A stretch of DNA of 64,000 nt from contig NZ_WKJO01000001.1 in assembly GCF_009674605.1 (NCBI RefSeq), positions 1,364,001-1,428,000 of the forward strand, in the 5' to 3' direction. A program made the position numbers and the translations under genes. Below the pieces are notes generated by a model. It ran no database searches. It had not been told where the DNA came from and worked only from the letters and a program-made list of their open reading frames with translations. This document shows positions 1 to 64,000 of the stretch, piece by piece; within the stretch, counting starts at the first letter, position 1, and each line of letters starts with the position of its first letter. Origin of the DNA: Haloferax litoreum. Lineage in GTDB: Archaea; Halobacteriota; Halobacteria; Halobacteriales; Haloferacaceae.

Positions 1-1287
1 CACGTCGTGGCCGTCGACGCGGACCGCCCCACCAGAGGTGTCGTAGAGGCGCAAGAGGAGTTTCGCGGCGGTGGATTTCCCGGCTCCCGTCGGGCCGACG
101 AGTGCAACTGTCTCACCGGGGGCGGCGGCGAACGAGACGTCGTGGAGGACCTCTCGCCCAGTGGCGTACGCGAACGACACGTGGTCGAACTCGATACCAC
201 CTGCGACGGTACCGAGGTCCACTGTCTCTGAGGAGTCTCGAACCGTCACGTCGCGGTCGGTCAAGCCGAAGATTCGCTCGCCCGAGGCGCGGGCGTTCTC
301 GTAGGCGTTGACGATGCGTCCAGCACCGGAGAGTGGGTCGATGAATCGCTGCGTCATGAACAGGAAGGTGACGAACTCTCCGACGAGGAGTTTCCCCGTG
401 AACGGCCACGGCGGGCCGAGGATGAGCCAGAGTCCACCGATGGCGAACGTGGCCGCGAAGGCGACGCCCGCGAGGAGTTCCATCGTCGGTTGGTAGAGGT
501 AGTCGAGTCGGACGACGGCGAGCGCACGCGTGTAGTAGTCCATCGACGCGTCGGCGACGCGGGTCGTCTCGTACTCTTCGGTGGTGGACGCTTTGATGAC
601 CTCCATCCCGGCGACGTTGTTCTCGATGCGCGTGTTGAGTGCGCCGACGCTCTCGCGAAGAGCGCGGTACATCGGACGGATGGTTCGCATGAACCAGACG
701 GTGAAGACGGCGAGGAGTGGGACGGCCACGAGGGTGACCACGGCGAGTTGCGCGTTCAGGTAGAACAGCACGCCTGCGATACCGACGACGGAGACGACGA
801 GTTGCAGGCCGCCGGAGAGCGTGCTGTCCAGAAACGTCCGCAAGTTTCGTACGTCGCTGTCGAGGATAGAGAGCACTTGTCCCGTCTGCTTGTCGTCGAA
901 GAAGGTCATATCGAGGCGCTGGAGCACGTCGTAGGTGTCCACGCGGACGGCGTGCTGGACGCGATTCGAGTAGACGGCGAGGCCGAGTCCCTGCACCCAC
1001 GAGAGGCCGACACCGGCGACGAACGCCGCGATGACGAGCCAGAAACTCAGCCAGAACTGTCCCGTAACCATCTCCGGAATCCACGCCGACGGAACGAGCG
1101 GAAGCGCGTAGGCGGTGTTCTGGAAGAACACGGCGTCGATGGCCACTCCGAGGACGAGTGCCGGCACGATTCCGACGAGTCGATTGAAGACGCTCGCTGC
1201 TAGCCCGACGACGAAGAACGCGAGGTTCTCCCGACCGTATTCGGCGAACAGGCGGACCATCGGGTCGCGCCCGGATTGGTGGCTCAC
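1..1287 (-). CDS. ABC transporter, fused permease-ATPase (partial)
   Basis: Reading leftward from GTG at 1287, or in frame from ATG at 1260, the protein has several hydrophobic segments typical of an exporter-type transmembrane domain and the DDKQTGQV stretch seen in coupling regions of type IV exporters. The nucleotide-binding domain begins near the window edge, with Walker A GPTGAGKST at about 70-100. The gene runs off the left end, so Walker B and the signature motif are not visible. It should work as a homo- or heterodimer at the cytoplasmic membrane, using ATP to export a lipid, drug or peptide; the substrate cannot be told. A palindrome, CTTACC-TGA-GGTAAG, covers 1287-1301 at the start codon and may be an operator. 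Confidence 0.93.
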   Translation of the reverse strand, partial: MSHQSGRDPMVRLFAEYGRENLAFFVVGLAASVFNRLVGIVPALVLGVAIDAVFFQNTAYALPLVPSAWIPEMVTGQFWLSFWLVIAAFVAGVGLSWVQGLGLAVYSNRVQHAVRVDTYDVLQRLDMTFFDDKQTGQVLSILDSDVRNLRTFLDSTLSGGLQLVVSVVGIAGVLFYLNAQLAVVTLVAVPLLAVFTVWFMRTIRPMYRALRESVGALNTRIENNVAGMEVIKASTTEEYETTRVADASMDYYTRALAVVRLDYLYQPTMELLAGVAFAATFAIGGLWLILGPPWPFTGKLLVGEFVTFLFMTQRFIDPLSGAGRIVNAYENARASGERIFGLTDRDVTVRDSSETVDLGTVAGGIEFDHVSFAYATGREVLHDVSFAAAPGETVALVGPTGAGKSTAAKLLLRLYDTSGGAVRVDGHDV

Positions 1288-1301
1288 TTACCTGAGGTAA
1301 G
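1287..1301. promoter_or_regulatory. Palindrome at the ABC exporter start
   Basis: CTTACC and GGTAAG are perfect inverted arms around a 3-base centre. The palindrome sits directly on the 5' end of the leftward ABC exporter gene. Its CTTACCTGAGG half is also found inside the inverted repeat ahead of the ParA gene at 4613-4623. A regulator-binding site is inferred; the protein is unknown. Confidence 0.35.
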
Positions 1302-1406
1302 GCTCCGACAGATATGACGTGCGCGGTGGGGGTAATCGGTGTCTGCACATGGACTCTCTCGACCACGAGTGGACAGGGCTAAGGGTCTCTCCGGCGGAGT
1401 CGGCGT

Positions 1407-2003
1407 ATGCGCCAATTCATCGTCCTCGGCCACGACGTGCCGACGACACCCGACTTCACGCTCGACGACATCGCCGGCGGTGCCGGCCGTCTCGACGTGC
1501 TCTGCCGCTGTGTCAACTCTGCGTTCTTCCTCTCGCATGCGATTCGTGAGGACGTGCGCGTCCACCTCGTCCTCGGCGACGAGTACACCGTCCGATTCGA
1601 AGGCTCCGAACTCCGCCGCCTCAACCCCGACGAGCGTTCGACTGCCGCACTCGTTCGGAAGGCGCTAGAGAAACGCGACGAGGCTATCGGCCACATGCCT
1701 GCCGAGTCGTCACCGGGAGTCTCCATCCGGCGGATGGGATTCGAAGCGACGCTCGAAGAGGCGGCCCGCGATTCGACTGTCGTCGAACTGCACGAAGACG
1801 GCGACCCGGTGGTCGACGTGGAACCGCCTGAGAACCCACTGTTCGTCCTCTCTGACCACAACGACTTCACCGACGAGGAAGCCGAGTTGCTGGCCGAGGT
1901 GTCTGACCAGCGGGTTCGACTCGGCCCGGAAGTGCTCCACGCCGACCACTCGATTACGGTGGCGCACAACTACCTCGATACCGAGGGCTATTCGCAGTAC
2001 TGA
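1407..2003 (+). CDS. trmY: tRNA (pseudouridine(54)-N1)-methyltransferase TrmY
   Basis: The 198-residue protein has the usual length and features of TrmY (DUF358, SPOUT fold). It starts [17 protein letters not shown], has [17 protein letters not shown] and a [15 protein letters not shown] stretch, and ends with the SAM-binding knot region around [13 protein letters not shown]. TrmY methylates N1 of pseudouridine 54 in the T-loop of archaeal tRNAs, giving m1-psi in place of bacterial T54. The start at 1407 matches the family N-terminus. It lies directly upstream of a tRNA-Pro gene, and tgtA and arcS are elsewhere in the window, so this chromosome stretch carries several tRNA-modification genes. 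Confidence 0.95.
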
Positions 2004-2086
2004 GGCGGGGTGAGAGTGTGTCATCGAGTCTGATGGTGAGAACTAATCACAACTGTTAAACGCGACGGTGGCTTGCCTCAAAATGC

Positions 2087-2159
2087 GGGCCGGTGGGGTA
2101 GCTTGGTATCCTTCGGCCTTCGGGTGGCCGTAACCTCAGTTCGAATCTGAGCCGGCCCA
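2087..2159 (+). tRNA. tRNA-Pro (anticodon CGG)
   Basis: A 73-base cloverleaf folds cleanly. The acceptor stem pairs GGGCCGG (2087-2093) with CCGGCCC (2152-2158), followed by discriminator A. The anticodon stem CGGCC/GGCCG encloses the loop TTCGGGT, giving anticodon CGG for proline codon CCG. The variable loop is four bases, and the T arm is CTCAG-TTCGAAT-CTGAG. There is no intron and CCA is not encoded. The 3' part from 2139 is repeated at 9188-9209 and acts as the attachment site of the element that follows. Confidence 0.96.
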
Positions 2160-2160
2160 T
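2139..2160. repeat. attL: 22-base attachment core in the tRNA-Pro 3' end
   Basis: These 22 bases, from GTTCGAATCTGAG to GCCGGCCCAT, are repeated without mismatch at 9188-9209. The copy here completes the tRNA T loop, T stem and acceptor stem, so the tRNA stays intact. A tRNA-end duplication with a tyrosine integrase gene next to the distal copy is the usual mark of site-specific integration. Confidence 0.93.
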
Positions 2161-2947
2161 TTCTTGCTACCCTCGTTTTGGTGCCGACAACAATCGCCAT
2201 ACAGCGACGGGTTTCGCACTGCTATCGCGCCCATGGTGGGGTTGATTCCATTTGCAGTGCAGTGGGTGGTCAAAGCAGTCATGCGATTTCCGTAGAGCCG
2301 ACAACGAATGTTGAACGAACCGTAATAAAACCTTGCACCAGCCGATATTCTCACCCGCGCTGATGCATTCATTGTCAAAAATCAGAGGTATCGTTGCCGG
2401 GGAATATCGAACAGCTGCTTAGATTTCCCGAACAGACCGTTTACGACTGATTGGACGCGATCGCCCAGGGCGGCGAGGTTGTGCTCGGCGACCGGAGGAG
2501 TCGGCCTGGGGCATACCCCAAACGGTACGAATCCTCTTTTCACGGTAGATTTTTCTGATTGTTGGTGTGCGGAGCCGGGTGCGCTTGTAACGCGCTCCAA
2601 AGACTCGAACTCTCCGTGAACGCGGATATACATATATGCGCGTACCCATGTATCTGGATATTCGGCTAGTTGTGTATGCAGCTATTCAGAGTCCCCTCGG
2701 TCACCATTGCTATCTTAGGTGCGTGTTTTCCAAACGATAATTGAGGGGCAACGTTTGGTTACACGAGAAAAGTGTAACGACCGGGAACCAAACGTAACAT
2801 CGGCAGACACCCCGATTCCCAAATGAAAACTAGCCGAATACGCGTATATGTGGGCACACATGTAAACGTCTACACGCATATCTATCTATCTGGATATTCA
2901 TCTAAGCACCCCCTGAATTTTATCCGTACAGCGACGAGCTAGCCGGT
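2161..2947. other. Left end of the element without recognised genes
   Basis: Between the tRNA and the first small ORF I see no convincing coding sequence on either strand. The reading frames present lack the acidic bias and G/C third positions of real genes here. The right half holds the repeats described at 2651-2899; the left half, 2161-2640, shows nothing I recognise. Confidence 0.5.
2651..2899. repeat. Nested inverted and direct repeats, candidate origin or iteron region
   Basis: An inverted repeat pairs ACGTTTGGTT (2751-2760) with AACCAAACGT (2786-2795), and an inner pair TTACAC/GTGTAA lies at 2759-2764 and 2772-2777. A wider pair places TATTCGGCTAGTT (2659-2671) opposite AACTAGCCGAATA (2828-2840). 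TATCTGGATATTC is repeated directly at 2651-2663 and 2887-2899. The A+T-rich segment lacks a convincing gene. Concentric repeats beside small genes in an element with ParA suggest a replication origin or partition site, but no initiator gene is nearby. Confidence 0.4.
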
Positions 2948-3064
2948 ATGACCTATTTCGGAACCGACTCATCTCGCTATAGTGGCTGGTCTCCAGAAGA
3001 GAAGGAAGAGGAGCTGAAGAACGCCGAAATCTCCCCTGACAGGGGACTGCGGTGTAATGACTGA
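2948..3064 (+). CDS. Small hypothetical protein (38 aa)
   Basis: ATG at 2948 opens a 38-residue frame beginning MTYFGTDSSRYSGWSPEEKEE, an acidic, charged composition plausible for a haloarchaeal small protein. It overlaps the next frame by 8 bases (3057-3064), the kind of coupling seen in compact plasmid operons. No domain is recognised. Position directly after the repeat-rich segment suggests a role in plasmid maintenance, but this is inference only. Confidence 0.4.
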   Translation: MTYFGTDSSRYSGWSPEEKEEELKNAEISPDRGLRCND

Positions 3065-3167
3065 CGAATCGACCAGCACTGACTGGGAAGATACCGAACT
3101 CTGGGCAGGCATCCAAGACGCATTGGCCGACCGGTTTGTTCGTCCAAATCAACCATTCGAATTTTAA
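3057..3167 (+). CDS. Small acidic hypothetical protein (36 aa)
   Basis: ATG at 3057 lies inside the end of the preceding small gene, suggesting translational coupling. The product begins MTDESTSTDWEDTELW and is rich in Asp and Glu, as expected for a soluble haloarchaeal protein. No family is recognised. Length and lack of homology evidence keep confidence moderate. Confidence 0.42.
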   Translation: MTDESTSTDWEDTELWAGIQDALADRFVRPNQPFEF

Positions 3168-3189
3168 CCGTACCAAAGGACTTCGGGGG

Positions 3190-3315
3190 TTAGTCTTCCG
3201 AATTGATCATCGTGTCACTGACTGCAGACAGGATGTGTTCACCGTCGCGGTCGCCAGTCGGCCCTTGCAGTCGGAAGCCTGCGTCGAGGACGTGTCGACC
3301 GAATTCCAAACGATA
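3190..3315 (-). pseudogene. C-terminal gene fragment cut by an IS-like end
   Basis: On the minus strand this stretch reads as a plausible protein C-terminus (YRLEFGRHVLDAGF, then GDRDGEHILSAVSD, ending SED). Its upstream part is replaced at 3316 by the IS-like inverted end. I read it as the tail of a gene truncated by an insertion. The original product is not recognised. Confidence 0.35.
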
Positions 3316-3369
3316 GGCTCTGTTGAAATCCTTAGAACCTGACAGAATCCGTGTGACACAGACAGAGGG
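3316..3369. repeat. IS6-like terminal inverted end, copy 1
   Basis: The segment starts GGCTCTGTTGAAATCC and resembles, in general form, the ends of IS6-family elements. About 43 of 53 bases match the segment at 6058. An inverted GGCTCTGTTGAAAT lies at 4568-4581, so the two face each other around 1.27 kb. No transposase lies between them. Confidence 0.55.
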
Positions 3370-3479
3370 TGGATTCAGCACCAGACTCACCGTTGAATGA
3401 CTAACGTCACTCGTCATTCCAGCGAACTAAGTTGCCGAACAGTCTCTAAGATGCAGAGAATTATGTTGGTTCGACGACA

Positions 3480-4064
3480 ATGAGCGCTATGGATTTTTCC
3501 CGTCCAGTTCGTCCACACCGACGACTTTTGTTCCCATTTGTGGTCGTACTATTCCCGCTGCTCGCGTTTGTATATCGGGACGCGGGAGTTAGAATCGTAG
3601 ACGGACAGCAGGTGAATACGCCGCTATTGCGGACACTCACGCTCACGGTTACTGCAATCGCTGTGAGTTACACCATCGCAATCGCCGTGGCCAGAGCAGT
3701 TGGTGAAAGGAGCAAACGAGACTCTGCGTGGACATGGATGCTGTTTCATCCCTCAAACGGGACGATTGCCATTCTTGGTATTCTGTGGTCACTCATTGTG
3801 GGCTACGTGGCCCTCAACTCCGCAGTGACACTGCCCCCTGAAGCATCACTGGTCGTCGGTATTCCCCTTGCATGGCCGCTATTCATTTTGGTTCTCTTGA
3901 TGTATGCCATCGGAAATGCGTTTCCCGTCTTCCAAGCATCATTCGCGGCCCAAGCAGCGTTCGTGGCAATCGGCTACGCGCTTACAAGCGCGTGGTTGTT
4001 TCTTTTCTCAACGTGGATTGCATCTACTGTACTACACAGGCAGAGGAGAGCGGTGACAGAATGA
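3480..4064 (+). CDS. Hypothetical multi-pass membrane protein (194 aa)
   Basis: The protein has about five hydrophobic segments, near residues 15-32, 50-70, 93-113, 120-145 and 155-180, with a basic N-terminus (RPVRPHRR) before the first. No catalytic or transport motif is recognised. It lies with a second small membrane protein (4258-4431, opposite strand) between facing IS-like ends, so it may be cargo of a transposon-like unit. The start at 3480 is chosen because the hydrophobic N-terminus follows directly; Met4 is an alternative. Confidence 0.72.
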   Translation: MSAMDFSRPVRPHRRLLFPFVVVLFPLLAFVYRDAGVRIVDGQQVNTPLLRTLTLTVTAIAVSYTIAIAVARAVGERSKRDSAWTWMLFHPSNGTIAILGILWSLIVGYVALNSAVTLPPEASLVVGIPLAWPLFILVLLMYAIGNAFPVFQASFAAQAAFVAIGYALTSAWLFLFSTWIASTVLHRQRRAVTE

Positions 4065-4257
4065 CTACGAGAAACAGACTATGAAGAATCGTCCCCGTGA
4101 TTGCCAGTACTGACTGTGTGCGTTGTGTTCAGTACGATCGCAGAAATCTCATCGAACGCTGTCAGAAGTGACGTGCTGAACTCAGAGGGTGAATTCAGCA
4201 AGAACTCGATGTTCGATTCACGCGACCAACGATGAAACAGACGATAGGTAGGTGTGC

Positions 4258-4431
4258 TTAGCGAACATCGAGAACCCCGTCTACGAACATCAAGAGAGCA
4301 AGAACGAAAACCGCGATAACTAGTAATCCAACATTACTCGAGCCGTTAAAAGCGAAACGCCAAATGAAGAACCCCGAAACGGAGGCAAGCAGGCACATCC
4401 CAAAGAAACGGAGTTCTGACGGGGTGTTCAT
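4258..4431 (-). CDS. Small two-helix membrane protein (57 aa)
   Basis: Reading leftward from ATG at 4431, the 57-residue product begins MNTPSELRFFGMCLLASV and has two hydrophobic helices separated by a short FNGSSN turn, ending VDGVLDVR. Composition and codon use fit a real small membrane protein. It converges with the 194-residue membrane protein inside the IS-bounded segment. Function is unknown. Confidence 0.55.
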   Translation of the reverse strand: MNTPSELRFFGMCLLASVSGFFIWRFAFNGSSNVGLLVIAVFVLALLMFVDGVLDVR

Positions 4432-4567
4432 AATAAAAGTGGAGTTTCTAACACTTTAACTGATTCCCTGTGCGTAACGATTTTCCGGCGACCCACATCG
4501 GGCCACCCCATTGACCGACTCGCGCTCTGTATTCAGCACGAACTCAGCAAACTATCAGCTGCTGATG

Positions 4568-4581
4568 ATTTCAACAGAGCC
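4568..4581. repeat. IS6-like terminal inverted end, copy 2 (inverted)
   Basis: The minus strand reads GGCTCTGTTGAAAT, identical over 14 bases to the end at 3316 and pointing toward it. Similarity stops after about 15 bases, as in short terminal inverted repeats of insertion sequences. ATTCAGCA, followed by an ACTC-containing stretch, recurs at about 3373, 4193 and 4533. Confidence 0.5.
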
Positions 4582-4593
4582 AGAATTATCGAA

Positions 4594-4632
4594 CCTTAGG
4601 TACCTCACCTGCCTTACCTGAGGCACCTAAGG
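4594..4632. promoter_or_regulatory. Inverted repeat upstream of the ParA gene (operator or parS)
   Basis: CCTTAGGTACCTCA (4594-4607) and TGAGGCACCTAAGG (4619-4632) are inverted with one mismatch around an 11-base centre, CCTGCCTTACC. The site ends 47 bases before the ParA start, upstream of a TATATTATATT-like stretch. Plasmid partition operons commonly carry the operator or centromere at this place, so autoregulation or parS function is likely. Confidence 0.6.
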
Positions 4633-4679
4633 TAGCTATCTGACAAGCAGTTAAATACTACAAATAACTATATTATATT

Positions 4680-5567
4680 ATGTCCCCACAAGAACCACAC
4701 GAACCCAAAGCAGTCGCCACAGTAATGCTGAAAGGTGGAACAACCAAGAGCACCATAACTGCGAATACCGCAGAAGCACTCGGACGCGCCGGGTATGATG
4801 TCCTCACCGTCGACACAGATCCAAACGGACATCTCACAGCCAATCTCGGATACAGTGATCTCTACTACGACGGTGATATCGATCTGGGTGATATTATCCT
4901 CTCAGAAGGCAATGCAGCCCCTAGTGATGCGATCCAATCTACCAACCTCGGATTCGACCTCCTGCCGGCTAGCGTGGCTCTCGAAAGCGTCGAGACCCGG
5001 CTCAAAAATGAGATGCAGCCATCTCTCTGTCTGAAGCAACGACTCGTCGATCCTCTTCTGGGTGACAGATATGATTACATCCTCATGGATACCCACTCAA
5101 GCAGAAATGCACTCGTGAACAATGCAGTCGTCGCGGCCCCAAATCTTCTCCTTCCGCTGATACCCGAGCAGGGCATTAACAGCGGGCTCTCACGGACACA
5201 GGAGCGCATCATTAACCCACTTAAGCAGAAAATCGATCTCAAAATTTTGGCGATGGTGCCGAACAAGCTCTCGCAGCGAATCGATCATAAGAATGAGGAT
5301 CGACGGCTTATTGAGCGAATCTGTCGGAGTGACTCCCTCTCTGAGTATCTTCCTCAGTTCGCTCACGTTAAGCCAGAAACATTCGATGCTATTGATGCAG
5401 ACGAGCGGCGTGGCAGCCTCCCGAAACCCGGATTGCGTAAGGATTCCGATCTCAACGATTCGTTCAAGCAAAACAAGACCCTTGGTGCTTTCAACCCCGA
5501 GAATACACAACTTGAGGCATTCGATGAATTGGCTGAAATAGTCGTTCAAGGGGAGGTCAGTCAATGA
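4680..5567 (+). CDS. ParA-family partition ATPase
   Basis: The 295-residue protein carries the deviant Walker A of the ParA/MinD family, KGGTTKST at residues 18-25, with the signature lysine. VLTVDTDPNGHLTANLGY follows as the A' region and YDYILMDTHSS as Walker B. Such ATPases form ATP-dependent dimers that bind DNA and move plasmid cargo via a ParB-type partner and a centromere. It overlaps the next gene by ATGA at 5564-5567, and a near-perfect inverted repeat lies upstream. Its presence in an integrated element implies that the element exists, or existed, as a free replicon. Confidence 0.9.
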   Translation: MSPQEPHEPKAVATVMLKGGTTKSTITANTAEALGRAGYDVLTVDTDPNGHLTANLGYSDLYYDGDIDLGDIILSEGNAAPSDAIQSTNLGFDLLPASVALESVETRLKNEMQPSLCLKQRLVDPLLGDRYDYILMDTHSSRNALVNNAVVAAPNLLLPLIPEQGINSGLSRTQERIINPLKQKIDLKILAMVPNKLSQRIDHKNEDRRLIERICRSDSLSEYLPQFAHVKPETFDAIDADERRGSLPKPGLRKDSDLNDSFKQNKTLGAFNPENTQLEAFDELAEIVVQGEVSQ

Positions 5568-5947
5568 CTGATACCGACGACCCGTTTGCGGATCTCGAAA
5601 GCGGCCTCGAAAATGATCAGAAGTCAGGCACCTCCGAGACAACCGAGCAAGATGAATCCAGGGAGACAGCTCCAGACGTTCAACGACCAGATCCCATACC
5701 CGACAGCAATCTATCTGACCCCGCGTTTTCGTTCGACGTAACCAAACAAGATCCACTGTACGCGCGTCCGGAGTCCTGGGAACGGTTCAACGACACTCTC
5801 TTGGAAGTTGAGCTTGCGCTCCGAGACTGCGAAATTCGGGATGTGCCCAAGCGGGAGCTGCACGACGCCGCGTTGAGAGTTCTCACAAACCACACTGACG
5901 AATTCGTGGAAGCCGTGGTTGATGAACGCCGTGATAACGACGTTTGA
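5564..5947 (+). CDS. Small acidic partner of ParA (putative ParB-like)
   Basis: The 127-residue product is translationally coupled to the ParA gene (ATGA overlap). Its N-terminal half is disordered and Asp/Glu/Pro-rich. The C-terminal half, from about LYARPESWERFNDTL to VVDERR, looks like a compact helical domain. The place and size fit the DNA-binding or adaptor partner of a type Ib-like partition system. No ParB nuclease-like or ribbon-helix-helix motif is recognised, so the role rests on context. Confidence 0.75.
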   Translation: MTDTDDPFADLESGLENDQKSGTSETTEQDESRETAPDVQRPDPIPDSNLSDPAFSFDVTKQDPLYARPESWERFNDTLLEVELALRDCEIRDVPKRELHDAALRVLTNHTDEFVEAVVDERRDNDV

Positions 5948-6057
5948 GCTAGCCCTGAACGCATTGCGACGAGATTATACCAGAGTTCTCGAATGAGGAC
6001 GCAAGCGATTACGAGGAATAGGAAAATGGCATGCTATCTCCTCACATATCTGGAGGC

Positions 6058-6110
6058 AGCTCTGTTGAAACCCTTAGACCTTGACAAGAAGTGCGTGACA
6101 CAGACAGAGG
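6058..6110. repeat. IS6-like terminal end, copy 3
   Basis: The segment starts GCTCTGTTGAAACCC and continues to GTGACACAGACAGAGG. It matches 3316-3368 at about four bases in five, including a 16-base identical block at the end. A diverged inverted copy (GACTCTGTTGAGATCC on the minus strand) lies at 7804-7819. The pair brackets two regulator genes. Confidence 0.5.
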
Positions 6111-6119
6111 ATGTATGTG

Positions 6120-6392
6120 TCACTTCACACAAATCGTGGAATTATCTCGAAACACGCTAGTACCGGCAGAAGTGTGCTTGATTCGCACCTGTTCGGGCAG
6201 GGAACTGTGGTTGATTGGGACGAGAACAAGCAATTCCTCTTGTTGTGTCTCCACCCACTCCTTCATAGAGTTCGAGTTCCAGCAACAGGGCGTCCACGCT
6301 CCCGATTCGAGGTGGTTCCACACGTCCACATCACCGTAATAATGGCCGTCACTGCATCGATAAACTGTCCCCCCGCCTTCCGATTTAGTCAT
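6120..6392 (-). CDS. Small protein coupled to a DUF7344-type regulator
   Basis: ATG at 6392 overlaps the stop codon of the upstream regulator by 8 bases (ATGACTAA), giving strong translational coupling. The 90-residue product begins MTKSEGGGTVYRCSDGHYYG and has Cys residues at RCSD and PCCW, then a hydrophobic beta-rich stretch (ELLVLVPINHSSLPEQ). It may bind a metal. The family is not recognised. The stop lies just past the IS-like end at 6058-6110, so its C-terminus could have been altered by insertion. Confidence 0.55.
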   Translation of the reverse strand: MTKSEGGGTVYRCSDGHYYGDVDVWNHLESGAWTPCCWNSNSMKEWVETQQEELLVLVPINHSSLPEQVRIKHTSAGTSVFRDNSTICVK

Positions 6393-6753
6393 ATAGTTCC
6401 ATTGGTGCGTCAAGTGAGGGGTCGGCACCGAGAATCGTAGACAGAGTTGGCTGCATCTGGTCGAGTAGCTCAGTTGGTTCTACGAACTGTCGCTCTGGGT
6501 CATAGGTTATGAGCCCTCCCGAGGCCAACTTTGGGAGGTGGACGTGATGGAGCGAGAGGCGAACCTTTGTCATCGCGTCCTCAGACGCCTCTGTACTGGT
6601 CGTCTGATGATTGTACGTGAGGACGGTCTTTGTGAGGTCGTTCAACGTAAACGACCGGTGCTCTTCTGTGAGCACCGCAAGCACGATTCGACGATGCTGG
6701 TTTTGACACAGGCTGAGTACCGAGCTGAAGTCAATCGGTTCCTCAGTCACCAT
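6385..6753 (-). CDS. Winged-helix regulator, DUF7344 type
   Basis: The 122-residue protein has the haloarchaeal DUF7344-like pattern: CQNQHRRIVLAVL near the N-terminus, then an HTH region and the VRLSLHHVHLPKLASGGLITYD stretch expected for the recognition and wing part. These proteins are predicted transcription factors. A second member with membrane helices is encoded at 41437-42009. Here it is followed by a coupled 90-residue gene. Its place in the element suggests control of element genes or of the host. Confidence 0.8.
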   Translation of the reverse strand: MVTEEPIDFSSVLSLCQNQHRRIVLAVLTEEHRSFTLNDLTKTVLTYNHQTTSTEASEDAMTKVRLSLHHVHLPKLASGGLITYDPERQFVEPTELLDQMQPTLSTILGADPSLDAPMELYD

Positions 6754-6814
6754 ACGTAGCTATGACCCCTGTCACGTATCAGCCACACTTTTTAGTATAC
6801 AACCTGTTTAAGTA

Positions 6815-7474
6815 TCAGTCTGGTCGGACTGTGATGGTCGAGAGCGTCCTCCCGAGGACGTGCTTGATTCCGCGTCGGAGGCGGGAGGCGACTGCCTGCT
6901 GTGAGATACCGAGTTCCTCGCCGAGTTCTGCCATCGTGATCTCCCGCGGAGACTCGAAGTAGCCACGCTCGTAGGCGAGTATCAACGCCTCTTGCTGGGT
7001 GTCAGTGAGAGTGTCTTCTGTTCCCGTCTCAACTCGTGTGAGCGCGTTCAACGCCGTCAACGTGACAGGGATGTCCAGTTCTCGACAGCGTCGTTGAAAG
7101 TCTGCGATGTCGCTTTGTTGGTCGCCGCGTATCTCGAACGTCCACTGTTGGTTTGTGCCGATGGCCTCGATGAGCGGTACCTCTGTCTCCGCCAATATAG
7201 TGAGCACGTCGGCGTACTCCACCGACCACTCGACGCGTAACAGGTACTCGTCTTCAACAGAGTCAACGAGACGAATATCCTTCACGCCCGGGTGCTCGGT
7301 GAATGCACCCTCGATGTCGTTGACTTCGGTTCCCCGTACCCAGAAGTAGGGAATCACCACGTCCCGCGCGAGGACAATTCGCTCCAGTTCGACCGAAACG
7401 TTCGGCAGTTGGTTGAACACAGTCCCCAAGGGAAATTGGTCTGACGGAACTGTGAACGTCGCCTCGGTAGCCAT
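6815..7474 (-). CDS. Bat-type (bacterio-opsin activator family) HTH regulator
   Basis: I start the 219-residue protein at ATG 7474 (MATEATFTVP), which matches family N-termini better than an in-frame ATG 39 bases upstream. The N-terminal two-thirds is the Bat-like sensory region. The C-terminal HTH_10 domain, from LTDTQQEALILAYERGYF through GISQQAVASRLRRGIKHVL, is typical of haloarchaeal regulators of this family. Ligand and targets are unknown. It is separated from the DUF7344-type gene by about 60 bases. Confidence 0.86.
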   Translation of the reverse strand: MATEATFTVPSDQFPLGTVFNQLPNVSVELERIVLARDVVIPYFWVRGTEVNDIEGAFTEHPGVKDIRLVDSVEDEYLLRVEWSVEYADVLTILAETEVPLIEAIGTNQQWTFEIRGDQQSDIADFQRRCRELDIPVTLTALNALTRVETGTEDTLTDTQQEALILAYERGYFESPREITMAELGEELGISQQAVASRLRRGIKHVLGRTLSTITVRPD

Positions 7475-7863
7475 CGTATGTACCGTCGACGTCCAACTGT
7501 AAATGTTTGCCACTGGTCAACTACCATTCTCGTCGTGCCACCGGCCCGGACGCATTATCTCTCGGCCCGAGAATCGGTATCAGGTGCATCTTGTCCCAAA
7601 CAGTGGAACCACTAATACGGTAATCCGAGGTCGTTACCAGCTCCCTCTGTACGTAACACTGAGGCCGGGAACGTCACGTGACCGATACGCGCGCTGTATC
7701 TCGCATGGCAGTTCAAACAGTATCCTGATCTGGCAGGTTTAAAGCTGGTCAGTTCGCACACCTACTTAGCGGCTGTTTCAGCGATGAAGGTGTTGAACTG
7801 ATGGGATCTCAACAGAGTCGTGGAAGTATACTACGAAGAAGACAGAGGGAGAGACGGTACTGC
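7475..7863. other. Spacer between Bat regulator and integrase
   Basis: No coding sequence is supported in these 389 bases. The only feature seen is a diverged IS-like inverted end at 7804-7819 (minus strand GACTCTGTTGAGATCC), which faces the end at 6058. Confidence 0.45.
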
Positions 7864-8889
7864 TTAGAGGTTGTCGAGGTAACTGCGCCGCAGTTCCATT
7901 TTTTCGTACTCGGTTCTGGAGTCGTAGTGCTCGTCGATCACGTCCTTGCTAACGTTCATCCTGTCACTCACGACTTCTCCTGGGGTGTCTGTGTTCAGGT
8001 AGTGCGTGATCGCCCCTCTACGAATGCTGTGTGGTGCACTAGAGGATGGGCATTTGCTTGCGTACATTCTTCGCATCGCTTCACAGTCGTCTTGTTCTCG
8101 GTCGTGAGGGCAACTACCCCCGTTGTAGATGCAGGGTCTTGTGACTCGATAGATGTAGGTGCGGATAATGTTCTTGGTCAACCGCCCTTGCTTGCTGGTG
8201 AACAGTGGCCTCCGCCCGTAATCGTCTTCCACGTCGTATCGGTGCTCATCGATGTAATCCCGGATTATGTTGCATGTGCGCGTCGAAAGCGCAACTGCAC
8301 GTTCGCCTCCATCCCCGTTCTTCAACGTTGTACCCGTCTCGGGACGATGGTTCAGCTCAACGTATTCGGCACGCAAGTGTAGGTCATCGAGATCGACGCT
8401 GTGCGCAGCACCCATCCTGCAACCTGTCTCCCACAAGAACCGGAAAAGGGTGTGTTCGACAGAGGCGTAGTGATATTTGTCGTGGTACGCGAGGATGGCG
8501 CTGGCTTTGTTTTCGCGTACGATGTCTTTGTCGCGCACGTTGACGCGCTCCAAACTGGGTGATCGGACGCTGTCGGCCACGCCATCGCGCACGCCGTCAA
8601 TGCTTTCGCAGAACCGGAGGAACACTCTGAGGGTGTCCATTTGAGATTTGAGCGTGACGATGTTCACTTGCTCGCTACGCCATTTTTTGAATCGTTGGAT
8701 GTCACGCCCGCCGATTTCGTTCAGGTTCTCAACGTCGTTCTTGTCGCACCAGCGTACGAAGTTGTGAAGCCGGTAACCATGGCTCTGAAGCGTTGCTTCG
8801 CTAACTTCGTCCTCTCGGTCTTGTTCGTAGAAGGCAATTGCTTCTCTTGGTGCCAGCGGTTCAAGCGGTTGCTCGTTGGGTTTCGTCAT
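7864..8889 (-). CDS. Tyrosine recombinase (integrase)
   Basis: The 341-residue protein has an N-terminal SAM-like core-binding region (about 15-110) and a catalytic domain with Arg158 (ETGCRMGA), His287-x-x-Arg290 (HSIRRG) and nucleophile Tyr322 in DEHYDS. A Cys/His cluster between residues 253 and 280 (CIYNGGSCPH, DDCE, SKCP) looks like the zinc-binding insert common in haloarchaeal integrases. It should catalyse recombination between the tRNA-Pro attachment site and the element. The gene lies at the right end, 5' end toward attR. Confidence 0.94.
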   Translation of the reverse strand: MTKPNEQPLEPLAPREAIAFYEQDREDEVSEATLQSHGYRLHNFVRWCDKNDVENLNEIGGRDIQRFKKWRSEQVNIVTLKSQMDTLRVFLRFCESIDGVRDGVADSVRSPSLERVNVRDKDIVRENKASAILAYHDKYHYASVEHTLFRFLWETGCRMGAAHSVDLDDLHLRAEYVELNHRPETGTTLKNGDGGERAVALSTRTCNIIRDYIDEHRYDVEDDYGRRPLFTSKQGRLTKNIIRTYIYRVTRPCIYNGGSCPHDREQDDCEAMRRMYASKCPSSSAPHSIRRGAITHYLNTDTPGEVVSDRMNVSKDVIDEHYDSRTEYEKMELRRSYLDNL

Positions 8890-9187
8890 GATTTTGCTCT
8901 CCTTGTGGGGTCTACGGAGGGCATGACTGCCGGGTGGTCGCTCGCGCGCACCGACTGACCGTTAGCGCGGCATTCTTGTTGGCCCCTCGTTATGTCAGTT
9001 TGCGTTTGCTTGATTGCGGGCCAGCCTGCGATGACAGTTTCCTTCGTGGAGTCGGAAGCGCAGCCGTCCGAAGGACGGCGAGAACCGATAGGCCGTAAGC
9101 TCAATGACGCGAGGCCGCCAGGCCGAGTGTCATCAAAGAAGTCTGACATACGCGCAGCGTCAGCGAGCATATGTCAGTCTTCGTATC
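8890..9187. promoter_or_regulatory. Integrase upstream region with hairpin and inverted repeat
   Basis: GCCGTCC-GAA-GGACGGC (9063-9079) is a perfect hairpin. A 13-base inverted repeat, GAAGTCTGACATA (9138-9150) against TATGTCAGTCTTC (9170-9182), with one mismatch, lies 5 bases from the attR core. Such arms commonly bind integrase or an excision factor. A 94-codon frame overlapping the integrase start is not convincing as a gene. Confidence 0.5.
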
Positions 9188-9209
9188 GTTCGAATCTGAG
9201 CCGGCCCAT
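9188..9209. repeat. attR: distal copy of the tRNA-Pro attachment core
   Basis: This is the 22-base direct copy of 2139-2160. Here it is not part of a tRNA, because the bases to its left do not form an anticodon arm. It marks the right boundary of the element. Confidence 0.93.
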
Positions 9210-9452
9210 ATTCTACCCCTTTCAACGCCAACGAGCACCGCGTAGCGTGTGCGAGTCCCCCGAAACGGTTGTCTGGGCGACCGAAGATTCGAATCAGGGA
9301 GCGAACGGAGTGAGTGACTGTGGTTCACGCGAGCAACGCGAGCGTGAGCAAGTGAGACGAACGTCTCACAGCGTTCGAATCTGAGCCACATCGGAAATTG
9401 ACCCTCCACTGAGACCATCTATTTTCACGCTCCCAACCAACGTTTCCCACCA
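9210..9452. other. Remnant between attR and the next gene, with a third att fragment
   Basis: GTTCGAATCTGAGCC recurs at 9372-9386, identical to the first 15 bases of the attachment core and then diverging. The segment in between has short GAGCGAA/GTGAGTGA-type motifs and no gene. It reads as the scar of an earlier insertion into the same tRNA. Confidence 0.5.
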
Positions 9453-10007
9453 ATGCTACTCGACACGTGGGCGTTCGACCCACGAGACGTAGACGGTGTC
9501 GTCGTCGAACTGGGCGACATCGACGGCTACACCGAGGCGGGTGCCGTCCTCAGCGAGGACGAAACCTATCGCTATCTCCTCTGGCGAGTGTGGGACCCAG
9601 ACAAGCCGACGCTGACGTACATCATGTGCAACCCGAGCGTTGGCCGCGGCACGAAAAACGACAGAACGCTCGACAGATGTACCTCGATTGCACAGGAAAA
9701 CGGATACGGAGGCTTCGTGGCCGGAAACCTGTTCGCTCGTCGCACGCCGCACCACGAGACGTTATCCGAGGACGACGACCCAATCGGCCCCGAAAACGAC
9801 CGGTTCCTCCAGGCACTCTGTGCCGAAGCAGAGACAGTCGTCGCCGCGTGGGGCGGCATCGGCGAGAAGTTCGGCCGCCCCGAAGCAGTCGTTACGATGC
9901 TGGATGTCGAGTTCTACGTCATCCACGAGAATCGGGATGGGACACCACGGCACCCGCTCTACGCGAAGCAGCACGTTGGGTTGACGCGTTGGAACTGCGA
10001 TAGCTGA
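9453..10007 (+). CDS. DUF1643 family protein
   Basis: The 184-residue protein matches the DUF1643 pattern: YRYLLWRVWDPDKPTLTYIMCNPSVG, DRTLDRCTSIAQENGYGGFVAGNLFARRTP, then a VVAAWGGIGEKFGR stretch and a final HPLYAKQHVGL. The biochemical role of this family is unknown. It is the first intact gene right of the element and probably marks return to core chromosome. Confidence 0.88.
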   Translation: MLLDTWAFDPRDVDGVVVELGDIDGYTEAGAVLSEDETYRYLLWRVWDPDKPTLTYIMCNPSVGRGTKNDRTLDRCTSIAQENGYGGFVAGNLFARRTPHHETLSEDDDPIGPENDRFLQALCAEAETVVAAWGGIGEKFGRPEAVVTMLDVEFYVIHENRDGTPRHPLYAKQHVGLTRWNCDS

Positions 10008-10174
10008 ATCGGTGTCGACGACATTGGGGGCAGAGATGCCACTCACGTGGCACAAACGTTATGTCTCGGCCTCGGGTGAACCTCGTATGGTATGCCCTCC
10101 TCACGTCACGAATCACGCGCGCTGCAGTGCCAACAGGCGGCCGGTCGGTGCGGACGTCGGCCGATGGTGAGTCG

Positions 10175-12328
10175 ATGACGGACCGGTCAGGTGTCACCCG
10201 GCGTACCGTCCTCGGTGCTGTCGCAACCGCTGGACTCGGGTCGATTGCCGGGTGTTCCGGCGGCGGTGACGACGACAGTGATGATGCCACGACCACCATC
10301 GAAGACGGTTTCGCACGCGAACTCGCGATTCGATTCGCACCGACACTCTACTTCGACGAGTACGAACAGTGGTTCCCGACCGACCCGAGGCGGTACGCGA
10401 GCGAGCGAGATGGAGAGACAATCGTCGACGGATTCGACGCCTTCGACGGGTATCACGCACGGAAGAAAGAGACGGGCGACGCGGCCCCCGACCCGACGGT
10501 GTTCTACAACGTCGTCCAGTACGAGAACTCGCCGCTCGCCGTGGTGCAGTACTGGTTCTACTCGGCGTTCGACCAGTTCACGACGAACTTCCACTGGCAC
10601 GACTGGGAGGTGTTCCACGTCTTCGTGGACACGGGCGAGGGAGACGAGCGCGACGTCGAAGACGCCGTGCCACAACTGTTCGTCGCCAGTTCGCACTCTC
10701 GGAGGGTTCCGAACAACGAGTTCCTCGACCCGGACCCCGAACGAGTACCGCGCATCCTCTCGGAGTTAGGGTCGCATTCGAGCGCGCTGTCGGTCAACGA
10801 CAGCCTCGACCGGTTCCAGCGGTTCCCGTCTGACGGAACCTTCGCCGACATCACCAACAGTTCCATCGAACGCATCGAAGACATCGCGGAGATTCCAATC
10901 GCCTATGGGCTTCCCCGCGACGAGGGTGCAAGACTCCCGTACGTCGTCCCCGAATTAGACGGCGTCCCACTGTACGACGACGACCGACTCCCGTCTGTCG
11001 AACGCACTGACCTCGTCGACGACGCCTTGACCGTCAGGTCGTTCGACACGCTGTCGTCGCCGCCGTCCAACCTCCCGAAGCGAGCCACTGGACTGGTGTT
11101 CGACCACGGGGAGAGAGACACGGACGCCGACGTGACGTACGCGCTCGTTCCGGCGAGCGACGTCGAACACATCGCCGACTTCACCGGGCCGCAACTGAGT
11201 TTTGAGTTCGCCGTGCCGCAGGTCGCCGAAGACGCCATCGCGAGTCACATCACGACCACGGGCGCGCCGTGGTCGCAACCTCGGTACGAGAACCCGGCAG
11301 CGGACATCTCCGAGCCGAACCACCGACTCGCGTTGGCCGAGCGATACGACGTCATCAGTGAACCATCCACCATCAACACGGTCTTCGTCCAAGTCACAGA
11401 GGCCGTCACGGCTGACGACGCACCGGACGGCGAAGGGTTGACCACGCAGGAATCGACCGTCGAGTCGGTGGTCCTGCTGGAGAGTGACCCAGAGGCGGTA
11501 CCGACGTTCGGTGGCATCGGCGTGGTTCAGGACGTTCCTGCGGGTGATCACCGAATCACGGTCAACGGGGCCGGTCTCGCACCGCACAGCGAACAGGTTT
11601 CGGTCCCCGAGGGCGGCGACGCAGGAGATGGCCCCGTCGTTGCCGGCGTCGACGGCGAGATTCCGCTCGTCGCACGCGAGTCGGCGACGAAACTGGAAGT
11701 CGACGCCGACGGCGCGGACAGCGAACTCAGCGCCCTCGGTGTCGAAGACGACTTCGCCGGTCGGTTGTACGACACCCCGGTGACCGGGCCGGACGCCGTC
11801 TACGTCCACCGCGGCGGTGCCTACACGGTGGAAGTCCGCGACACAGAGGACGAAGTGGGGGCATTCCGCGTGAATCCTGCCCCTGCCGCAGAATCCGACT
11901 CGGGCGGCGGCGTCCGCATCGGCCGACCCAACACGGGGAAAGCGTCGCTGGCGACGTTCCTCGCGGACATCGCGGAGGAGACGCGGACACAGGTCGAATC
12001 GGTGGCCGCCCGGGACGACTCGGGGTCTGACTCCGAGAACGACCAACAAGATGGCGGTGGCGGACGCGCCAACGCAATCCAGGGCCTCGCACAGGCACTC
12101 GCTGCAGTCGCCGAGGCTGCCCGCCGGGCCGCCGAACGCGCCGAAGCCGGGAACCGTGGACGCGCCGACGAGAGTCTGGAGACAGTCACGTCTCGAATCG
12201 AGACGGTTGCCGAACGATTGGCTGAGGCCCAATCCGCGCTCCCAGATGACCTCGCTCGTGCGACGGACCGACGCCTCTCACAGGCACGAACGCGGTCCGA
12301 ACAGGCACAGTCTGCAAAAAAACTCTGA
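10175..12328 (+). CDS. Tat-exported lipoprotein with HWHDWE motif (717 aa)
   Basis: From ATG 10175 the N-terminus MTDRSGVTRRTVLG has a twin-arginine motif, a hydrophobic stretch and the lipobox GSIAGC, then a Gly/Asp linker. Residues about 40-230 contain FAPTLYFDEYEQWFPTDP and NFHWHDWEVFHVFVDT. These recall Vps62-like proteins and the HRHDWE motif of necrosis-inducing NPP1 proteins, but the match is by eye. The middle is beta-rich. The C-terminus is an Ala-rich helical or coiled-coil region. An upstream frame extension to 10061 would bury the signal and is rejected. Likely anchored outside the membrane; function unknown. Confidence 0.8.
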   Translation: MTDRSGVTRRTVLGAVATAGLGSIAGCSGGGDDDSDDATTTIEDGFARELAIRFAPTLYFDEYEQWFPTDPRRYASERDGETIVDGFDAFDGYHARKKETGDAAPDPTVFYNVVQYENSPLAVVQYWFYSAFDQFTTNFHWHDWEVFHVFVDTGEGDERDVEDAVPQLFVASSHSRRVPNNEFLDPDPERVPRILSELGSHSSALSVNDSLDRFQRFPSDGTFADITNSSIERIEDIAEIPIAYGLPRDEGARLPYVVPELDGVPLYDDDRLPSVERTDLVDDALTVRSFDTLSSPPSNLPKRATGLVFDHGERDTDADVTYALVPASDVEHIADFTGPQLSFEFAVPQVAEDAIASHITTTGAPWSQPRYENPAADISEPNHRLALAERYDVISEPSTINTVFVQVTEAVTADDAPDGEGLTTQESTVESVVLLESDPEAVPTFGGIGVVQDVPAGDHRITVNGAGLAPHSEQVSVPEGGDAGDGPVVAGVDGEIPLVARESATKLEVDADGADSELSALGVEDDFAGRLYDTPVTGPDAVYVHRGGAYTVEVRDTEDEVGAFRVNPAPAAESDSGGGVRIGRPNTGKASLATFLADIAEETRTQVESVAARDDSGSDSENDQQDGGGGRANAIQGLAQALAAVAEAARRAAERAEAGNRGRADESLETVTSRIETVAERLAEAQSALPDDLARATDRRLSQARTRSEQAQSAKKL

Positions 12329-12374
12329 GTTCGGATTTTGCGACCCAGCAGAACCGAGCCCACCAGGCTTTGAC

Positions 12375-12803
12375 TCAGGCCGTGTGAACGACGACGGTAC
12401 TGCCTGCGAGGTCGCCGACGCGCTGGTGGTCGTCCGTCAGGTATGCGACAGCTATTCCGAAGAGGTAGAACGCCGGAAGTGCGTCCACGATTCGGAGAAG
12501 ATTCCGAACGATAGAACTCCCCCACGAGAGATTCGACCCGTCTGTCCCGACGACGACGATACCACGGAGTCTCTTTCCGAGCGTCTGACCATAGTACCCC
12601 TCGAGAACTGTCTGGTAGCCGAGCAGGACGAACGGTGCCCCGAATTGGACCGCGAGGAGCGAACTCCCGAGGCCACCGTATTCACCGCCGACGAACAGCG
12701 TGCCAGCGAGAAACCCGACGACTGCCATCGAGAGTGCCACGAGAAGGCCGTCTATCAGTACCGCTTCGAATCGTCGTCCGAGAACGCTCGCTCGTTCGTT
12801 CAT
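12375..12803 (-). CDS. RDD family membrane protein
   Basis: The 142-residue protein starts MNERASVLGRRFEAVLIDGL, giving the Arg-Arg then Asp pattern of RDD proteins, and continues with the GQTLGKRLRGIVVV stretch. It has about three hydrophobic segments. RDD proteins are poorly characterised; some act in ion transport. The gene converges with the upstream lipoprotein gene. An in-frame ATG 24 bases upstream is less likely because family members begin near the RR. Confidence 0.85.
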   Translation of the reverse strand: MNERASVLGRRFEAVLIDGLLVALSMAVVGFLAGTLFVGGEYGGLGSSLLAVQFGAPFVLLGYQTVLEGYYGQTLGKRLRGIVVVGTDGSNLSWGSSIVRNLLRIVDALPAFYLFGIAVAYLTDDHQRVGDLAGSTVVVHTA

Positions 12804-12965
12804 GTTTGGTGTCGGATATCTAATCATATCAAGCGAAAATAATTATAACCATACAATAAATAACTCTATCGGGACAGGACACTGGGCGACGCCTCTCCAC
12901 GTTCTCTCGTCGTTCAGATTCGCGCCAACACGGCGTACCCACTCTTCAATCGGTTACACTAAAAT

Positions 12966-12995
12966 GAAAAGTGTCGTTCTGCCGCGAAACGCGGC
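12966..12995 (-). terminator. Hairpin terminator after cspA
   Basis: GCCGCG-AAA-CGCGGC at 12981-12995 is a perfect hairpin 13 bases past the cold-shock gene stop. On the minus strand a T-rich tract (ACACTTTTCATTTT) follows. The arrangement is that of a terminator for the leftward transcript. Confidence 0.6.
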
Positions 12996-13008
12996 GTACT
13001 AAAGTAAT

Positions 13009-13203
13009 TTAAAGGCGCGTGAGGTTCGTCGCGCGAGGGCCCTTGGGGGCCTGCTCGATGTCGAACTCCACATCCGTGCCTTCTTCGAGGTCCGGGCCGC
13101 CGATGTCTTCCATGTGGAAGAACACGTCGTCGTCAGCATCGTCCGTCGAAATGAAACCGTAGCCGCCAGTGTCGTTGAAGAAATCAACGTTTCCTTTCGC
13201 CAT
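13009..13203 (-). CDS. cspA: Cold-shock domain protein CspA
   Basis: The 64-residue protein has the complete cold-shock OB fold: GNVDFFNDTGGYGFIST (RNP1-like, GYGFI), DDVFFHMEDI (RNP2-like) and a final GPRATNL. It is more acidic than bacterial CspA, as expected in halophiles. It binds single-stranded nucleic acid and acts as an RNA chaperone. It has a hairpin terminator downstream and its own promoter region, so it is likely monocistronic. Confidence 0.95.
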   Translation of the reverse strand: MAKGNVDFFNDTGGYGFISTDDADDDVFFHMEDIGGPDLEEGTDVEFDIEQAPKGPRATNLTRL

Positions 13204-13457
13204 TGCTTTTGGACAAATGCCCCCTTCACGGTTAAGGCTTGTGAGGGTTGTTGTGTCATGGGCGGATTTTTGTTGACATCTAATTTTGAATCTGGAAGAT
13301 TGGTAGACGAACGTATCTACAACAGCAATTATGCTCGCACTCTCCGCCTAGTTCGACACCGATTCGGTTGGATTCTTTGGTATCACAACTTCTGCAGACT
13401 GAATCACGCCCGTCGGATGCAACGAGGCTTTACCCGTCCACCGTCCGTTTCGTACCT

Positions 13458-14078
13458 GTGGATGCAAACGACGTTCGTCGCGCGTGGGAAGACCGGTCGG
13501 GAGAGTTTTCGCCAGAATACTACGCGTACTATGGCCCGAACGACACGAGCGAGTCGATTCGCCGTGTGTTCGAACAGTATCTCACTCGGGAGGCGACGAT
13601 TCTGGAACTCGGGTGTGGACCGGGGCGTCACCTCTCACATCTCCACGACCACGGATTCGAACACCTCCACGGTGTCGATATCAACGCCGAGTCGTTCGAG
13701 GTGATGGCCGAGGCGTACCCCGCCCTCGCCGCCGATGGAACGTTCTACGACGCCGCCATCGAGAACGTCGTCGGCGAGTTCGACGACGGGCAGTTCGACG
13801 CAACCTTCTCTATCGAGACGCTCCAGCACATCCACCCCGACGACGAGTGGGTCTTCGAAGAACTCGCCCGCAGCACGAGTGACCTCCTCGTCACCGTCGA
13901 GAACGAAGGTGACGAGAGCGTTCCGCCGAACGACAGGGGCGTGAACGACGACGAGTACGACTTCCCGCTCTACTACCGCGACTGGAAGCGAGTCTTCACA
14001 CAGTTCGGGTTCGTCCAGTGTGAAGTCGAACGAAGCGAACGCGACACCCTTCGCGTGTTTCGTCGCGTCGAAGAATAA
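13458..14078 (+). CDS. SAM-dependent class I methyltransferase
   Basis: The glycine-rich SAM-binding motif ILELGCGPGRHLSHL is followed by acidic HGVDINAESFEVM and the IETLQHIHPDDEWVFEEL region. I place the start at GTG 13458 (VDANDVRRAWEDRSG), about 27 bases after a GCTTTACC box, which fits leaderless transcription; an in-frame ATG at 13368 adds 30 residues without conserved character. The substrate is unknown. SPEYYAYYGPN and FPLYYRDWKRVFTQFGF are likely substrate-side conserved stretches. Confidence 0.85.
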   Translation: MDANDVRRAWEDRSGEFSPEYYAYYGPNDTSESIRRVFEQYLTREATILELGCGPGRHLSHLHDHGFEHLHGVDINAESFEVMAEAYPALAADGTFYDAAIENVVGEFDDGQFDATFSIETLQHIHPDDEWVFEELARSTSDLLVTVENEGDESVPPNDRGVNDDEYDFPLYYRDWKRVFTQFGFVQCEVERSERDTLRVFRRVEE

Positions 14079-14113
14079 CGGTACACTTCACGGGGTGGTC
14101 GCGAGAACGCACC

Positions 14114-14551
14114 TCAGGCAATCGAAGGCGCACGTTCGACCCGTGTTTTGAGTGCTCGATTCATGGCCTCGTAATCTCGTTCCGGTTCGTCAGTCGTGGC
14201 GAATCGAGCGAAGACCCCAGAGAGTTCCTCGCGGTTCACGAGTCGCGTCCGTTCCTCGCCGAGCGGTTCGAGTTCGAGTGTGTGTCGGCCTTCGAAGAGT
14301 CGTGGCGAGAGTAGTTTCCCAACCCATTCGAGTCGACGCTCGGGTTCGAGTGCAGTGATGGTGACCGTCATCGAGCGGTCTTTACCCCCTTCGCGGCGCA
14401 CGACGATGTCCACTGCTTCTCCGACCCGGAGGTCACCGCTCGCGTGTGGGACGTGTGGATTCCACGCTGGGTACGACGAGAAATCCGTGAGGACGTCCCA
14501 GACTGCCGATGGCGAGGCGTCGATTTCGACGGCGGTTCGGATGGTTCGCAT
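14114..14551 (-). CDS. SRPBCC family protein
   Basis: The 145-residue protein begins MRTIRTAVEIDASPSAVWDVLTDFSSYPAWNPHV, the standard opening of SRPBCC/polyketide cyclase-like helix-grip proteins. It continues with RRLEWVGKLLSPRLFEGRHTLEL and GEERTRLVNREELSG. These proteins bind a hydrophobic ligand in a central cavity; the ligand here is unknown. It converges with the methyltransferase gene. Confidence 0.9.
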   Translation of the reverse strand: MRTIRTAVEIDASPSAVWDVLTDFSSYPAWNPHVPHASGDLRVGEAVDIVVRREGGKDRSMTVTITALEPERRLEWVGKLLSPRLFEGRHTLELEPLGEERTRLVNREELSGVFARFATTDEPERDYEAMNRALKTRVERAPSIA

Positions 14552-14608
14552 AGAGGATATAGCCGCCGGTCGGACAAAAACGAGACGTGAAGTCGGGTCT
14601 CAGCGACC

Positions 14609-14920
14609 TCAGAACCCGCCGAATCGGAGGTACACTATGTCGGCGATGAGGACCAGTTGGAACAGTCCTTGGACGCCACCGAGTGTCGCGTTCTGTCGTC
14701 CGATAGCGGAGATGACACTCGGGTTCGGGTCGTCAGAAATCATCTCGAAGTACGTGCGAATCTCACCCGGCATCAAGAACCCGAACCCCTGTACGGAGAG
14801 GAGTGTGACGATTGCGAGTGCGACGACTGAGACGGCGACGACACCGCCAGCGAACGCGGGGTTCACCCGATTCGCCATCCCCCAAATCGTCCCACGAATT
14901 GTCACTGTTTGTGAACTCAT
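14609..14920 (-). CDS. Hypothetical membrane protein (103 aa)
   Basis: From ATG 14920 (MSSQTVTIRG) the protein has two clear hydrophobic segments, AGGVVAVSVVALAIVTLLSV and a C-terminal GLFQLVLIADIVYLRFGGF. A loop between them carries YFEMISDDPNPSVISAIGRQN. No family motif is recognised. It is divergent from the gene at 15014, with about 90 bases between. Confidence 0.75.
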   Translation of the reverse strand: MSSQTVTIRGTIWGMANRVNPAFAGGVVAVSVVALAIVTLLSVQGFGFLMPGEIRTYFEMISDDPNPSVISAIGRQNATLGGVQGLFQLVLIADIVYLRFGGF

Positions 14921-15013
14921 GTATTCGAGACATGCACCACTGGTAGCAAACGTATCAGACACAGCGAATCTATGACGGACGCGCTTATCACCCCGCACGC
15001 AGTCTCTCTCACA

Positions 15014-15745
15014 ATGACTGACGCCCTCTCGTTCGACGTCACGAGCGTCGACGACGTTGCCGCCAACCGCGACGAAGTGGTCTCGGCGGTCCAGTCCCAC
15101 GCGGGGACTATCGCGCGCGAACTCGCCATCTTACAGGGCGGCGACTACGGCCAAGAGACGTTCAAGACGCGCCGGGGGAAGTGGACGCTCAAGTACGAAG
15201 CGGGTGCCTTGCAGTACCTCCGGTTCAAGGGCAAGTCGGGTGGCGAGACGTACGTCGTCTCGACCAAACAACCGCCGGAACCCAAACCGCTCGCGACGGC
15301 GATGCAGGACTATCCCGCGTTCGTCGAGGCGTACAACGACTACGTCGAGGGACTCGACGGCGTCCTCGACGACGTTCCGACCGAATTCCCCGAGGTCACG
15401 ACGACGGCGTCCATCGTCGCCGACCGGGACCGACTCGTCGAGACCATCCGAGAGGTGGCGAACACGATTGCCGGTGAACTGAACCGATTCGACGGCGAGT
15501 ACGGAACGTTCACCCAACGGGTCGGCGGGACGCGATGGGAACTGAAGTGGGACGGGCCACAGGTGTCGTACCTTCGGGTCGGTGGCGAAGGCGGTGTCTA
15601 CCTGCTCTCGCAGTACGAACCGCCGTCGGCACCCGACGTGCGCGAACTCGCCGGCGGGTTCGTGGAATTCGTCGAGGCGTACAACGAGTACGTCGACGAG
15701 TTAGAAGTGGACCTGCAACAGGTCTCGCTCGACGACAGAAATTGA
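15014..15745 (+). CDS. Hypothetical protein with a tandemly duplicated domain
   Basis: The 243-residue protein starts at ATG 15014 (MTDALSFDVTSVDD); an in-frame ATG at 14972 only repeats MTDAL by chance. It has two copies of one domain of about 100 residues. Copy 1 runs from NRDEVVSAVQSHAGTIAREL to FVEAYNDYVEGL, and copy 2 from DRDRLVETIREVANTIAGEL to FVEAYNEYVDEL. Both share WxLK(Y/W), YLR, (G)GxY and the FVEAYN ending. The duplication and lack of membrane or catalytic motifs suggest a soluble binding protein. Function is unknown. Confidence 0.8.
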   Translation: MTDALSFDVTSVDDVAANRDEVVSAVQSHAGTIARELAILQGGDYGQETFKTRRGKWTLKYEAGALQYLRFKGKSGGETYVVSTKQPPEPKPLATAMQDYPAFVEAYNDYVEGLDGVLDDVPTEFPEVTTTASIVADRDRLVETIREVANTIAGELNRFDGEYGTFTQRVGGTRWELKWDGPQVSYLRVGGEGGVYLLSQYEPPSAPDVRELAGGFVEFVEAYNEYVDELEVDLQQVSLDDRN

Positions 15746-15844
15746 ATCTCACCCACATGTTTATGAATAATCAATTCTTGTGAAAGTAGCAGACGACGGC
15801 TGATCTCCGAATGTTTTTCCTCCGCGTGTGACCATCAATAGGTA

Positions 15845-17128
15845 ATGGACAACAGGTCGAGAGGACGGATTGGTGTGCTCTTCGTTCTCTTCGGAGTCGG
15901 TATCGTGGTGGCGACGTTCGTCGTCGGCGCGACGCTCGCCCCCGACATCGGCGTGTCGGCCACCAGCGCCGCCGACGAGGGGCCAACGATGGAGACGCTC
16001 GTCGGGTCACAAGGCGGGGGGACGGGACTTCACAAGTACGGGAACGTCTACCTCGTCTCCAACGACTCCGTCTCGTGGCGACTCTCCGACGCGGACAGTT
16101 ACTTCGACGTGACACAACTGGACGATGGACGCGTCCTCGCGGCGTTCGCAGACGGTGGGTACACCGACTGTGGACCGTACAAATCGCCGTGTACGCGAAC
16201 GGGCTATCGCATCATCGACCCGGACGCACCGGACGGCCCGGCGACCGTCGAGGAGTGGAGTTTCCCCGTGCGAACCATGACGAACAGCGAGGTCCACGAC
16301 GTGGAACTGCTCGACTCGGGTGAAGTCCTCGTCGCCGACATGGAACACGAGCGCATCCTCACGGTTCGAGACGGCGAGGTGACGTGGCAGTGGAACGCGT
16401 CGTCGTACTACGATGCGCCCGCCGACCCCACGACGGTCGATTGGCTGCACATCAACGATGTGGACGCCATCGGCGAGGACCGCTATCTCGTCTCGGTCCG
16501 CAACGCAAACCAACTGCTGGTCATCGAGCGCGGTGCGGGCGTCGTCGAGGTCATCAACGAAGACGACGACGGCGACGGGAAAGGCGACGCTGACCTCCTC
16601 TTACGCCAGCACAACCCGCAGTGGTTGGCAGAGGGCGCTGTCCTCGTCGCCGACAGCGAGAATGGCCGTATCGTCGAACTCCATCAGTCCGAGTCCGGCG
16701 AGTGGGAAGTCGTCTGGGAAGTCGACTCCGCGGAGGGCGTCGAGTTCTGGTGGCCGCGAGACGCCGACCGACTGCCGAACGGGAACACGCTCATCACAGA
16801 CTCGGGGAACCAGCGCATCCTCGAAGTAAACCGGACTGGAAGCGTCGTCTGGAGTCTGAAGACTGACTACATCCCCTACGAGGCAGAACGCCTCCCGGTC
16901 GGAGAGACGGTCGGCGGCCCACTGCACGACTCGACGCCGATGCTCGCCGACGGCCGGGGTGAAGTTCCCGTCCTCTCGCCACTTCTCGTCGGCCTCCGGG
17001 CGAGTTATCCACTGCCGTATTGGCTCGCCGAGAGCCACCTCGTGAGTATCGCCTTCGGCCTCGGAACCGCCGTCTTCGGCGTCGGCATCGTCGTCCGAGA
17101 CACGTTCGGTCGGTTCTTCCGCTGGTGA
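15845..17128 (+). CDS. Arylsulfotransferase-like membrane-anchored beta-propeller protein
   Basis: The 427-residue protein has an N-terminal transmembrane anchor (IGVLFVLFGVGIVVATFVVG) and a C-terminal one (LVSIAFGLGTAVFGVGIVV). Between them lies a propeller-like domain with repeated VLVAD, TLITDSGNQRILEVN and HDVELLDSGEVLVADMEHERIL motifs, typical of the archaeal arylsulfotransferase (ASST) family. Conserved His residues in LHINDVDAI and HNPQWL may be catalytic. Whether it transfers sulfate is untested. The active domain should lie outside the cell. Confidence 0.8.
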   Translation: MDNRSRGRIGVLFVLFGVGIVVATFVVGATLAPDIGVSATSAADEGPTMETLVGSQGGGTGLHKYGNVYLVSNDSVSWRLSDADSYFDVTQLDDGRVLAAFADGGYTDCGPYKSPCTRTGYRIIDPDAPDGPATVEEWSFPVRTMTNSEVHDVELLDSGEVLVADMEHERILTVRDGEVTWQWNASSYYDAPADPTTVDWLHINDVDAIGEDRYLVSVRNANQLLVIERGAGVVEVINEDDDGDGKGDADLLLRQHNPQWLAEGAVLVADSENGRIVELHQSESGEWEVVWEVDSAEGVEFWWPRDADRLPNGNTLITDSGNQRILEVNRTGSVVWSLKTDYIPYEAERLPVGETVGGPLHDSTPMLADGRGEVPVLSPLLVGLRASYPLPYWLAESHLVSIAFGLGTAVFGVGIVVRDTFGRFFRW

Positions 17129-17185
17129 GTCACGGCCCTCACCACGACCGCGACGTTTTTTGAGTCACCGACGCCACGTCCGTCC

Positions 17186-17734
17186 ATGACTGACGACGAC
17201 CTCGCGTGGGAGACCACCGGCACGCGAATCGACTACTCGTGTCCCGGATTCGACATCCGAATGGACGACGTGCGCCTCCCCGACGGGACGGAGACGGACT
17301 TTCACTACGTAGACGAACCGCCGGCCGTGGTCGTTCTCCCGTTCACTCCGGACGGCGACGTCGTCGTCATCGACGAGTGGCGACAGGCGGTCGGTCGAAC
17401 GAACCGTGGCTTGCCTGCCGGCGGAACCGAAGACGGCGACGACGACTACGTCACCGCTGCCCACCGAGAACTCGGAGAAGAGACGGGGTACGAAGCCGAG
17501 ACGATGGAGAAACTCGTGACGGTCGAACCGGCGAACGGTATCGCCAACTCGGTCCACCATTACTTCGTGGCCCGTGGGTGCGAACCGAGCGCCGACCAGA
17601 ATCTCGATTTCAACGAGAGCATCCGGCCGACGACAGTCGAGTACGACGAGTTGCGGCAGGCGGTCCTCGCGGGCGACGTCCGCGACGCTCGCACGGTTCT
17701 CGGAGTCCTCTACTACGAACTCGCCGGTCAGTAA
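17186..17734 (+). CDS. Nudix hydrolase (ADP-ribose pyrophosphatase-like)
   Basis: The 182-residue protein has a Nudix box, GGTEDGDDDYVTAAHREL then GEETGY, with REL-x-EE-x-GY intact. The first box glutamate position is aspartate, a conservative change. The upstream PPAVVVLPFTPDGDVVVIDEWRQAVGR and downstream GIANSVHHYFVARG stretches match nucleoside-diphosphate-sugar hydrolases. It would hydrolyse an NDP-sugar or related nucleotide using Mg2+. It is followed 62 bases later by a CPBP protease gene on the same strand. Confidence 0.9.
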   Translation: MTDDDLAWETTGTRIDYSCPGFDIRMDDVRLPDGTETDFHYVDEPPAVVVLPFTPDGDVVVIDEWRQAVGRTNRGLPAGGTEDGDDDYVTAAHRELGEETGYEAETMEKLVTVEPANGIANSVHHYFVARGCEPSADQNLDFNESIRPTTVEYDELRQAVLAGDVRDARTVLGVLYYELAGQ

Positions 17735-17796
17735 GGGGACAACTCCATGGGCGGAGGCGAGAAGGGTTTTGGCACCGGCGTTCCTACGTCTCCCTT

Positions 17797-18573
17797 GTGG
17801 CTACTACGACGCGACTCTTCGACTCGGCTCGGTCCCTCGTCGCTGCCCTCGTCCTCGGCGGTGGTGGTCTCCTCGCGGGGACCATCCTCGTCGTCGTCAC
17901 GCAGGTGGCGGCGGTCAGCGTCGGGTTCGAACTGACCCCGCTCTCACTCATCGTCATCTCACTCATCCTCCTGCAGGGAATCGCCTTCGGTGGCGTCGCC
18001 CTCGGATACGTGACCTTCCGCGGCCTCGGGCGCGACTACTTCGGCGTCTCCATCCCGTCGCTCCGTGACCTCGCCGCAGTCGTCCTCGGGTACGTGACGG
18101 CGCTCGGTGCGGCGTTCGTCGGCGCACTCCTCGTCTCGACGATTGGCGTCGAAGCCGGGTCGAATCAGGTGACTGAAATCGCCGCACAGGACCCCGAAGT
18201 GCTCTTGCTTCTCGTCCCGGCGTCGTTCCTCCTCATCGGTCCCGGCGAGGAACTGCTGTTCCGCGGCGTCGTCCAGAATCGTATCCGCGAGTCGTTCGGC
18301 CCCGTCCCGGGAATCGCCCTCGCGAGCGCTATCTTCGCCGCCATCCACTTCGTCGCTCTCACCGGTGGCGCAGGCGCTCGACTCGTCACGATTAGCATCC
18401 TGTTCTTCCCGAGTCTCGTCTTCGGGACGGCCTACGAACTCACCGACAACCTCGTCGTCCCTGCGCTCATCCACGGCGCGTACAACGCGACGCTCTTCAC
18501 CATCGCCTACATCGCGTTCAAGTTCGCGGAGATGAACCCCGACGCGATGCCGTCTGGACTGCTGTTCTTCTGA
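17797..18573 (+). CDS. CPBP family intramembrane glutamic protease
   Basis: I start at GTG 17797; the open frame upstream overlaps the Nudix gene and lacks hydrophobic character. The 258-residue protein has about eight hydrophobic segments. It has the three CPBP (CAAX protease and bacteriocin-processing) motifs: GPGEELLFRG (motif 1, EExxxR), FAAIHF (motif 2) and IHGAYNA (motif 3). Members cleave prenylated or other membrane proteins. The substrate is unknown. Confidence 0.9.
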   Translation: MATTTRLFDSARSLVAALVLGGGGLLAGTILVVVTQVAAVSVGFELTPLSLIVISLILLQGIAFGGVALGYVTFRGLGRDYFGVSIPSLRDLAAVVLGYVTALGAAFVGALLVSTIGVEAGSNQVTEIAAQDPEVLLLLVPASFLLIGPGEELLFRGVVQNRIRESFGPVPGIALASAIFAAIHFVALTGGAGARLVTISILFFPSLVFGTAYELTDNLVVPALIHGAYNATLFTIAYIAFKFAEMNPDAMPSGLLFF

Positions 18574-18607
18574 ACGGACGCTACGGCCGTCTGTGGCCTT
18601 GTTTTTG

Positions 18608-19540
18608 TCACTGCTGGACTTCGAATCGTTCGACTTCCGTCCCGTCAGCAGAGAGGTGGACCAACTCGAACGACGTCGGGCGCTCACCGTCGAACGACAG
18701 GCCGACGGTGTATCCGAGAACGGCCGTCTCTCCGTCGTCACACGTCGTCTCGGGTGGCCGCTGGAACTCACGGACTGCGACCCGAACGACTGCCGTCGTC
18801 CCGTCTCGTGTTAGCCGCGCGCCACGGAATTCGGCGACGTAGTTCGGATTCGGCGTCGGAAGCGTTCCGCGGACGCCGACGTCACAGCAGGCGGTGGTGA
18901 CCACACTCGGTTCTTCGCGTTCGCAGATGCGATAGTACGTGACCAACTTGCCCGCCGAGATTGCCGTCCCGAGTTTCGGGTCGCTCTCTGGGAGTGGGGG
19001 AAACGGGTCTCTCGATACGAGGGTCGAATCCCATGAACTCGGTGACACTGTCCCCTGTGGCAGGGACCCGTCGCTGTACGTGAGCCCAGACGCGTGTTCG
19101 AGGGCACCGGTACGAATCTGTTCGTACCACAACCCGAGGTAGTACGGGAATTCGTCGACGTCGAAGTCGCGTCGAACCGTCGTGCTCCCTCGCTGGTATC
19201 CACCACACGACATCTCGCGTCGGTCCTCGTCGGAGACGTCTGCCCACGTCACGTCACCGATTCTCACCAGTCCGACTCTCGTCCCATTCTGGGCGTACAG
19301 CGCGATGCCGGCGTTCGTAATATCCGGTCCGTCACCGCTGACGTAACTGAAGTCCACGTCGAGTGCGCAGGTCCCGGACCATCGGTTTCCGTCTGCGTCG
19401 GAGGCGATATCGCCGAGGCGGACAGCGTATCCGAGACCCGTCCACGTCTCTCCGACGCAGGGTTCCGGCGTCGTGATGCACCCCGACAGCGAGAGTGCTG
19501 CCGACCCGGTGAGTCCCGCGAGAACGTCTCGCCGTTTCAT
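18608..19540 (-). CDS. Secreted lipoprotein, hypothetical (310 aa)
   Basis: From ATG 19540 the N-terminus MKRRDVLAGLTGSAALSLSGC is a twin-arginine-type signal with the lipobox SLSGC. The mature part is beta-rich with several Cys pairs (EPCVGETW, GTCALD, MSCGG, RICERE, TTACCDVG), which may form disulfides outside the cell. No domain family is recognised. It is expected to be lipid-anchored to the outer face of the membrane. Confidence 0.82.
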   Translation of the reverse strand: MKRRDVLAGLTGSAALSLSGCITTPEPCVGETWTGLGYAVRLGDIASDADGNRWSGTCALDVDFSYVSGDGPDITNAGIALYAQNGTRVGLVRIGDVTWADVSDEDRREMSCGGYQRGSTTVRRDFDVDEFPYYLGLWYEQIRTGALEHASGLTYSDGSLPQGTVSPSSWDSTLVSRDPFPPLPESDPKLGTAISAGKLVTYYRICEREEPSVVTTACCDVGVRGTLPTPNPNYVAEFRGARLTRDGTTAVVRVAVREFQRPPETTCDDGETAVLGYTVGLSFDGERPTSFELVHLSADGTEVERFEVQQ

Positions 19541-19618
19541 ACACTCCCACAAATCTCAACAATCTAAACAGTACCGACGGGGCTCCGTCGTCGTCCTCCG
19601 ACGATTACACCATATCGA

Positions 19619-20080
19619 CTACTCGTCAGCGTCGTGGTCGAAGAACGCCGAAACCTCCCGTTCGTCGTCACTTCCCGGTGGTGCGCCGACGAAGACACCG
19701 ACTTTGCCGATGTCGGGGTGGACCGTCACGTCCGGGTCGCGCATCGTGGAGATGGCGAGGTATCGTAGCGTCTCTTCGGAGTCGTTGACGATTGTGTGCG
19801 CACCGGATTCGTCAGCAGGGCACGGAACGTAGTCGCCCCCGCAGACCGTGTACGTCTCTCCACCGAGGCGGAGCGTCCCGGTTCCAGAGAGGATGTACAA
19901 CGCCTCTTCGTTCGCCGCGTGGTAGTGATACGACCACGGCTGGGCATCCGGTGGGAGTTCGTAGAGACTACAGCCGAGGTTGTCGCTCCCTGCGGCCGCA
20001 CCCAACTGTTTCTGTCTGAACCTGCCTTCGACTCCCTCGTGTTCGGCCCAGTCGAAGTCGGACTCGTTGACGGGTTGCAT
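19619..20080 (-). CDS. Cupin domain protein
   Basis: The 153-residue protein has cupin motif 1, YHYHAANEEALYILSGTGTLRLGGE, with two His and a Glu as likely metal ligands. Motif 2 follows as GDYVPCPADESGAHTIVND. Cupins of this size include dioxygenases, isomerases and storage proteins, and the substrate is unknown. It is a single gene, convergent with nothing close by and divergent from the lipoprotein at 20199. Confidence 0.88.
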   Translation of the reverse strand: MQPVNESDFDWAEHEGVEGRFRQKQLGAAAGSDNLGCSLYELPPDAQPWSYHYHAANEEALYILSGTGTLRLGGETYTVCGGDYVPCPADESGAHTIVNDSEETLRYLAISTMRDPDVTVHPDIGKVGVFVGAPPGSDDEREVSAFFDHDADE

Positions 20081-20198
20081 CTATCACGCGTTGTGGTTTC
20101 TGGATATGTATCTCTGTGCCCTGTGACGGGGCTGTAGACTGCCCCTGCCCGAGTCGAATCTCCAGAAGACACTTCATTTCGTGATAGAATATCAACAC

Positions 20199-20921
20199 AT
20201 GTACCGTCGAGAGGTCTTGTTGGCAGTCGCTGGGTCGTTCGTTGCGACTACTGGATGTCTCTCCGAGGCGGGTGACACGACACAGGCCCCTCTCGAACGC
20301 ACATCTGAGACGACTCCTTCCGCTACCGGTGCCTCGTCACCGCTCCCACACGGACTCACCAACGAGACGCTCACGTCGTGTGAAGCGACGTTCGTCACGT
20401 CCGAGAAGGACTACGGGACGAACACCGGGCGTCCGAGGGTCGAATCGGTCGAGACGACTGCCGACGGTGTTCGCGCCGTAGTCGAATCAGAGTGGGGGAA
20501 AAAGACGCCGCCGCGACACACACTGCGATTCGAGGCGGCCGACGACGTGGACGACTCTCGCATCGTCGTGAGTGCAACCGACAGTGAACTAACCGAGAGT
20601 GATTCACTCCAGCGTGCCCTCTCGGACGCTGCGTCGGGTACGCCACGCGAACTACAATACGAAGACGAGGCGTTCGATTCGACCCTCATGGCACTCGACG
20701 CGGCGACCGACGACGAGTTCGGTGGCGACGAATCCCGGACAGTCTACGTCGACTACGAGGGAACACCTGTCGAAGTCGCGTACGAACACCGGCCACCACT
20801 GTATGCCGACTATCGGGTCGAGGCGTACTACTACGTGACCGAATCGGGAGTCTACCGGACGGAAAACCGGAGCGTAGACCCGACTGATGGTCTCTCGATG
20901 GACTGGTGTCTCGACGAGTAA
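20199..20921 (+). CDS. Lipoprotein, hypothetical (240 aa)
   Basis: From ATG 20199 the protein begins MYRREVLLAVAGSFVATTGC, a signal with an RR pair and the lipobox TTGC, followed by a Thr/Ser/Glu-rich linker. The mature domain is acidic with PRVESVETTADGVRAVVESEW and a C-terminal YRVEAYYYVTESGVYR stretch. No family is recognised. It is probably anchored outside the membrane. It lies upstream of tgtA by 60 bases but has no functional link that I can see. Confidence 0.8.
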   Translation: MYRREVLLAVAGSFVATTGCLSEAGDTTQAPLERTSETTPSATGASSPLPHGLTNETLTSCEATFVTSEKDYGTNTGRPRVESVETTADGVRAVVESEWGKKTPPRHTLRFEAADDVDDSRIVVSATDSELTESDSLQRALSDAASGTPRELQYEDEAFDSTLMALDAATDDEFGGDESRTVYVDYEGTPVEVAYEHRPPLYADYRVEAYYYVTESGVYRTENRSVDPTDGLSMDWCLDE

Positions 20922-20981
20922 GTCGGCATCTCTCCACTCCCGAACGCAACTCTTACCGCCGCGCTCACGGAACGCCACTCC

Positions 20982-22493
20982 ATGCGCGACCACTTCGAAA
21001 TCCGTGACGGGGACCTCGCCGGCCGAATCGGCCGCTTGACCGTCCCCCGCGCGGGGGTCACCGTCGAGACGCCGGCCCTCCTGCCGGTCGTCAACCCGAA
21101 CATCGATACGATTTCGCCCGCCCGTCTGGAATCCGAGTTCGGCGCGGAGATTCTCATCACCAACTCCTACATCATCAAGAAGAACGACCACCTCCGCGAG
21201 GAGGCCCTCGACGTGGGTCTCCACGAGATGCTCGACTTCAACGGAGCCATCATGACCGACTCCGGGTCGTTCCAACTCGCCGAGTACGGCGAGATAGACA
21301 CGACGACCGAGGAGATTCTGCAGTTCCAACACGACATCGGGACAGACATCGCCACGCCGGTCGACATTCCGACACCGCCGGACGTAGACCGCGAACAGGC
21401 AGAAGACGACCTCGAAATCACGAAGCAGGCCATCGCCGACGCCGAGGCGGCCGATACGGGCGAGATGCTCGTCAACGCACCCGTACAGGGGTCGACGTAC
21501 CCCGACATCCGCGAGGAGGCCGGTCGACACGCCTACGAATCCGACCTCGACGTGTTCCCCGTCGGTGCCGTCGTCCCGATGATGAACGCCTACCGCTACG
21601 GCGACATGGTCGATGCCGTCGCCGCCGCGAAACGTGGTCTCGGCGTCGATGCACCCGTCCACCTCTTCGGTGCGGGCCATCCGATGATGCTCGCACTCGC
21701 CGTCGCACTCGGGTGCGACCTGTTCGACTCGGCCGCGTACGCGCTGTACGCTCGTGACGGTCGCTACCTCACGGTCCGCGGGACCGAACACCTCGAAGAC
21801 CTCGACTATCTCCCGTGTACCTGCCCCGTCTGTACCGAGTACTCGCCTGACGACCTGCGAGCGAAGGGCGACAAACAACAGGAGAAACTGCTGGCCGAAC
21901 ACAACCTCCACGTCACGTTCGCGGAACTCCGTCGCATCAAGCAGGCCATCCGCGACGGCGACCTGATGGAACTCGTCGAAGAGCGCGCACGCTCGCACCC
22001 GGCCATGCTCGACGGCTATCGCGCACTCCTCGACCACGTGGACCAACTCGAACGCGAAGACCCGGCGTCCAAGGGCGCGTTCTTCTACGTGTCCAACGAG
22101 AGCGCCCACCGCCCCGAAGTGGCCCGCCACCACGACCGGATGGACCGACTGACTGCCGAGGGCACCGTCTTGCTCACGGAGGGCGGCATTCCATCGGGCG
22201 ACGAGTTCGACGCCGCGTGGCGCGTCGTCCCCCCGTTCGGTCCCTTCCCACGCGCACTCTCGGAGACGTACCCACTGACCGCGGAAGTGCCGGAGCGACT
22301 CGACCGAGACGCCTACGAACAGGCTGCACGAGGTGTCGCTCGTCTGGTCGAAGAGAACCCCGACGCGACGTTCACCCTCGCCCACGACGACTGGCCCGCG
22401 TCGGCGCTCTCACTCGTTCCTGACTCGGTGGCCGTGGAGTCGCTCGCAGAAGTGACGGAGCAGTTGGCAGACGCGGCGGACTCAGACGAATAA
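20982..22493 (+). CDS. tgtA: tRNA-guanine(15) transglycosylase TgtA
   Basis: The 503-residue protein has the TGT barrel: [25 protein letters not shown], the catalytic-region [12 protein letters not shown], and DIPTPPD in the nucleophile region. The zinc site is CTCPVCTEY with a later His (EHNLH). In archaea this enzyme swaps guanine 15 in the tRNA D-loop for preQ0, the first step of archaeosine synthesis. Haloarchaeal TgtA lacks the C-terminal PUA domain of other archaeal forms, and the length here agrees. The second-step enzyme arcS lies 3.6 kb downstream. Confidence 0.96.
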
Positions 22494-22621
22494 CACTCCA
22501 ACGGCGCTCTCTTACGTTGGTTCGTGCGCTCAGTTCTCGACGACGCATGCAAAACTAGATACAGTTCGCAGTTTCACATCTCTCGTACAATCATGTGCAC
22601 TCACAGTGGAGGGCGAACAGT

Positions 22622-23449
22622 GTGGTAGTCGAGCAGTTCATCCGACTGTTCGGCGACAACCCCGTCGTCCACGGACTCATCGGTGGGTTCGTCATCGCTG
22701 GGTTCAACCTGTTGGGTGCCTCGCTCGTGTTCGTCTGGCGAAACCCCTCGGAACGTGCCCTCAACGGTGCACTCGGGTTCGCTGCAGGTGTGATGCTGGC
22801 GGCGAGTTTTACGAGTCTCATCATCCCCGGTATCGAGACGTACTCGAACGGGAACCCGATTCCCGTGTTGTTCGGGATGGCGCTCGGTGCGTTGTTTTTG
22901 GACCGCTCGGACATGCTCGTCCCACACGCGCACTATCTCCTCTCGGGGCGACGCAGACCGGACGCGGCGAATCCGAGTGACAAGAGTCCCGTCGACGACG
23001 AACGACTCGCCGGCGTCGTGTTGTTCATCCTCGCGATTACGCTGCACAACATGCCCGAAGGACTCGCAGTCGGCGTCGGATTCGGGAGCGGTGACCTCTC
23101 GACGGCCATCCCGCTGATGCTCGCTATCGGCATTCAGAACATCCCCGAAGGACTCGCCGTGTCGGTCGCCGCGATAAACGCGGGACTGGACAAGCGATTC
23201 TACGCCGCGTTCGCGGGGATTCGGTCCGGCGTCGTCGAGATTCCGCTGGCACTGCTCGGTGCCTACGCCGTCCAGACCGTCTCGGCGTTGTTGCCTTACG
23301 CGATGGGATTCGCGGCAGGTGCGATGCTGTTCGTCATCAGTGACGAGATTATTCCCGAGACACACACGAAAGGGCTCGAACGCATCGCGACGCTCGGTAC
23401 CATCTTCGGTGCTATCGTGATGCTCTATCTCGACATCTCGCTCGGCTAA
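22622..23449 (+). CDS. ZIP family metal transporter
   Basis: I start at GTG 22622 because GGAGG lies 9 bases upstream; an in-frame GTG at 22595 is possible. The 275-residue protein has about eight hydrophobic segments and the two ZIP metal-site helices, with HNMPEGLAVGVGFGSG and QNIPEGLAVSVAA. These place it with ZupT-like importers of zinc, iron or manganese into the cytoplasm. The usual His-rich loop is short. It reads alone; no metal regulator is adjacent. Confidence 0.92.
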   Translation: MVVEQFIRLFGDNPVVHGLIGGFVIAGFNLLGASLVFVWRNPSERALNGALGFAAGVMLAASFTSLIIPGIETYSNGNPIPVLFGMALGALFLDRSDMLVPHAHYLLSGRRRPDAANPSDKSPVDDERLAGVVLFILAITLHNMPEGLAVGVGFGSGDLSTAIPLMLAIGIQNIPEGLAVSVAAINAGLDKRFYAAFAGIRSGVVEIPLALLGAYAVQTVSALLPYAMGFAAGAMLFVISDEIIPETHTKGLERIATLGTIFGAIVMLYLDISLG

Positions 23450-23560
23450 GTCGAGACACGCGACGTGGACCACTCTAACGGGAGGTTCTCCGTCACTTCG
23501 GTCGATGGTTTGGCGCTGCCTCGTGGTTCTTTAAGGGTCTCCAACGTATCAGCAAAAACG

Positions 23561-23836
23561 ATGGAGGCTGTCCTCTGGTACGTGCTCACGGGAACTCGCG
23601 GTGGTGAAAACCGCGTGCGAATCCTCCGGACTATCGAGGAACAGCCACGAAATGCGAATCAACTCGCCGAGTCGCTGGACCTCGACTACAAGACGGTGAG
23701 ACACCACCTCGACGTCCTGATGGACAACGACGTCGTCCAGCGAAGCGGTGACGACTACGGGGCAGTCTACCTTCCGTCGCCACGGTGTCGAGCGAACTGG
23801 GAGACTGTCGAGACGATTATCGAACGAATCGACTAA
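23561..23836 (+). CDS. ArsR-like winged-helix regulator (91 aa)
   Basis: ATG 23561 is preferred over an upstream frame start: a TTTAAGG box lies about 30 bases before it, fitting leaderless transcription. The protein has NRVRILRTIEEQPRNANQLAESLDLDYKTVRHHLDVLMDNDVVQRSG, a clean winged HTH. The following gene encodes a small membrane protein, 55 bases downstream on the same strand. This regulator plus membrane-protein pairing recurs in haloarchaea, as I recall. Signal and targets are unknown. Confidence 0.88.
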   Translation: MEAVLWYVLTGTRGGENRVRILRTIEEQPRNANQLAESLDLDYKTVRHHLDVLMDNDVVQRSGDDYGAVYLPSPRCRANWETVETIIERID

Positions 23837-23891
23837 CTATGGAGGAAATTGGGAACGTGTTTATCACACATCCGCGGAAAGTGGGGGACGA

Positions 23892-24197
23892 ATGAGTATC
23901 TGGGTCGACGTCGCGCGCGCCTCTGCCGCACTCAACGTCGTCGTACTGTTCGTTCTGTCGGCGATTTGGGCGCGCAACTACCTGACCTTCCGGTCGAAAC
24001 ACGCGATTGGACTCCTCGTCTTCGGCGTGTTTCTCTTGGCCGAGAACGCACTGGCGCTCTACATGTACATCGTCGACCCGACGCTCTCGGGGTGGTTCGC
24101 CACCGACGTGCCCGTCATCGCGTGGCGACTCATGATGTTGCTGCACGTCTTCGAGACGGTCGGCCTCGCGTTCCTCGCGTGGATTACTATCGACTGA
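23892..24197 (+). CDS. Small membrane protein paired with HTH regulator
   Basis: The 101-residue protein has three hydrophobic segments: ASAALNVVVLFVLSAIW, AIGLLVFGVFLLAENALAL and MMLLHVFETVGLAFLAWI. A conserved-looking WARNYLTFRSKHA loop lies after the first. It is predicted to be co-transcribed with the winged-helix gene upstream and may act as its membrane sensor. No enzyme motif is seen. Confidence 0.8.
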   Translation: MSIWVDVARASAALNVVVLFVLSAIWARNYLTFRSKHAIGLLVFGVFLLAENALALYMYIVDPTLSGWFATDVPVIAWRLMMLLHVFETVGLAFLAWITID

Positions 24198-24232
24198 ACT
24201 GCGGATGACGGCGGCGTCTCCGGTTGGACGAC

Positions 24233-25096
24233 CTACTTCTTCGGCTTTCGCTCGTGTGTCGGGTGGTCTGAGATGTAGACGCTCGTGTGAGGTGGCACGT
24301 CCTCTGTGACCCACGAGTTCGCCCCGATACTCACGTGGTCGCCGACGCTGACTGCGCCGAGGACTTTACTGCCAGCGCCGATGACGACGCTGTCGCCGAT
24401 ATCGGGATGGCGTTTGTACCCCTTCTTCAGCGTGTGCTCGTCGTCTTCTTCCTCTTCGAAGTGGAGTGCGCCGAGGGTCACGTCCTGGTAGATTCTGGCC
24501 CAGTCGCCGATGGTCACCGTCTCGCCGATGACGACGCCCGTGCCGTGGTCGATGAAGAAGTAGTCGCCGATGTCGGCACCGGGGTGGATGTCGATTCCGG
24601 ACTCCATCTTCGCGTACTCGGTCAACTCGCGGGCGTACTCGGGTGCGCCCATCTCGTAGAACGCGTGAGCGATGCGCTGGACGAGGATTGCCTGAAGTCC
24701 CGGATACGACCGGATTATCTCGATGTAACTCCGCGCGGCAGGGTCTCCTTTGTACGCGGCCTCCACGTCTTTCTTCAACGTCTGGCGAATTTCGGGGAGG
24801 CGTTCGAAGACGGACTCGACGACGATGGCGGGGTCCTCGTCGCTGTAGGGCGCGATGCCGTCGTAACAGAGGGCGGCGAGTTCACGCACTTCTTCGCGCA
24901 GTGCAGATTCGTTTTCGACGAGTGACCCGGCGTTCCAGCATCGAGGAAAGATGAGGCGCGTGAACAGGTGGACGTCGTCTCGGAGGTGGTCCCGTCGGGG
25001 GAAGTTCAGTGACGTGTCCGTCGGAAACGGGTCGTCGTCCTCACGGTACGACGCAGAGAGGGCGAGATGTGCGTCACCAGTGTAGGTGTAGGACAT
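24233..25096 (-). CDS. cysE: Serine O-acetyltransferase
   Basis: The 287-residue protein has an N-terminal helical region, then the AAYKGDPAARSYIEIIRSYPGLQAIL segment of serine acetyltransferases. The left-handed hexapeptide-repeat barrel carries GIDIHPGADIGDYFFIDHGTGVVIGE and the IGDSVVIGAGSKVLG repeats. His in HPGA and IDHGTG is catalytic. It makes O-acetylserine from serine and acetyl-CoA for cysteine synthesis. The N-terminal extension resembles plant and EpsC-type forms. I use ATG 25096 (MSYTYTGDAHL). Confidence 0.93.
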   Translation of the reverse strand: MSYTYTGDAHLALSASYREDDDPFPTDTSLNFPRRDHLRDDVHLFTRLIFPRCWNAGSLVENESALREEVRELAALCYDGIAPYSDEDPAIVVESVFERLPEIRQTLKKDVEAAYKGDPAARSYIEIIRSYPGLQAILVQRIAHAFYEMGAPEYARELTEYAKMESGIDIHPGADIGDYFFIDHGTGVVIGETVTIGDWARIYQDVTLGALHFEEEEDDEHTLKKGYKRHPDIGDSVVIGAGSKVLGAVSVGDHVSIGANSWVTEDVPPHTSVYISDHPTHERKPKK

Positions 25097-25253
25097 CAGT
25101 TGTTGGTTAGTGGTGGTTGGACGGTAATAATCTCGTCTCATTCACACCTCAACTGTGTCTACATCGGGCACGTCTGGCAAATCAGGGAAGAATTTGGGTG
25201 AGAGTTCGGAAAATCTTCTTGCTGCTTTCAGGACTAGCGTATACTGTGCGAAG

Positions 25254-25485
25254 GATGCGCCCCGAGTCAATGCCTCCATAACTGCCCCCCCTGGTGCTCG
25301 TCGACTCGGCGGACGATGCCACTACGCTGCCGGCCCCGCTGACTTCGCACACCGCTCCCCTGCCAGTTACGACGTCGTCAGACGGCGGCATCGCTCGACG
25401 AGGTCAACCGGACACCACGCTTTCGTACGCCGTGTGGGCTACAAAGCCACCCCCGCGCGGTACCCGCCCGCTTGGGCATCTTTTT
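25254..25485 (+). ncRNA. Candidate structured RNA
   Basis: No protein fits these bases. The ends pair, GATGC (25254-25258) with GCATC (25476-25480), and TTTTT follows at 25481-25485. Inside, CTCGTCGA (25297-25304) pairs TCGACGAG (25395-25402), and CGATGCC (25314-25320) pairs GGCATCG (25387-25393) in nested order. I do not recognise SRP or RNase P RNA signatures. The strand is chosen by the T-run. It could still be chance pairing in G+C-rich DNA or a decayed gene. Confidence 0.3.
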
Positions 25486-25507
25486 GCGTGCTCGCCGACG
25501 CGCCTGC

Positions 25508-25969
25508 TTACTGCGTCGTCTCCATTCGACTCGCGTAGTCCCACGTGTGCAGTTTCGTCGGCCGAATCCGAATCGTCACCTCGTCGCGTTCCGGTGCCAG
25601 CAGTCGCTTCGCCAGTGGGGAGTCGTCGTCGCCGAGATATCGATAGATAAGCCGTCGGAGGACTGCCTTCTCGTCGTCGGGTTCGACCGTTGCGGCGCCC
25701 CTCCCACGAACCCCTCGGTAGGGCGGGTCGTTCGTCGACACCTCGAATGCCACGTCGTCGTGGGCGCGGAGGAACCGAACCACGTCGGCGTCGGCCGAGG
25801 TGGCACACCGGAGTTCGGGCGTCTCCGGGTCCCACTCGTACCACAGCGAGAGCATCCAGAGGTCGTCCGACGGGGTTCGACACGAGAGTCTGAGGGGAAT
25901 CGTCGTCATCGTGAGGAACTCGTCGAGACGGTCACGCGACCACGGCCCCGATAGGGTGGGGGTGTCCAT
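25508..25969 (-). CDS. Pyridoxamine 5'-phosphate oxidase-like flavin protein
   Basis: The 153-residue protein has the split-barrel pattern of PNPOx-like proteins: LRLSCRTPSDDLWMLSLWYEWD, then ELRCATSADADVVRFLRAHDDVAFEVSTNDPPYRGVRGRGAATV, and a final RPTKLHTWDYASRM. Members bind FMN or F420. The actual substrate is not known, and the name reflects fold only. It is divergent from arcS with about 110 bases between. Confidence 0.88.
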   Translation of the reverse strand: MDTPTLSGPWSRDRLDEFLTMTTIPLRLSCRTPSDDLWMLSLWYEWDPETPELRCATSADADVVRFLRAHDDVAFEVSTNDPPYRGVRGRGAATVEPDDEKAVLRRLIYRYLGDDDSPLAKRLLAPERDEVTIRIRPTKLHTWDYASRMETTQ

Positions 25970-26080
25970 AGATGGTCGTTCGTGCTGAAGGAGCTAAATC
26001 GTGTAGGCCCGGTGGGACTTCAGCGACGACTCGCGCCCGCAGAAGGCAAGTTAATTGCCCGTCGGGGGCCGAAAGCGGGT

Positions 26081-27838
26081 ATGACCGACTACTTCGAGGT
26101 TCACGCGCGCGACGGCGCCGCCCGAATCGGGGAGTTGCGACTCTCCGACCCGGTGACGACGCCCGCGCCCGTGGACGACGTTCTCGAGGATGCTGGAAGC
26201 CTCTGGGCGGCGGAACGCGAGATGCCAGCGGGGTCCGACGACGCACTCACCGTCCTCCCACACCGCTCGCTCCCTGCCGGGAGTGCAGACGAGGTTCGCG
26301 AGTCGTTCGCCGTCGACTACCCCGCCGTCGACTACCCTTCTGCGGCAGTCGTCACGGCCGACACCGCCGCCGACTACGGCGCTGACGCGTACATCCTCTC
26401 TGACGCGCAGGGGTTCGTCGGACACGCCCGCGCCTTCCGCGACAACATCGTCGAAGCCAAACAGAACCTACCCGCAGACACCGCGCTCATGCTCTCCGGT
26501 GTCGCGACGCCGCGCAACGTCTCGCTCCTCGTCTACGCGGGTGTCGACCTCGTCGACGAGACGCGCGCCCGAGCACGTGGACTCGAAGGATTCTACCTCA
26601 CGAACGACGGCGAATACTTCCTCGAAGACCTCGACGAACTCCCGTGTGCCTGTGCGGCCTGTCAGAAACCGGCGTCCGAGTTCACCCGTGCCGACGCCGC
26701 CGACCACAACGCGAACGCGCTCCGTGCAGAACTCGCTCGTGTCCGTCGTCGCATCCGCGATGGTCGCCTCCGCGACTACATCGAGGGACAGGCCCGCCAC
26801 GACCAGTGGTTGACGGCCGCGTTCCGCCGCTTCGACCAGCAGTACACGTACCTCGAAGAACGGACGCCAGTCATCCGCGACACGGAACTGACGGCGGCGT
26901 CCGAAGAGTCAATCGACCGCGTGGAGATTCAGCGCTTCGCGGACCGGGTGACGACGCGCTACACGAACCGGTTCGACAACCCGCTCGTCTTGCTCCCGTG
27001 TTCGGCGAAGAAACCGTACAGCGAGTCGCAGAGTCACCGCCAGTTCCACGAAGCGGTGCAGTACCGTGCCCACATGGTGTCGATGACCTCGCCGATTGGC
27101 GTCGTCCCGCAGGAGTTGGAACTGACGTACCCCGCACAGCACTACGACTCGGTCGTCACTGGCGACTGGTCCGAAGACGAGAAGTCGTTCGTCGCCGAGG
27201 TGCTCCGCCGGTACCTCGAACGTAACGACTACCCGCGCATCATCGCACACGTGCCGCCGGGTGCGTACACCGAAATCGTCGAACGAGTCGAAGCGGACCT
27301 CGGAATCGACGTCGAGTACACCGTCTCCGAACACCCGACGACGACGGAATCCATCGGCAATCTCATGCGGACGCTCGACGGCGAACCGAAGTTCTCGCGT
27401 GACGAACGCGAACACAACGTCGTGAAAGCACTCGCCGACTACCAACTCGGACCAGAGGCGGGTGACGCACTCTTTTCTGACGTGGAACTCGAGATGACGA
27501 GTCGCTACCCCAAGTTGCAGGTGTGGAACGACGAGGGCGAACAGTTAGCGACGATGGTGCCACAGTACGGCGTCCTCTCGTTCACACTGGAAGGCGCGAA
27601 GGTCTGGCGCGACAGCGACGCACCGACGAAGACCGTCGAAATCGACGGATTCGTCCCACACGGGTCGGTGCTCGCACCGGGCGTCGTCGACGCTGACGAC
27701 GACATTCGGCCGGGCGACGAAGTCGTCGTCGAGGGTCCCAAGGCGTTCGCAATCGGTCGCGCGGAGATGGGTGGAGTCGAGATGGTCGGTTCCACGCGCG
27801 GCATCGCCGTCGAGATTCGCCACGTCGAAGAGAGATAA
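26081..27838 (+). CDS. arcS: Archaeosine synthase ArcS (TgtA2)
   Basis: From ATG 26081 (MTDYFEVHARDGAARIG) the 585-residue protein has a degenerate TGT barrel with CACAACQ metal-site cysteines. The ArcS signature LLPCSAKKPYSESQSHRQFHEA follows, then a C-terminal PUA domain from about LEMTSRYPKLQVWND to the VRPGDEVVVEGP-like stretch, here IRPGDEVVVEG. ArcS completes archaeosine synthesis by adding ammonia or lysine to preQ0 in tRNA position 15. In haloarchaea the PUA that recognises tRNA is on this protein. Confidence 0.95.
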   Translation: MTDYFEVHARDGAARIGELRLSDPVTTPAPVDDVLEDAGSLWAAEREMPAGSDDALTVLPHRSLPAGSADEVRESFAVDYPAVDYPSAAVVTADTAADYGADAYILSDAQGFVGHARAFRDNIVEAKQNLPADTALMLSGVATPRNVSLLVYAGVDLVDETRARARGLEGFYLTNDGEYFLEDLDELPCACAACQKPASEFTRADAADHNANALRAELARVRRRIRDGRLRDYIEGQARHDQWLTAAFRRFDQQYTYLEERTPVIRDTELTAASEESIDRVEIQRFADRVTTRYTNRFDNPLVLLPCSAKKPYSESQSHRQFHEAVQYRAHMVSMTSPIGVVPQELELTYPAQHYDSVVTGDWSEDEKSFVAEVLRRYLERNDYPRIIAHVPPGAYTEIVERVEADLGIDVEYTVSEHPTTTESIGNLMRTLDGEPKFSRDEREHNVVKALADYQLGPEAGDALFSDVELEMTSRYPKLQVWNDEGEQLATMVPQYGVLSFTLEGAKVWRDSDAPTKTVEIDGFVPHGSVLAPGVVDADDDIRPGDEVVVEGPKAFAIGRAEMGGVEMVGSTRGIAVEIRHVEER

Positions 27839-28063
27839 CCGGACTGCGCTGGTAACCGCACCACGACGTGTGTGATTCTGACGGACTCGCCGGCCCCCGT
27901 TTTCGTTCGTCAGACACGTATCTGCACTCGAACAGATTCACGTCCGCTCCTCGCTTCGATATGGTAAGAGGGCCGCACAAGCGGTAGATACCAAATCTAC
28001 TGAGTATTGACTGAATTATCAGTGTGCTATAACTTTAAGTGGTATTCTATACTAACACTGTAT

Positions 28064-28339
28064 ATGATGGTTGGGCGACGAGAGAACACACCGGAGACGT
28101 TCGGGGAACTCCCCGACGAGGGGGCGTTAGCGTGGACGATCACTCGGGCCCTGTTGGCTGCGAACGATTCTGCGTCACACGCACTCGAACTGCACTTGTT
28201 GCAGTCTCAGTACCACGACGACGGTGACGACTCGACAGCGACGAAACAGTACATCGATACAGCAATCGAGTATCACGAACGAATAATCGAGGACCTTCGC
28301 CTTGCACGTGAGGGTCTCGATTACTCCGACACTCGGTAG
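28064..28339 (+). CDS. Hypothetical haloarchaeal protein (91 aa)
   Basis: Start ATG 28064, or 28067, follows a TTTAAGT box by about 25 bases, as in leaderless genes. The product begins MMVGRRENTPETFGELPDEGALAWTITRALL and is helical, with HALELHLLQSQYHDDG and a C-terminal EYHERIIEDLRLAREGL. It is acidic and soluble. No domain is recognised. It lies upstream of a winged-helix gene on the same strand. Confidence 0.65.
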   Translation: MMVGRRENTPETFGELPDEGALAWTITRALLAANDSASHALELHLLQSQYHDDGDDSTATKQYIDTAIEYHERIIEDLRLAREGLDYSDTR

Positions 28340-28442
28340 TCTTCGAACCATCCCCGCCCACCCCAGTCCCTCTCTGCAGTCTGGCGAAAATGGTCGTTTC
28401 AGTATAACGTGCTTATTTATCGCATGACACAAACATTACCGT

Positions 28443-28751
28443 ATGAAGTTGGCCGTCCCAACTGACTTCGATATACTGGAGGCCCTCTCCGATGGGAGGC
28501 GGAACACCGCCGTGAACCTCTCGTATATCCTCGACAAGAATCGCTCGTACATCAACACACGGTTGCCGATACTGGCAGATTACGGACTTCTGGAGCGAGT
28601 CGGCCCCGCGCCAAAGTCCGGTCTGTACGAGATTACGGACAAGGGAGTTGTCGTGGTCGAGAACCGAGGCAAGTACCGAACTGACGGTGTCGACTTCGAC
28701 GAACTCGTCGCGTCCGAACTCAGGGCACGGACCGACGGCGCAGACGAATAA
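28443..28751 (+). CDS. Winged-helix DNA-binding protein (PhiH1 repressor-like)
   Basis: The 102-residue protein starts MKLAVPTDFDILEALSDGRRNTAVNLSYILDKNRSYINTRLPILADYGLLERVG, a winged HTH resembling haloarchaeal PhiH1-repressor-like regulators. A wing, GLYEITDKGVVVVEN, follows. Targets are unknown. It lies just upstream of the giant surface protein on the same strand and could control it, though the 263-base gap suggests separate promoters. Confidence 0.86.
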   Translation: MKLAVPTDFDILEALSDGRRNTAVNLSYILDKNRSYINTRLPILADYGLLERVGPAPKSGLYEITDKGVVVVENRGKYRTDGVDFDELVASELRARTDGADE

Positions 28752-29014
28752 ATAGTCAACGACGCGTCACAACCGGAGGTCAGGGACGGCCTTCGGAGGC
28801 ACCCCGGCGCGAACTCACAACTTCTAACAACGTATTGTCGACGAACTACTGGCCGGTGAATCGCACCACTGCAGTTTGTCGAACAGAGTTACGCCGAGTA
28901 CTACACCTGTTTAATACCTCTTTACAAGCATTTTAAATAGCCCTATAAGTCACTATTCAATAATGTCTAGAATAGTTATATTTATCTAACTGTCTGGTAA
29001 GTGTTTTGGCAGGA

Positions 29015-32000
29015 ATGAACACGCAGTCAGCGAGAGCACTCACACTTACACTCATACTATTGGTGTCTACCATCACCGGTGGCGTCTCTGTCGCCGGTGC
29101 CGCGTCTTCGTCTACGGTCACCGTCGACGGTGGCTTCCAGTACGCAGATGGGAGTACGCCGACAGATGCGTGGAGTGCGACTCTCTCCGGCAGTAGCGAC
29201 TACTCAGACCAGATTGGGACGGACGGAACGTTCCACATTCAGGCTGGGGCGAACCAGACGTACAATCTGAGCTTCGAACAGTACAACCCGGCCTACACGT
29301 CGGCGAACTACCCACAGGATGGGGTCGCCGATATCTACGCCATCACTCCTGTGTCCCCGGGGGCGACGAATACGTCGGTCGGCAACTGGACGGTTCCGAA
29401 CGCGACTCTCGTTCAGGTCGTCGTCCAGAACGAAACCGGTGCCCCCATTCAGAACGCCCATATTCAGATTCGGCACGAGAACAACGGGTCGTCGGCGTTC
29501 GCCAGTGCGACCACGAACGCGAACGGTGAGTTGGTCCTCGACACGAACGACCAGACTGGCGTCGAACTCACAGGGGCAGTCGACTTCGCCGTCTACGGGC
29601 CAGCAGGCTACGGGTTCAACCAGACGGCGACGACGGTGACGGACAACACGACACTCACCATCACACTGCCGACGGTCGCCACTGTCGACGGAACGCTCAG
29701 CGAACCTGACGGCACCGCCGCCGCGAACGATTCGGTGCTCTTCGAACGCGGGTCCACCGGGGAACTGGTGACGACCGATTCGAACGGGAACTTCAGCGTC
29801 GACCTCACACCCGGTCAGACGTACGAGTGGGCATACTACCAGGGTCAAATCGACACTCCTGCCCCTGCAGACGGGATTCCTGACTTTCACACGCTGGGCC
29901 CGGTCACCGCCGATTCGGGAACGACGACACTCTCTGGTGAAACGCTCCCGAGTGCACGGAACCTCACCGTGAACGTCGTCCGGGAAGACGGGACGAACGT
30001 CTCCGGCGCGATGGTTACGTTCTCGCAAGCGATCACAGTCGACGGCACGTCCGTACGGGCCGGTGACGACCGAACGACGAACCAAGACGGTCTCGCACGC
30101 ATCGAAGTCGACGGCGCGCGGACGACGGACATCAGTGTCCACGCTCCTTCTGGAAGTGACCTCGGGTCGTCGCACACCGAGACAACCGCCGACAGCGACA
30201 ACGACGTCACCGTCGTCTTGAAGGAGGAAGTCTTCGTCAACGGGACTGTCTCGGCATCGAACGGTATCTCCGTGGAAAACGCCTCCGTCGGTATCCACGG
30301 CATCAACGGCACCACCGGTGCACCGAGTGGCATTCTCGAATCCGATGGTTCGTATGCGATACCCGCGAACACGAACGGGACGTACGAGGTGTACTTCCAA
30401 CAGACCAACTGGCAGGCGAGTGCCGGACACCCAAAAGACGGTCTCGCCGACCTCGCCCCGATTGGTGTCGTCGAAACGTCGACGACTGACGTCGACCTCG
30501 GTCAGTTCTCGGTTCCGAAGGGCCACCTGGTGAACGTCACCGTCGTGGACTCCAGTGGAACCCCGGTCGAAGGCGTCGACATCATCGTCGAGGCGAAAGA
30601 CGCCGACAGTGTCGCCGAGAGCGGCGAAGGCGCGACGACGAACGCCGACGGCGAACTCGTCCTCGACACTGCGACGTCGCCGGGTGTCGAAGCACCGAAC
30701 GGAACGCTCGGCGTGTACGTCAGTCCGGCGGACGCGACGCTGTCGGATAACAACACCGAGATACTCGTCGACGGGAACCGAAGTGTCACACTGACGCTCC
30801 AGGAGCAGTCGCTCGTCACCGGGTCTGTCACCGCCCTCGACGGCACGCCTGTGAGTGGAAAGCAGGTACTCCTCCACGGTGAGAGTGGTGGAAGTAACGT
30901 CACCACAGACACGGGGACGTTCACACTCGGTGCGGAGCAAGACATCTCCTACGAACTCGGATTCCGAGACTTCAATCAGGACGAGGCGATTGCCGATTAC
31001 GAACGCAACGGCATCGTCGACATCTACACGATGGACAACGTCTCGGTCGAGTCGTCAGAGACGAACGTCGGCGACTATCGACTTCCCGTCGCCCACGCGG
31101 TGAACATCACCGTCGTCAATCAGTCCGGGGCCCCAGTTTCGGGTGCACCGGTCTACGTCCAACACGTCAACGGGAGCGCCGACTCCGGCGAGTACGGACA
31201 CACGGATTCGAACGGGATGTTCGTGTGGGACGATGCGTCCCACGTCGGTGCCGAACTCAACGGCACCATCGGTGTGCACGTCGAACCGGGCGGTTCGAAG
31301 TGGGTCGACAACGACACCGAGTTCACCGTCACCGAGAACGGGTCCTACCAAATCGTCGTCCAAGAACAGCGTGAATTCACCGGCCGACTCGTCGGACCGG
31401 ACGGGACTCCCGTCTCCGGTGCCGAAGTTGTCGTCAACACTGGCGGCGACTTCAACTACGCGCGGTCTGATGCTGGCGGAAACTTCTCTATCGGTCTGCC
31501 AACCAACGAAACCGCGAGTCTCGGCATCATCGAGTCACCGAACGACGAGTTCACCGAGATTGGCCAGCAAGACGGCGTCGCAGACGTCGTGAAGGTCACG
31601 GAGTTCGACACGACTGGAACCACGGCGCTCGGGAACCTCTCTGTGCCTGTCGGCCACCAGACGACGATTCGCGCCGTCGACCGCTACGGGAACCCCGTTC
31701 CTAATGCCCCGATGCTCCTTCGCGCAGTCGACGCCCTCGACGACTCGGCCGCGTGGGGATGGAACGACCGTACCGACGCCGACGGCTACCTCCGTGCCAA
31801 ATCCAACGACTACGAACTCAACGGAACGGTCAAAATCGTCCCCGACGCACCGGATGGCTACACGTCCGTCACCGGCAACGAGACGATTACCGTCGACTCG
31901 AACCAGACTCACACGTTCGTCTTCGAACGGCAGGGTGAGGTCGTCTCTGTCAACGGGTCGATAACGGACGCCGACGGCAACGCCATCGAGGGGAACGTTA

Positions 32001-35000
32001 TCAGCGACAACGAACCCGAGCGAAAGGGTCACCTCTCCGAAATCCAGTCCGATGGGTCGTTCACCGTCGACGTCGAGACGAACGAATCGTTCGCTATCGG
32101 CTACACCCAGCGCGACGAGAACGGAATCGGTCCCCGCGACGGCATCGCCGACGTGTACCCCTTCGAGACAGTCGACGTCACGTCGGACACGGTGATTGGG
32201 TCGTACACGGCCCCGCAAGGGCACGTTCTCAACGTCACAGTCGAGAACCAGACTGGTGCTCCCATCGAGGGGGCGTCGGTGATGTTCCAACCGGAAGGTA
32301 ACGAAGCGTTCAACCCGATTACCGCGCCCGCGGTCACGAACACCGACGGCAAGGCTGTCGTCGGAAACACGACTGGCCTCGAAGCAACTGGCCCTGTCTT
32401 CGTCTACGCGACGCGACTGGGCCAGACCTACGACACCGCTACCGTGACGGTCACCAGTCCGACCGAGGTCACGCTGACCGTCCCTGACCCAGAGCGTGTG
32501 ACCGTCGACGGTCGGATACTCGACTCCGCCGGAAACCCGGCAGTCAACGACACACTGACGGTCTACTCGAACGAGGTCTACACCTACAACGACCCGATAG
32601 CGAGCGAGACGGTGACAGATACGACCGGCCAGTTCTCCACCACCGCCGCCGCGAACGTCACGCAGGAACTGCGATACTTCCAGGGGAACCTCGGTGACCG
32701 GAACGCCGGCAACCAGACGTTCTTCCCGACTGACGACACCCCTGACGTGTTTGCGGTCCAGACGCTCGATGGAACTGGCGACGCCCAACTTGGCGACATC
32801 ACCCTCCCGCAGGCATACCACGTCGAAATCGAAGTCGTGACGCCGAACGGCACGCCGGTCGAAGGCGCGACGGTCGACGTCACACACCAGAGTTCGAGTT
32901 CGGACGCCGACGCCCGGTACGATGGGGCCGAGACCAACGCGAACGGCCGCTACGAGATTCCGGCCAGTGACGGCACTGGCATCGACCTCGTCGGTTCCGT
33001 GGTGTTTGGCGTGTCTGGACCGAACGGCGAGTACGCCCGGAACGACACCACCATCACGCAGAACCAGACGGTGACCATCGAACTCGACGTCGACCAGCAG
33101 TCGGTTCCGTTGTCCCTCGCGGCCAACGCGACGACGATTCCGGCCGGCGAGGACGTTCGGTTCACCGTCACCGACGACGCGAACGACCCTGTGAACGAGT
33201 CGAACGTCACCGTCACGCTCCCCGATGGAAGCACACAGACGGTCCAGACGGACGCGAACGGTGAGGCGGTCTTCACGTCCACGACGACCGGTGACTACGC
33301 AGTCACGGCGTCGAAGAACGACACCGCAACCGAGGCGTACCAATCTGACTCGCTGACGGTTACGGCGAACGAACCCGGCCACGTCGTCGTCGAATCTGTC
33401 GACGTGCCGTCCGAAGTCGTTCGCGGCGAGGACGTGACAGTCGATATCACGCTCTCGAATCCCGGCGCGTTCGACGCGACGGACACGCTCGACGTGACTG
33501 GACCACTCGGTGTCGACACCACTGAGACGACACTCACTCCCGGCGAGACGCGAACGGTCGTTCGAACTATCTCCACCCAAGGGACGACGGCAGACACGCT
33601 GTCGCTCACGGCCGAAACGAGCAACAACTCGGTCTCCAACACGAGTACCATCCTCGAACCCGCGAACGTCTCGGTCGATGGCTACTCGCTCGTCGAGACG
33701 ACCATCCTCGCGAACGAACCCGTCAACGCGACGGCGACGCTCAACAACACCGGAGAGGTCGAAGGCACGTACGTCCTCAACCTCTCCGTCGATGGGTCGG
33801 TCGTCACCAACGAGACGGTGACCGTCGGACCACAGACCACGAAGACGGTGAACATCGCGACGCTCGTCGCGTGGGAAAGCGACGGCACGCACACCGTGTC
33901 GGTTGCCGACCGACCGTCTACGAGCATCACCGTCTTGCGCCCGACCAACCCGGACGCATCGGTGACCGTCACAGCACCGACCGACGGCGACGTCATCGGC
34001 AGCGGAACGGTAACGCTGACCTACGACCTCTCGAACGTGACGACCGGCATCAACCACACCGAGTACAGTGTCGATGGCGGCGCGTACCAGACGCTCACGG
34101 ACGGCCTCTCGACGACGAGTCACACGCTCTCGGTCGCTGACGGCGACCACGACGTCTCCGTCCGTCTCGTCGACAACCTCGGAACCGTCGTCGCCACGTC
34201 TAACCGGTCGTTCGCGGTCGATTCGGCCGCGCCGGTGGTCGGCATCTCGGCCGCCCAGACCGACGCAATCGGCGTGTCGAACCCGACTACCGTCTCTATC
34301 GAGAGTACGGACGCGAATCCGGGAACGACGACGTTCGCGGTCACGAACGCCTCCGGTCCCGTCTCCGAACGAGCAGTCACCGACGAGGTGGCAGACGGAA
34401 CCGCGACTATCTCGTGGAACGGGAGTCTCGCGTCGGGTACGGCCCTCGCGTCGGGCACGTACACGCTCGAAGTAACGAGTACCGACGCCGCGGGGAACGC
34501 GAACACGACGACGCAGACGGTCAGCGTCGACAACGACGCACCGACGGTCACCGCGACTGGCGTGACCGACGGGACAGAGACGACCACCGTCTACGTCAAC
34601 GACAGTGACACGCTCACTATCTCTGGCACGGCGAGCGACGCGGAGTCGACCCTCTCGAGCGTCGATGCCGTCGTCAGTTCTGATTCGACGGTGTTCGAAG
34701 AACGGTTCGACGCCACGCTCAACGGAGACGGTACGTGGTCTGCGACGGTCGCAGTCGACAAACTCCCCGACGACGGAACCTACACCGTCGGAGGTGTCGC
34801 GACAGACGCCGCGAACAACGAGGATTCGTCGCTGAACTCCTCGCTCACGGTCGTCGTCGACAGAGAGGCACCGTCGGTCGGTGCGGCCATCCTCAACGTC
34901 ACGTCGAACGAAGGCGTCGTGAACGTCACGGCGAACGAGGTGCTCGCAACAGCACCCGACGTGACGGTCATCAAACCGGGCGGGGCGAACGAATCAGTCA

Positions 35001-37183
35001 CGCTGACGCAGACTGCGTCTGGCTGGAACGGGACCTTCGCATACGACGGTGACGGCGAATACCGCCTCGTCGCCAACGCGACAGACCGCGCCGGAAACAC
35101 CGGCACTGCCGAAGCGACCGCACAGGTCCAGACGGACATCCAGACGGTCGACAAGACGGTCGTCCTCACGAACGGACAGAGTGGCACGTTCATCGAACTC
35201 CACACGAAGACCGACGTGAACGAAGCGTTCGGTGCACTCACCGAGAGTGACACCCCAGTCGGCGAACTGTCGAAGAAACTCTCGGGAAGCCAGTTCATCA
35301 AAGGTGAACTCGGCGACAAACTCGACCAGAACCTGTCGTACGCACTCGTCGGCATTCCGGTCGACAAGTCTCAGCTTGCGCAGGGTGTCACGCCGCAAGA
35401 CGTCGATATCCGGTACTTCAACGAGACGACCAAGGAGTGGGAACTCGTCGGCACCACGACGGTCGAGACGCTGAACGTGACCGGCACGCCAACCGAGTAC
35501 TACGTTGTCAACGTGTCGCACTTCTCGACGTACGGTGCGGTCGCACCCGACACCACGGCACCGTCCATCGACGATAGCGCGTTGTCCGGCAGTGGGTCGC
35601 CGTACGACTACAGCACCGACACGGTCGACGTGACGTTCGACTACAGTGACGCACAGAGCGGCATCAACACGAGCAACGTCACTGTCGCGCTCGACGGAAC
35701 AGACGTGACCGGCGACTACGCCGGCGACCTGCAAGTGACGAGTTCGTCGACGACGCTAACCGCCGTCGACCTCGTCGGGTCCGGTTCGCACGAGGTCACG
35801 CTGACCGTCACCGACGAAGCGGGTAACAAGCAGACGACGACCAAGTCGTTCACCGTCGAAGAAGACGAGACGGCACCGTCGCTGGACACGTCCTTCACCG
35901 ACGGCAAGACGTACGCCTATGGAACTGACTCGGTCAGTTTCGACCTGACCTACTCCGACACCGAAAGCGGTGTCGACACGAGCGGTGTCACGGTCGAATT
36001 CACTGATTCCAGTGGAACGACCGATGTCACTGCGCCCGCGACGGTCACGTCGTCCGGTGTCTCGTACACTGCGACTGACCTCACGGCCGGGACCTACACC
36101 ATCGAGGTGAACGTCCCCGACGGCGCAGGCAACGACAACACGACGACGAAGACGTTCACCATCGACGGCGACGACGCAAAGCCGACCATCGAGTCGGTGA
36201 CGCAGTCGCCGTCGCCGACGAGTGGCAGTCTCCTGCCAACGACGACTGAACAGGTGAAGACGTCCGTCGACTACACGGACAGCGAGAGTGGTGTGGACGC
36301 CAGCGCCATCACCGTCGAATTCGACGATGGGTCTGGCTTCACCGACGTGACGGACCAGGCGGTCATCACGTCGTCGCAAGCGAACTACACGGCGCTCGAC
36401 CTCGGCCCCGGTGCCTACACGGTCCGGGTGACGGTGGTCGACGCTGACGGGAACACGCGCGTGTCCGACCAGTCGTTCACCATCGGCACGGGCACCGCGC
36501 CGCAGATTACGGGGTCGTCGCTGACGCCGACTGCCTCGGGTAGCACGCTTCCAGCAGGAACGTCGCAGGCGACGATTACCGTCTCCTACGACGACGCGGA
36601 AGACGACGTCGACACCAGCGCGATTACGGCGACGTTCGACGGCAGCGACGTCACGTCGGACCTGTCGTTCGACGAGTCCGCCGGGGAGATAACCTACCAG
36701 GCGACTGGCCTCACCGACGGTAGCAGTTACACGCTGTCCGTCGACGTGGTCGATAGCGCGTCGAACTCGGACTCCACGTCGGTGACGTTCGACGTCGACG
36801 AGAGTTCCGACGACTCCTTCACGGGTGGGTCGGACTCCTCGTCGCCCTCGTCGAACTACGATGACGACGACGACAGTTCGAGTTCCCCGTCGTCCCAGTC
36901 GGAGACGACGGTGACGACCACGCCCGAACCGACGTCGACCGACCAACCTGCGGACGAACAGACTGACGGCGAGTCGGACACGACGACTGACGACTCGTCC
37001 GAGACCGAATCTGAGTCGACGCCGGACTCCGAGGCGCAGACGGCGACGACGACTGCCGAGTCGACGGCCGAAGAGGCCGCCGACGGGACGCAGACGACAG
37101 ACTCCGAAGCGCCCGGATTCGGCCTGACGACCATGCTCGGTGCACTGATTCTGGTGCTCGCGCTGGTCCGTCGCCGTCTGTAA
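29015..37183 (+). CDS. Giant PGF-CTERM surface protein (2722 aa)
   Basis: I start at ATG 29015; the frame extends to a TTG at 29006, which adds 3 residues. A signal segment (residues 1-32, TLTLILLVSTITGG) is followed by about ten carboxypeptidase-regulatory-like modules to about residue 1350. Then come a CARDB-like domain (SVDVPSEVVRGEDVTVDI), several Ig-like repeats, a PGF-pre-PGF-like domain around 2035-2180 and more Ig-like modules to about 2590. A Ser/Thr/Asp/Glu stalk leads to the C-terminal sorting signal PGFGLTTMLGALILVLALV plus RRRL. PGF-CTERM is cleaved and lipidated by archaeosortase ArtA, so the mature protein is anchored at the cell surface. Many N-x-T/S sites suggest N-glycosylation. 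A role in adhesion or the envelope is inferred. Confidence 0.93.
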   Translation: MNTQSARALTLTLILLVSTITGGVSVAGAASSSTVTVDGGFQYADGSTPTDAWSATLSGSSDYSDQIGTDGTFHIQAGANQTYNLSFEQYNPAYTSANYPQDGVADIYAITPVSPGATNTSVGNWTVPNATLVQVVVQNETGAPIQNAHIQIRHENNGSSAFASATTNANGELVLDTNDQTGVELTGAVDFAVYGPAGYGFNQTATTVTDNTTLTITLPTVATVDGTLSEPDGTAAANDSVLFERGSTGELVTTDSNGNFSVDLTPGQTYEWAYYQGQIDTPAPADGIPDFHTLGPVTADSGTTTLSGETLPSARNLTVNVVREDGTNVSGAMVTFSQAITVDGTSVRAGDDRTTNQDGLARIEVDGARTTDISVHAPSGSDLGSSHTETTADSDNDVTVVLKEEVFVNGTVSASNGISVENASVGIHGINGTTGAPSGILESDGSYAIPANTNGTYEVYFQQTNWQASAGHPKDGLADLAPIGVVETSTTDVDLGQFSVPKGHLVNVTVVDSSGTPVEGVDIIVEAKDADSVAESGEGATTNADGELVLDTATSPGVEAPNGTLGVYVSPADATLSDNNTEILVDGNRSVTLTLQEQSLVTGSVTALDGTPVSGKQVLLHGESGGSNVTTDTGTFTLGAEQDISYELGFRDFNQDEAIADYERNGIVDIYTMDNVSVESSETNVGDYRLPVAHAVNITVVNQSGAPVSGAPVYVQHVNGSADSGEYGHTDSNGMFVWDDASHVGAELNGTIGVHVEPGGSKWVDNDTEFTVTENGSYQIVVQEQREFTGRLVGPDGTPVSGAEVVVNTGGDFNYARSDAGGNFSIGLPTNETASLGIIESPNDEFTEIGQQDGVADVVKVTEFDTTGTTALGNLSVPVGHQTTIRAVDRYGNPVPNAPMLLRAVDALDDSAAWGWNDRTDADGYLRAKSNDYELNGTVKIVPDAPDGYTSVTGNETITVDSNQTHTFVFERQGEVVSVNGSITDADGNAIEGNVISDNEPERKGHLSEIQSDGSFTVDVETNESFAIGYTQRDENGIGPRDGIADVYPFETVDVTSDTVIGSYTAPQGHVLNVTVENQTGAPIEGASVMFQPEGNEAFNPITAPAVTNTDGKAVVGNTTGLEATGPVFVYATRLGQTYDTATVTVTSPTEVTLTVPDPERVTVDGRILDSAGNPAVNDTLTVYSNEVYTYNDPIASETVTDTTGQFSTTAAANVTQELRYFQGNLGDRNAGNQTFFPTDDTPDVFAVQTLDGTGDAQLGDITLPQAYHVEIEVVTPNGTPVEGATVDVTHQSSSSDADARYDGAETNANGRYEIPASDGTGIDLVGSVVFGVSGPNGEYARNDTTITQNQTVTIELDVDQQSVPLSLAANATTIPAGEDVRFTVTDDANDPVNESNVTVTLPDGSTQTVQTDANGEAVFTSTTTGDYAVTASKNDTATEAYQSDSLTVTANEPGHVVVESVDVPSEVVRGEDVTVDITLSNPGAFDATDTLDVTGPLGVDTTETTLTPGETRTVVRTISTQGTTADTLSLTAETSNNSVSNTSTILEPANVSVDGYSLVETTILANEPVNATATLNNTGEVEGTYVLNLSVDGSVVTNETVTVGPQTTKTVNIATLVAWESDGTHTVSVADRPSTSITVLRPTNPDASVTVTAPTDGDVIGSGTVTLTYDLSNVTTGINHTEYSVDGGAYQTLTDGLSTTSHTLSVADGDHDVSVRLVDNLGTVVATSNRSFAVDSAAPVVGISAAQTDAIGVSNPTTVSIESTDANPGTTTFAVTNASGPVSERAVTDEVADGTATISWNGSLASGTALASGTYTLEVTSTDAAGNANTTTQTVSVDNDAPTVTATGVTDGTETTTVYVNDSDTLTISGTASDAESTLSSVDAVVSSDSTVFEERFDATLNGDGTWSATVAVDKLPDDGTYTVGGVATDAANNEDSSLNSSLTVVVDREAPSVGAAILNVTSNEGVVNVTANEVLATAPDVTVIKPGGANESVTLTQTASGWNGTFAYDGDGEYRLVANATDRAGNTGTAEATAQVQTDIQTVDKTVVLTNGQSGTFIELHTKTDVNEAFGALTESDTPVGELSKKLSGSQFIKGELGDKLDQNLSYALVGIPVDKSQLAQGVTPQDVDIRYFNETTKEWELVGTTTVETLNVTGTPTEYYVVNVSHFSTYGAVAPDTTAPSIDDSALSGSGSPYDYSTDTVDVTFDYSDAQSGINTSNVTVALDGTDVTGDYAGDLQVTSSSTTLTAVDLVGSGSHEVTLTVTDEAGNKQTTTKSFTVEEDETAPSLDTSFTDGKTYAYGTDSVSFDLTYSDTESGVDTSGVTVEFTDSSGTTDVTAPATVTSSGVSYTATDLTAGTYTIEVNVPDGAGNDNTTTKTFTIDGDDAKPTIESVTQSPSPTSGSLLPTTTEQVKTSVDYTDSESGVDASAITVEFDDGSGFTDVTDQAVITSSQANYTALDLGPGAYTVRVTVVDADGNTRVSDQSFTIGTGTAPQITGSSLTPTASGSTLPAGTSQATITVSYDDAEDDVDTSAITATFDGSDVTSDLSFDESAGEITYQATGLTDGSSYTLSVDVVDSASNSDSTSVTFDVDESSDDSFTGGSDSSSPSSNYDDDDDSSSSPSSQSETTVTTTPEPTSTDQPADEQTDGESDTTTDDSSETESESTPDSEAQTATTTAESTAEEAADGTQTTDSEAPGFGLTTMLGALILVLALVRRRL

Positions 37184-37194
37184 CGGCACACCTC

Positions 37195-37208
37195 AATTTT
37201 CCTTTTTC
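37195..37208 (+). terminator. T-rich terminator after the giant surface gene
   Basis: AATTTTCCTTTTTC follows the stop codon within about 15 bases. Archaeal transcription commonly ends at such U-tracts without a hairpin. Confidence 0.5.
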
Positions 37209-37324
37209 ACGGCCTCCGAGTGCCAACGCACCCGATACGTGCCCGAGTTCGTGAGTCACCACGAAGCGACGGACAGTGAGACGACGCCGCCGCCTTTTTG
37301 CTATCTGGTCACCCACTGCACAGT

Positions 37325-37717
37325 ATGACCGTCGAAGAACTCTCACTCGGTGTCCCGAAACCCATCATCGACGCCCTGCCGGAGTCGGACGGCGCGGCCG
37401 CACAGGACATGCAGAAGGCCGTTCAGGGGCTCGAAACCCGGTTGAACCGTGCAATCGTCGACGCCGAGTCGGAGTCAGAAGCAGCCCAGTACGTCGTCGA
37501 CGCCATCGAGCGACTCGAAGACCACTACGAGAAGTACGACGAGTTCGTTCCCGAACTTCGCGCGTGGGGGCAGTCTCCAATTTACGCCATCGCGTGGCGA
37601 AACCTCCAGGGTGACCTCATCTTGCAGTTGCAGGAGTACGACTGGCTGAAACCGCACATCGACCGCGAACGGAACCTCCGAATGGTCGAAGACGGGATTC
37701 GGTTCGGAAAGCGGTAA
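37325..37717 (+). CDS. Conserved haloarchaeal hypothetical protein (130 aa)
   Basis: From ATG 37325 the product is helical and acidic, with GLETRLNRAIVDAESESEAAQYVVDAIERLEDHYEKYDEFVPELRAW and a basic C-terminus. No catalytic motif or known domain is recognised. Codon use matches core genes. The downstream 490 bases are A+T-rich and without genes. Confidence 0.75.
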   Translation: MTVEELSLGVPKPIIDALPESDGAAAQDMQKAVQGLETRLNRAIVDAESESEAAQYVVDAIERLEDHYEKYDEFVPELRAWGQSPIYAIAWRNLQGDLILQLQEYDWLKPHIDRERNLRMVEDGIRFGKR

Positions 37718-38207
37718 CTGACCACCGACTCGGTTCTTTCGTCGTACTGTCCGATGTGGTTTGTTCCGAGTCCTCGACGGGATGATTCTCTACAGATGTG
37801 TATATATTACACAAGTCTAATGCATGGTTGGTGATGTTCATATATGAAGATGTTGTGTATGGGCGGCCCAGAAGACATTTTTCTGCATAGTAAACGAGGT
37901 ACGAATCGAGACGACAATATTAGTATTGTTCTCGAATCTTTTTGGCTATATTTGACTCAAGATAATTAATCTATCTTCAATTGGCTTCAAATGAGTGCAG
38001 TTTTGTAGTATAGGGCCCAAATATGGCCAAACAATTATTTTCAGGCCAAAACTATCTTTTCAATACTGGCTCGGTCGTGAATTCCGTTCACGAATCACCG
38101 CGAACAGACGGCGAATCACTGCTCTCACCCCGTTCTGTGAGCGGAATTTGGAACGAGACGGGTGTGCTCATGCCAAGTTTTAATGACACTGACAGAGTAC
38201 TTTTTGC
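37718..38207. other. A+T-rich gene-free stretch
   Basis: About 490 bases are much richer in A+T than the flanks (TATATATT, GATAATTAATC, ACAATTATTTTC). I find no convincing gene. Only short weak repeats and the promoter-like TACTTTTTGC before the gene at 38208 stand out. Confidence 0.5.
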
Positions 38208-39131
38208 ATGGACGACTACGACGAGACGGAGTCACGTTCGTCGACGGGTGACTCCGACGAGGGGGACTCGTCGTCACTTGCAGATGTCGTCGAGGGACCC
38301 ACGTTAGACACGACTACGTTCGACGTGTCCCACGACGATACGGATGCGTACGACGATGCTTCGACGTCCGACGCGACTACAGACGCGTCGCTTTCAGACC
38401 TCGCCAACTCCCTTCGCGAGCGACGACCCCGCGGTGGCGAGAGCGAGGTGGCGGGCGACAGGACGACGAGGGACTGGAACTTCGTTCACGACATCAACAG
38501 TACCGAGCGTGAATCCAGTGGAACAGTCGACGTCGATTCTGGCGCGGGTGCTGTGCTCGACCAGGTCGAAGACGAGACCACGTTGCTCGTCGGGCCGGGT
38601 GGTCCAGTAGACGACCGTCTCTGTGAACGACTGATGTCCCCCGAGTCGACGGTGACGAATCACCACCAACTCGTGATATCGGTCGACGTGCCGCCAGCGG
38701 AACAACGCGATACCCTCCAGAGACTCCGGAGCGGTGCAGTTCACTCCCAGGCACTCGTCGATGCACAGTCGTACTCTGTATCCGGCGACGTCGCCGAGTA
38801 CGAGGGCGTCGAGGTGATGAACGTCGCTTCGCCGAGAGACCTCCGACGCATCGGTATCCTGACCACGAAGGTCCTGTCCAAGTGGAACGACGCCGGCGTC
38901 CCTATCTCCATCTGTTTCCACTCACTCTCGAACCTCCTCGACGCCGTGGGAGACACCCAGCGCGTCTTCCGGTTTTTACACATCCTCCACGGGCGGATTC
39001 GCGCCGCCGGTGGGCGTGCACACTTCCATCTCGACCCGACCCGCCACGACGAACAGACGGTCCGCACGTTCTACTCGCTGTTCGACGCAGTCGTCGAGTT
39101 CGACGCCGACGGGTCAGTCACACTCGTGTGA
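38208..39131 (+). CDS. RecA-superfamily-like hypothetical protein (DUF7504-like)
   Basis: The N-terminal 90 residues are disordered and Asp/Ser/Thr-rich. The rest, from TTLLVGPGGPVDDRLCERLM through LVISVDVPPAEQRDTLQRL and the final VFRFLHILHGRIRAAGGRAHFHLD, resembles the haloarchaeal KaiC/RecA-like proteins lacking a Walker A lysine. The match is by eye. It could act in signalling or chemotaxis-related control. Start ATG 38208 follows a TACTTTTTG box. Confidence 0.6.
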   Translation: MDDYDETESRSSTGDSDEGDSSSLADVVEGPTLDTTTFDVSHDDTDAYDDASTSDATTDASLSDLANSLRERRPRGGESEVAGDRTTRDWNFVHDINSTERESSGTVDVDSGAGAVLDQVEDETTLLVGPGGPVDDRLCERLMSPESTVTNHHQLVISVDVPPAEQRDTLQRLRSGAVHSQALVDAQSYSVSGDVAEYEGVEVMNVASPRDLRRIGILTTKVLSKWNDAGVPISICFHSLSNLLDAVGDTQRVFRFLHILHGRIRAAGGRAHFHLDPTRHDEQTVRTFYSLFDAVVEFDADGSVTLV

Positions 39132-39152
39132 GTTCACGTGACCGACCGAATA

Positions 39153-40211
39153 CTAGGAGAGCCACTCGAACTCGTTCCTGTTCGGTGACGACGTGTTTTC
39201 GGCCTGCGTGGCCTCTGATTCGGTCGCCGTCTGGTCTACATCTGCCTCCGTCTGGTCTACATCTGCCTCCGTCTCGCCGCCAGTATGCGACGGTTCTTCA
39301 CCGCCGTCACGCGTCCGTGTGTTCTCCTGTTCTGCGGTCGACGCTGGTTCGTCTGCTGTCTTCGACTGACCTGTCGTCTCCGTTGGAGATGCACCCGGTG
39401 ACCTTCCTGTCGTCGCCGTGTACGTCGACAGGAAGAACCAGGTCGTCTCTTCGGCCACACCGGTCAGTGTCCGGTTACAGTTCGGGCACTCGGGAGACGT
39501 GAGGAGCGTGAAGTCGACTGTTCCCCCGCACTGTTCACAGTCGGCGGTGTGGGTTCCGGCCTCACGTGCGGCCTCTCTGAGACGGCGCAGTTGGTCACGC
39601 TCGGCTCTGAGTTCTCTAATCTCCGCTTGGTACTGTGCCTGCGTCTCCGTGAGTCGAACGTCGAGTTCGTCGCCCGTTTGGACGAGATACTCGAGAATCG
39701 TCCGGAGGTTCTCGAACTCCTCGTCGAGTCGGGCCTGCAGTTGGGATTGCTCTGTTTCGAGTGTCGACCGAACGTCGTCGACGGTGTCTGTGAGTTCGTC
39801 TACGTCTTCGTAGCCGGCTTCCACGTCGTCCAGTCTGTCCGCGATTGATTGGACTTCCTCGGCGAGCGTCGAGCGCTGCCGTGACTCCGTCTGAAGTTCG
39901 GTCTGGAGTGACTCGACGCGTTGGACTAACTCGTCGAACTCGTCTTCGGTTACTGCGCCGTCCGTCATGGCTGCCTGCCCGTGTCGGTTGGCACCCGGTC
40001 GTTCACCACCTCCATCGTCGGCGAACATCGGCGTTCGGTTCCGCCCGTCCAACACCTGCGTGACTTCTTTGAGCGTCCAATACGAGTCGAGTAACTGCTC
40101 TAAGACGCGTTCTCGCGAACTGTCGGTTTCGGCGGCTTTCTGCGTCAACCAGTCCTCGAACGTCGAGGTGGCAATCTCTCGGTCACTCTGGTCCGACGAC
40201 TCGTTGGACAT
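39153..40211 (-). CDS. Coiled-coil protein with zinc ribbon (352 aa)
   Basis: From ATG 40211 (MSNESSDQSD) the protein has an N-terminal helical domain, then a long coiled coil from about EFDELVQRVESLQTELQTE to RAERDQLRRLREA. A zinc ribbon, CEQCGG and CPNC, follows, then a disordered acidic tail. The tail holds a tandem duplication of TEADVDQ, encoded by a perfect 21-base repeat at 39229-39270. The function is unknown. It is divergent from the DUF5305 gene with 119 bases between. Confidence 0.78.
   Translation of the reverse strand: MSNESSDQSDREIATSTFEDWLTQKAAETDSSRERVLEQLLDSYWTLKEVTQVLDGRNRTPMFADDGGGERPGANRHGQAAMTDGAVTEDEFDELVQRVESLQTELQTESRQRSTLAEEVQSIADRLDDVEAGYEDVDELTDTVDDVRSTLETEQSQLQARLDEEFENLRTILEYLVQTGDELDVRLTETQAQYQAEIRELRAERDQLRRLREAAREAGTHTADCEQCGGTVDFTLLTSPECPNCNRTLTGVAEETTWFFLSTYTATTGRSPGASPTETTGQSKTADEPASTAEQENTRTRDGGEEPSHTGGETEADVDQTEADVDQTATESEATQAENTSSPNRNEFEWLS
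39229..39270. repeat. Tandem 21-base repeat, two copies
   Basis: GTCTGGTCTACATCTGCCTC plus C is present twice head to tail without mismatch (39229-39249, 39250-39270), in frame within the acidic tail of the coiled-coil protein. Copy number could vary between strains by slippage. Confidence 0.9.
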
Positions 40212-40330
40212 CGTATGTAGACACGCTCTCTTTCGAGATAGTTCGGCTTCTAGGACAAAAGCTTTGTTCCGCGTTGACATACGCGCTACTATGAACCGGT
40301 CTCACTCGGAACTAGTTGCACTCCCCGACA

Positions 40331-41353
40331 ATGGCTGTTGAAGACCGCCTCAAACTGTTCGTCACACAGCAGGCACGGCCACTCGTCGTGCTCTTCGCAG
40401 TCGCGGGTCTCTTCTGTCTTCTCGGTGCAGGGTACGTTTTTTTCACACCGACGACACAGACTGTCTCCGAGGAGGTCAACGTCCAGACCATCGAGTCCTC
40501 GGTCGGAACGAGTGCCGTCGTCACTGGGAACTCCACCCTGTACGAACAGGGAGAGACCCTCGAAAACCGGTCTGCGTACTTCGTTCCAGTCACGCCAAAC
40601 CTCTCGTTTCACGCCGAGACGGACGTCCCACCGGGTCAGGACGTGACGGTCTCACAGCGACTCACGATGAACGTCGTCGGCGTGCGCGGCGACCAACCGT
40701 TCTACCAGTCTGAAGAGGTGCTCCTCGACGAACGACGCAGTGTCTCCGACGGGAGCGTCGCCGCGACTCGTTCGATAAACGTCTCGGCGATGCGCAAAGA
40801 CATTCAGACGAAACGGGCCGAGACAGACGGTGTCGGTCGGTTTCGAGTCTCTCTCGAACTGAACGTCACATACCAGACGGACTCGTACGAAGGGTCGCTC
40901 TCGACGAGTGCACCGTTCGTCATCTCCGGGCAGGCGTACTACCTCGACGGTGCAGTTGCCGACTCACAGACTCACTCGGAGACGGTGCAACGAGAGGTGC
41001 AGCGACCATCTGACCCCGCCGAGTATGGTGGGCTAGCGCTCGTCGGACTCGTCCTGTTCGGACTCTGTGGCGTCATCGTCCGTACCGAAGCGGTCAGTGA
41101 CCCCGAAGAACTTCGGACGCGTATCTCACACAGCAGGCACGACGAGTGGATTTCACGCGGTGAGTTCCCGACTGAGTCCGAAAAGCAGTACATCTCGATA
41201 CTCACGTTAGCGGACCTCGTCGACGTCGCTATCGACACCAATCGACGTGTCATCTACGACCCAGACATCGAAGTGTACGCTGTCATCGACGGCAACGAGA
41301 TTTACTACTACTCTCTCGGTGACCTCCACGCGCACGCCTGGTTGAACCTCTGA
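40331..41353 (+). CDS. DUF5305 family membrane protein
   Basis: From ATG 40331 (MAVEDRLKLFVTQQARP) the 340-residue protein has an N-terminal transmembrane helix (VVLFAVAGLFCLLGAGYVFF) and a second at about 235-255 (GLALVGLVLFGLCGVIV). The extracellular part between them is beta-rich, with TLYEQGETLENRSAYFVPVTPNLSF. It continues to a cytoplasmic tail ending YYYSLGDLHAHAWL. DUF5305 genes are often found beside archaeal signal peptidases, as here. A role in assembly or anchoring of surface proteins is inferred. Confidence 0.85.
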   Translation: MAVEDRLKLFVTQQARPLVVLFAVAGLFCLLGAGYVFFTPTTQTVSEEVNVQTIESSVGTSAVVTGNSTLYEQGETLENRSAYFVPVTPNLSFHAETDVPPGQDVTVSQRLTMNVVGVRGDQPFYQSEEVLLDERRSVSDGSVAATRSINVSAMRKDIQTKRAETDGVGRFRVSLELNVTYQTDSYEGSLSTSAPFVISGQAYYLDGAVADSQTHSETVQREVQRPSDPAEYGGLALVGLVLFGLCGVIVRTEAVSDPEELRTRISHSRHDEWISRGEFPTESEKQYISILTLADLVDVAIDTNRRVIYDPDIEVYAVIDGNEIYYYSLGDLHAHAWLNL

Positions 41354-41436
41354 GTGTGCACTCCTTCGGTCTGTGAGTGCTCGCGTCTTGCCTCCTCGTC
41401 TCACCCATTCGACTCTCGTCGGTCCTCGCCGCCTAC

Positions 41437-42009
41437 TCAGAGCGGTTCGTCGAGGTTTTCGAACCGGTACCGTCGATTCGCGAGGGCGTGGTACGCCGCC
41501 GAGACAGTGAACGCGGCGATGATTATCGTGGGATACACCAGCGTCGGCACCGCCCCAGTCGGGAGGACGTCCATCCAGAGTCCGACGACGACGAGACACG
41601 AGAGGAACGAGAGACCGAGATAGTACACACCCCACGGAATCGAGTTCTCGGGGACGATGTCGAGGTAGATGTCGAGTCGTTCGGTCTGATTCGTCAACTC
41701 GACCTCCCCGTTCTCGTACGTCACGATGCCCGCACGTTCGAGTCGCGGGAGGTGTGTCTGCTGGAGTGACGTGTACACCGTCTTCCGTTCTGCGGACCCG
41801 AGTTCGCTAATCGATTTGTCCTTCTCCCACGCGGCGACCTGTTCTGCGAGGTCGGAGAGTGAAACCGGGCCGTCCGCCTGTTTACAGTGGTGGATGGTGT
41901 ACCGCCGCCGGTGGTTACTCATGAGGTCGAATATCTCGTCTTTGGGGAGTCCTGTCTCCTCTTCGGGCGGTCGTCTACCGAGCAACCCACCCGCTCCGCG
42001 ATTGCTCAT
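41437..42009 (-). CDS. DUF7344-type HTH protein with membrane helices
   Basis: The 190-residue protein has an HTH part with DEIFDLMSNHRRRYTIHHCKQADGPVSLSDLAEQVAAWE and VYTSLQQTHLPRLERAGIVTYENG. Two transmembrane helices follow, around 125-145 and 148-170 (YLGLSFLSCLVVVGLWM, VPTLVYPTIIIAAFTVSA). This regulator is membrane-bound and lies at the end of the secreted-protein operon. It probably senses envelope state and controls the cluster. Confidence 0.86.
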   Translation of the reverse strand: MSNRGAGGLLGRRPPEEETGLPKDEIFDLMSNHRRRYTIHHCKQADGPVSLSDLAEQVAAWEKDKSISELGSAERKTVYTSLQQTHLPRLERAGIVTYENGEVELTNQTERLDIYLDIVPENSIPWGVYYLGLSFLSCLVVVGLWMDVLPTGAVPTLVYPTIIIAAFTVSAAYHALANRRYRFENLDEPL

Positions 42010-42085
42010 CTGTCACGTAAGTGTACAGTGTTCCAGTATTTATTTTCTCGCTTGCACGACATTCCGCTGACGTGCTACCTCGTCT

Positions 42086-42703
42086 TCACTGGTCGGGCCA
42101 CTCGGTGTGAACACGGACCGTCACGTCGTAGTCGTCGCTGGGTGGGAGGGCTTCGAGGGTCTCGCCCCGGCCGGTCGGAGTGAGGTCGACGCGGAGTCCG
42201 AACGGGACTGCTTCCCCCGGTTCGAGGACGCCATCTGCGACGGACGGTGACGGACTCACTGCGAGGAGATTGTCACCGGACAGCCCCGAGGAGTCGAGTG
42301 TGTCGCTCGCCGCTGTCGCCTGGAGTGTGGCCTCGATAGCGTCGAGCGTCGCTGCCGAGAGCGTATCGCTCGTGGCATCGAACGAGAAGTAGATTCCCAC
42401 GATGTCCTCTGTCCCGACGTTCGTAATCTGGACGATGTCTTCGAATCGCGTCACCGCTCTCGTGTTGAGTCCCCCGTCGTCGCCCCCGGGTGTGAGTGCA
42501 CTCACGTAGCCATCAGCATCTGTCTGAACGTGAACCGGTGGGTCGTTCGCTGGCGTCAACTCGATATCGCCGTCGGTCGTGTCGACGACGCGGAACGATG
42601 CGCCCGCAGACGACGAGACCACGACCGAGGCACCCGACCCGGCGATTCCACCGAGGACGAAGAGGTTGCCCATCGCGAAGAGTGTCTGGCGGCGAGTGGG
42701 CAT
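42086..42703 (-). CDS. Secreted DUF1102-like protein, third of the operon
   Basis: The 205-residue protein begins MPTRRQTLFAMGNLFVLGGIAGSGASVVVSS, with twin arginines and a GSGAS cleavage-like motif. The mature part resembles DUF1102/TasA-like proteins: FRVVDTTDGDIELTPANDPPVHVQ, then an FEDIVQITNVGTEDIVGIYF stretch. It is acidic and beta-rich. It is separated from the gene upstream by 29 bases, so it is in one operon. It is predicted to be a structural surface or fibre protein, but this is inference. Confidence 0.75.
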   Translation of the reverse strand: MPTRRQTLFAMGNLFVLGGIAGSGASVVVSSSAGASFRVVDTTDGDIELTPANDPPVHVQTDADGYVSALTPGGDDGGLNTRAVTRFEDIVQITNVGTEDIVGIYFSFDATSDTLSAATLDAIEATLQATAASDTLDSSGLSGDNLLAVSPSPSVADGVLEPGEAVPFGLRVDLTPTGRGETLEALPPSDDYDVTVRVHTEWPDQ

Positions 42704-42732
42704 GTGAAGTCCAGGTGAAGGGTTCTCGGGTC

Positions 42733-43389
42733 TTACTGTTGGTTCGCGACTGCGGTTACTTCGTCGACGAGGACCGTGTTCTCGCTGTCGCCAGCGAACG
42801 ACCCCGAAACCGAGTTCGCGATACTCGTTTTCTGTACGACTTTCAGACCGACCGTCTCCGACGTGCCTGCCGACACGGAGACGTAGTTCTGCGGGTCGTA
42901 CTGTGGGTCAGCCCAGTCGGAAGAGACTATGCTCTCCGGTGACCCGTGCGTGAATTGGAACGCTTCGACGACGTCCGATTTCGGGATACTGCCATCATCG
43001 ACGTCGGCACCGAACCCCGTGTACGTGAACCCGACGTCGTAGTCGGTGCCGTCGGTGTTGTTGTTCGTGAGTTTCAGGATGTCGCCGAAGTCGTGGTCCC
43101 GTGTCGCCGAAACCGCGACCTGAACGGTGACCATCTGCCCACCGTTCCCGCTAACGGTCGCCACCGGGAGGTCGTTCGGTTGGAGGGTCGCGAAGTCGAT
43201 AGATTGGTTCTTCTCGACGGTCGCCCCCAGCGAGTCTGCGGGGTCGATTCGGATGTCTGCCCCCGGCGAGACGACGCGGAAACTGCCGTCGCTGTTGTTC
43301 GAGACGACGTCGACTGCACCCGTCCCGAGTGCTGTTCCGACGCCGAAGGCGAGGGTGCCTACTGCGGTGAGGACGTTTCGTCGTTTCAT
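42733..43389 (-). CDS. Secreted DUF1102-like protein, second of the operon
   Basis: The 218-residue protein begins MKRRNVLTAVGTLAFGVGTALGTGAVDVVS, with twin arginines and the GTGA motif after a hydrophobic stretch. The mature region has FRVVSPGADIRIDPADSLGATVEKNQ and HDFGDILKLTNNNTDG, which match the domain of its neighbours. It lies 17 bases downstream of the first operon gene. A divergent 325-base region separates the operon from the signal peptidase. Confidence 0.8.
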   Translation of the reverse strand: MKRRNVLTAVGTLAFGVGTALGTGAVDVVSNNSDGSFRVVSPGADIRIDPADSLGATVEKNQSIDFATLQPNDLPVATVSGNGGQMVTVQVAVSATRDHDFGDILKLTNNNTDGTDYDVGFTYTGFGADVDDGSIPKSDVVEAFQFTHGSPESIVSSDWADPQYDPQNYVSVSAGTSETVGLKVVQKTSIANSVSGSFAGDSENTVLVDEVTAVANQQ

Positions 43390-43406
43390 GTGCTGTCGGG
43401 CTTCGA

Positions 43407-44030
43407 TTACGCTTGCTCTGCGACGATAGTGAGTTCACCGTCCGTACTTGGCGCACTCGCATTGCCCGTCGTATCGATTTTCACGTCCACGTTGGCGGAT
43501 TCGCCACTTCCAAGTATGGGTGTTCGACCGTCGTCGATGTAGGACGTCGTCCCATCGTCTGCCGTAGTATTCTGCCCCAAGTAGAACGTCACGACGATTT
43601 CTTCTGTTCCATCCGTATTCGAGATAGTGACGGATGCACTCCCAGACGACCCAGTCTGGTCTGGGTCCGAAAGACTGAGTTGAATATCCGGCGTCGTTCC
43701 CCCATCTGAATTCGCAACCGCGTTATTCGTAATCGTCAGGGCGTCTTTGATGGTCGTGACCGCGTTTTTGTTGAATCCGGAGGCAGTCGAACCGTCGCCG
43801 TCGGGGTCGAAATTGATGGTGAACGTATCGGTTCCGTCGTTTGGCGTATCGTCGGTAACGTACCCACTAGACGAATCGATCTGCAGGAATGCATTCCCGT
43901 CTCCTGCAGTGCTCACCGAAACCGTTCGCGCAGCACTCACAGACGAGAACGCACCCGTCCCGATGAGTGCGCCGCCGCCGCCAACAATCGCTCCAAGCCC
44001 GAGTAGTACATTACGTCGATTGATTGTCAT
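43407..44030 (-). CDS. Secreted TasA/CalY-like or DUF1102-like protein, first of the operon
   Basis: From ATG 44030 (MTINRRNVLLGLGAIVGGGG) the protein has twin arginines, a hydrophobic stretch and GTGAFSSVSAARTVSVSTAGD. Strong Shine-Dalgarno GAGGAG lies about 7 bases upstream. The mature part, with FTINFDPDGDG and DALTITNNAVANSDGG, is beta-rich and recalls the jelly-roll of TasA/CalY-type fibre proteins. With the signal peptidase opposite, it is a candidate substrate and a fibre subunit. Homology needs structural comparison. Confidence 0.75.
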   Translation of the reverse strand: MTINRRNVLLGLGAIVGGGGALIGTGAFSSVSAARTVSVSTAGDGNAFLQIDSSSGYVTDDTPNDGTDTFTINFDPDGDGSTASGFNKNAVTTIKDALTITNNAVANSDGGTTPDIQLSLSDPDQTGSSGSASVTISNTDGTEEIVVTFYLGQNTTADDGTTSYIDDGRTPILGSGESANVDVKIDTTGNASAPSTDGELTIVAEQA

Positions 44031-44355
44031 ATATCGTCTCCTCGACACGTCGATGTGTCGTTGTTCGACTCGTATGGACCACCCCTACTTTGTATTCACC
44101 TGCTTGAACGAGTCAAACCGGTCGGTTGACTGGTTCAAGCCTGCCTTTCCGTACGAGACAAGTCGGCGTCGTCTCTCGATTGGCCGCGCCAATGTGCACT
44201 GTTGTTCACCCGTGTACTGGATTGTGATAGTACATACTCTCCGTGTCGGACACGTGGTCGATGCCGTATCAGTTGCATCGGGTACCCCGCCCATACGTCG
44301 CCGCTGATTCGACGGGTCGTTTTATGACCACCAACGCCGTATCCGTCACCAACGC
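44031..44355. promoter_or_regulatory. Divergent promoter region between fibre operon and signal peptidase
   Basis: About 325 bases without a gene separate two divergent units. On the rightward side TTTTATGACC at 44312-44321 lies 30-40 bases before the signal peptidase start. On the leftward side GAGGAG sits before the first operon gene. A shared regulator site is likely but no clear palindrome is seen. Confidence 0.5.
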
Positions 44356-45516
44356 GTGAAGGTCTCGGAATTCGTCGAATACGCAGTGTTGGGTCTCTTC
44401 CTGATAGCCGTCGTTGCACTCCTCTTCGGGCAGGCACTCGGCCAACCCATCCTCCTCGGGTACGTCGAGACCGGAAGTATGGAACCGACGATGGAACCCG
44501 GCGATGGATTCGTCGCCGTCCCCTCGGTGCTGACCGACTCGCCAGACGCCGGCGACGTCGTCGTCTTCCGTTCCGAGGAACTCCACGGTGGCGGACTGAC
44601 GACCCATCGCGTGGTGAGACACACCTCCGACGGGTACATCACTCGCGGCGACGCCAACCCGTTCACCGACCAGGACAACGTCGAGCCACCGGTCACGGAC
44701 TCTCGAATCGTCGCCGAGGCACTCCAACTGAACGGCGAGGTGGTCGTCGTCCCCGGACTCGGAACGGGTGTGCAGACGATCCACGTGGCCGTGGGTGCTG
44801 TCGTCGGTGTCTTCGCTGGACTCCCCGGTTTTGAGTCGCTCCTTCGGGGAGAGTTCTCGCCGATGTTGCTCGTGGGAATCGGCGGGGGACTCATCGCCCT
44901 GAGCGTCGGCGTCGACTTATTCGGGAGTTCTCGACCCGCCGGAAAACGAACTCGTAGTCGGCCGAACTACGTCTCTATCGGCGTCGTACTGTTCGTCCTC
45001 GTCGTCCTCATCTCCGCGCCCGCGACGGTGAGTATGCTCTTCGGGTCGGGGACGACGACAGTCGACATCATCAGTTCGGAGTCGCCGGCCGAGAACCCAC
45101 TCGTCGTCGAACCGGGTGACGCGGCGACGGTCGAGTATCGCCTGACCAACAAGGGGTACATCCCGATGATGACCGTCGTTGAGTCGACGCACCCAGACGT
45201 CACGTTCGGCCAGTCAGTGTTCGTCGTCTCGGGTCAACAGAGTACGACGACGACGCTCTCGATTCGCGCACCGGAACAGACGGGAGCGTACACGCGAGAG
45301 ATTACAGAACAGCGGTATCTCCCGATTCTCCCGAAGTCACTCATCCTCGGCCTACACGACATCCACCCGTTGGTCGCAATCGCCGTCATCGACGCGCTTC
45401 TCGTGGTAGGGGCACTCGCTCTCGGTATCGTCACGCTGGGGATGACCCCGGTCCGGATGCGGACGGTGGGACGAAACATCTCGTTCGTCGAGCGACTGAA
45501 GCGGCGGTTCTTGTGA
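44356..45516 (+). CDS. Archaeal-type signal peptidase I with extra C-terminal domain
   Basis: The 386-residue protein begins at GTG 44356. It has an N-terminal helix, catalytic Ser41 in ETGSMEP, His84 in THRVV and Asp99 in RGDAN, the Ser-His-Asp set of ER/archaeal S26B peptidases. Unlike simple signal peptidases of about 200 residues, it continues with more transmembrane segments (PNYVSIGVVLFVLVVLISA, LVAIAVIDALLVVGAL). A beta domain between them (AATVEYRLTNKGYIPMMTVVES) recalls DUF5305. It should remove signal peptides of the neighbouring secreted proteins, like SipW does for TasA in Bacillus. Confidence 0.9.
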   Translation: MKVSEFVEYAVLGLFLIAVVALLFGQALGQPILLGYVETGSMEPTMEPGDGFVAVPSVLTDSPDAGDVVVFRSEELHGGGLTTHRVVRHTSDGYITRGDANPFTDQDNVEPPVTDSRIVAEALQLNGEVVVVPGLGTGVQTIHVAVGAVVGVFAGLPGFESLLRGEFSPMLLVGIGGGLIALSVGVDLFGSSRPAGKRTRSRPNYVSIGVVLFVLVVLISAPATVSMLFGSGTTTVDIISSESPAENPLVVEPGDAATVEYRLTNKGYIPMMTVVESTHPDVTFGQSVFVVSGQQSTTTTLSIRAPEQTGAYTREITEQRYLPILPKSLILGLHDIHPLVAIAVIDALLVVGALALGIVTLGMTPVRMRTVGRNISFVERLKRRFL

Positions 45517-45522
45517 CGGCGG

Positions 45523-46641
45523 TCAGTCGCTGACCTGTCCACTACTCGGGGTGCCAACCACCGTGAGTCCACTCGGACTGTAGACGAGTGTGTCGTCCTT
45601 GTCACTGACGTCGAGACCAGTCACGTCGAGTGTCGATGCTGTGGACCCGAGGTCGGCGGTCACTGAATCCCTGCCATTGCCATTCTTGTTCGTGCTCGAC
45701 AACCGTGCCTGACGGACGAAGATGTCACCGTCAGCGGCGAGAGAGATGCCATCTGTCGTCTCCATCTCCGTCTGATTCGCGTGGAGGTCCCCTGCCGACG
45801 TGACGCTAATCGAGTGGTCACTCAGGAGTGTCGTCCCGGTGATATCGACGTCTCCGGACGTGCTCGTGAGCGACATCTTGGCGTTCTTCGAGTCGAACGT
45901 CGTCTCAGTCATCGTAATCGACTCGGCCGTGATAGAGACGTCGCCGTTCTTCCCGTTGATGGTCGTACTGGCAATCGTGACCGAGGCTGCGTCGATGTCG
46001 ATTCCGTCTTGGTAGAACGTCCCGTCGTCGGTGCTGATGACGATGTCCGCAGTTTCGTTGTCGAAGTTTTCGAGTTCGGAACCGGTCAGTGTTTGTTCAC
46101 CCTCGTCGTACTGGCCGTTGCCGTTCGTGTCGATGTAGCCATCGCTTCCGTCGGGGGCGCTGGACGGTGGGCCGCCACCCGGGCAGTCGTAGTTCACGGG
46201 CGTTTTCAGGATTGCATCGGTGACTGTCGTTGCCGACGCTTCTGCGCGAGTGACTGCCACCGTCAGCGTCGCTGTATCGGGACCCCCACCCGACGACGCT
46301 GTACAGGACAGTGAGAGCGGTTCTCTCCCGCCACTCTGGAGTGTTGGCGTTCCAGACGCCGTCTCGACCGTGAGCGCGTCCGAAGCAGTGCTCACTTCGT
46401 ATTCGACAGTCGCATCCGAGTCGAGGTTGTTCACGAGCGACGCGACGTGCGTTGGTTGCCCGGTACTGTTTACCTCGTTTCCGGTCGCCTGGAGCGCAAT
46501 CAGTGCGCTTTCGTCTGCTGCGACCGAGACACCGACGGCCCGTTCGCCAGCGATAGTGCTGTAGCTTCCTGTCGGGACTACAGCGAGCATCATCCCGAGT
46601 GCGACGAACACCACTCCAATGTGCCGTAGCGTCCGATTCAT
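45523..46641 (-). CDS. Secreted beta-rich protein of the fibre cluster (372 aa)
   Basis: From ATG 46641 (MNRTLRHIGVVFVALGMM) the signal ends near VVPTGSYST and continues with IAGERAVGVSVAADESALIAL, a motif like that of the first operon gene (GAFSSVSAARTVSVSTAGD). Residues after about 150 include an EF-like DTNGNGQYDEGE stretch. A C-terminal repeat-rich region follows (ITAESITMTETTFDSKNAKMSLTSTSGDVDIT), as in beta-helix adhesins. It converges with the signal peptidase gene. It is probably a surface or fibre-associated protein. Confidence 0.78.
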   Translation of the reverse strand: MNRTLRHIGVVFVALGMMLAVVPTGSYSTIAGERAVGVSVAADESALIALQATGNEVNSTGQPTHVASLVNNLDSDATVEYEVSTASDALTVETASGTPTLQSGGREPLSLSCTASSGGGPDTATLTVAVTRAEASATTVTDAILKTPVNYDCPGGGPPSSAPDGSDGYIDTNGNGQYDEGEQTLTGSELENFDNETADIVISTDDGTFYQDGIDIDAASVTIASTTINGKNGDVSITAESITMTETTFDSKNAKMSLTSTSGDVDITGTTLLSDHSISVTSAGDLHANQTEMETTDGISLAADGDIFVRQARLSSTNKNGNGRDSVTADLGSTASTLDVTGLDVSDKDDTLVYSPSGLTVVGTPSSGQVSD

Positions 46642-46793
46642 GAGATACTGGCAGTCTCTTCGTTCGATATGTCGGTCGCCAAGCCTCTTGTACACTTCGG
46701 GTGTCGGTACCGCACTCGGCCACTATATAGTATAACAAATATATGGGTGTTATACCTTCGCGGCAGGCAATCAGCCCTCTCGAACGACGTCTC

Positions 46794-47189
46794 CTACGAC
46801 ACCTGCGACTCGAACCACTCGCTCGCGTCGGTGACGACGTCGAACAACCCGTCGGCCACCGATTTGTCGGCCGGGAGTTCGACACACCACGTCACCTGCG
46901 TCTGTGCCGCTTGCAGGTTGGTCATGGTGTTTTGGACACGCGACGCGAGGACGACGGGCACCGCAGCGTCGAATCGGCGGATTGTCTTCACTGCCTCGAT
47001 TCCGTCGTATTGCGGTGGTGCGTGAAGACAGAGGACCAACTGTGGTCGCCGTGTCGTCAGTCCTTCGAGCAACTCGTGGTTCGAGTTGGTGTACCGCACG
47101 TCGACGCCGCTCGCAACGTCCCACGCTTCGTCAGGTGGTTCCCCATAGGTGAGTACCTGTGGTGTAACCTCTCCGGTAGTTTCTGACAC
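46794..47189 (-). CDS. Degenerate receiver-domain protein (CheY-like)
   Basis: The 131-residue protein aligns by eye with receiver domains over PQLVLCLHAPPQYDGIEAVKTIRRFDAAVPVVLAS. The phospho-acceptor Asp position is Leu (LVLCLH), and the conserved KP Lys is replaced by Glu (CVELPAD). It therefore cannot be a normal phosphorelay target. It may act by protein binding alone. It is transcribed leftward from its own start; no histidine kinase is nearby. Confidence 0.78.
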   Translation of the reverse strand: MSETTGEVTPQVLTYGEPPDEAWDVASGVDVRYTNSNHELLEGLTTRRPQLVLCLHAPPQYDGIEAVKTIRRFDAAVPVVLASRVQNTMTNLQAAQTQVTWCVELPADKSVADGLFDVVTDASEWFESQVS

Positions 47190-47266
47190 GCAGTCGTACT
47201 TCTCGGATGAGACGTATGATTGTTTCTATGGTCGTGAGAACTGCCGATGGACCTCGGTGTGCGCCG

Positions 47267-48651
47267 TTAGCGCGACAGTTCGGGTGTCTGGACCGTCAAA
47301 TCGTACGTCGCGACGGCCCCTTCGAGTGTGGCGTCGGTGAGTGATGGCTCGCTATCGAACCGTGCACACGTGAATCGCGCTGGTCCGTGGACGGTGGTCT
47401 CTGTGAACCCCGCACGCTCGGTGACGTACGTGTACGCGAAGTCGAGTCGGCCACCGATTTCGACACCGAATTCGAGCGCCGTGATGGTACAGTCGGAGAC
47501 GTCGACGTTCTCGTTCACTCGCGAGGTGTTCCAGTACATCTCGCCGTCGACGGTCGCGTGGTCGCAGACGACGTCTCGCCCGACGGTACTCTCGACCATT
47601 CGGAACTGCGACTGCGGCGTAAATCGTGCGCCCGAGAACGAGAGCGTCCCCGCGATGGCGGCGCGGACGAACGATATCGTCCTGTCGAAGTGAGCGTTCT
47701 CGAACGAGAGACGCGGACTATCGACTGTCGACGCGTCGAAGTACACCGCGGCGTCGAACGTCGCGTAATCGAACACGAGGTGGCCGTCGGCAGTAGTGAG
47801 TTCGGTGAAGTCGACTTCGTCGTCGAACTGGCTACTCGTCGCGTCGACACCGTTCGCGACGTGAAGTCGCGCCGCGTCGACCGTCCCACACGCGTGGAGG
47901 TGGCCGAGCGAGAGTCCATCCTGGACTGTCGTGTCCCGGAGTGTGACGTCGCCACCCACCCGGCAATGAGAGAGCGATAGCCGGTCGCGAAACTCTGCTG
48001 CTCCGGCGTCCAAGTGGTCGCCGACGTGTGTATGTGAGAGCCAGACTGGGCCGTCGACCTGCGCCTGCGTGAGGTCGATTTGTTCGTCGACTGTCGCCTT
48101 TCTAAGCGAGATGCCACCGGTGGCGCGGATACCGGTGGCGAGGAACGACGTCCCGCACCCCCCGAACGCATCGAGTCTGCCATCGATGGTCGCATCGTAG
48201 AGCAACCACTGCCGGCCAGTCTGGAGGTGTCGACAGGAGAGGTCGCCCTTCGCGTCGAGTCGCTGCATGGACAGTGTCCCCCGACCGTCGCCGCGTCTAA
48301 TCGGAGTGTGGCGTCCACAGTCGCCTCACTGAGGTCGAGTTCGTCTCGGACGAGCACGTCGCGGAAGTCGACAGCTTCGTCACTTCTGAGCGTCTCACCC
48401 GCGAGGTCGAGCGTGTCGAACTGCGCACCGACGAACGCCGAGGGCCGGTCGGGGTCGTCGATCGTCTCGCGGAGCGCCGTCGTGACCGTCTCGGTGTCTT
48501 TAGATTCGACCGACTGATGGAACACACAGTACTCGGCATCACTACTCACTGGGTGTGGACAGTGCCACACGTCTCGGTCAACCGTCTCTGTCTGTCCATT
48601 CTTCTCAGGTGAACAGTCGTGTTCGTATGCACAGCGAAGCGACTCAGCCAC
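47267..48651 (-). pseudogene. Pentapeptide/beta-helix-like protein gene with frameshift
   Basis: The first part (from ATG 48651) has a Cys/His pattern (CAYEHDC, WHCPHP, YCVFH) and ends its good frame at about 48283 with RLDAATVG. The rest continues in another frame from about 48268, MQRLDAKGDLSCRH, to 47267, with repeated beta-helix motifs such as VDFTELTTADGHLVFDYATFDAAVYFD. Adding one C to the CCCCC tract at 48278-48282 restores one frame (VGGTLSMQRL). It is a frameshifted gene, a phase-variable gene, or a sequencing error. Intact, it would be about 460 residues. Confidence 0.82.
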
Positions 48652-48811
48652 GGATACCAGTAGTTACGTGTCTCTTCACAAATACATTTCTATGGAAACA
48701 CATCGAATAGCGACCAGCCTGAGTAGATGTGACGTTCTTAGTATTGTTTCACCTCATGGTGGGTGAGGCCGACTCCGTGTTCTCTCGTTCGTGTGCGGTC
48801 GCATCGATTGC

Positions 48812-49018
48812 TCACGTCGAGACGGACGACTCATAGGCTCCGACAGTCGACGAGAACACGACTGCAACGCGGCGGTTTCGCACCGGCAGCGCCACCGATT
48901 CGACTGTCGTCCTCGACTCGTTGTGGAGCGAAACCGTAGTCTCTTCGTCTGTGAGTTTGACCGAGTGAAGGCTCTCGTGGTCGCCAACGAACTCGTGGAC
49001 TGGTTCGTAGAGGCTCAC
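48812..49018 (-). CDS. Small hypothetical protein (68 aa)
   Basis: From GTG 49018 the product is MSLYEPVHEFVGDHESLHSVKL, followed by an acidic beta-rich region with TVESVALPVRNRRVAVVF. Codon use and Asp/Glu content are like real genes here. No family is recognised. The start codon is not ATG and no homolog is known to me, so confidence is moderate. Confidence 0.45.
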   Translation of the reverse strand: MSLYEPVHEFVGDHESLHSVKLTDEETTVSLHNESRTTVESVALPVRNRRVAVVFSSTVGAYESSVST

Positions 49019-49531
49019 GTTCGGCGCTCCCAGTCGTCACGTATCAATGTCCCCACACAGATTCGACGTGGTCCCACCGACTGCGACAACAGAGGAGATG
49101 TCGGTGGAGTTCGTGGATTACTGACCAGCGATACGGGTAGATACTGCCCGTTGTTTGAATATTGCCGACGACACAATGGTGTACACTCTGCCTCTCATGT
49201 AGCCAGTAGGGAAACACTCCGTGCATCCCATTGATGACGCGATATCACGCCTTGCACGGTGTTTCCCGTTCCTGCCGTCGAGTGGTGTCTCTCACTTGAA
49301 CACAACCACGAATCACGGAATGTTTTTATCGGAGACACGTGAACGAAAATCTGGTCAGGAACCACTCGTCTCGGTATCCCCCCAACCCCCACTCCGAGGC
49401 ACCTGACCGTTTTCCGAACGTCCACGCGGCTACGTGTCTGTTCTCTCGACTCTTCGACCTGAGACGACTCGTACAACTGGTTCCACTTCCTGAGTCGAAG
49501 CGTTCATTGTACGATAACTGAACGTTCAGAT
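49019..49531. other. Gene-free stretch before glmM
   Basis: No coding sequence is supported on either strand in 513 bases. The part near 49505-49530 (GTACGATAACTG then AACGTTCAGAT) may hold the glmM promoter. I see no repeats or known RNA. Confidence 0.45.
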
Positions 49532-50851
49532 ATGTTTGGAACAAGCGGTGTACGCGGTCCCTTCGGGGACTTGATCACGCCTGAGTTGGCGGCGTCTCTC
49601 GGGCAGGCGCTTGCAGCCTGTGGCTCCGACCGTGTCGTCGTCGGTCACGACGCACGAACGACGAGTCCCCTTCTCGCCGATGCCTCGAGTTCGGCCCTCC
49701 GAAGTGCCGGTGTCGATGTAATCCGTGCTGGGCAAGTCTCGACGCCGACGCTTGCCCGCGGCGTCGCATGGACAGACTCCGATGCGGGACTGATGGTCAC
49801 TGCATCACACAACCCACCAGAAGATAACGGATTCAAATTGTGGGAGCCCACCGGACAGGCGTTTGGCGAGGCTCGCCGTACCGAAATCGAAGCGACACTC
49901 AATGCCAACGAACAGACGTACGCGTCGTGGGACGATGTCGGCACTGAGCACGACGCCGACTACCTAACGGCACGCCACGTCGACGCCCTCTGTGACGCGG
50001 TCGATATCGATGGTAAGTGTTCGGTCGTCGTCGACTTAGGCAACGGCATGGGAGGGGCAACTGTCGAAGCCCTACTCCGCATGGGATGCGACGTACAGAC
50101 GCTGAATGCGACCCCCGACGGCCACTTCCCCGGTCGTCCGAGCGAGCCCACGGCGGAGACGTGCGAGACGCTCTGTTCCGTCGTCGCCAACACAGATGCC
50201 AACCTCGGTATTGCACACGACGGCGACGCCGACCGAATGATGGCCGTCGACGAGACGGGGTCGTTCGTCGAGGGGGACGAACTTCTCGCGCTGTTCGCCC
50301 GCGAGGTCGTTACCGATGGTGAGCGTGCTGCTGCTCCACTCAATACGAGTCTCGTCGTCGACGACGTCCTCGACGAACAGGGTGCGTCGCTCACCCGGAC
50401 GAAAGTCGGCGACGTCTTCGTCGCCGACGCGGCTCGCGACGACGACGTTGTCTTCGGTGGCGAACCGAGTGGTGCGTGGATCTGGCCCGACGAAACACTC
50501 TGTCCTGATGGTCCGCTCGCGGCGTGCAAGCTCGTCGAACTCGTCGAACGGCGCGGTTCGTTGGCTGCCCAACGCGCAGCGCTGGCGTCGTATCCACTCC
50601 GCCGGACGAGCGTCGAGACCGACGAAAAAGAGGCGGTCATGGAGGGCGTTCGTGACGCGCTGATGGATACCTACGACTCTGGGCGGATTTCGACGCTCGA
50701 TGGCGTGCGTGTCGAACACGAGGATGGGTGGTTCCTCGTTCGCGCTAGTGGCACGCAACCGCTGGTACGGTTGACCGCCGAGGCACGCGACGAGCAGCGA
50801 GCGGACGAGTTGTTGGCGGAGGCGCGAAGCTTCGTCGACAACGCACAGTAA
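49532..50851 (+). CDS. glmM: Phosphoglucosamine mutase-like (phosphohexomutase)
   Basis: The 439-residue protein has the four-domain mutase motifs: MFGTSGVRGPFG, the phospho-serine loop TASHNPPEDNG, the metal loop DGDADRMM, the sugar loop GGEPSGAWI and the phosphate-binding RASGTQPLVR. It converts glucosamine-6-P to glucosamine-1-P, or acts on another hexose phosphate; haloarchaeal members are hard to tell apart by eye. With glmS at 57998 and a GlmU-like gene at 59977, UDP-GlcNAc synthesis is the likely pathway. A T-rich tract follows the stop. Confidence 0.85.
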   Translation: MFGTSGVRGPFGDLITPELAASLGQALAACGSDRVVVGHDARTTSPLLADASSSALRSAGVDVIRAGQVSTPTLARGVAWTDSDAGLMVTASHNPPEDNGFKLWEPTGQAFGEARRTEIEATLNANEQTYASWDDVGTEHDADYLTARHVDALCDAVDIDGKCSVVVDLGNGMGGATVEALLRMGCDVQTLNATPDGHFPGRPSEPTAETCETLCSVVANTDANLGIAHDGDADRMMAVDETGSFVEGDELLALFAREVVTDGERAAAPLNTSLVVDDVLDEQGASLTRTKVGDVFVADAARDDDVVFGGEPSGAWIWPDETLCPDGPLAACKLVELVERRGSLAAQRAALASYPLRRTSVETDEKEAVMEGVRDALMDTYDSGRISTLDGVRVEHEDGWFLVRASGTQPLVRLTAEARDEQRADELLAEARSFVDNAQ

Positions 50852-50854
50852 GAG

Positions 50855-50862
50855 TCTTTTTC
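50855..50862 (+). terminator. T-tract after glmM
   Basis: GTCTTTTT lies just past the glmM stop. A U-tract without a hairpin is a common archaeal terminator. Confidence 0.4.
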
Positions 50863-51032
50863 ACCCACGTTGGTCGCATACTGCCACAGAATCTCCCGCG
50901 AGAACCGCATGCGTTCACCGAGTCCTGCGAACCCATCGAGACATATCGAGCTCCCTCGAAAAAACGGTGAATTATCCAGTGCGTCAGATGGGAGCCAGAC
51001 AGTTCACGGGAAAATCCTGTTTCCTGAACTCG

Positions 51033-51233
51033 CTACGAGACGACTTCGAACCGGCCGACAGACAAATCAAGAGCGAGTTGTTCGCGTGGGTAGACGAACT
51101 CTTGGTCGCCGCTGGACGTCCGAACAGACTGCGCGTCGATCTCGAGAACCGTCTGTTCCTCACAGAGCGTCGAATGCCGAATCGTCGACCCCGTCGTGAT
51201 TTCGTAGGGGACGATTTCGAGTGTGTGTGACAT
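51033..51233 (-). CDS. Small hypothetical protein (66 aa)
   Basis: From ATG 51233 the product begins MSHTLEIVPYEITTGSTIRH and continues with an acidic region (CEEQTVLEIDAQSVRTSSGD) to GRFEVVS. It is beta-rich and soluble. A TTATCAACG-like box about 25 bases upstream fits leaderless transcription. The opposite-strand reading frame here (50967-51230) lacks acidic bias and is not accepted. No family is recognised. Confidence 0.5.
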   Translation of the reverse strand: MSHTLEIVPYEITTGSTIRHSTLCEEQTVLEIDAQSVRTSSGDQEFVYPREQLALDLSVGRFEVVS

Positions 51234-51386
51234 TGACGTATTGTTGATGGGTATCGTTGATAAGATTTGGGGACTAGACGAGTATTTCCAGACAAACACA
51301 GTATAAGCTGTCAAAATTAGTGTTCGTTCCTCGTTTTCACTCTGTCACATCGAACATTTAACCGTGTGGCAAACTAGCATGGGTGT

Positions 51387-51971
51387 ATGAATGGCCCCGA
51401 CACCGCGGACGAAACGAGCTTCTACCTCGATTACGAGATGCAGGTCGACGCCACTCGTGATGCCGTGTCGAAGCTCGCCCGCGACGTCCTCCAGTACGAG
51501 TGGGCAGACTACCTCCGCCGGTTCCCACCAGACGGACCGCAGACGTGGGACCACCTCGACTCGGGCAAGCCGTGGGGCCGCGTCACGCCGCGTACGTGGG
51601 ACGTCGGTCGGAACCACGGGTTCGACGTGCACTTCGAACACTACCCGACGCCGCGCGCCCTCCAGCGGGGGCAGTTGCGGTTCGAGTTGCATCTCGAAGA
51701 CGGACTGAGTGGCGACGCCGACTTCTCGGGCGACTCACCGTACACGGCGCTCCGAGGGCGGATTATCGAGGCAATCGAGCGCGTGCGTCAGGAATCAGAC
51801 GAGGTCCCACACGGCGACTTCGGTACTGGGCGGACGATTTGGTGGTCGGACTACCGGTTCACCGCCGGCGATACGGTCGCGTACTACGAGAAACTTCGAG
51901 AGGCACTCTCGGAGCACGCAGTGTTCGTGGATGCGGTGAGCGAGGCGTTGCGGACGTCGGTTGGACAGTAG
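51387..51971 (+). CDS. Conserved hypothetical protein (194 aa)
   Basis: The product begins MNGPDTADETSFYLDYEMQVDATRDAVSKLARDVL and has conserved-looking Trp/Tyr motifs such as YLRRFPPDGPQTWDHLD and GRTIWWSDYRFTAGD. It is acidic and soluble, without membrane helices or known catalytic motifs. Codon use is that of core genes. It converges with the YdjM-type gene. Confidence 0.72.
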   Translation: MNGPDTADETSFYLDYEMQVDATRDAVSKLARDVLQYEWADYLRRFPPDGPQTWDHLDSGKPWGRVTPRTWDVGRNHGFDVHFEHYPTPRALQRGQLRFELHLEDGLSGDADFSGDSPYTALRGRIIEAIERVRQESDEVPHGDFGTGRTIWWSDYRFTAGDTVAYYEKLREALSEHAVFVDAVSEALRTSVGQ

Positions 51972-52007
51972 ACTCGGTCTCTCTTCTTACGCTCACGGCG
52001 CGTCGAC

Positions 52008-52493
52008 TCACTGCCGATACCGCGTCACGAGTGTGGTGCCGAGGGCGACGACACCGAGGACGACCGCTGGCATCACGTCTGTACTCAGGTACAGCCCCGG
52101 TGTCGGTGGGTAGTACCTCGTCAGCGGCCAGAGGAGTGGGTACGAGACGCCCGTGGGTTTCAGCAGGAAGGCATCGGCGACGAGGTGTGACGCAGCGCCG
52201 AGTGCGAGGAGTGCACCGACTCGCACGCGTTCGCTCGACCGGACGAGCAGAACACCGACGAGCACCGAGCACAGTGCGGCACCGGTCGTGTGGAGCCCGA
52301 ACCAGTCGAACGGGATACCGAGGAACTGTTCCATCCAGTAGTTCGAGACGACGAGTTCCGCTTTCGCCATGTCCGGGATGAACGCCCCGGCCATCGCGAC
52401 GGTGACGTACGGGCGGCTGACCCACTCGTAACGCCACGAGGCAATCGTAGCGAGACTGTAGGCCAACAGGGCGTGTGCGAGCAGGTCAGGCAT
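52008..52493 (-). CDS. YdjM/DUF457-type membrane protein (predicted metal-dependent hydrolase)
   Basis: The 161-residue protein begins MPDLLAHALLAYSLATIASWRYEW and has about four hydrophobic segments. FIPDMAK and SHLVADAFLLK carry the His/Asp pattern of this family of membrane-bound metal hydrolases. A damaged paralogue lies at 57602-57895. The start overlaps the stop of the upstream gene (52486-52493), so the two are coupled. Substrate unknown. Confidence 0.82.
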   Translation of the reverse strand: MPDLLAHALLAYSLATIASWRYEWVSRPYVTVAMAGAFIPDMAKAELVVSNYWMEQFLGIPFDWFGLHTTGAALCSVLVGVLLVRSSERVRVGALLALGAASHLVADAFLLKPTGVSYPLLWPLTRYYPPTPGLYLSTDVMPAVVLGVVALGTTLVTRYRQ

Positions 52494-53010
52494 CGTGGTC
52501 CTCCGTCTGTTCGGTTCTGTCGAGTCGCTCGGTCACGTTGCGTGGTGTGGACCGCGACGCCAACGACCAGGTCTCGACGTTGACGCGCCAGTCTCGGACG
52601 AGTCTCCCGAGTACCCACAGGCCAGCGAGGAACGAGACGGCGTACATGTAGGTGTAGTTCCCCGGTGGGACGGTGTAGGCGTTCAGCGCGCGTACCGTGT
52701 GGTCCGGTTCGACGACGCCGTAGACTGCGAGGCGTTCGGCCTCGTGGGCGTCGACGTCAGTGTCTGTGACTCGGAGTTCGGTCGCTCCGCCCCCGGTGAC
52801 GATGGTGAGGGGGTCTGTGTCGGTGACGACGCCGGTGAGACTGGTTCGCTCGCCGACCCACGCGTCGTAGTCGCTTCCCAGATGCACCGACTCTGGATAC
52901 GCACCGACTGCTGGGTCCGGTGTGAGCGACCCGAACCACACCACGAACCCGAAGAGACACCCAAGGAGGACCAGGAGGGCGAGGGCGCGTCGGCGTTGGG
53001 TGGTTGGCAT
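52486..53010 (-). CDS. Membrane protein with OB-like extracellular domain (174 aa)
   Basis: From ATG 53010 (MPTTQRRRALALLVLLGCLFGFVVW) the protein has an N-terminal helix and a second near 125-145 (YTYMYAVSFLAGLWVLG). Between them lies a beta-domain, TSLTGVVTDTDPLTIVTGGGATELRVTDTDVD, which looks OB-fold-like. It is coupled to the YdjM-type gene by an 8-base overlap. Function unknown. Confidence 0.75.
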   Translation of the reverse strand: MPTTQRRRALALLVLLGCLFGFVVWFGSLTPDPAVGAYPESVHLGSDYDAWVGERTSLTGVVTDTDPLTIVTGGGATELRVTDTDVDAHEAERLAVYGVVEPDHTVRALNAYTVPPGNYTYMYAVSFLAGLWVLGRLVRDWRVNVETWSLASRSTPRNVTERLDRTEQTEDHDA

Positions 53011-53566
53011 TGCGCTTGGGTACGACGTGGAGTGACTAAGCGTTCCCGACAGGTTCGTCGTTGTTGACTCGCTCTCCGGCACGTATTTGTCACTTTAGTC
53101 AGAACTCAGTCGACACGACTGGATTTCACAGGAGACTACGACGTGAGTTCGTGCTTCGGGCACAGCCCACTTGAAAGCCAAGGTGACGGTCGCCCCGTCT
53201 ACAGTCGTAGGTCTCATTTCGAGCAGAAGGTCTGGCTGACATCCTTCATAAATTCACATATCATACAATACTCTATGTTGCTCAGGATTCGGACTCCAAA
53301 CAGAATTTAAGAAATAAACATAGTTCGCCCAAATAAAAATAATGCAGTAAGGCAATCCGCCCAATATTTTGGCTACAAAACATGTATGTAAAATGGTTGT
53401 TCGACGAATCTCAGAAATGTGGCTGTAATTTTGCGGTCTCTATTGAAACGATGGTCTCAAATTCACTGGCTTACGGTATAAATTCATGTCTCAACTTTAT
53501 CAGCTCTGATAGTTATCAAGTAATGCTTACAACACCCCACACCGAACGAGTGAGCGTACCGACAGA
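53011..53566. other. A+T-rich region upstream of rdfA
   Basis: The right half (53240-53540) is notably A+T-rich (AATTTAAGAAATAAACATAG). A short frame at 53382-53630 is Ser/Cys/Thr-rich and overlaps rdfA; it is not accepted as a gene. The region may hold a regulated promoter for rdfA-sph. Confidence 0.45.
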
Positions 53567-54223
53567 ATGCGAAACTCAGGAAACAAGGTCTCCCGTCGTG
53601 GTGGGCGGGGCCCCAAAATCGAGCGAATAGCCGAGCGTTACGAACTCTCTGGGCTCGGCGACGACCTCGTGGCCGCGTGGTTGGGCGAGGGACGAGAGCA
53701 GCAAAGTCTCCGCGAACTCGAAGAGACGGTCAATAAACGTCTGATTCGGGCAGCCTTGGACCAAGCGGGCGCTCACGTTCTCGACGGAGAACCTGAAAAC
53801 TTCTATCGACTCCTGACGAGCGACGACGTGTCTGCTGGGAGTCGAACGGCGGCGCGAAATAGCCTTCGCGAGAAGGGTGTGGACGTCGACCAACTCGAGG
53901 CGGACATCATATCCTATCAGTCGGTGTACAACTACCTGAAACGACATCGAGACGTTGAGCGCGACTCGACGGACGACGAGACGGCAGTCGAATCCGGGCT
54001 CGACACGATTCGGAAACTCCGTTCTCGCCTCCGAACCGTCACAATCGACGTTATCGACCGGCTAGTCAAGGCGAATCGGGTGTTCATTGGCTCGTACGAA
54101 GTCGACGTGGACATCCGAGTCACCTGTACAGACTGCGAGACACGAATGACACCAACGACGTTGCTCTCTTCCGGGCACTGTAACTGTGAGCACCCCGCAG
54201 ACGACGCCACAGTGGACGAGTAG
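53567..54223 (+). CDS. rdfA: Rod-determining factor RdfA
   Basis: The 218-residue protein begins MRNSGNKVSRRGGRGPKIERIAERYELSGLGDDLVAAWLGE, with helix-rich ERYEL/LREL pattern. A later DSLREKGVDVDQLEADIISYQSVYNYLKRH-like stretch, here NSLREKGVDVDQL, and a C-terminal Cys cluster (CTDCETRM, GHCNC) match RdfA as I recall it. RdfA is needed for rod shape in Haloferax. The partner SMC-like gene follows 29 bases downstream, as in known RdfA loci. Start ATG 53567 is used. Confidence 0.82.
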   Translation: MRNSGNKVSRRGGRGPKIERIAERYELSGLGDDLVAAWLGEGREQQSLRELEETVNKRLIRAALDQAGAHVLDGEPENFYRLLTSDDVSAGSRTAARNSLREKGVDVDQLEADIISYQSVYNYLKRHRDVERDSTDDETAVESGLDTIRKLRSRLRTVTIDVIDRLVKANRVFIGSYEVDVDIRVTCTDCETRMTPTTLLSSGHCNCEHPADDATVDE

Positions 54224-54252
54224 CGACACCTAACCCAAGAATCTACACACGA

Positions 54253-56217
54253 ATGAGCAAATCAGAGGCCCTTCAGGACGCGACTGTTCGAATCGAACGT
54301 ATCGGTGGGATAGACAACAGGGTTGTCTCGCTCTCACCGGGTGTGACCGTCCTCACTGGACGAAACGCGACCAACCGAACCTCGTTCCTTCGCGCCATCA
54401 TGGCAGGATGTGGGAGCGACGCGGCCAGCCTCAAAGGCGACGCAGACGAAGGGTCGGTCGAACTCGAACTCGACGGCCGGACCTTCACGCGCGTTCTCAC
54501 GAGAGAAAATGGCCGCGTCACGGCGAGTGGAACACCCTACCTCCAAGATACGACCACCGCCGACCTGTTTGCGTTCCTACTCGCCTCGAACGAGGCGCGA
54601 CAGGCAGTCGTCACCTCCCGTGACCTCCACGATGTCATCATGCGACCTGTCGATACGGACGCCATCGAGGACGAAATCGACAGTCTACAGTCCGAACGAA
54701 AGCGCGTCGAGCGAGAACTCGACGACCGCTCGTCGCTCGAGGCGGACGAGCGCGCGCTCCAGAAGAAACGCACCGAGTTGGAGACGAAGATAGCGGACCT
54801 CGAAGACGAACGAGACGAACTCGAAGCGCGTATCGAGGACGAAGACCAGACGGTCGAAGACCAGCGTGAGAATCGAGACGAACTGGACCGTGTACTCGAC
54901 GAGTTACAGGACGCGCGCTCCGACCTCGAAACCGTTCGCTTCCGTCTCCAAAGCGAGCGAGAGAGCGTCGAATCACTTCGACAGGAGCGGTCCGAACTGG
55001 AGGACGAACTGGACTCTTTCGAGGTGACCGACATCGACCGTGAGTCAGTTTCGGTGCGCATCGACCAGATTCGCACAGAGATAGAAGACCTCAACACGAC
55101 GATTGCTGACCTCCAGACCGTCGTCCAGTACACAGACGACGTTCTGGACGGCAAAGCAGGCCTCGTGGAAGACTCACTCGGTGGGGGCTCGACTGACGAT
55201 ACGCTCACCGACCAACTCGTTTCGTCGGAGACCATCACCTGTTGGACCTGTGGGACAGACGTCGATCCGGACCAAATCGAGCAGACGACGAACCGACTCC
55301 GTGCCGCCCGAGACGACAAGCGGGAACGGCGTGCCGACCTCCGACGTGAACTCGACGAACTCGAGAGCGACCTTCGGGACGCAGAGAAGTCCAAGCGTCG
55401 TCGCCAGAACCTCCAGCAGAAACTCGACCGTCTCGAAGACGAACTGGAGACGCGAACGGAGCAAATCGACTCGCTGACCGACGAGCGCGACGAACTCACC
55501 GCGCGCGTCGAACAGTTGGAAGCCGAGGCGTCAGCCCTCCGCGGGCAGGCTGAAAGCGACCTCATCGAACTGCACAAAGAACTGAACGAAGTGGAGTTCT
55601 CTCTCGACCGCACGCGTGACGAACTCGCGTCTGTGAACGACGACCTCGAAGCGGTTGCCGAGCAGTTCGACGAACGCGACAAACTCGAAGAGCGCCGTGA
55701 GCAACTGAACGACGACCTCGAAGCGGCGCGCACGCGAATTCAATCACTCACGTCCGCCGCCGTCGAAGCGTTCAACGAGGAGATGGAGACGATTCTCGAC
55801 CTCCTTGACTACGGAAACATCGAGCGCGTCTGGCTCGAACGCGTCGAACGTCGCGTCCGAGAGGGCCGTCGAAAGGTGATGAAGACGCAGTTCGAACTGC
55901 ACATCGTCCGCGAGTCTGACGCGGGGACCGTGTACGAAGACACGATAGACCACCTCTCGGAGAGCGAACGCGAGGTCATCGGCCTCGTCTTCGCACTCGC
56001 AGGCTACCTCGTCCACGAAGTCTACGACGACGTTCCGTTCATGCTCCTCGACTCGCTCGAAGCCATCGACGCCGCACGTATCGCCGCGCTGGTCGACCAC
56101 TTCAAACAGTACCCGACGTTCCTCGTCGCGGCGCTCCTCCCAGAAGACGCACAGGCACTCGATTCGTCCTACGAACGTGTCGCGTGGGGCGACGATGCGT
56201 CCCGGTCCTCGGCGTAA
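54253..56217 (+). CDS. sph: Archaea-specific SMC-related protein (Sph type)
   Basis: The 654-residue protein has an ATPase head split by coiled coils. A Walker A-like GRNATNRTS (36-44) has Arg in place of the usual Lys, and Walker B-like VPFMLLDSLEAID is near residue 600. Long coiled coils carry many DELE/RDEL heptads, and a CWTC zinc-hook-like turn lies near residue 330. This is the Sph type of SMC-related protein, coupled to rdfA. It may act in cell-shape control or chromosome organisation. Confidence 0.88.
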   Translation: MSKSEALQDATVRIERIGGIDNRVVSLSPGVTVLTGRNATNRTSFLRAIMAGCGSDAASLKGDADEGSVELELDGRTFTRVLTRENGRVTASGTPYLQDTTTADLFAFLLASNEARQAVVTSRDLHDVIMRPVDTDAIEDEIDSLQSERKRVERELDDRSSLEADERALQKKRTELETKIADLEDERDELEARIEDEDQTVEDQRENRDELDRVLDELQDARSDLETVRFRLQSERESVESLRQERSELEDELDSFEVTDIDRESVSVRIDQIRTEIEDLNTTIADLQTVVQYTDDVLDGKAGLVEDSLGGGSTDDTLTDQLVSSETITCWTCGTDVDPDQIEQTTNRLRAARDDKRERRADLRRELDELESDLRDAEKSKRRRQNLQQKLDRLEDELETRTEQIDSLTDERDELTARVEQLEAEASALRGQAESDLIELHKELNEVEFSLDRTRDELASVNDDLEAVAEQFDERDKLEERREQLNDDLEAARTRIQSLTSAAVEAFNEEMETILDLLDYGNIERVWLERVERRVREGRRKVMKTQFELHIVRESDAGTVYEDTIDHLSESEREVIGLVFALAGYLVHEVYDDVPFMLLDSLEAIDAARIAALVDHFKQYPTFLVAALLPEDAQALDSSYERVAWGDDASRSSA

Positions 56218-56408
56218 CGTACTCACCGACCGACTTCCTGTTTCTGTGGACTATATCTCGACGGGAGCGACAGCCCTCTGGACTCAATGGCTTCCGATTT
56301 CTTGGCATATACCGGTAGTACGCAAGACATTTAACATGTTGAGAATAAATACATATTGGCCGACATACAGGGGGGCTAACTATTAGCACGATTGCGAAGC
56401 GAAGGCAG

Positions 56409-56705
56409 GTGGACGTAGAACAGACTCGCGTCTGGTACGACTGTGACCGGACGGAAGCAATTTCGGAGGCGATACTCGGCGCGGTGAGCGACCACATGGA
56501 GTGCGACGAGACGGCGTTACCGCCGATCAGTGAATACACCGATGTGGACGCATTGAACACGTTGTTCGGGACGCGACGGCCAGCAGCACCCGCACTCTCG
56601 AGTGGGACACTCGAATTCAAGTACGACGACGTCGTCGTCACGGTTTCGACAATTGGGACCGTCGAAGTCAGGGATGCGGCGGACGCCGAACCGACATCAG
56701 ACTAA
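56409..56705 (+). CDS. HalOD1 output domain protein (98 aa)
   Basis: From GTG 56409 the protein matches the halobacterial output domain 1: AISEAILGAVSDHMECDETALPPISEYTDVDALNTLF, then SGTLEFKYDDVVVTVSTIGTVEV. HalOD1 proteins are thought to be stand-alone signalling output units. Ligand is unknown. It lies just left of the 23-base sequence that also borders the sugar block at 63832. Confidence 0.82.
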   Translation: MDVEQTRVWYDCDRTEAISEAILGAVSDHMECDETALPPISEYTDVDALNTLFGTRRPAAPALSSGTLEFKYDDVVVTVSTIGTVEVRDAADAEPTSD

Positions 56706-56755
56706 CACGGTCTGTCGAGTTCGGTTCTGATACCTCGCGCCAGACAGGGAGAACA

Positions 56756-56778
56756 CGGTTCAGTGCCCGAAAACAACC
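56756..56778. repeat. 23-base sequence bordering the sugar block, left copy
   Basis: CGGTTC-A-GTGCCCGAAAACAACC matches 63832-63854 at 22 of 23 bases, in the same orientation. The right copy lies in the promoter region of the MoaD-like gene. The region between holds the GT2, glmS, GlmU-like, TrmB and SQD1-like genes. A duplication or insertion with flanking direct repeats is possible. Confidence 0.7.
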
Positions 56779-56896
56779 CATACGATGCTGTTTTCAAAAC
56801 TGCTGAAAGTTGTTGTGAAGCTGTTCGATTCGGCTCCCGACGCGACGGTGAGACTGTATTACTCACACAAGAGAACGTCTGGAAATGTAGTAAATT

Positions 56897-57514
56897 TCAT
56901 TTGTCGATGATGTGTCGAAAGAGATGGCATGTCTGTGTTATGTGCTCCCATGCGATGCCACGGGGCTTGTCGACCGACCGAGTCCTAATTGGCACTTCGC
57001 CGATTCGTGCGCCGTGAGAAGCAGCCTCTAAGACAAAGGTGCCACAGGTACAGGCAGTGTCCAATCGGAGTTGGACCGCAAGATCACGACGAAGTGCGCG
57101 GAGTCCAGTGCCGGAGTCCGTCACATCGGCTTTGAGCTGTGTGAGTCGGTTGAGGAACCGTTCTGATGGTCGTGGAATTTCACGACGTGCACCGAGAACC
57201 AAGTCGAACTCGCCCTCACGAATTGGAGAGACAAGTCGAGAGAGCTGCTCAGGTCGGTGTTCACCGTCGGCGTCGTAGGTGACAACGATGTCCGTGGTCG
57301 CTTCCCGGAACCCTCGTTTGAGAGCCTCGATGTAGCCGCGGTTTCGCTCCTGTTCGACAACCTCCGCACCAGAGTCGCGCGCTTCGGTTGCTGTCGCGTC
57401 TGTCGACCCGTCGTCGATGACCAACACGTCGTACTCCTCCGGGATTTCTGCGACCACCTGTCCAATCCGGCCGGCTTCGTTGAACGCCGGAATGATGACT
57501 GTCGTATCATTCAT
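56897..57514 (-). CDS. Family 2 glycosyltransferase (dolichol-phosphate sugar synthase-like)
   Basis: From ATG 57514 (MNDTTVIIPAFNEAGRIGQVV) the 205-residue protein has the GT-A motifs of GT2: VLVIDDGSTDAT, TTDIVVTYDADGEH (DxD-like), and LGARREIPRPSERFLNRL. It lacks the C-terminal transmembrane helices of longer AglD-type enzymes. It would move a sugar from UDP- or GDP-sugar to a dolichol phosphate or a glycan. It is the first gene of the block bordered by the 23-base repeats. Confidence 0.88.
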   Translation of the reverse strand: MNDTTVIIPAFNEAGRIGQVVAEIPEEYDVLVIDDGSTDATATEARDSGAEVVEQERNRGYIEALKRGFREATTDIVVTYDADGEHRPEQLSRLVSPIREGEFDLVLGARREIPRPSERFLNRLTQLKADVTDSGTGLRALRRDLAVQLRLDTACTCGTFVLEAASHGARIGEVPIRTRSVDKPRGIAWEHITQTCHLFRHIIDK

Positions 57515-57601
57515 GATGAAAGATTCGAATACCGCAGCAATGTACGTTCGTAGTATTTCTAACCTGACCAAAATGGACGACCGGGATTATATCGTTCGAG
57601 A

Positions 57602-57895
57602 CTACCGACGTGAGATACCGCACAATCTCGTGCCGTCTCGGCCGGCCGGTACCCAGCCAACACCGTACACGATGAGTGCAACGACGCCCAGGACAATGGT
57701 CAGTTGCAAGTGCGTACCGAGGTACAAGCCCGTCGGTGGCGGGTGATATCTTGAGGGCCACAGCAGCGGATACGACTGCTCCGTGAGCTTCAAGAGGAAA
57801 ACATCCACGACGAGGTGTGGCACGGCACCGGGAGAGAGGTGCGAGAAGACGCGAACCCGTCCAGACGCATAGACGAGCAGCACCCCAGCAACGCG
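57602..57895 (-). pseudogene. C-terminal half of a YdjM-type paralogue
   Basis: The minus strand has VPHLVVDVFLLKL and SYPLLWPSRYHPPPTGLYLG, which match SHLVADAFLLKPTGVSYPLLWP of the intact gene at 52008-52493. The N-terminal half, including the conserved FIPDMAK region, is missing. It is a degraded duplicate, probably not functional. Confidence 0.8.
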
Positions 57896-57997
57896 ACGAT
57901 TCCAGCGAATCGTCGAACTGGTGTGTGTTGCATCACGTCTCACTACGAGACAGTGTACGAATATAACCCCCGCAGTTCCGGGGTCTCTGGAACTCGA

Positions 57998-59797
57998 TTA
58001 TTCGACGGTTACAGACTTCGCGAGGTTACGTGGCTTGTCGATGGGGCGGCCCATCTCGTTGGCAACGTGGTAGGCAAACAGCTGGAGTGCGACGTTGGCG
58101 ACGAGGGGTTCGAGGCGGCCCAGACTTGGGATGTCGATGGTGTGCTTGCAGAAGGACTCTGTCCCATCCGAGGTGGAGAGCCCGATGACCGGTGCACCGC
58201 GTGATTCGACTTCTTTGACGTTGTTGAACGTCTCGTCGGGCGACGCACTCTCGCTGAGGAACGCGAGCACAGGCGTGTTTTTTGTAACGAGTGCGAGAGG
58301 ACCGTGTTTGAGTTCACCCGCGGCGAAGCCCTCAGCGTGGGCGTACGAGATCTCCTTGAGTTTCAGCGCGCTCTCGAGTGCCACCGGGTAAGCCAGTCCA
58401 CGGCCGATGAAGAAGAACGCGTCACTGTCGACGTACTGCTTTGCGAGACGCTTGATGTTGGGTTCGGCGTCGAGAATCGACTGGACGGCGTTCGGGAGTC
58501 GCCGGATGTTCTCGAGGATGTCGGCACCATCGCCCGCCGAGATAGTTCCGCGGAGACGCCCGAGGTATATCGTAAACAAGGCGAGTGCCGTCACCTGTGA
58601 GACGAACGTCTTCGTTGCCGCGACGCCGATTTCGGGACCAGCTTTGATGAACAGCGAATCGTCGACTTCTCGGGTAATGGTACTTCCGACCGTGTTCGTC
58701 ACAGCGAGTGTGGTCATTCCCGGTGCTTTCGCGCGGCGAATTGCCGAGAGAGTATCTGCGGTCTCCCCACTCTGGGTGACCGCGACCACGAGGGTACGTC
58801 GAGAATCGAACCCATCGTACACTTCGTATTCGCTCGCGAGGTCGACGCGGACCGTGAGGTCCACGAGCGGTTCGAGCAGTTCTTTCGCGTACAGGCCGGC
58901 GTGGTAGGAAGTCCCGCAGGCGACGATGTGAATCTCGTCGACCGCCTGGAGGTAGCGCTCGTCGAGGTCGATATCAAGGGAGGCATTTCCAGTCAGTTCG
59001 TCGATGCGGCCGGAGATTGCTTGGCGGAGCGCGTTTGGCTGTTCGTGAATCTCCTTGTGCATATAGTGGTCGTGGCCAGCCTTTCCGGCTGCTGACGCGT
59101 CCCAGTCGACCGTCTGGATCTCACGTTCGACACACTCGCCGTCGTTGAAGACGCTGATGCCATCAGCACTCAGGTGTGCGACGTCACCGTCTTCGAGATA
59201 CGATACTCGACGCGTATACTCGACGAACGCAGTCACGTCGCTCCCGAGATACATCCCGTCGTCGCCGTGGCCGATGACGAGTGGGCTGTCTTGGCGTGCA
59301 GCAACGATTCCTTCGTGGTCGACGTGCGTCGCCGCAATTGCGAAGCTCCCTTCGAGTCGGTCGAGGACGCGCATGGTCGCCGCACGGAGGTCTGCGCCAG
59401 CGGCGATTTCCTCTTCTATGAGGTGCGGGATGACTTCTGTATCAGTCTCGCTTTCGAAGATGTGGCCATCGAGCTCCGCTTTGAGTTCGGTGTAGTTCGA
59501 AATAATACCGTTGTGAACAACGGCCACGTCCCCACTGCAATCGGTGTGCGGGTGCGCGTTTTCGTCGGTCGGTTCTCCGTGAGTCGACCATCGCGTATGG
59601 CCGATTCCGTGGGTGGCATCCGTTTCCGACGGAATGGTCAATCCGTCGATCGTTCCTTCCTGTTTGCGAACTGTGAGTTGCTCTCCAACAAGAGCGATGC
59701 CCGCCGAGTCGTAGCCGCGGTACTCCAAATTCTTCAACCCAGTCGAGAGGATGGATGCGCTCTCGTTTACCCCGATATATCCCGTTATTCCGCACAT
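57998..59797 (-). CDS. glmS: Glutamine-fructose-6-phosphate aminotransferase (isomerizing)
   Basis: The 599-residue protein begins MCGITGYIGVNESAS; Cys2 is the glutaminase nucleophile. RWSTHGEPTDENAHPHTDC and the EYRGYDSAGI stretch belong to the Ntn glutaminase domain. Two SIS domains follow, with CGTSYHAGLYAKELLEP and the C-terminal PRNLAKSVTVE. It makes glucosamine-6-P from fructose-6-P and glutamine, the entry to UDP-GlcNAc. With glmM and the GlmU-like gene in the same window, the pathway is complete to the sugar nucleotide. Confidence 0.96.
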   Translation of the reverse strand: MCGITGYIGVNESASILSTGLKNLEYRGYDSAGIALVGEQLTVRKQEGTIDGLTIPSETDATHGIGHTRWSTHGEPTDENAHPHTDCSGDVAVVHNGIISNYTELKAELDGHIFESETDTEVIPHLIEEEIAAGADLRAATMRVLDRLEGSFAIAATHVDHEGIVAARQDSPLVIGHGDDGMYLGSDVTAFVEYTRRVSYLEDGDVAHLSADGISVFNDGECVEREIQTVDWDASAAGKAGHDHYMHKEIHEQPNALRQAISGRIDELTGNASLDIDLDERYLQAVDEIHIVACGTSYHAGLYAKELLEPLVDLTVRVDLASEYEVYDGFDSRRTLVVAVTQSGETADTLSAIRRAKAPGMTTLAVTNTVGSTITREVDDSLFIKAGPEIGVAATKTFVSQVTALALFTIYLGRLRGTISAGDGADILENIRRLPNAVQSILDAEPNIKRLAKQYVDSDAFFFIGRGLAYPVALESALKLKEISYAHAEGFAAGELKHGPLALVTKNTPVLAFLSESASPDETFNNVKEVESRGAPVIGLSTSDGTESFCKHTIDIPSLGRLEPLVANVALQLFAYHVANEMGRPIDKPRNLAKSVTVE

Positions 59798-59976
59798 GTG
59801 TAGCTTAATTTCCCTATTGGTGACTGCATTCGTCGACCGATTCGCGCTCGTCTTCTATTGGAAATTGCATTCGGTTGAATCCATTTAGTGCTATTGGAAC
59901 AACTAATCTGGAACCGAATATTCATCTCCGTGCTTCGATTCGTGTGCACTGTGTCTTCCTTCCTGAGTCTGTCAGT

Positions 59977-61140
59977 TCATCCTCGGTAGACGTGGGTGTC
60001 GTTAGGGATTCGACCATCGAGGGCCGAGCCGCTTTCGACGCGAACACCGTTTCCAATGAGCGCCCCTGGTTCGACCGTGACGTTCCCTTTCATCGTGACG
60101 TTGTCTCCGATGAGGCCACCGAATTTTATCTCTGTGTACAACTCGTCGTCAACCCGCACGTCGGTCAAGCCACCCTCAATGGAGTTGAGCGGGCCAATCT
60201 GTGACCCTGAACCGATGACACAGTCAGCGACGACCGTTCCAGGCTTGACCACCGTGTCTTCGAGGATGATCGTGTTGGTGAGGACGGTGTTCGCTCCGAT
60301 GGTGACGTTGTCTCCGATTACGACGTCGTGGAAGACGCGTGCCCCCGGTTGGATACGCGTGTGGTCGCCCACGACGGTCGGCTCACCGAGCGTCGCGTCC
60401 TCGCTGACGACCGCTGAACTGGCAATCGTCGAGCCGTTTCTCGCCAGCATCGCACTGTTCACCGAGAGGAGGTCCCACGGCCGCGATATCTCCAGCCACA
60501 TGCCATCGTATCGGACGGCGTGCAACGGTTGCGACTGGATGTACTCTCTGAGCGTATCCGTCAATCTGAGTTCGCCGTAGTGGTCAGTCTGGCGAATCGC
60601 GGCGAATATGTCCGGTCCGAACACGTAGACACCGGCGTTGACGAGACTCGACGTGACTTCGTGCGGTTCGGGTTTCTCCTGGATGTCGGTTATTTCCTCT
60701 CCATCGAGGGTCACAGCACCATATTGGGTCGGGTCTTCGACTTCGGTAATCGCGAGACACGCATCACCCGTCGACTGGTGTTTGTCGATAATTCGAGAGA
60801 GTAACTCCGCGCCGATGATTCGGTCGCCGTTGATGACGATGCAACTGTTGCCAACCTCGTGTTCCGCTTCGAGAAGCGCATCACCAGTCCCACGGGGGTT
60901 GGGTTGCACGACGTACTGGATGTCGACGCCCCAGTCGTCGCCGTTTTCGAAGTAATTCTGGATTCGCTCTCGTTTGTGACCGACGACGAGTACGATTTCG
61001 TCGACCCCCGCCGCCTTGATTGACTCGACGATGTGTTCTAAGAGTGGCTTGTCACCCACCGGGAGCATCCCTTTCGGCCGGGATTGTGTCAGTGGCTGCA
61101 GTCGAGTTCCTTCTCCTGCGGCGAGGATGACGGCTTTCAT
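59977..61140 (-). CDS. glmU: Sugar-1-phosphate nucleotidylyltransferase/acetyltransferase (GlmU-like)
   Basis: The 387-residue protein has an N-terminal nucleotidyltransferase domain: MKAVILAAGEGTRLQPLTQSRPKGMLPVGDKPLLEH, QPNPRGTGDALLEAE, INGDRI, and EKPEPHEVTSSLVNAGVYVF. The C-terminal left-handed hexapeptide domain (ATLGEPTVVGDHTRIQPGARV) is that of an acetyltransferase. Archaeal forms of this bifunctional enzyme acetylate glucosamine-1-P and couple it to UTP. Substrate specificity cannot be fixed by eye; a glucose-1-P thymidylyl type is possible. It lies 179 bases upstream of glmS on the same strand. Confidence 0.88.
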   Translation of the reverse strand: MKAVILAAGEGTRLQPLTQSRPKGMLPVGDKPLLEHIVESIKAAGVDEIVLVVGHKRERIQNYFENGDDWGVDIQYVVQPNPRGTGDALLEAEHEVGNSCIVINGDRIIGAELLSRIIDKHQSTGDACLAITEVEDPTQYGAVTLDGEEITDIQEKPEPHEVTSSLVNAGVYVFGPDIFAAIRQTDHYGELRLTDTLREYIQSQPLHAVRYDGMWLEISRPWDLLSVNSAMLARNGSTIASSAVVSEDATLGEPTVVGDHTRIQPGARVFHDVVIGDNVTIGANTVLTNTIILEDTVVKPGTVVADCVIGSGSQIGPLNSIEGGLTDVRVDDELYTEIKFGGLIGDNVTMKGNVTVEPGALIGNGVRVESGSALDGRIPNDTHVYRG

Positions 61141-61201
61141 TGTCTGGCTGATTCGGGCCGAGTGTCTTTTAACTTGGTACTCGTGTCAGTCGAAGACATC
61201 C

Positions 61202-61357
61202 CTACTGGGTTGGCGATTTCACGGCCTGTTCGTCTCCCGTTTCGTCAGCCACCTCGGATCTGCCTTCACTCAGCTTTTCCCAGATTTCAGTGCAACCAGC
61301 ACCGTCTTCGAGGTCTGCGAGGTGGGCGTCGATGTCGGCGTCATTTTGGTTACTCAT
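61202..61357 (-). CDS. Small acidic protein beside TrmB (51 aa)
   Basis: From ATG 61357 the product is MSNQNDADIDAHLADLEDGA, then GCTEIWEKLSEGRSEVADE. It is acidic and has a GCTEIWE motif seen in my recollection of small haloarchaeal proteins. It is divergent from the TrmB gene with 106 bases between, so it may be regulated by it. Function unknown. Confidence 0.6.
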   Translation of the reverse strand: MSNQNDADIDAHLADLEDGAGCTEIWEKLSEGRSEVADETGDEQAVKSPTQ

Positions 61358-61463
61358 AGTCTGAGTAACTATCCAACCCCGGAGTATTGAAACTTCGCAT
61401 TGGGCCCTCCAAACAAGACTCAGGAATACTAGGAATTAACAGACGTCACACGCACTCTTCGGT

Positions 61464-62318
61464 ATGACTCGCTCCGACGACCTCGCACAACTCCTCGCGA
61501 CGCTCGATCTCACCGAGTACGAGCGCGACGCGTTGATGCACCTGTTGTCACTGGGTCGGACAACCGCCCCGAATCTCTCGGAGGCGACTGGGATTCCAAA
61601 AGCCCGTATCTACGGCGTCTTGGACTCGCTCGCAGACCAGGGTTTCGTGAAGATTATTCCGCAGCGGCCAAAGCAGTACGTTCCGAAGTCACCCGACGAG
61701 ATTCTCGACCGCGCAACCGAGAACAGACGACAGCAGTTCGAATCCTACCAACAATCCGTTGAGGACGTTCGCGACGAATTCTTGAGCGCATTCGGCCCGC
61801 TCTACGAGCAAGCGACGGACGAAACGTCGCCAACAGAGGAACTCTTCTACGTCGTCGACGTGGGTGATGCGAGCGAGACGGAGACGCGGTCGCTGTACCG
61901 AGAGGCTACTAACCAAATTAATATTCTCACAAAGGGTTTCGAATACTTGCCAAATGTCCGGTCGACGCTCACCAAAGTCGCTGATACTGGCATCGAAATC
62001 AACGTTCTGATGGTTCACCCAAAGCACCTCTCTCCCGAGAACTGTACCGTCCAACGGGAGCGCGTCGAAGAAGTAGTCGCAGAGTTGCATGGCGTGACAA
62101 TACGGTTCAGCAAAGAGCCCTTGCCGTGGCGTGGGACGATTATTGACCCCTCTATGGATTACCAACACGGAAAGGCGATTCTTCTTGTCGAAGAGAAAGA
62201 CATCCCTCTCCACATGCGTCAAGCAGCTGTCACCGAGAACGGGTCGTTCGTCGCCGGCTTACAACGCTACTTCAGTCTAATTTGGAAGTACGAGAGTGTT
62301 TCCGAGAGCCCACATTGA
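61464..62318 (+). CDS. TrmB family transcriptional regulator
   Basis: The 284-residue protein has an N-terminal winged HTH, LTEYERDALMHLLSLGRTTAPNLSEATGIPKARIYGVLDSLADQGFVKIIPQRPKQY. A TrmB-type sugar/phospholipase-like C-terminal domain follows. TrmB proteins often bind sugars and repress or activate sugar transport and metabolism genes. Location within the sugar block suggests it controls glmS, the GlmU-like gene, or the SQD1-like gene. The effector is unknown. Confidence 0.88.
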   Translation: MTRSDDLAQLLATLDLTEYERDALMHLLSLGRTTAPNLSEATGIPKARIYGVLDSLADQGFVKIIPQRPKQYVPKSPDEILDRATENRRQQFESYQQSVEDVRDEFLSAFGPLYEQATDETSPTEELFYVVDVGDASETETRSLYREATNQINILTKGFEYLPNVRSTLTKVADTGIEINVLMVHPKHLSPENCTVQRERVEEVVAELHGVTIRFSKEPLPWRGTIIDPSMDYQHGKAILLVEEKDIPLHMRQAAVTENGSFVAGLQRYFSLIWKYESVSESPH

Positions 62319-62421
62319 GTTAGTCGGCTTTCTCTTTGTTTAATGCCCGAATCCCACTCTCCGACGGCGCGACTCGGTTCCTAGGCGGGGTTCTTCCATG
62401 CCCAGATATCGAGTGTAAAGT

Positions 62422-63591
62422 TTACTCCGTGAGGACGCCGGGGAGGAAGCGGTCTTCGTGCGCTTTGATGGTCTCGTCGTACTCGACGAGCGTCCCGAGA
62501 ATGTCGCGCGCGCCCTCCTCGAAGTCCTGACGCTGCTCACCGATGACGTTCATGTAGCGCTCGTTTTCGATCTCCATCTTGTGGGTCTCGTCTTCGTCAC
62601 GTGGGTTCTCGAAGTGTTCGACTTCCACGTCGAGGTCGAACTCCGCGGAGACGTCGGCGATGGTGTTCGCCATCTCGACGATGCTGATCGCGCGCGTGAC
62701 CTGGTTGTAGACGACGTGGTCATCTTCGCGGTCGTCGGGGTCCATGAGCGCGAGGCGGGTGAGTCCCTCGACTGCGTCTTCGAGGCTGATGAACGGCTTG
62801 CGCTGTTCGCCCTTGCCGTAAACGGTCATCGGGTAGCCTGCGATGGCCTGCGCACAGAAGCGGTGCGAGACGACACCGAAGTAGTAGTCGAAGTCGAAGC
62901 GAGTGGCCAGACGTGGGTCTGCCGCCGTCTCGTCCGTCTCTGTCCCGTAGGTGATAGCCGTTCGCACGTCGGAGATTGGGATACCGAACTGCTTGTGCGC
63001 CAGTCGCATGTTGGCCGCGTCGTGGCTCTTGGTGAGGTGGTACCACGACCCCGCCATCGCCGGGAACGGAACGTCGTCACGCTCGCCTTGGTTCTCCATG
63101 ACTGCGCCGCCTTCCGGGATGGGGAACTCGGGGGCACCGTAGACACCCGTGGTGGTCGTCTCGATGAAGTGCGTGTCCGTCAGGTCGTGTTCTTCGAGGC
63201 CCCACAGGAGGTTGCGTGTCGCCTGGAGGTTGTTGTGCTGCGTGTAGTTCGCGCGCTCGCCGTTGATCTGGGAGTACGGCGCAGAGGGCTGTGCTGCCGT
63301 ATGGACGATGGTGTGCGGTTCGTGGACTGTGAGGAGTTGGTCGGTGAAGTCCTTGTTCGTGAGGTCGCCTTCGACGAACGACAGGTTCGAGAGTCCGTGG
63401 ACCTCTTCGGCGGCTTCGATGCGCGTCTCGATGTCCGAAATGGGCGTCGCGGAGACGCTGCCAATCTCTTCGACCCAGTTCCGTCGCCCGAAGTTGTCGA
63501 CGAGGATGACGCGGTCGTCGGTTTGCGAAGCGATGCGGAGTGCGGTCGGCCAGCCGAGGTAGCCATCGGCGCCGGTGATGAGGATGGACAT
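62422..63591 (-). CDS. agl3: UDP-sulfoquinovose synthase-like (SQD1/Agl3)
   Basis: The 389-residue protein has the SDR NAD-binding start GADGYLGWPTAL, as in SQD1, and the SQD1-type stretch SWYHLTKSHDAANMRLAHKQFGI. TYGTETDETAADPRLATRFDFDYYFGVVSHRFCAQAIAGYPMTVYGKGEQRKPFISLEDAVEGLTRL is very like plant and Sulfolobus enzymes, ending FENPRDEDETHK. It would make UDP-sulfoquinovose from UDP-glucose and sulfite. In archaea this serves N-glycans. The match is strong by eye, but a plain epimerase role is not excluded. Confidence 0.85.
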   Translation of the reverse strand: MSILITGADGYLGWPTALRIASQTDDRVILVDNFGRRNWVEEIGSVSATPISDIETRIEAAEEVHGLSNLSFVEGDLTNKDFTDQLLTVHEPHTIVHTAAQPSAPYSQINGERANYTQHNNLQATRNLLWGLEEHDLTDTHFIETTTTGVYGAPEFPIPEGGAVMENQGERDDVPFPAMAGSWYHLTKSHDAANMRLAHKQFGIPISDVRTAITYGTETDETAADPRLATRFDFDYYFGVVSHRFCAQAIAGYPMTVYGKGEQRKPFISLEDAVEGLTRLALMDPDDREDDHVVYNQVTRAISIVEMANTIADVSAEFDLDVEVEHFENPRDEDETHKMEIENERYMNVIGEQRQDFEEGARDILGTLVEYDETIKAHEDRFLPGVLTE

Positions 63592-63893
63592 TTTGAGTTA
63601 CTCAGTATGTGGGTAACCCGTACCGATTAATGAATGTACTGTTTGTCATTCGAACTAACATATCTGTGGTATTCACATGTGATCTGACCTGAAAGCCCAC
63701 GAGACCAGTGTATAATAGTCAAATTGACTGACTTGATACGTCGCGTCTCCTCGTTCTACTCTGTGCCAACAGTGGTATCCTTACGGGACAAATAGTGCAA
63801 TCTGATCACTCGGTATCGGCCGTGAACGACTCGGTTCGGTGCCCGAAAACAACCGCGACGTACCTTTTTGTCTCGTGACCGCCGAAGAGAGGT
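63592..63893. promoter_or_regulatory. Divergent region between SQD1-like gene and MoaD-like gene
   Basis: About 300 bases separate two divergent genes. The right copy of the 23-base repeat is at 63832-63854. TACCTTTTTGTC at 63861-63872 lies about 25-30 bases before the MoaD-like start and fits a leaderless promoter. Confidence 0.5.
63832..63854. repeat. 23-base sequence bordering the sugar block, right copy
   Basis: CGGTTC-G-GTGCCCGAAAACAACC matches 56756-56778 at 22 of 23 bases, direct orientation. It lies upstream of the MoaD-like gene. Confidence 0.7.
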
Positions 63894-64000
63894 ATGGAAC
63901 TCGAATTACGATTCTTTGCGACGTTTCGGGAGGCGGTGGGCCAGAAGACGATTCACTGGCGTGTCGACGACGACTCGAAGGTGGGTGACGTGCTTCACTC
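63894..64000 (+). CDS. MoaD/ThiS-like protein, possible SAMP (partial)
   Basis: ATG 63894 opens MELELRFFATFREAVGQKTI, the start of a MoaD-type beta-grasp protein, cut by the window end. In haloarchaea such proteins serve molybdopterin synthesis as the small subunit or act as small archaeal modifier proteins (SAMPs). The C-terminal Gly-Gly cannot be seen. Confidence 0.85.
   Translation, partial: MELELRFFATFREAVGQKTIHWRVDDDSKVGDVLH

Follow-up and report, generated by a model that had tools for sequence, protein, structure and literature searches.

The window considered here, the whole stretch of 64,000 nucleotides from Haloferax litoreum that was analysed (1,364,001-1,428,000 on its contig), contains a cluster of genes for an ER-type signal peptidase (SP), four secreted proteins (S1–S4), an HTH protein with membrane helices, and a DUF5305 membrane protein (Table 1). 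All seven ORFs were found where an earlier note on this DNA had placed them. On the minus strand, S1, S2, S3, and the HTH gene follow one another with gaps of 17, 29, and 76 bp; because the HTH gene lies directly after S3, on the same strand and across that last short gap, we assign it to the S1–S3 operon. SP and S1 are divergent, with ~325 bp between them, S4 and SP are convergent and separated by 6 bp, and the DUF5305 and HTH genes converge as well. Translation of S1 most likely starts at the ATG at 44030.

Table 1. Genes of the locus, with their positions in the window and the evidence for each description.
Feature	Coordinates	Strand	Evidence
SP: ER-type (S26B) signal peptidase, 386 aa	44356-45516	+	TIGR02228, hydropathy, catalytic residues
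S1: likely major fimbrial subunit, Tat-type signal, beta-sandwich	43407-44030	-	TafE/TafA, 9p0a, AF2 model
S2: minor Tat-type secreted subunit	42733-43389	-	TafE 1e-5, TafA 1.2e-4, RR...GTGA
S3: minor Tat-type secreted subunit	42086-42703	-	TafE 1.8e-8, RR...GSGA
HTH: DUF7344 winged-helix putative regulator with membrane helices	41437-42009	-	PF24035 E=7e-28, hydropathy
DUF5305 membrane protein: two membrane helices, outer beta domain	40331-41353	+	PF17231 E=1.4e-49
S4: TafC-like N-terminal domain, linker, and variable beta-solenoid	45523-46641	-	NF052521, profile-profile, AF2
Coiled-coil/zinc-ribbon protein, same presence/absence cassette	39153-40280	-	
DUF7504 protein, same presence/absence cassette	38208-39131	+	PF24336 4.6e-34

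SP is an S26B signal peptidase, as the earlier note had recognised: it scores 57.9 bits on TIGR02228 (archaeal signal peptidase I), above the cut-off of that model, and its Ser41, His84, and Asp99 are invariant among 12 relatives. Hydropathy indicates about five hydrophobic segments and a C-terminal membrane helix. The extra beta domain that had been noticed on SP looks Ig-like and occupies residues ~230–325 (from a reading of the sequence and a weak Pfam Ig match); the DUF5305 and HTH proteins likewise proved to be what they had been taken for (PF17231 and PF24035). Compared with the SipW model NF046067, SP reaches E=2.9e-7, below that model's 190-bit cut-off; among solved structures, a profile search retrieved human SEC11A/C as its only relatives (E=0.011). 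SP looks dedicated, since the host genome has two further TIGR02228 genes outside the locus and TafE-type matches (E<=1) only inside it; it is an additional gene copy, probably serving this locus. A dedicated SipW-type (Ser-His) peptidase, which is expected of TasA/camelysin fibres, was found here.

The three secreted proteins encoded divergently from SP do carry RR signals, ending in GTGA (S1), GTGA (S2), and GSGA (S3). Their earlier description as TasA/CalY-like did not hold: the nearest relatives are the haloarchaeal Taf families, which NCBIfam lists as NF052520-NF052523 (TafA, TafC, TafE, and TafF). S1 matches TafE at 3.7e-18 and TafA at 4.8e-9, and TafE is matched by 62/62 members of the S1 family profile. 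As a single sequence, S1 matches PDB entry 9p0a (‘Pilin’) at 6.4e-13 and 52 bits, diverging over much of the chain, whereas the profile of 62 sequences covers the whole mature 9p0a chain (E=1e-21, among PDB sequences), and the S1 family has the same signal and N-terminal strand motif. The remaining PDB matches of this profile are cellulose-binding domains at E 0.004 or worse, and TasA, CalY, and AbpA gave no match to it among PDB sequences at E<=10.

The AF2 model of S1 (62 sequences) is a beta-sandwich with a mean pLDDT of 76 and a pTM of 0.73, and its N-terminus is loose, with residues 1-7 and 16-18 unplaced. A Foldseek comparison of this model with PDB folds yielded weak matches only; type 1 pilus subunits, FimA among them, rank highest (best E=0.015, TM ~0.4), and TasA is not among the best 50. 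The subunit homology that characterises TasA/camelysin fibres was thus not found by sequence (S1 profile against the PDB), and the fold matches are weak. Nor are the four secreted proteins equivalent: S1 is likely the main subunit, S2 and S3 resemble TafE and would be minor components, and S4 is TafC-like and has a beta-solenoid. A single-sequence scan of genomes with S1 gave no confirmed match. Pfam matches of S1–S4 to P7_N_core, CHRD, and Pheromone, all with E above 0.03, were rejected as chance.

S4 matches TafC (NF052521) at 1.3e-4, and profile-profile comparison of its N-terminal domain with the TafC domain gave 93.4% and 2.5e-7; this domain carries a conserved Cys pair, and the signal before it is without RR. 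The PTGS^YS end reported for S4 is present, but the following segment, said to be shared with S1, reads A-G-E-R-A-V-G-V, with G at the ‘A’ place. In its AF2 model (9 sequences, pLDDT 86), a loose N-terminus is followed by an Ig-like domain (~22-126), a linker, and a beta-solenoid; the Ig domain matches PapD/Caf1M-type and other Ig folds, these matches being generic. Long forms of S4 in Haloferax and Halobellus show a solenoid period of 43-44 residues (~390 residues); the solenoid is shorter in the window and in one further genome (G005), whereas Hfx. marinum and Hfx. profundi lack it. Canonical TafC has a laminin-G lectin domain after the N-terminal domain, and long secreted proteins at other loci carry CARDB (25/50), laminin-G, or beta-helix-type domains. 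S4 is likely a TafC-like end piece or adhesin with a different distal module.

After its signal, S1 begins with the N-terminal putative donor-strand motif FSSVSAARTVSV. The consensus GTGA F[ST]SVxAxRxVxVxV was found in 141/227 related secreted proteins, 128 of the 141 having RR or KR upstream; in this set, G-T/S-G-A closes the signal and F-S/T-S-V-x-A-x-R-x-V-x-V-x-V comes next. Because the sequences were taken from family matches, this count is partly circular and describes the family rather than providing an independent test. Alignment A2 has R8 as its sole invariant column, with F1 at >=90%. A strict motif regex over the window matched S1 only; it was too strict and is superseded by the consensus count. 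A donor-strand pilin would have an N-terminal strand lying outside its own fold and bearing alternating conserved residues; the consensus F..V.A.R.V.V.V and the low-confidence N-terminus of the single-chain S1 model may reflect such a strand. Donor-strand assembly of TasA/TapA and the dedicated SipW have been described (PMC10151520, PMC9674648, PMC10269814); the mature ends of TasA and TapA are AFNDI and AFHDI (PMC10151520), and an aromatic residue at P2' is one reason that LepB cuts TasA poorly while SipW cuts it (PMC10269814). If S1 were cut before A, it would start with AFSSV and have F at P2' as in TasA; a cut before F is the alternative.

The linkage of these genes in other haloarchaea, raised in the earlier note as a check, was borne out. 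With the SP profile as the sole query, 80 named loci were retrieved, of which the 58 full-length ones were used for linkage counts: family secreted proteins occur at 55, the DUF7344 HTH protein at 50, DUF5305 at 49, and all of these together at 44. At 33 of the 58, DUF5305 is the next gene after SP and shares its strand; with typically 1-2 copies per ~3.6 Mb genome, fewer than one of 58 loci would be expected to have DUF5305 by chance. The recurring cleavage/strand consensus, together with linkage so far above expectation, argues that the observation is not a chance one.

The locus behaves as a cassette, being cleanly missing in three Haloferax relatives (G001, G003, and G014), in which the flanks at 37285-37711 and 46801-47036 are separated by ~0.87-0.96 kb (G001: 941 bp) versus ~9.1 kb. 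This spacing also means that, in this comparison, the DUF7504, coiled-coil, and fimbrial genes are present or absent as a block. The DUF7504 and coiled-coil/zinc-ribbon genes recur near SP at 11 and 7 of the 58 loci, respectively; as a pair (38208-40280), they accompany the cassette in Haloferax and Halobellus, and they are also found near such loci in other genera. Genes for a receiver-domain protein and a quasi-pentapeptide/bactofilin-looking repeat protein (46794-48268, minus strand) flank the cassette and are kept where it is missing. At 29006-37183 on the plus strand lies the gene for a secreted surface protein of 2725 aa, which contains six CarboxypepD_reg and several Ig-like repeats and whose end resembles PGF-CTERM; it is absent from this site in the same three relatives, where the equivalents of 28811 and 37285 are ~90 bp apart.

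The locus agrees with the broad Taf family both in subunit homology (S1 to TafE at 3.7e-18, S4 to TafC at 2.5e-7) and in its cluster of an ER-type SP, a DUF7344 HTH protein, and DUF5305. Canonical Taf loci (L135 of Haloferax elongans, L043, L058, and L074) hold the same partners in one cluster and share the TafA/TafE-type Tat proteins and the TafC-type N-terminal domain. In contrast to them, the locus described here has three tandem small subunits, another gene order, and an S4 with a beta-solenoid in place of the laminin-G lectin; TafF was not detected in the host genome, where the search controls were also silent, though the same model matches L043 and L058. The curated cut-offs were missed throughout (best TafE 65.9 versus 155, TafA 36.5 versus 190, and TafC 21.2 versus 410). 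Since all Taf scores lie under these cut-offs and TafF was not detected, we regard the locus as a Taf-like variant, best called a Taf-like, peptidase-primed predicted fimbria of the Haloferax/Halobellus type. A search of a limited set of literature found no paper on TafA/C/E/F or DUF5305; the Haloferax/Halobellus variant may already be described.

The predicted extracellular fibre with a SipW-like peptidase that the earlier note had proposed is thus backed by Taf and 9p0a homology and by conserved linkage. We put at about 80% the probability that these genes specify peptidase-primed, donor-strand-assembled fimbriae with S1 as the main subunit and S4 as an exchangeable end piece. Counted in favour were the Taf homology of S1–S4, the full-length 9p0a alignment, the linkage, the apparent dedication of SP, the consensus, the loose N-termini of the S1 and S4 models, and the published account of TasA/TapA and SipW; counted against were the weak Foldseek matches of S1, the generic Ig matches of S4, and the sub-cut-off Taf scores.

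Strand-exchange assembly and the place of S4 at the fibre end are what we infer from homology. S1–S3 would be exported folded via Tat, and S4 possibly via Sec. The dedicated SP would cut at the GT(G/S)A-F site, which, like that of TasA, may be a poor substrate for general signal peptidases because of its aromatic residue. Once released, the N-terminal strand of one subunit (F-x-x-V-x-A-x-R-x-V-x-V-x-V) would fill the groove of the next, and S1 would thereby polymerise by donor-strand exchange. S4, the Ig-like domain of which looks complete, would give a strand and take none, sit at one end, and start the fibre, its beta-solenoid pointing outward to serve in adhesion or as a spacer. The base of the fibre would hold S2/S3 and DUF5305 as minor or anchoring subunits, DUF5305 perhaps being an anchor or assisting assembly, and regulation of the gene set would fall to the membrane HTH protein. 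A bolder version, which we consider distinctly unlikely, makes the Ig-bearing SP itself the assembly platform coupling cutting with strand exchange; fibre identity would then depend on which end piece a shared TafC-like initiator carries (a laminin-G lectin, a beta-solenoid that varies in length, or no end piece at all), these pieces being interchangeable, and adhesion specificity would be swapped via the distal module or the whole cassette.

Whether such a fimbria would share ancestry with the Bacillus fibre and with Pyrobaculum bundling pili, as a true TasA/CalY (camelysin) matrix fibre, is a sub-question that does not exclude fimbriae, and we hold this homology to be unlikely. Both the locus and B. 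subtilis TapA-SipW-TasA have a dedicated ER-type peptidase and G-T-x-A-(A)-F before the N-terminal strand (donated in TasA), with an aromatic residue by the cut and beta-rich subunits, and TapA is a complete-Ig initiator comparable with S4 (PMC10151520). Yet the S1 profile finds no TasA, CalY, or AbpA sequence, the weak fold list is headed by FimA-type pilins, and, unlike the B. subtilis system, the locus has Tat-type signals on S1–S3, an extra Ig domain on SP, and DUF5305 and HTH partners, sequence homology being undetectable; the resemblance to TasA is confined to logic and the cleavage-site motif. Chaperone-usher pili (FimA, Caf1M/PapD) are weakly similar in fold, S1 resembling FimA and the S4 Ig domain resembling PapD-type chaperones, but the locus has neither usher nor periplasmic chaperone and no sequence homology.

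The SP-processed proteins might instead form a non-filamentous coat or matrix, staying S-layer-associated or acting as a soluble adhesive. That this locus is known from its genes alone, that S2–S4 fall far under the Taf cut-offs, and that paralogues at other loci are highly variable would fit such a coat; S1, however, shares a family with a solved pilin along its whole mature length, and its loose N-terminal strand and motif suit strand exchange, which makes the coat quite improbable. ER-type signal peptidases can be general, and SP could accordingly serve mainly other exported proteins, its neighbours being incidental. With secreted proteins linked to it at 55/58 loci and two more signal peptidases elsewhere in the genome, this seems hardly credible.

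DUF5305, a marker of loci of this kind, is present in 321/391 Halobacteria genomes, so in about four-fifths of them, and many haloarchaea may therefore make strand-exchange fibres. In Hfx. volcanii, neither a TafE nor a DUF5305 match was found, although a signal peptidase was detected there; this apparent lack may be one reason for the little attention such fibres have received in that species. The predicted fimbria would be a separate form of an archaeal fimbria that received its name only recently, and its end piece varies among species; the clean presence or absence of the locus in Haloferax, its probably dedicated peptidase, and the putatively swappable end piece make usher-free assembly and species-varying binding directly testable. 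In the SP tree, the window groups with Haloferax and Halobellus (100/99), and Hfx. elongans, of the canonical Taf type, is on a distant branch, which gives two types within Haloferax. The window's type is also carried by Haloferax gibbonsii, a species open to genetic work. A haloarchaeal-type locus in a MAG labelled Mollicutes (L097, PULR01000059.1) groups with Natronomonas in this tree, and that bin is probably mislabelled or contaminated. Two loci, L036 (G003) and L067 (G034), have a divergent, shorter SP (~330 aa) on a long branch of the tree, beside a DUF5305 gene, and are possibly a further subtype of the fimbria system.
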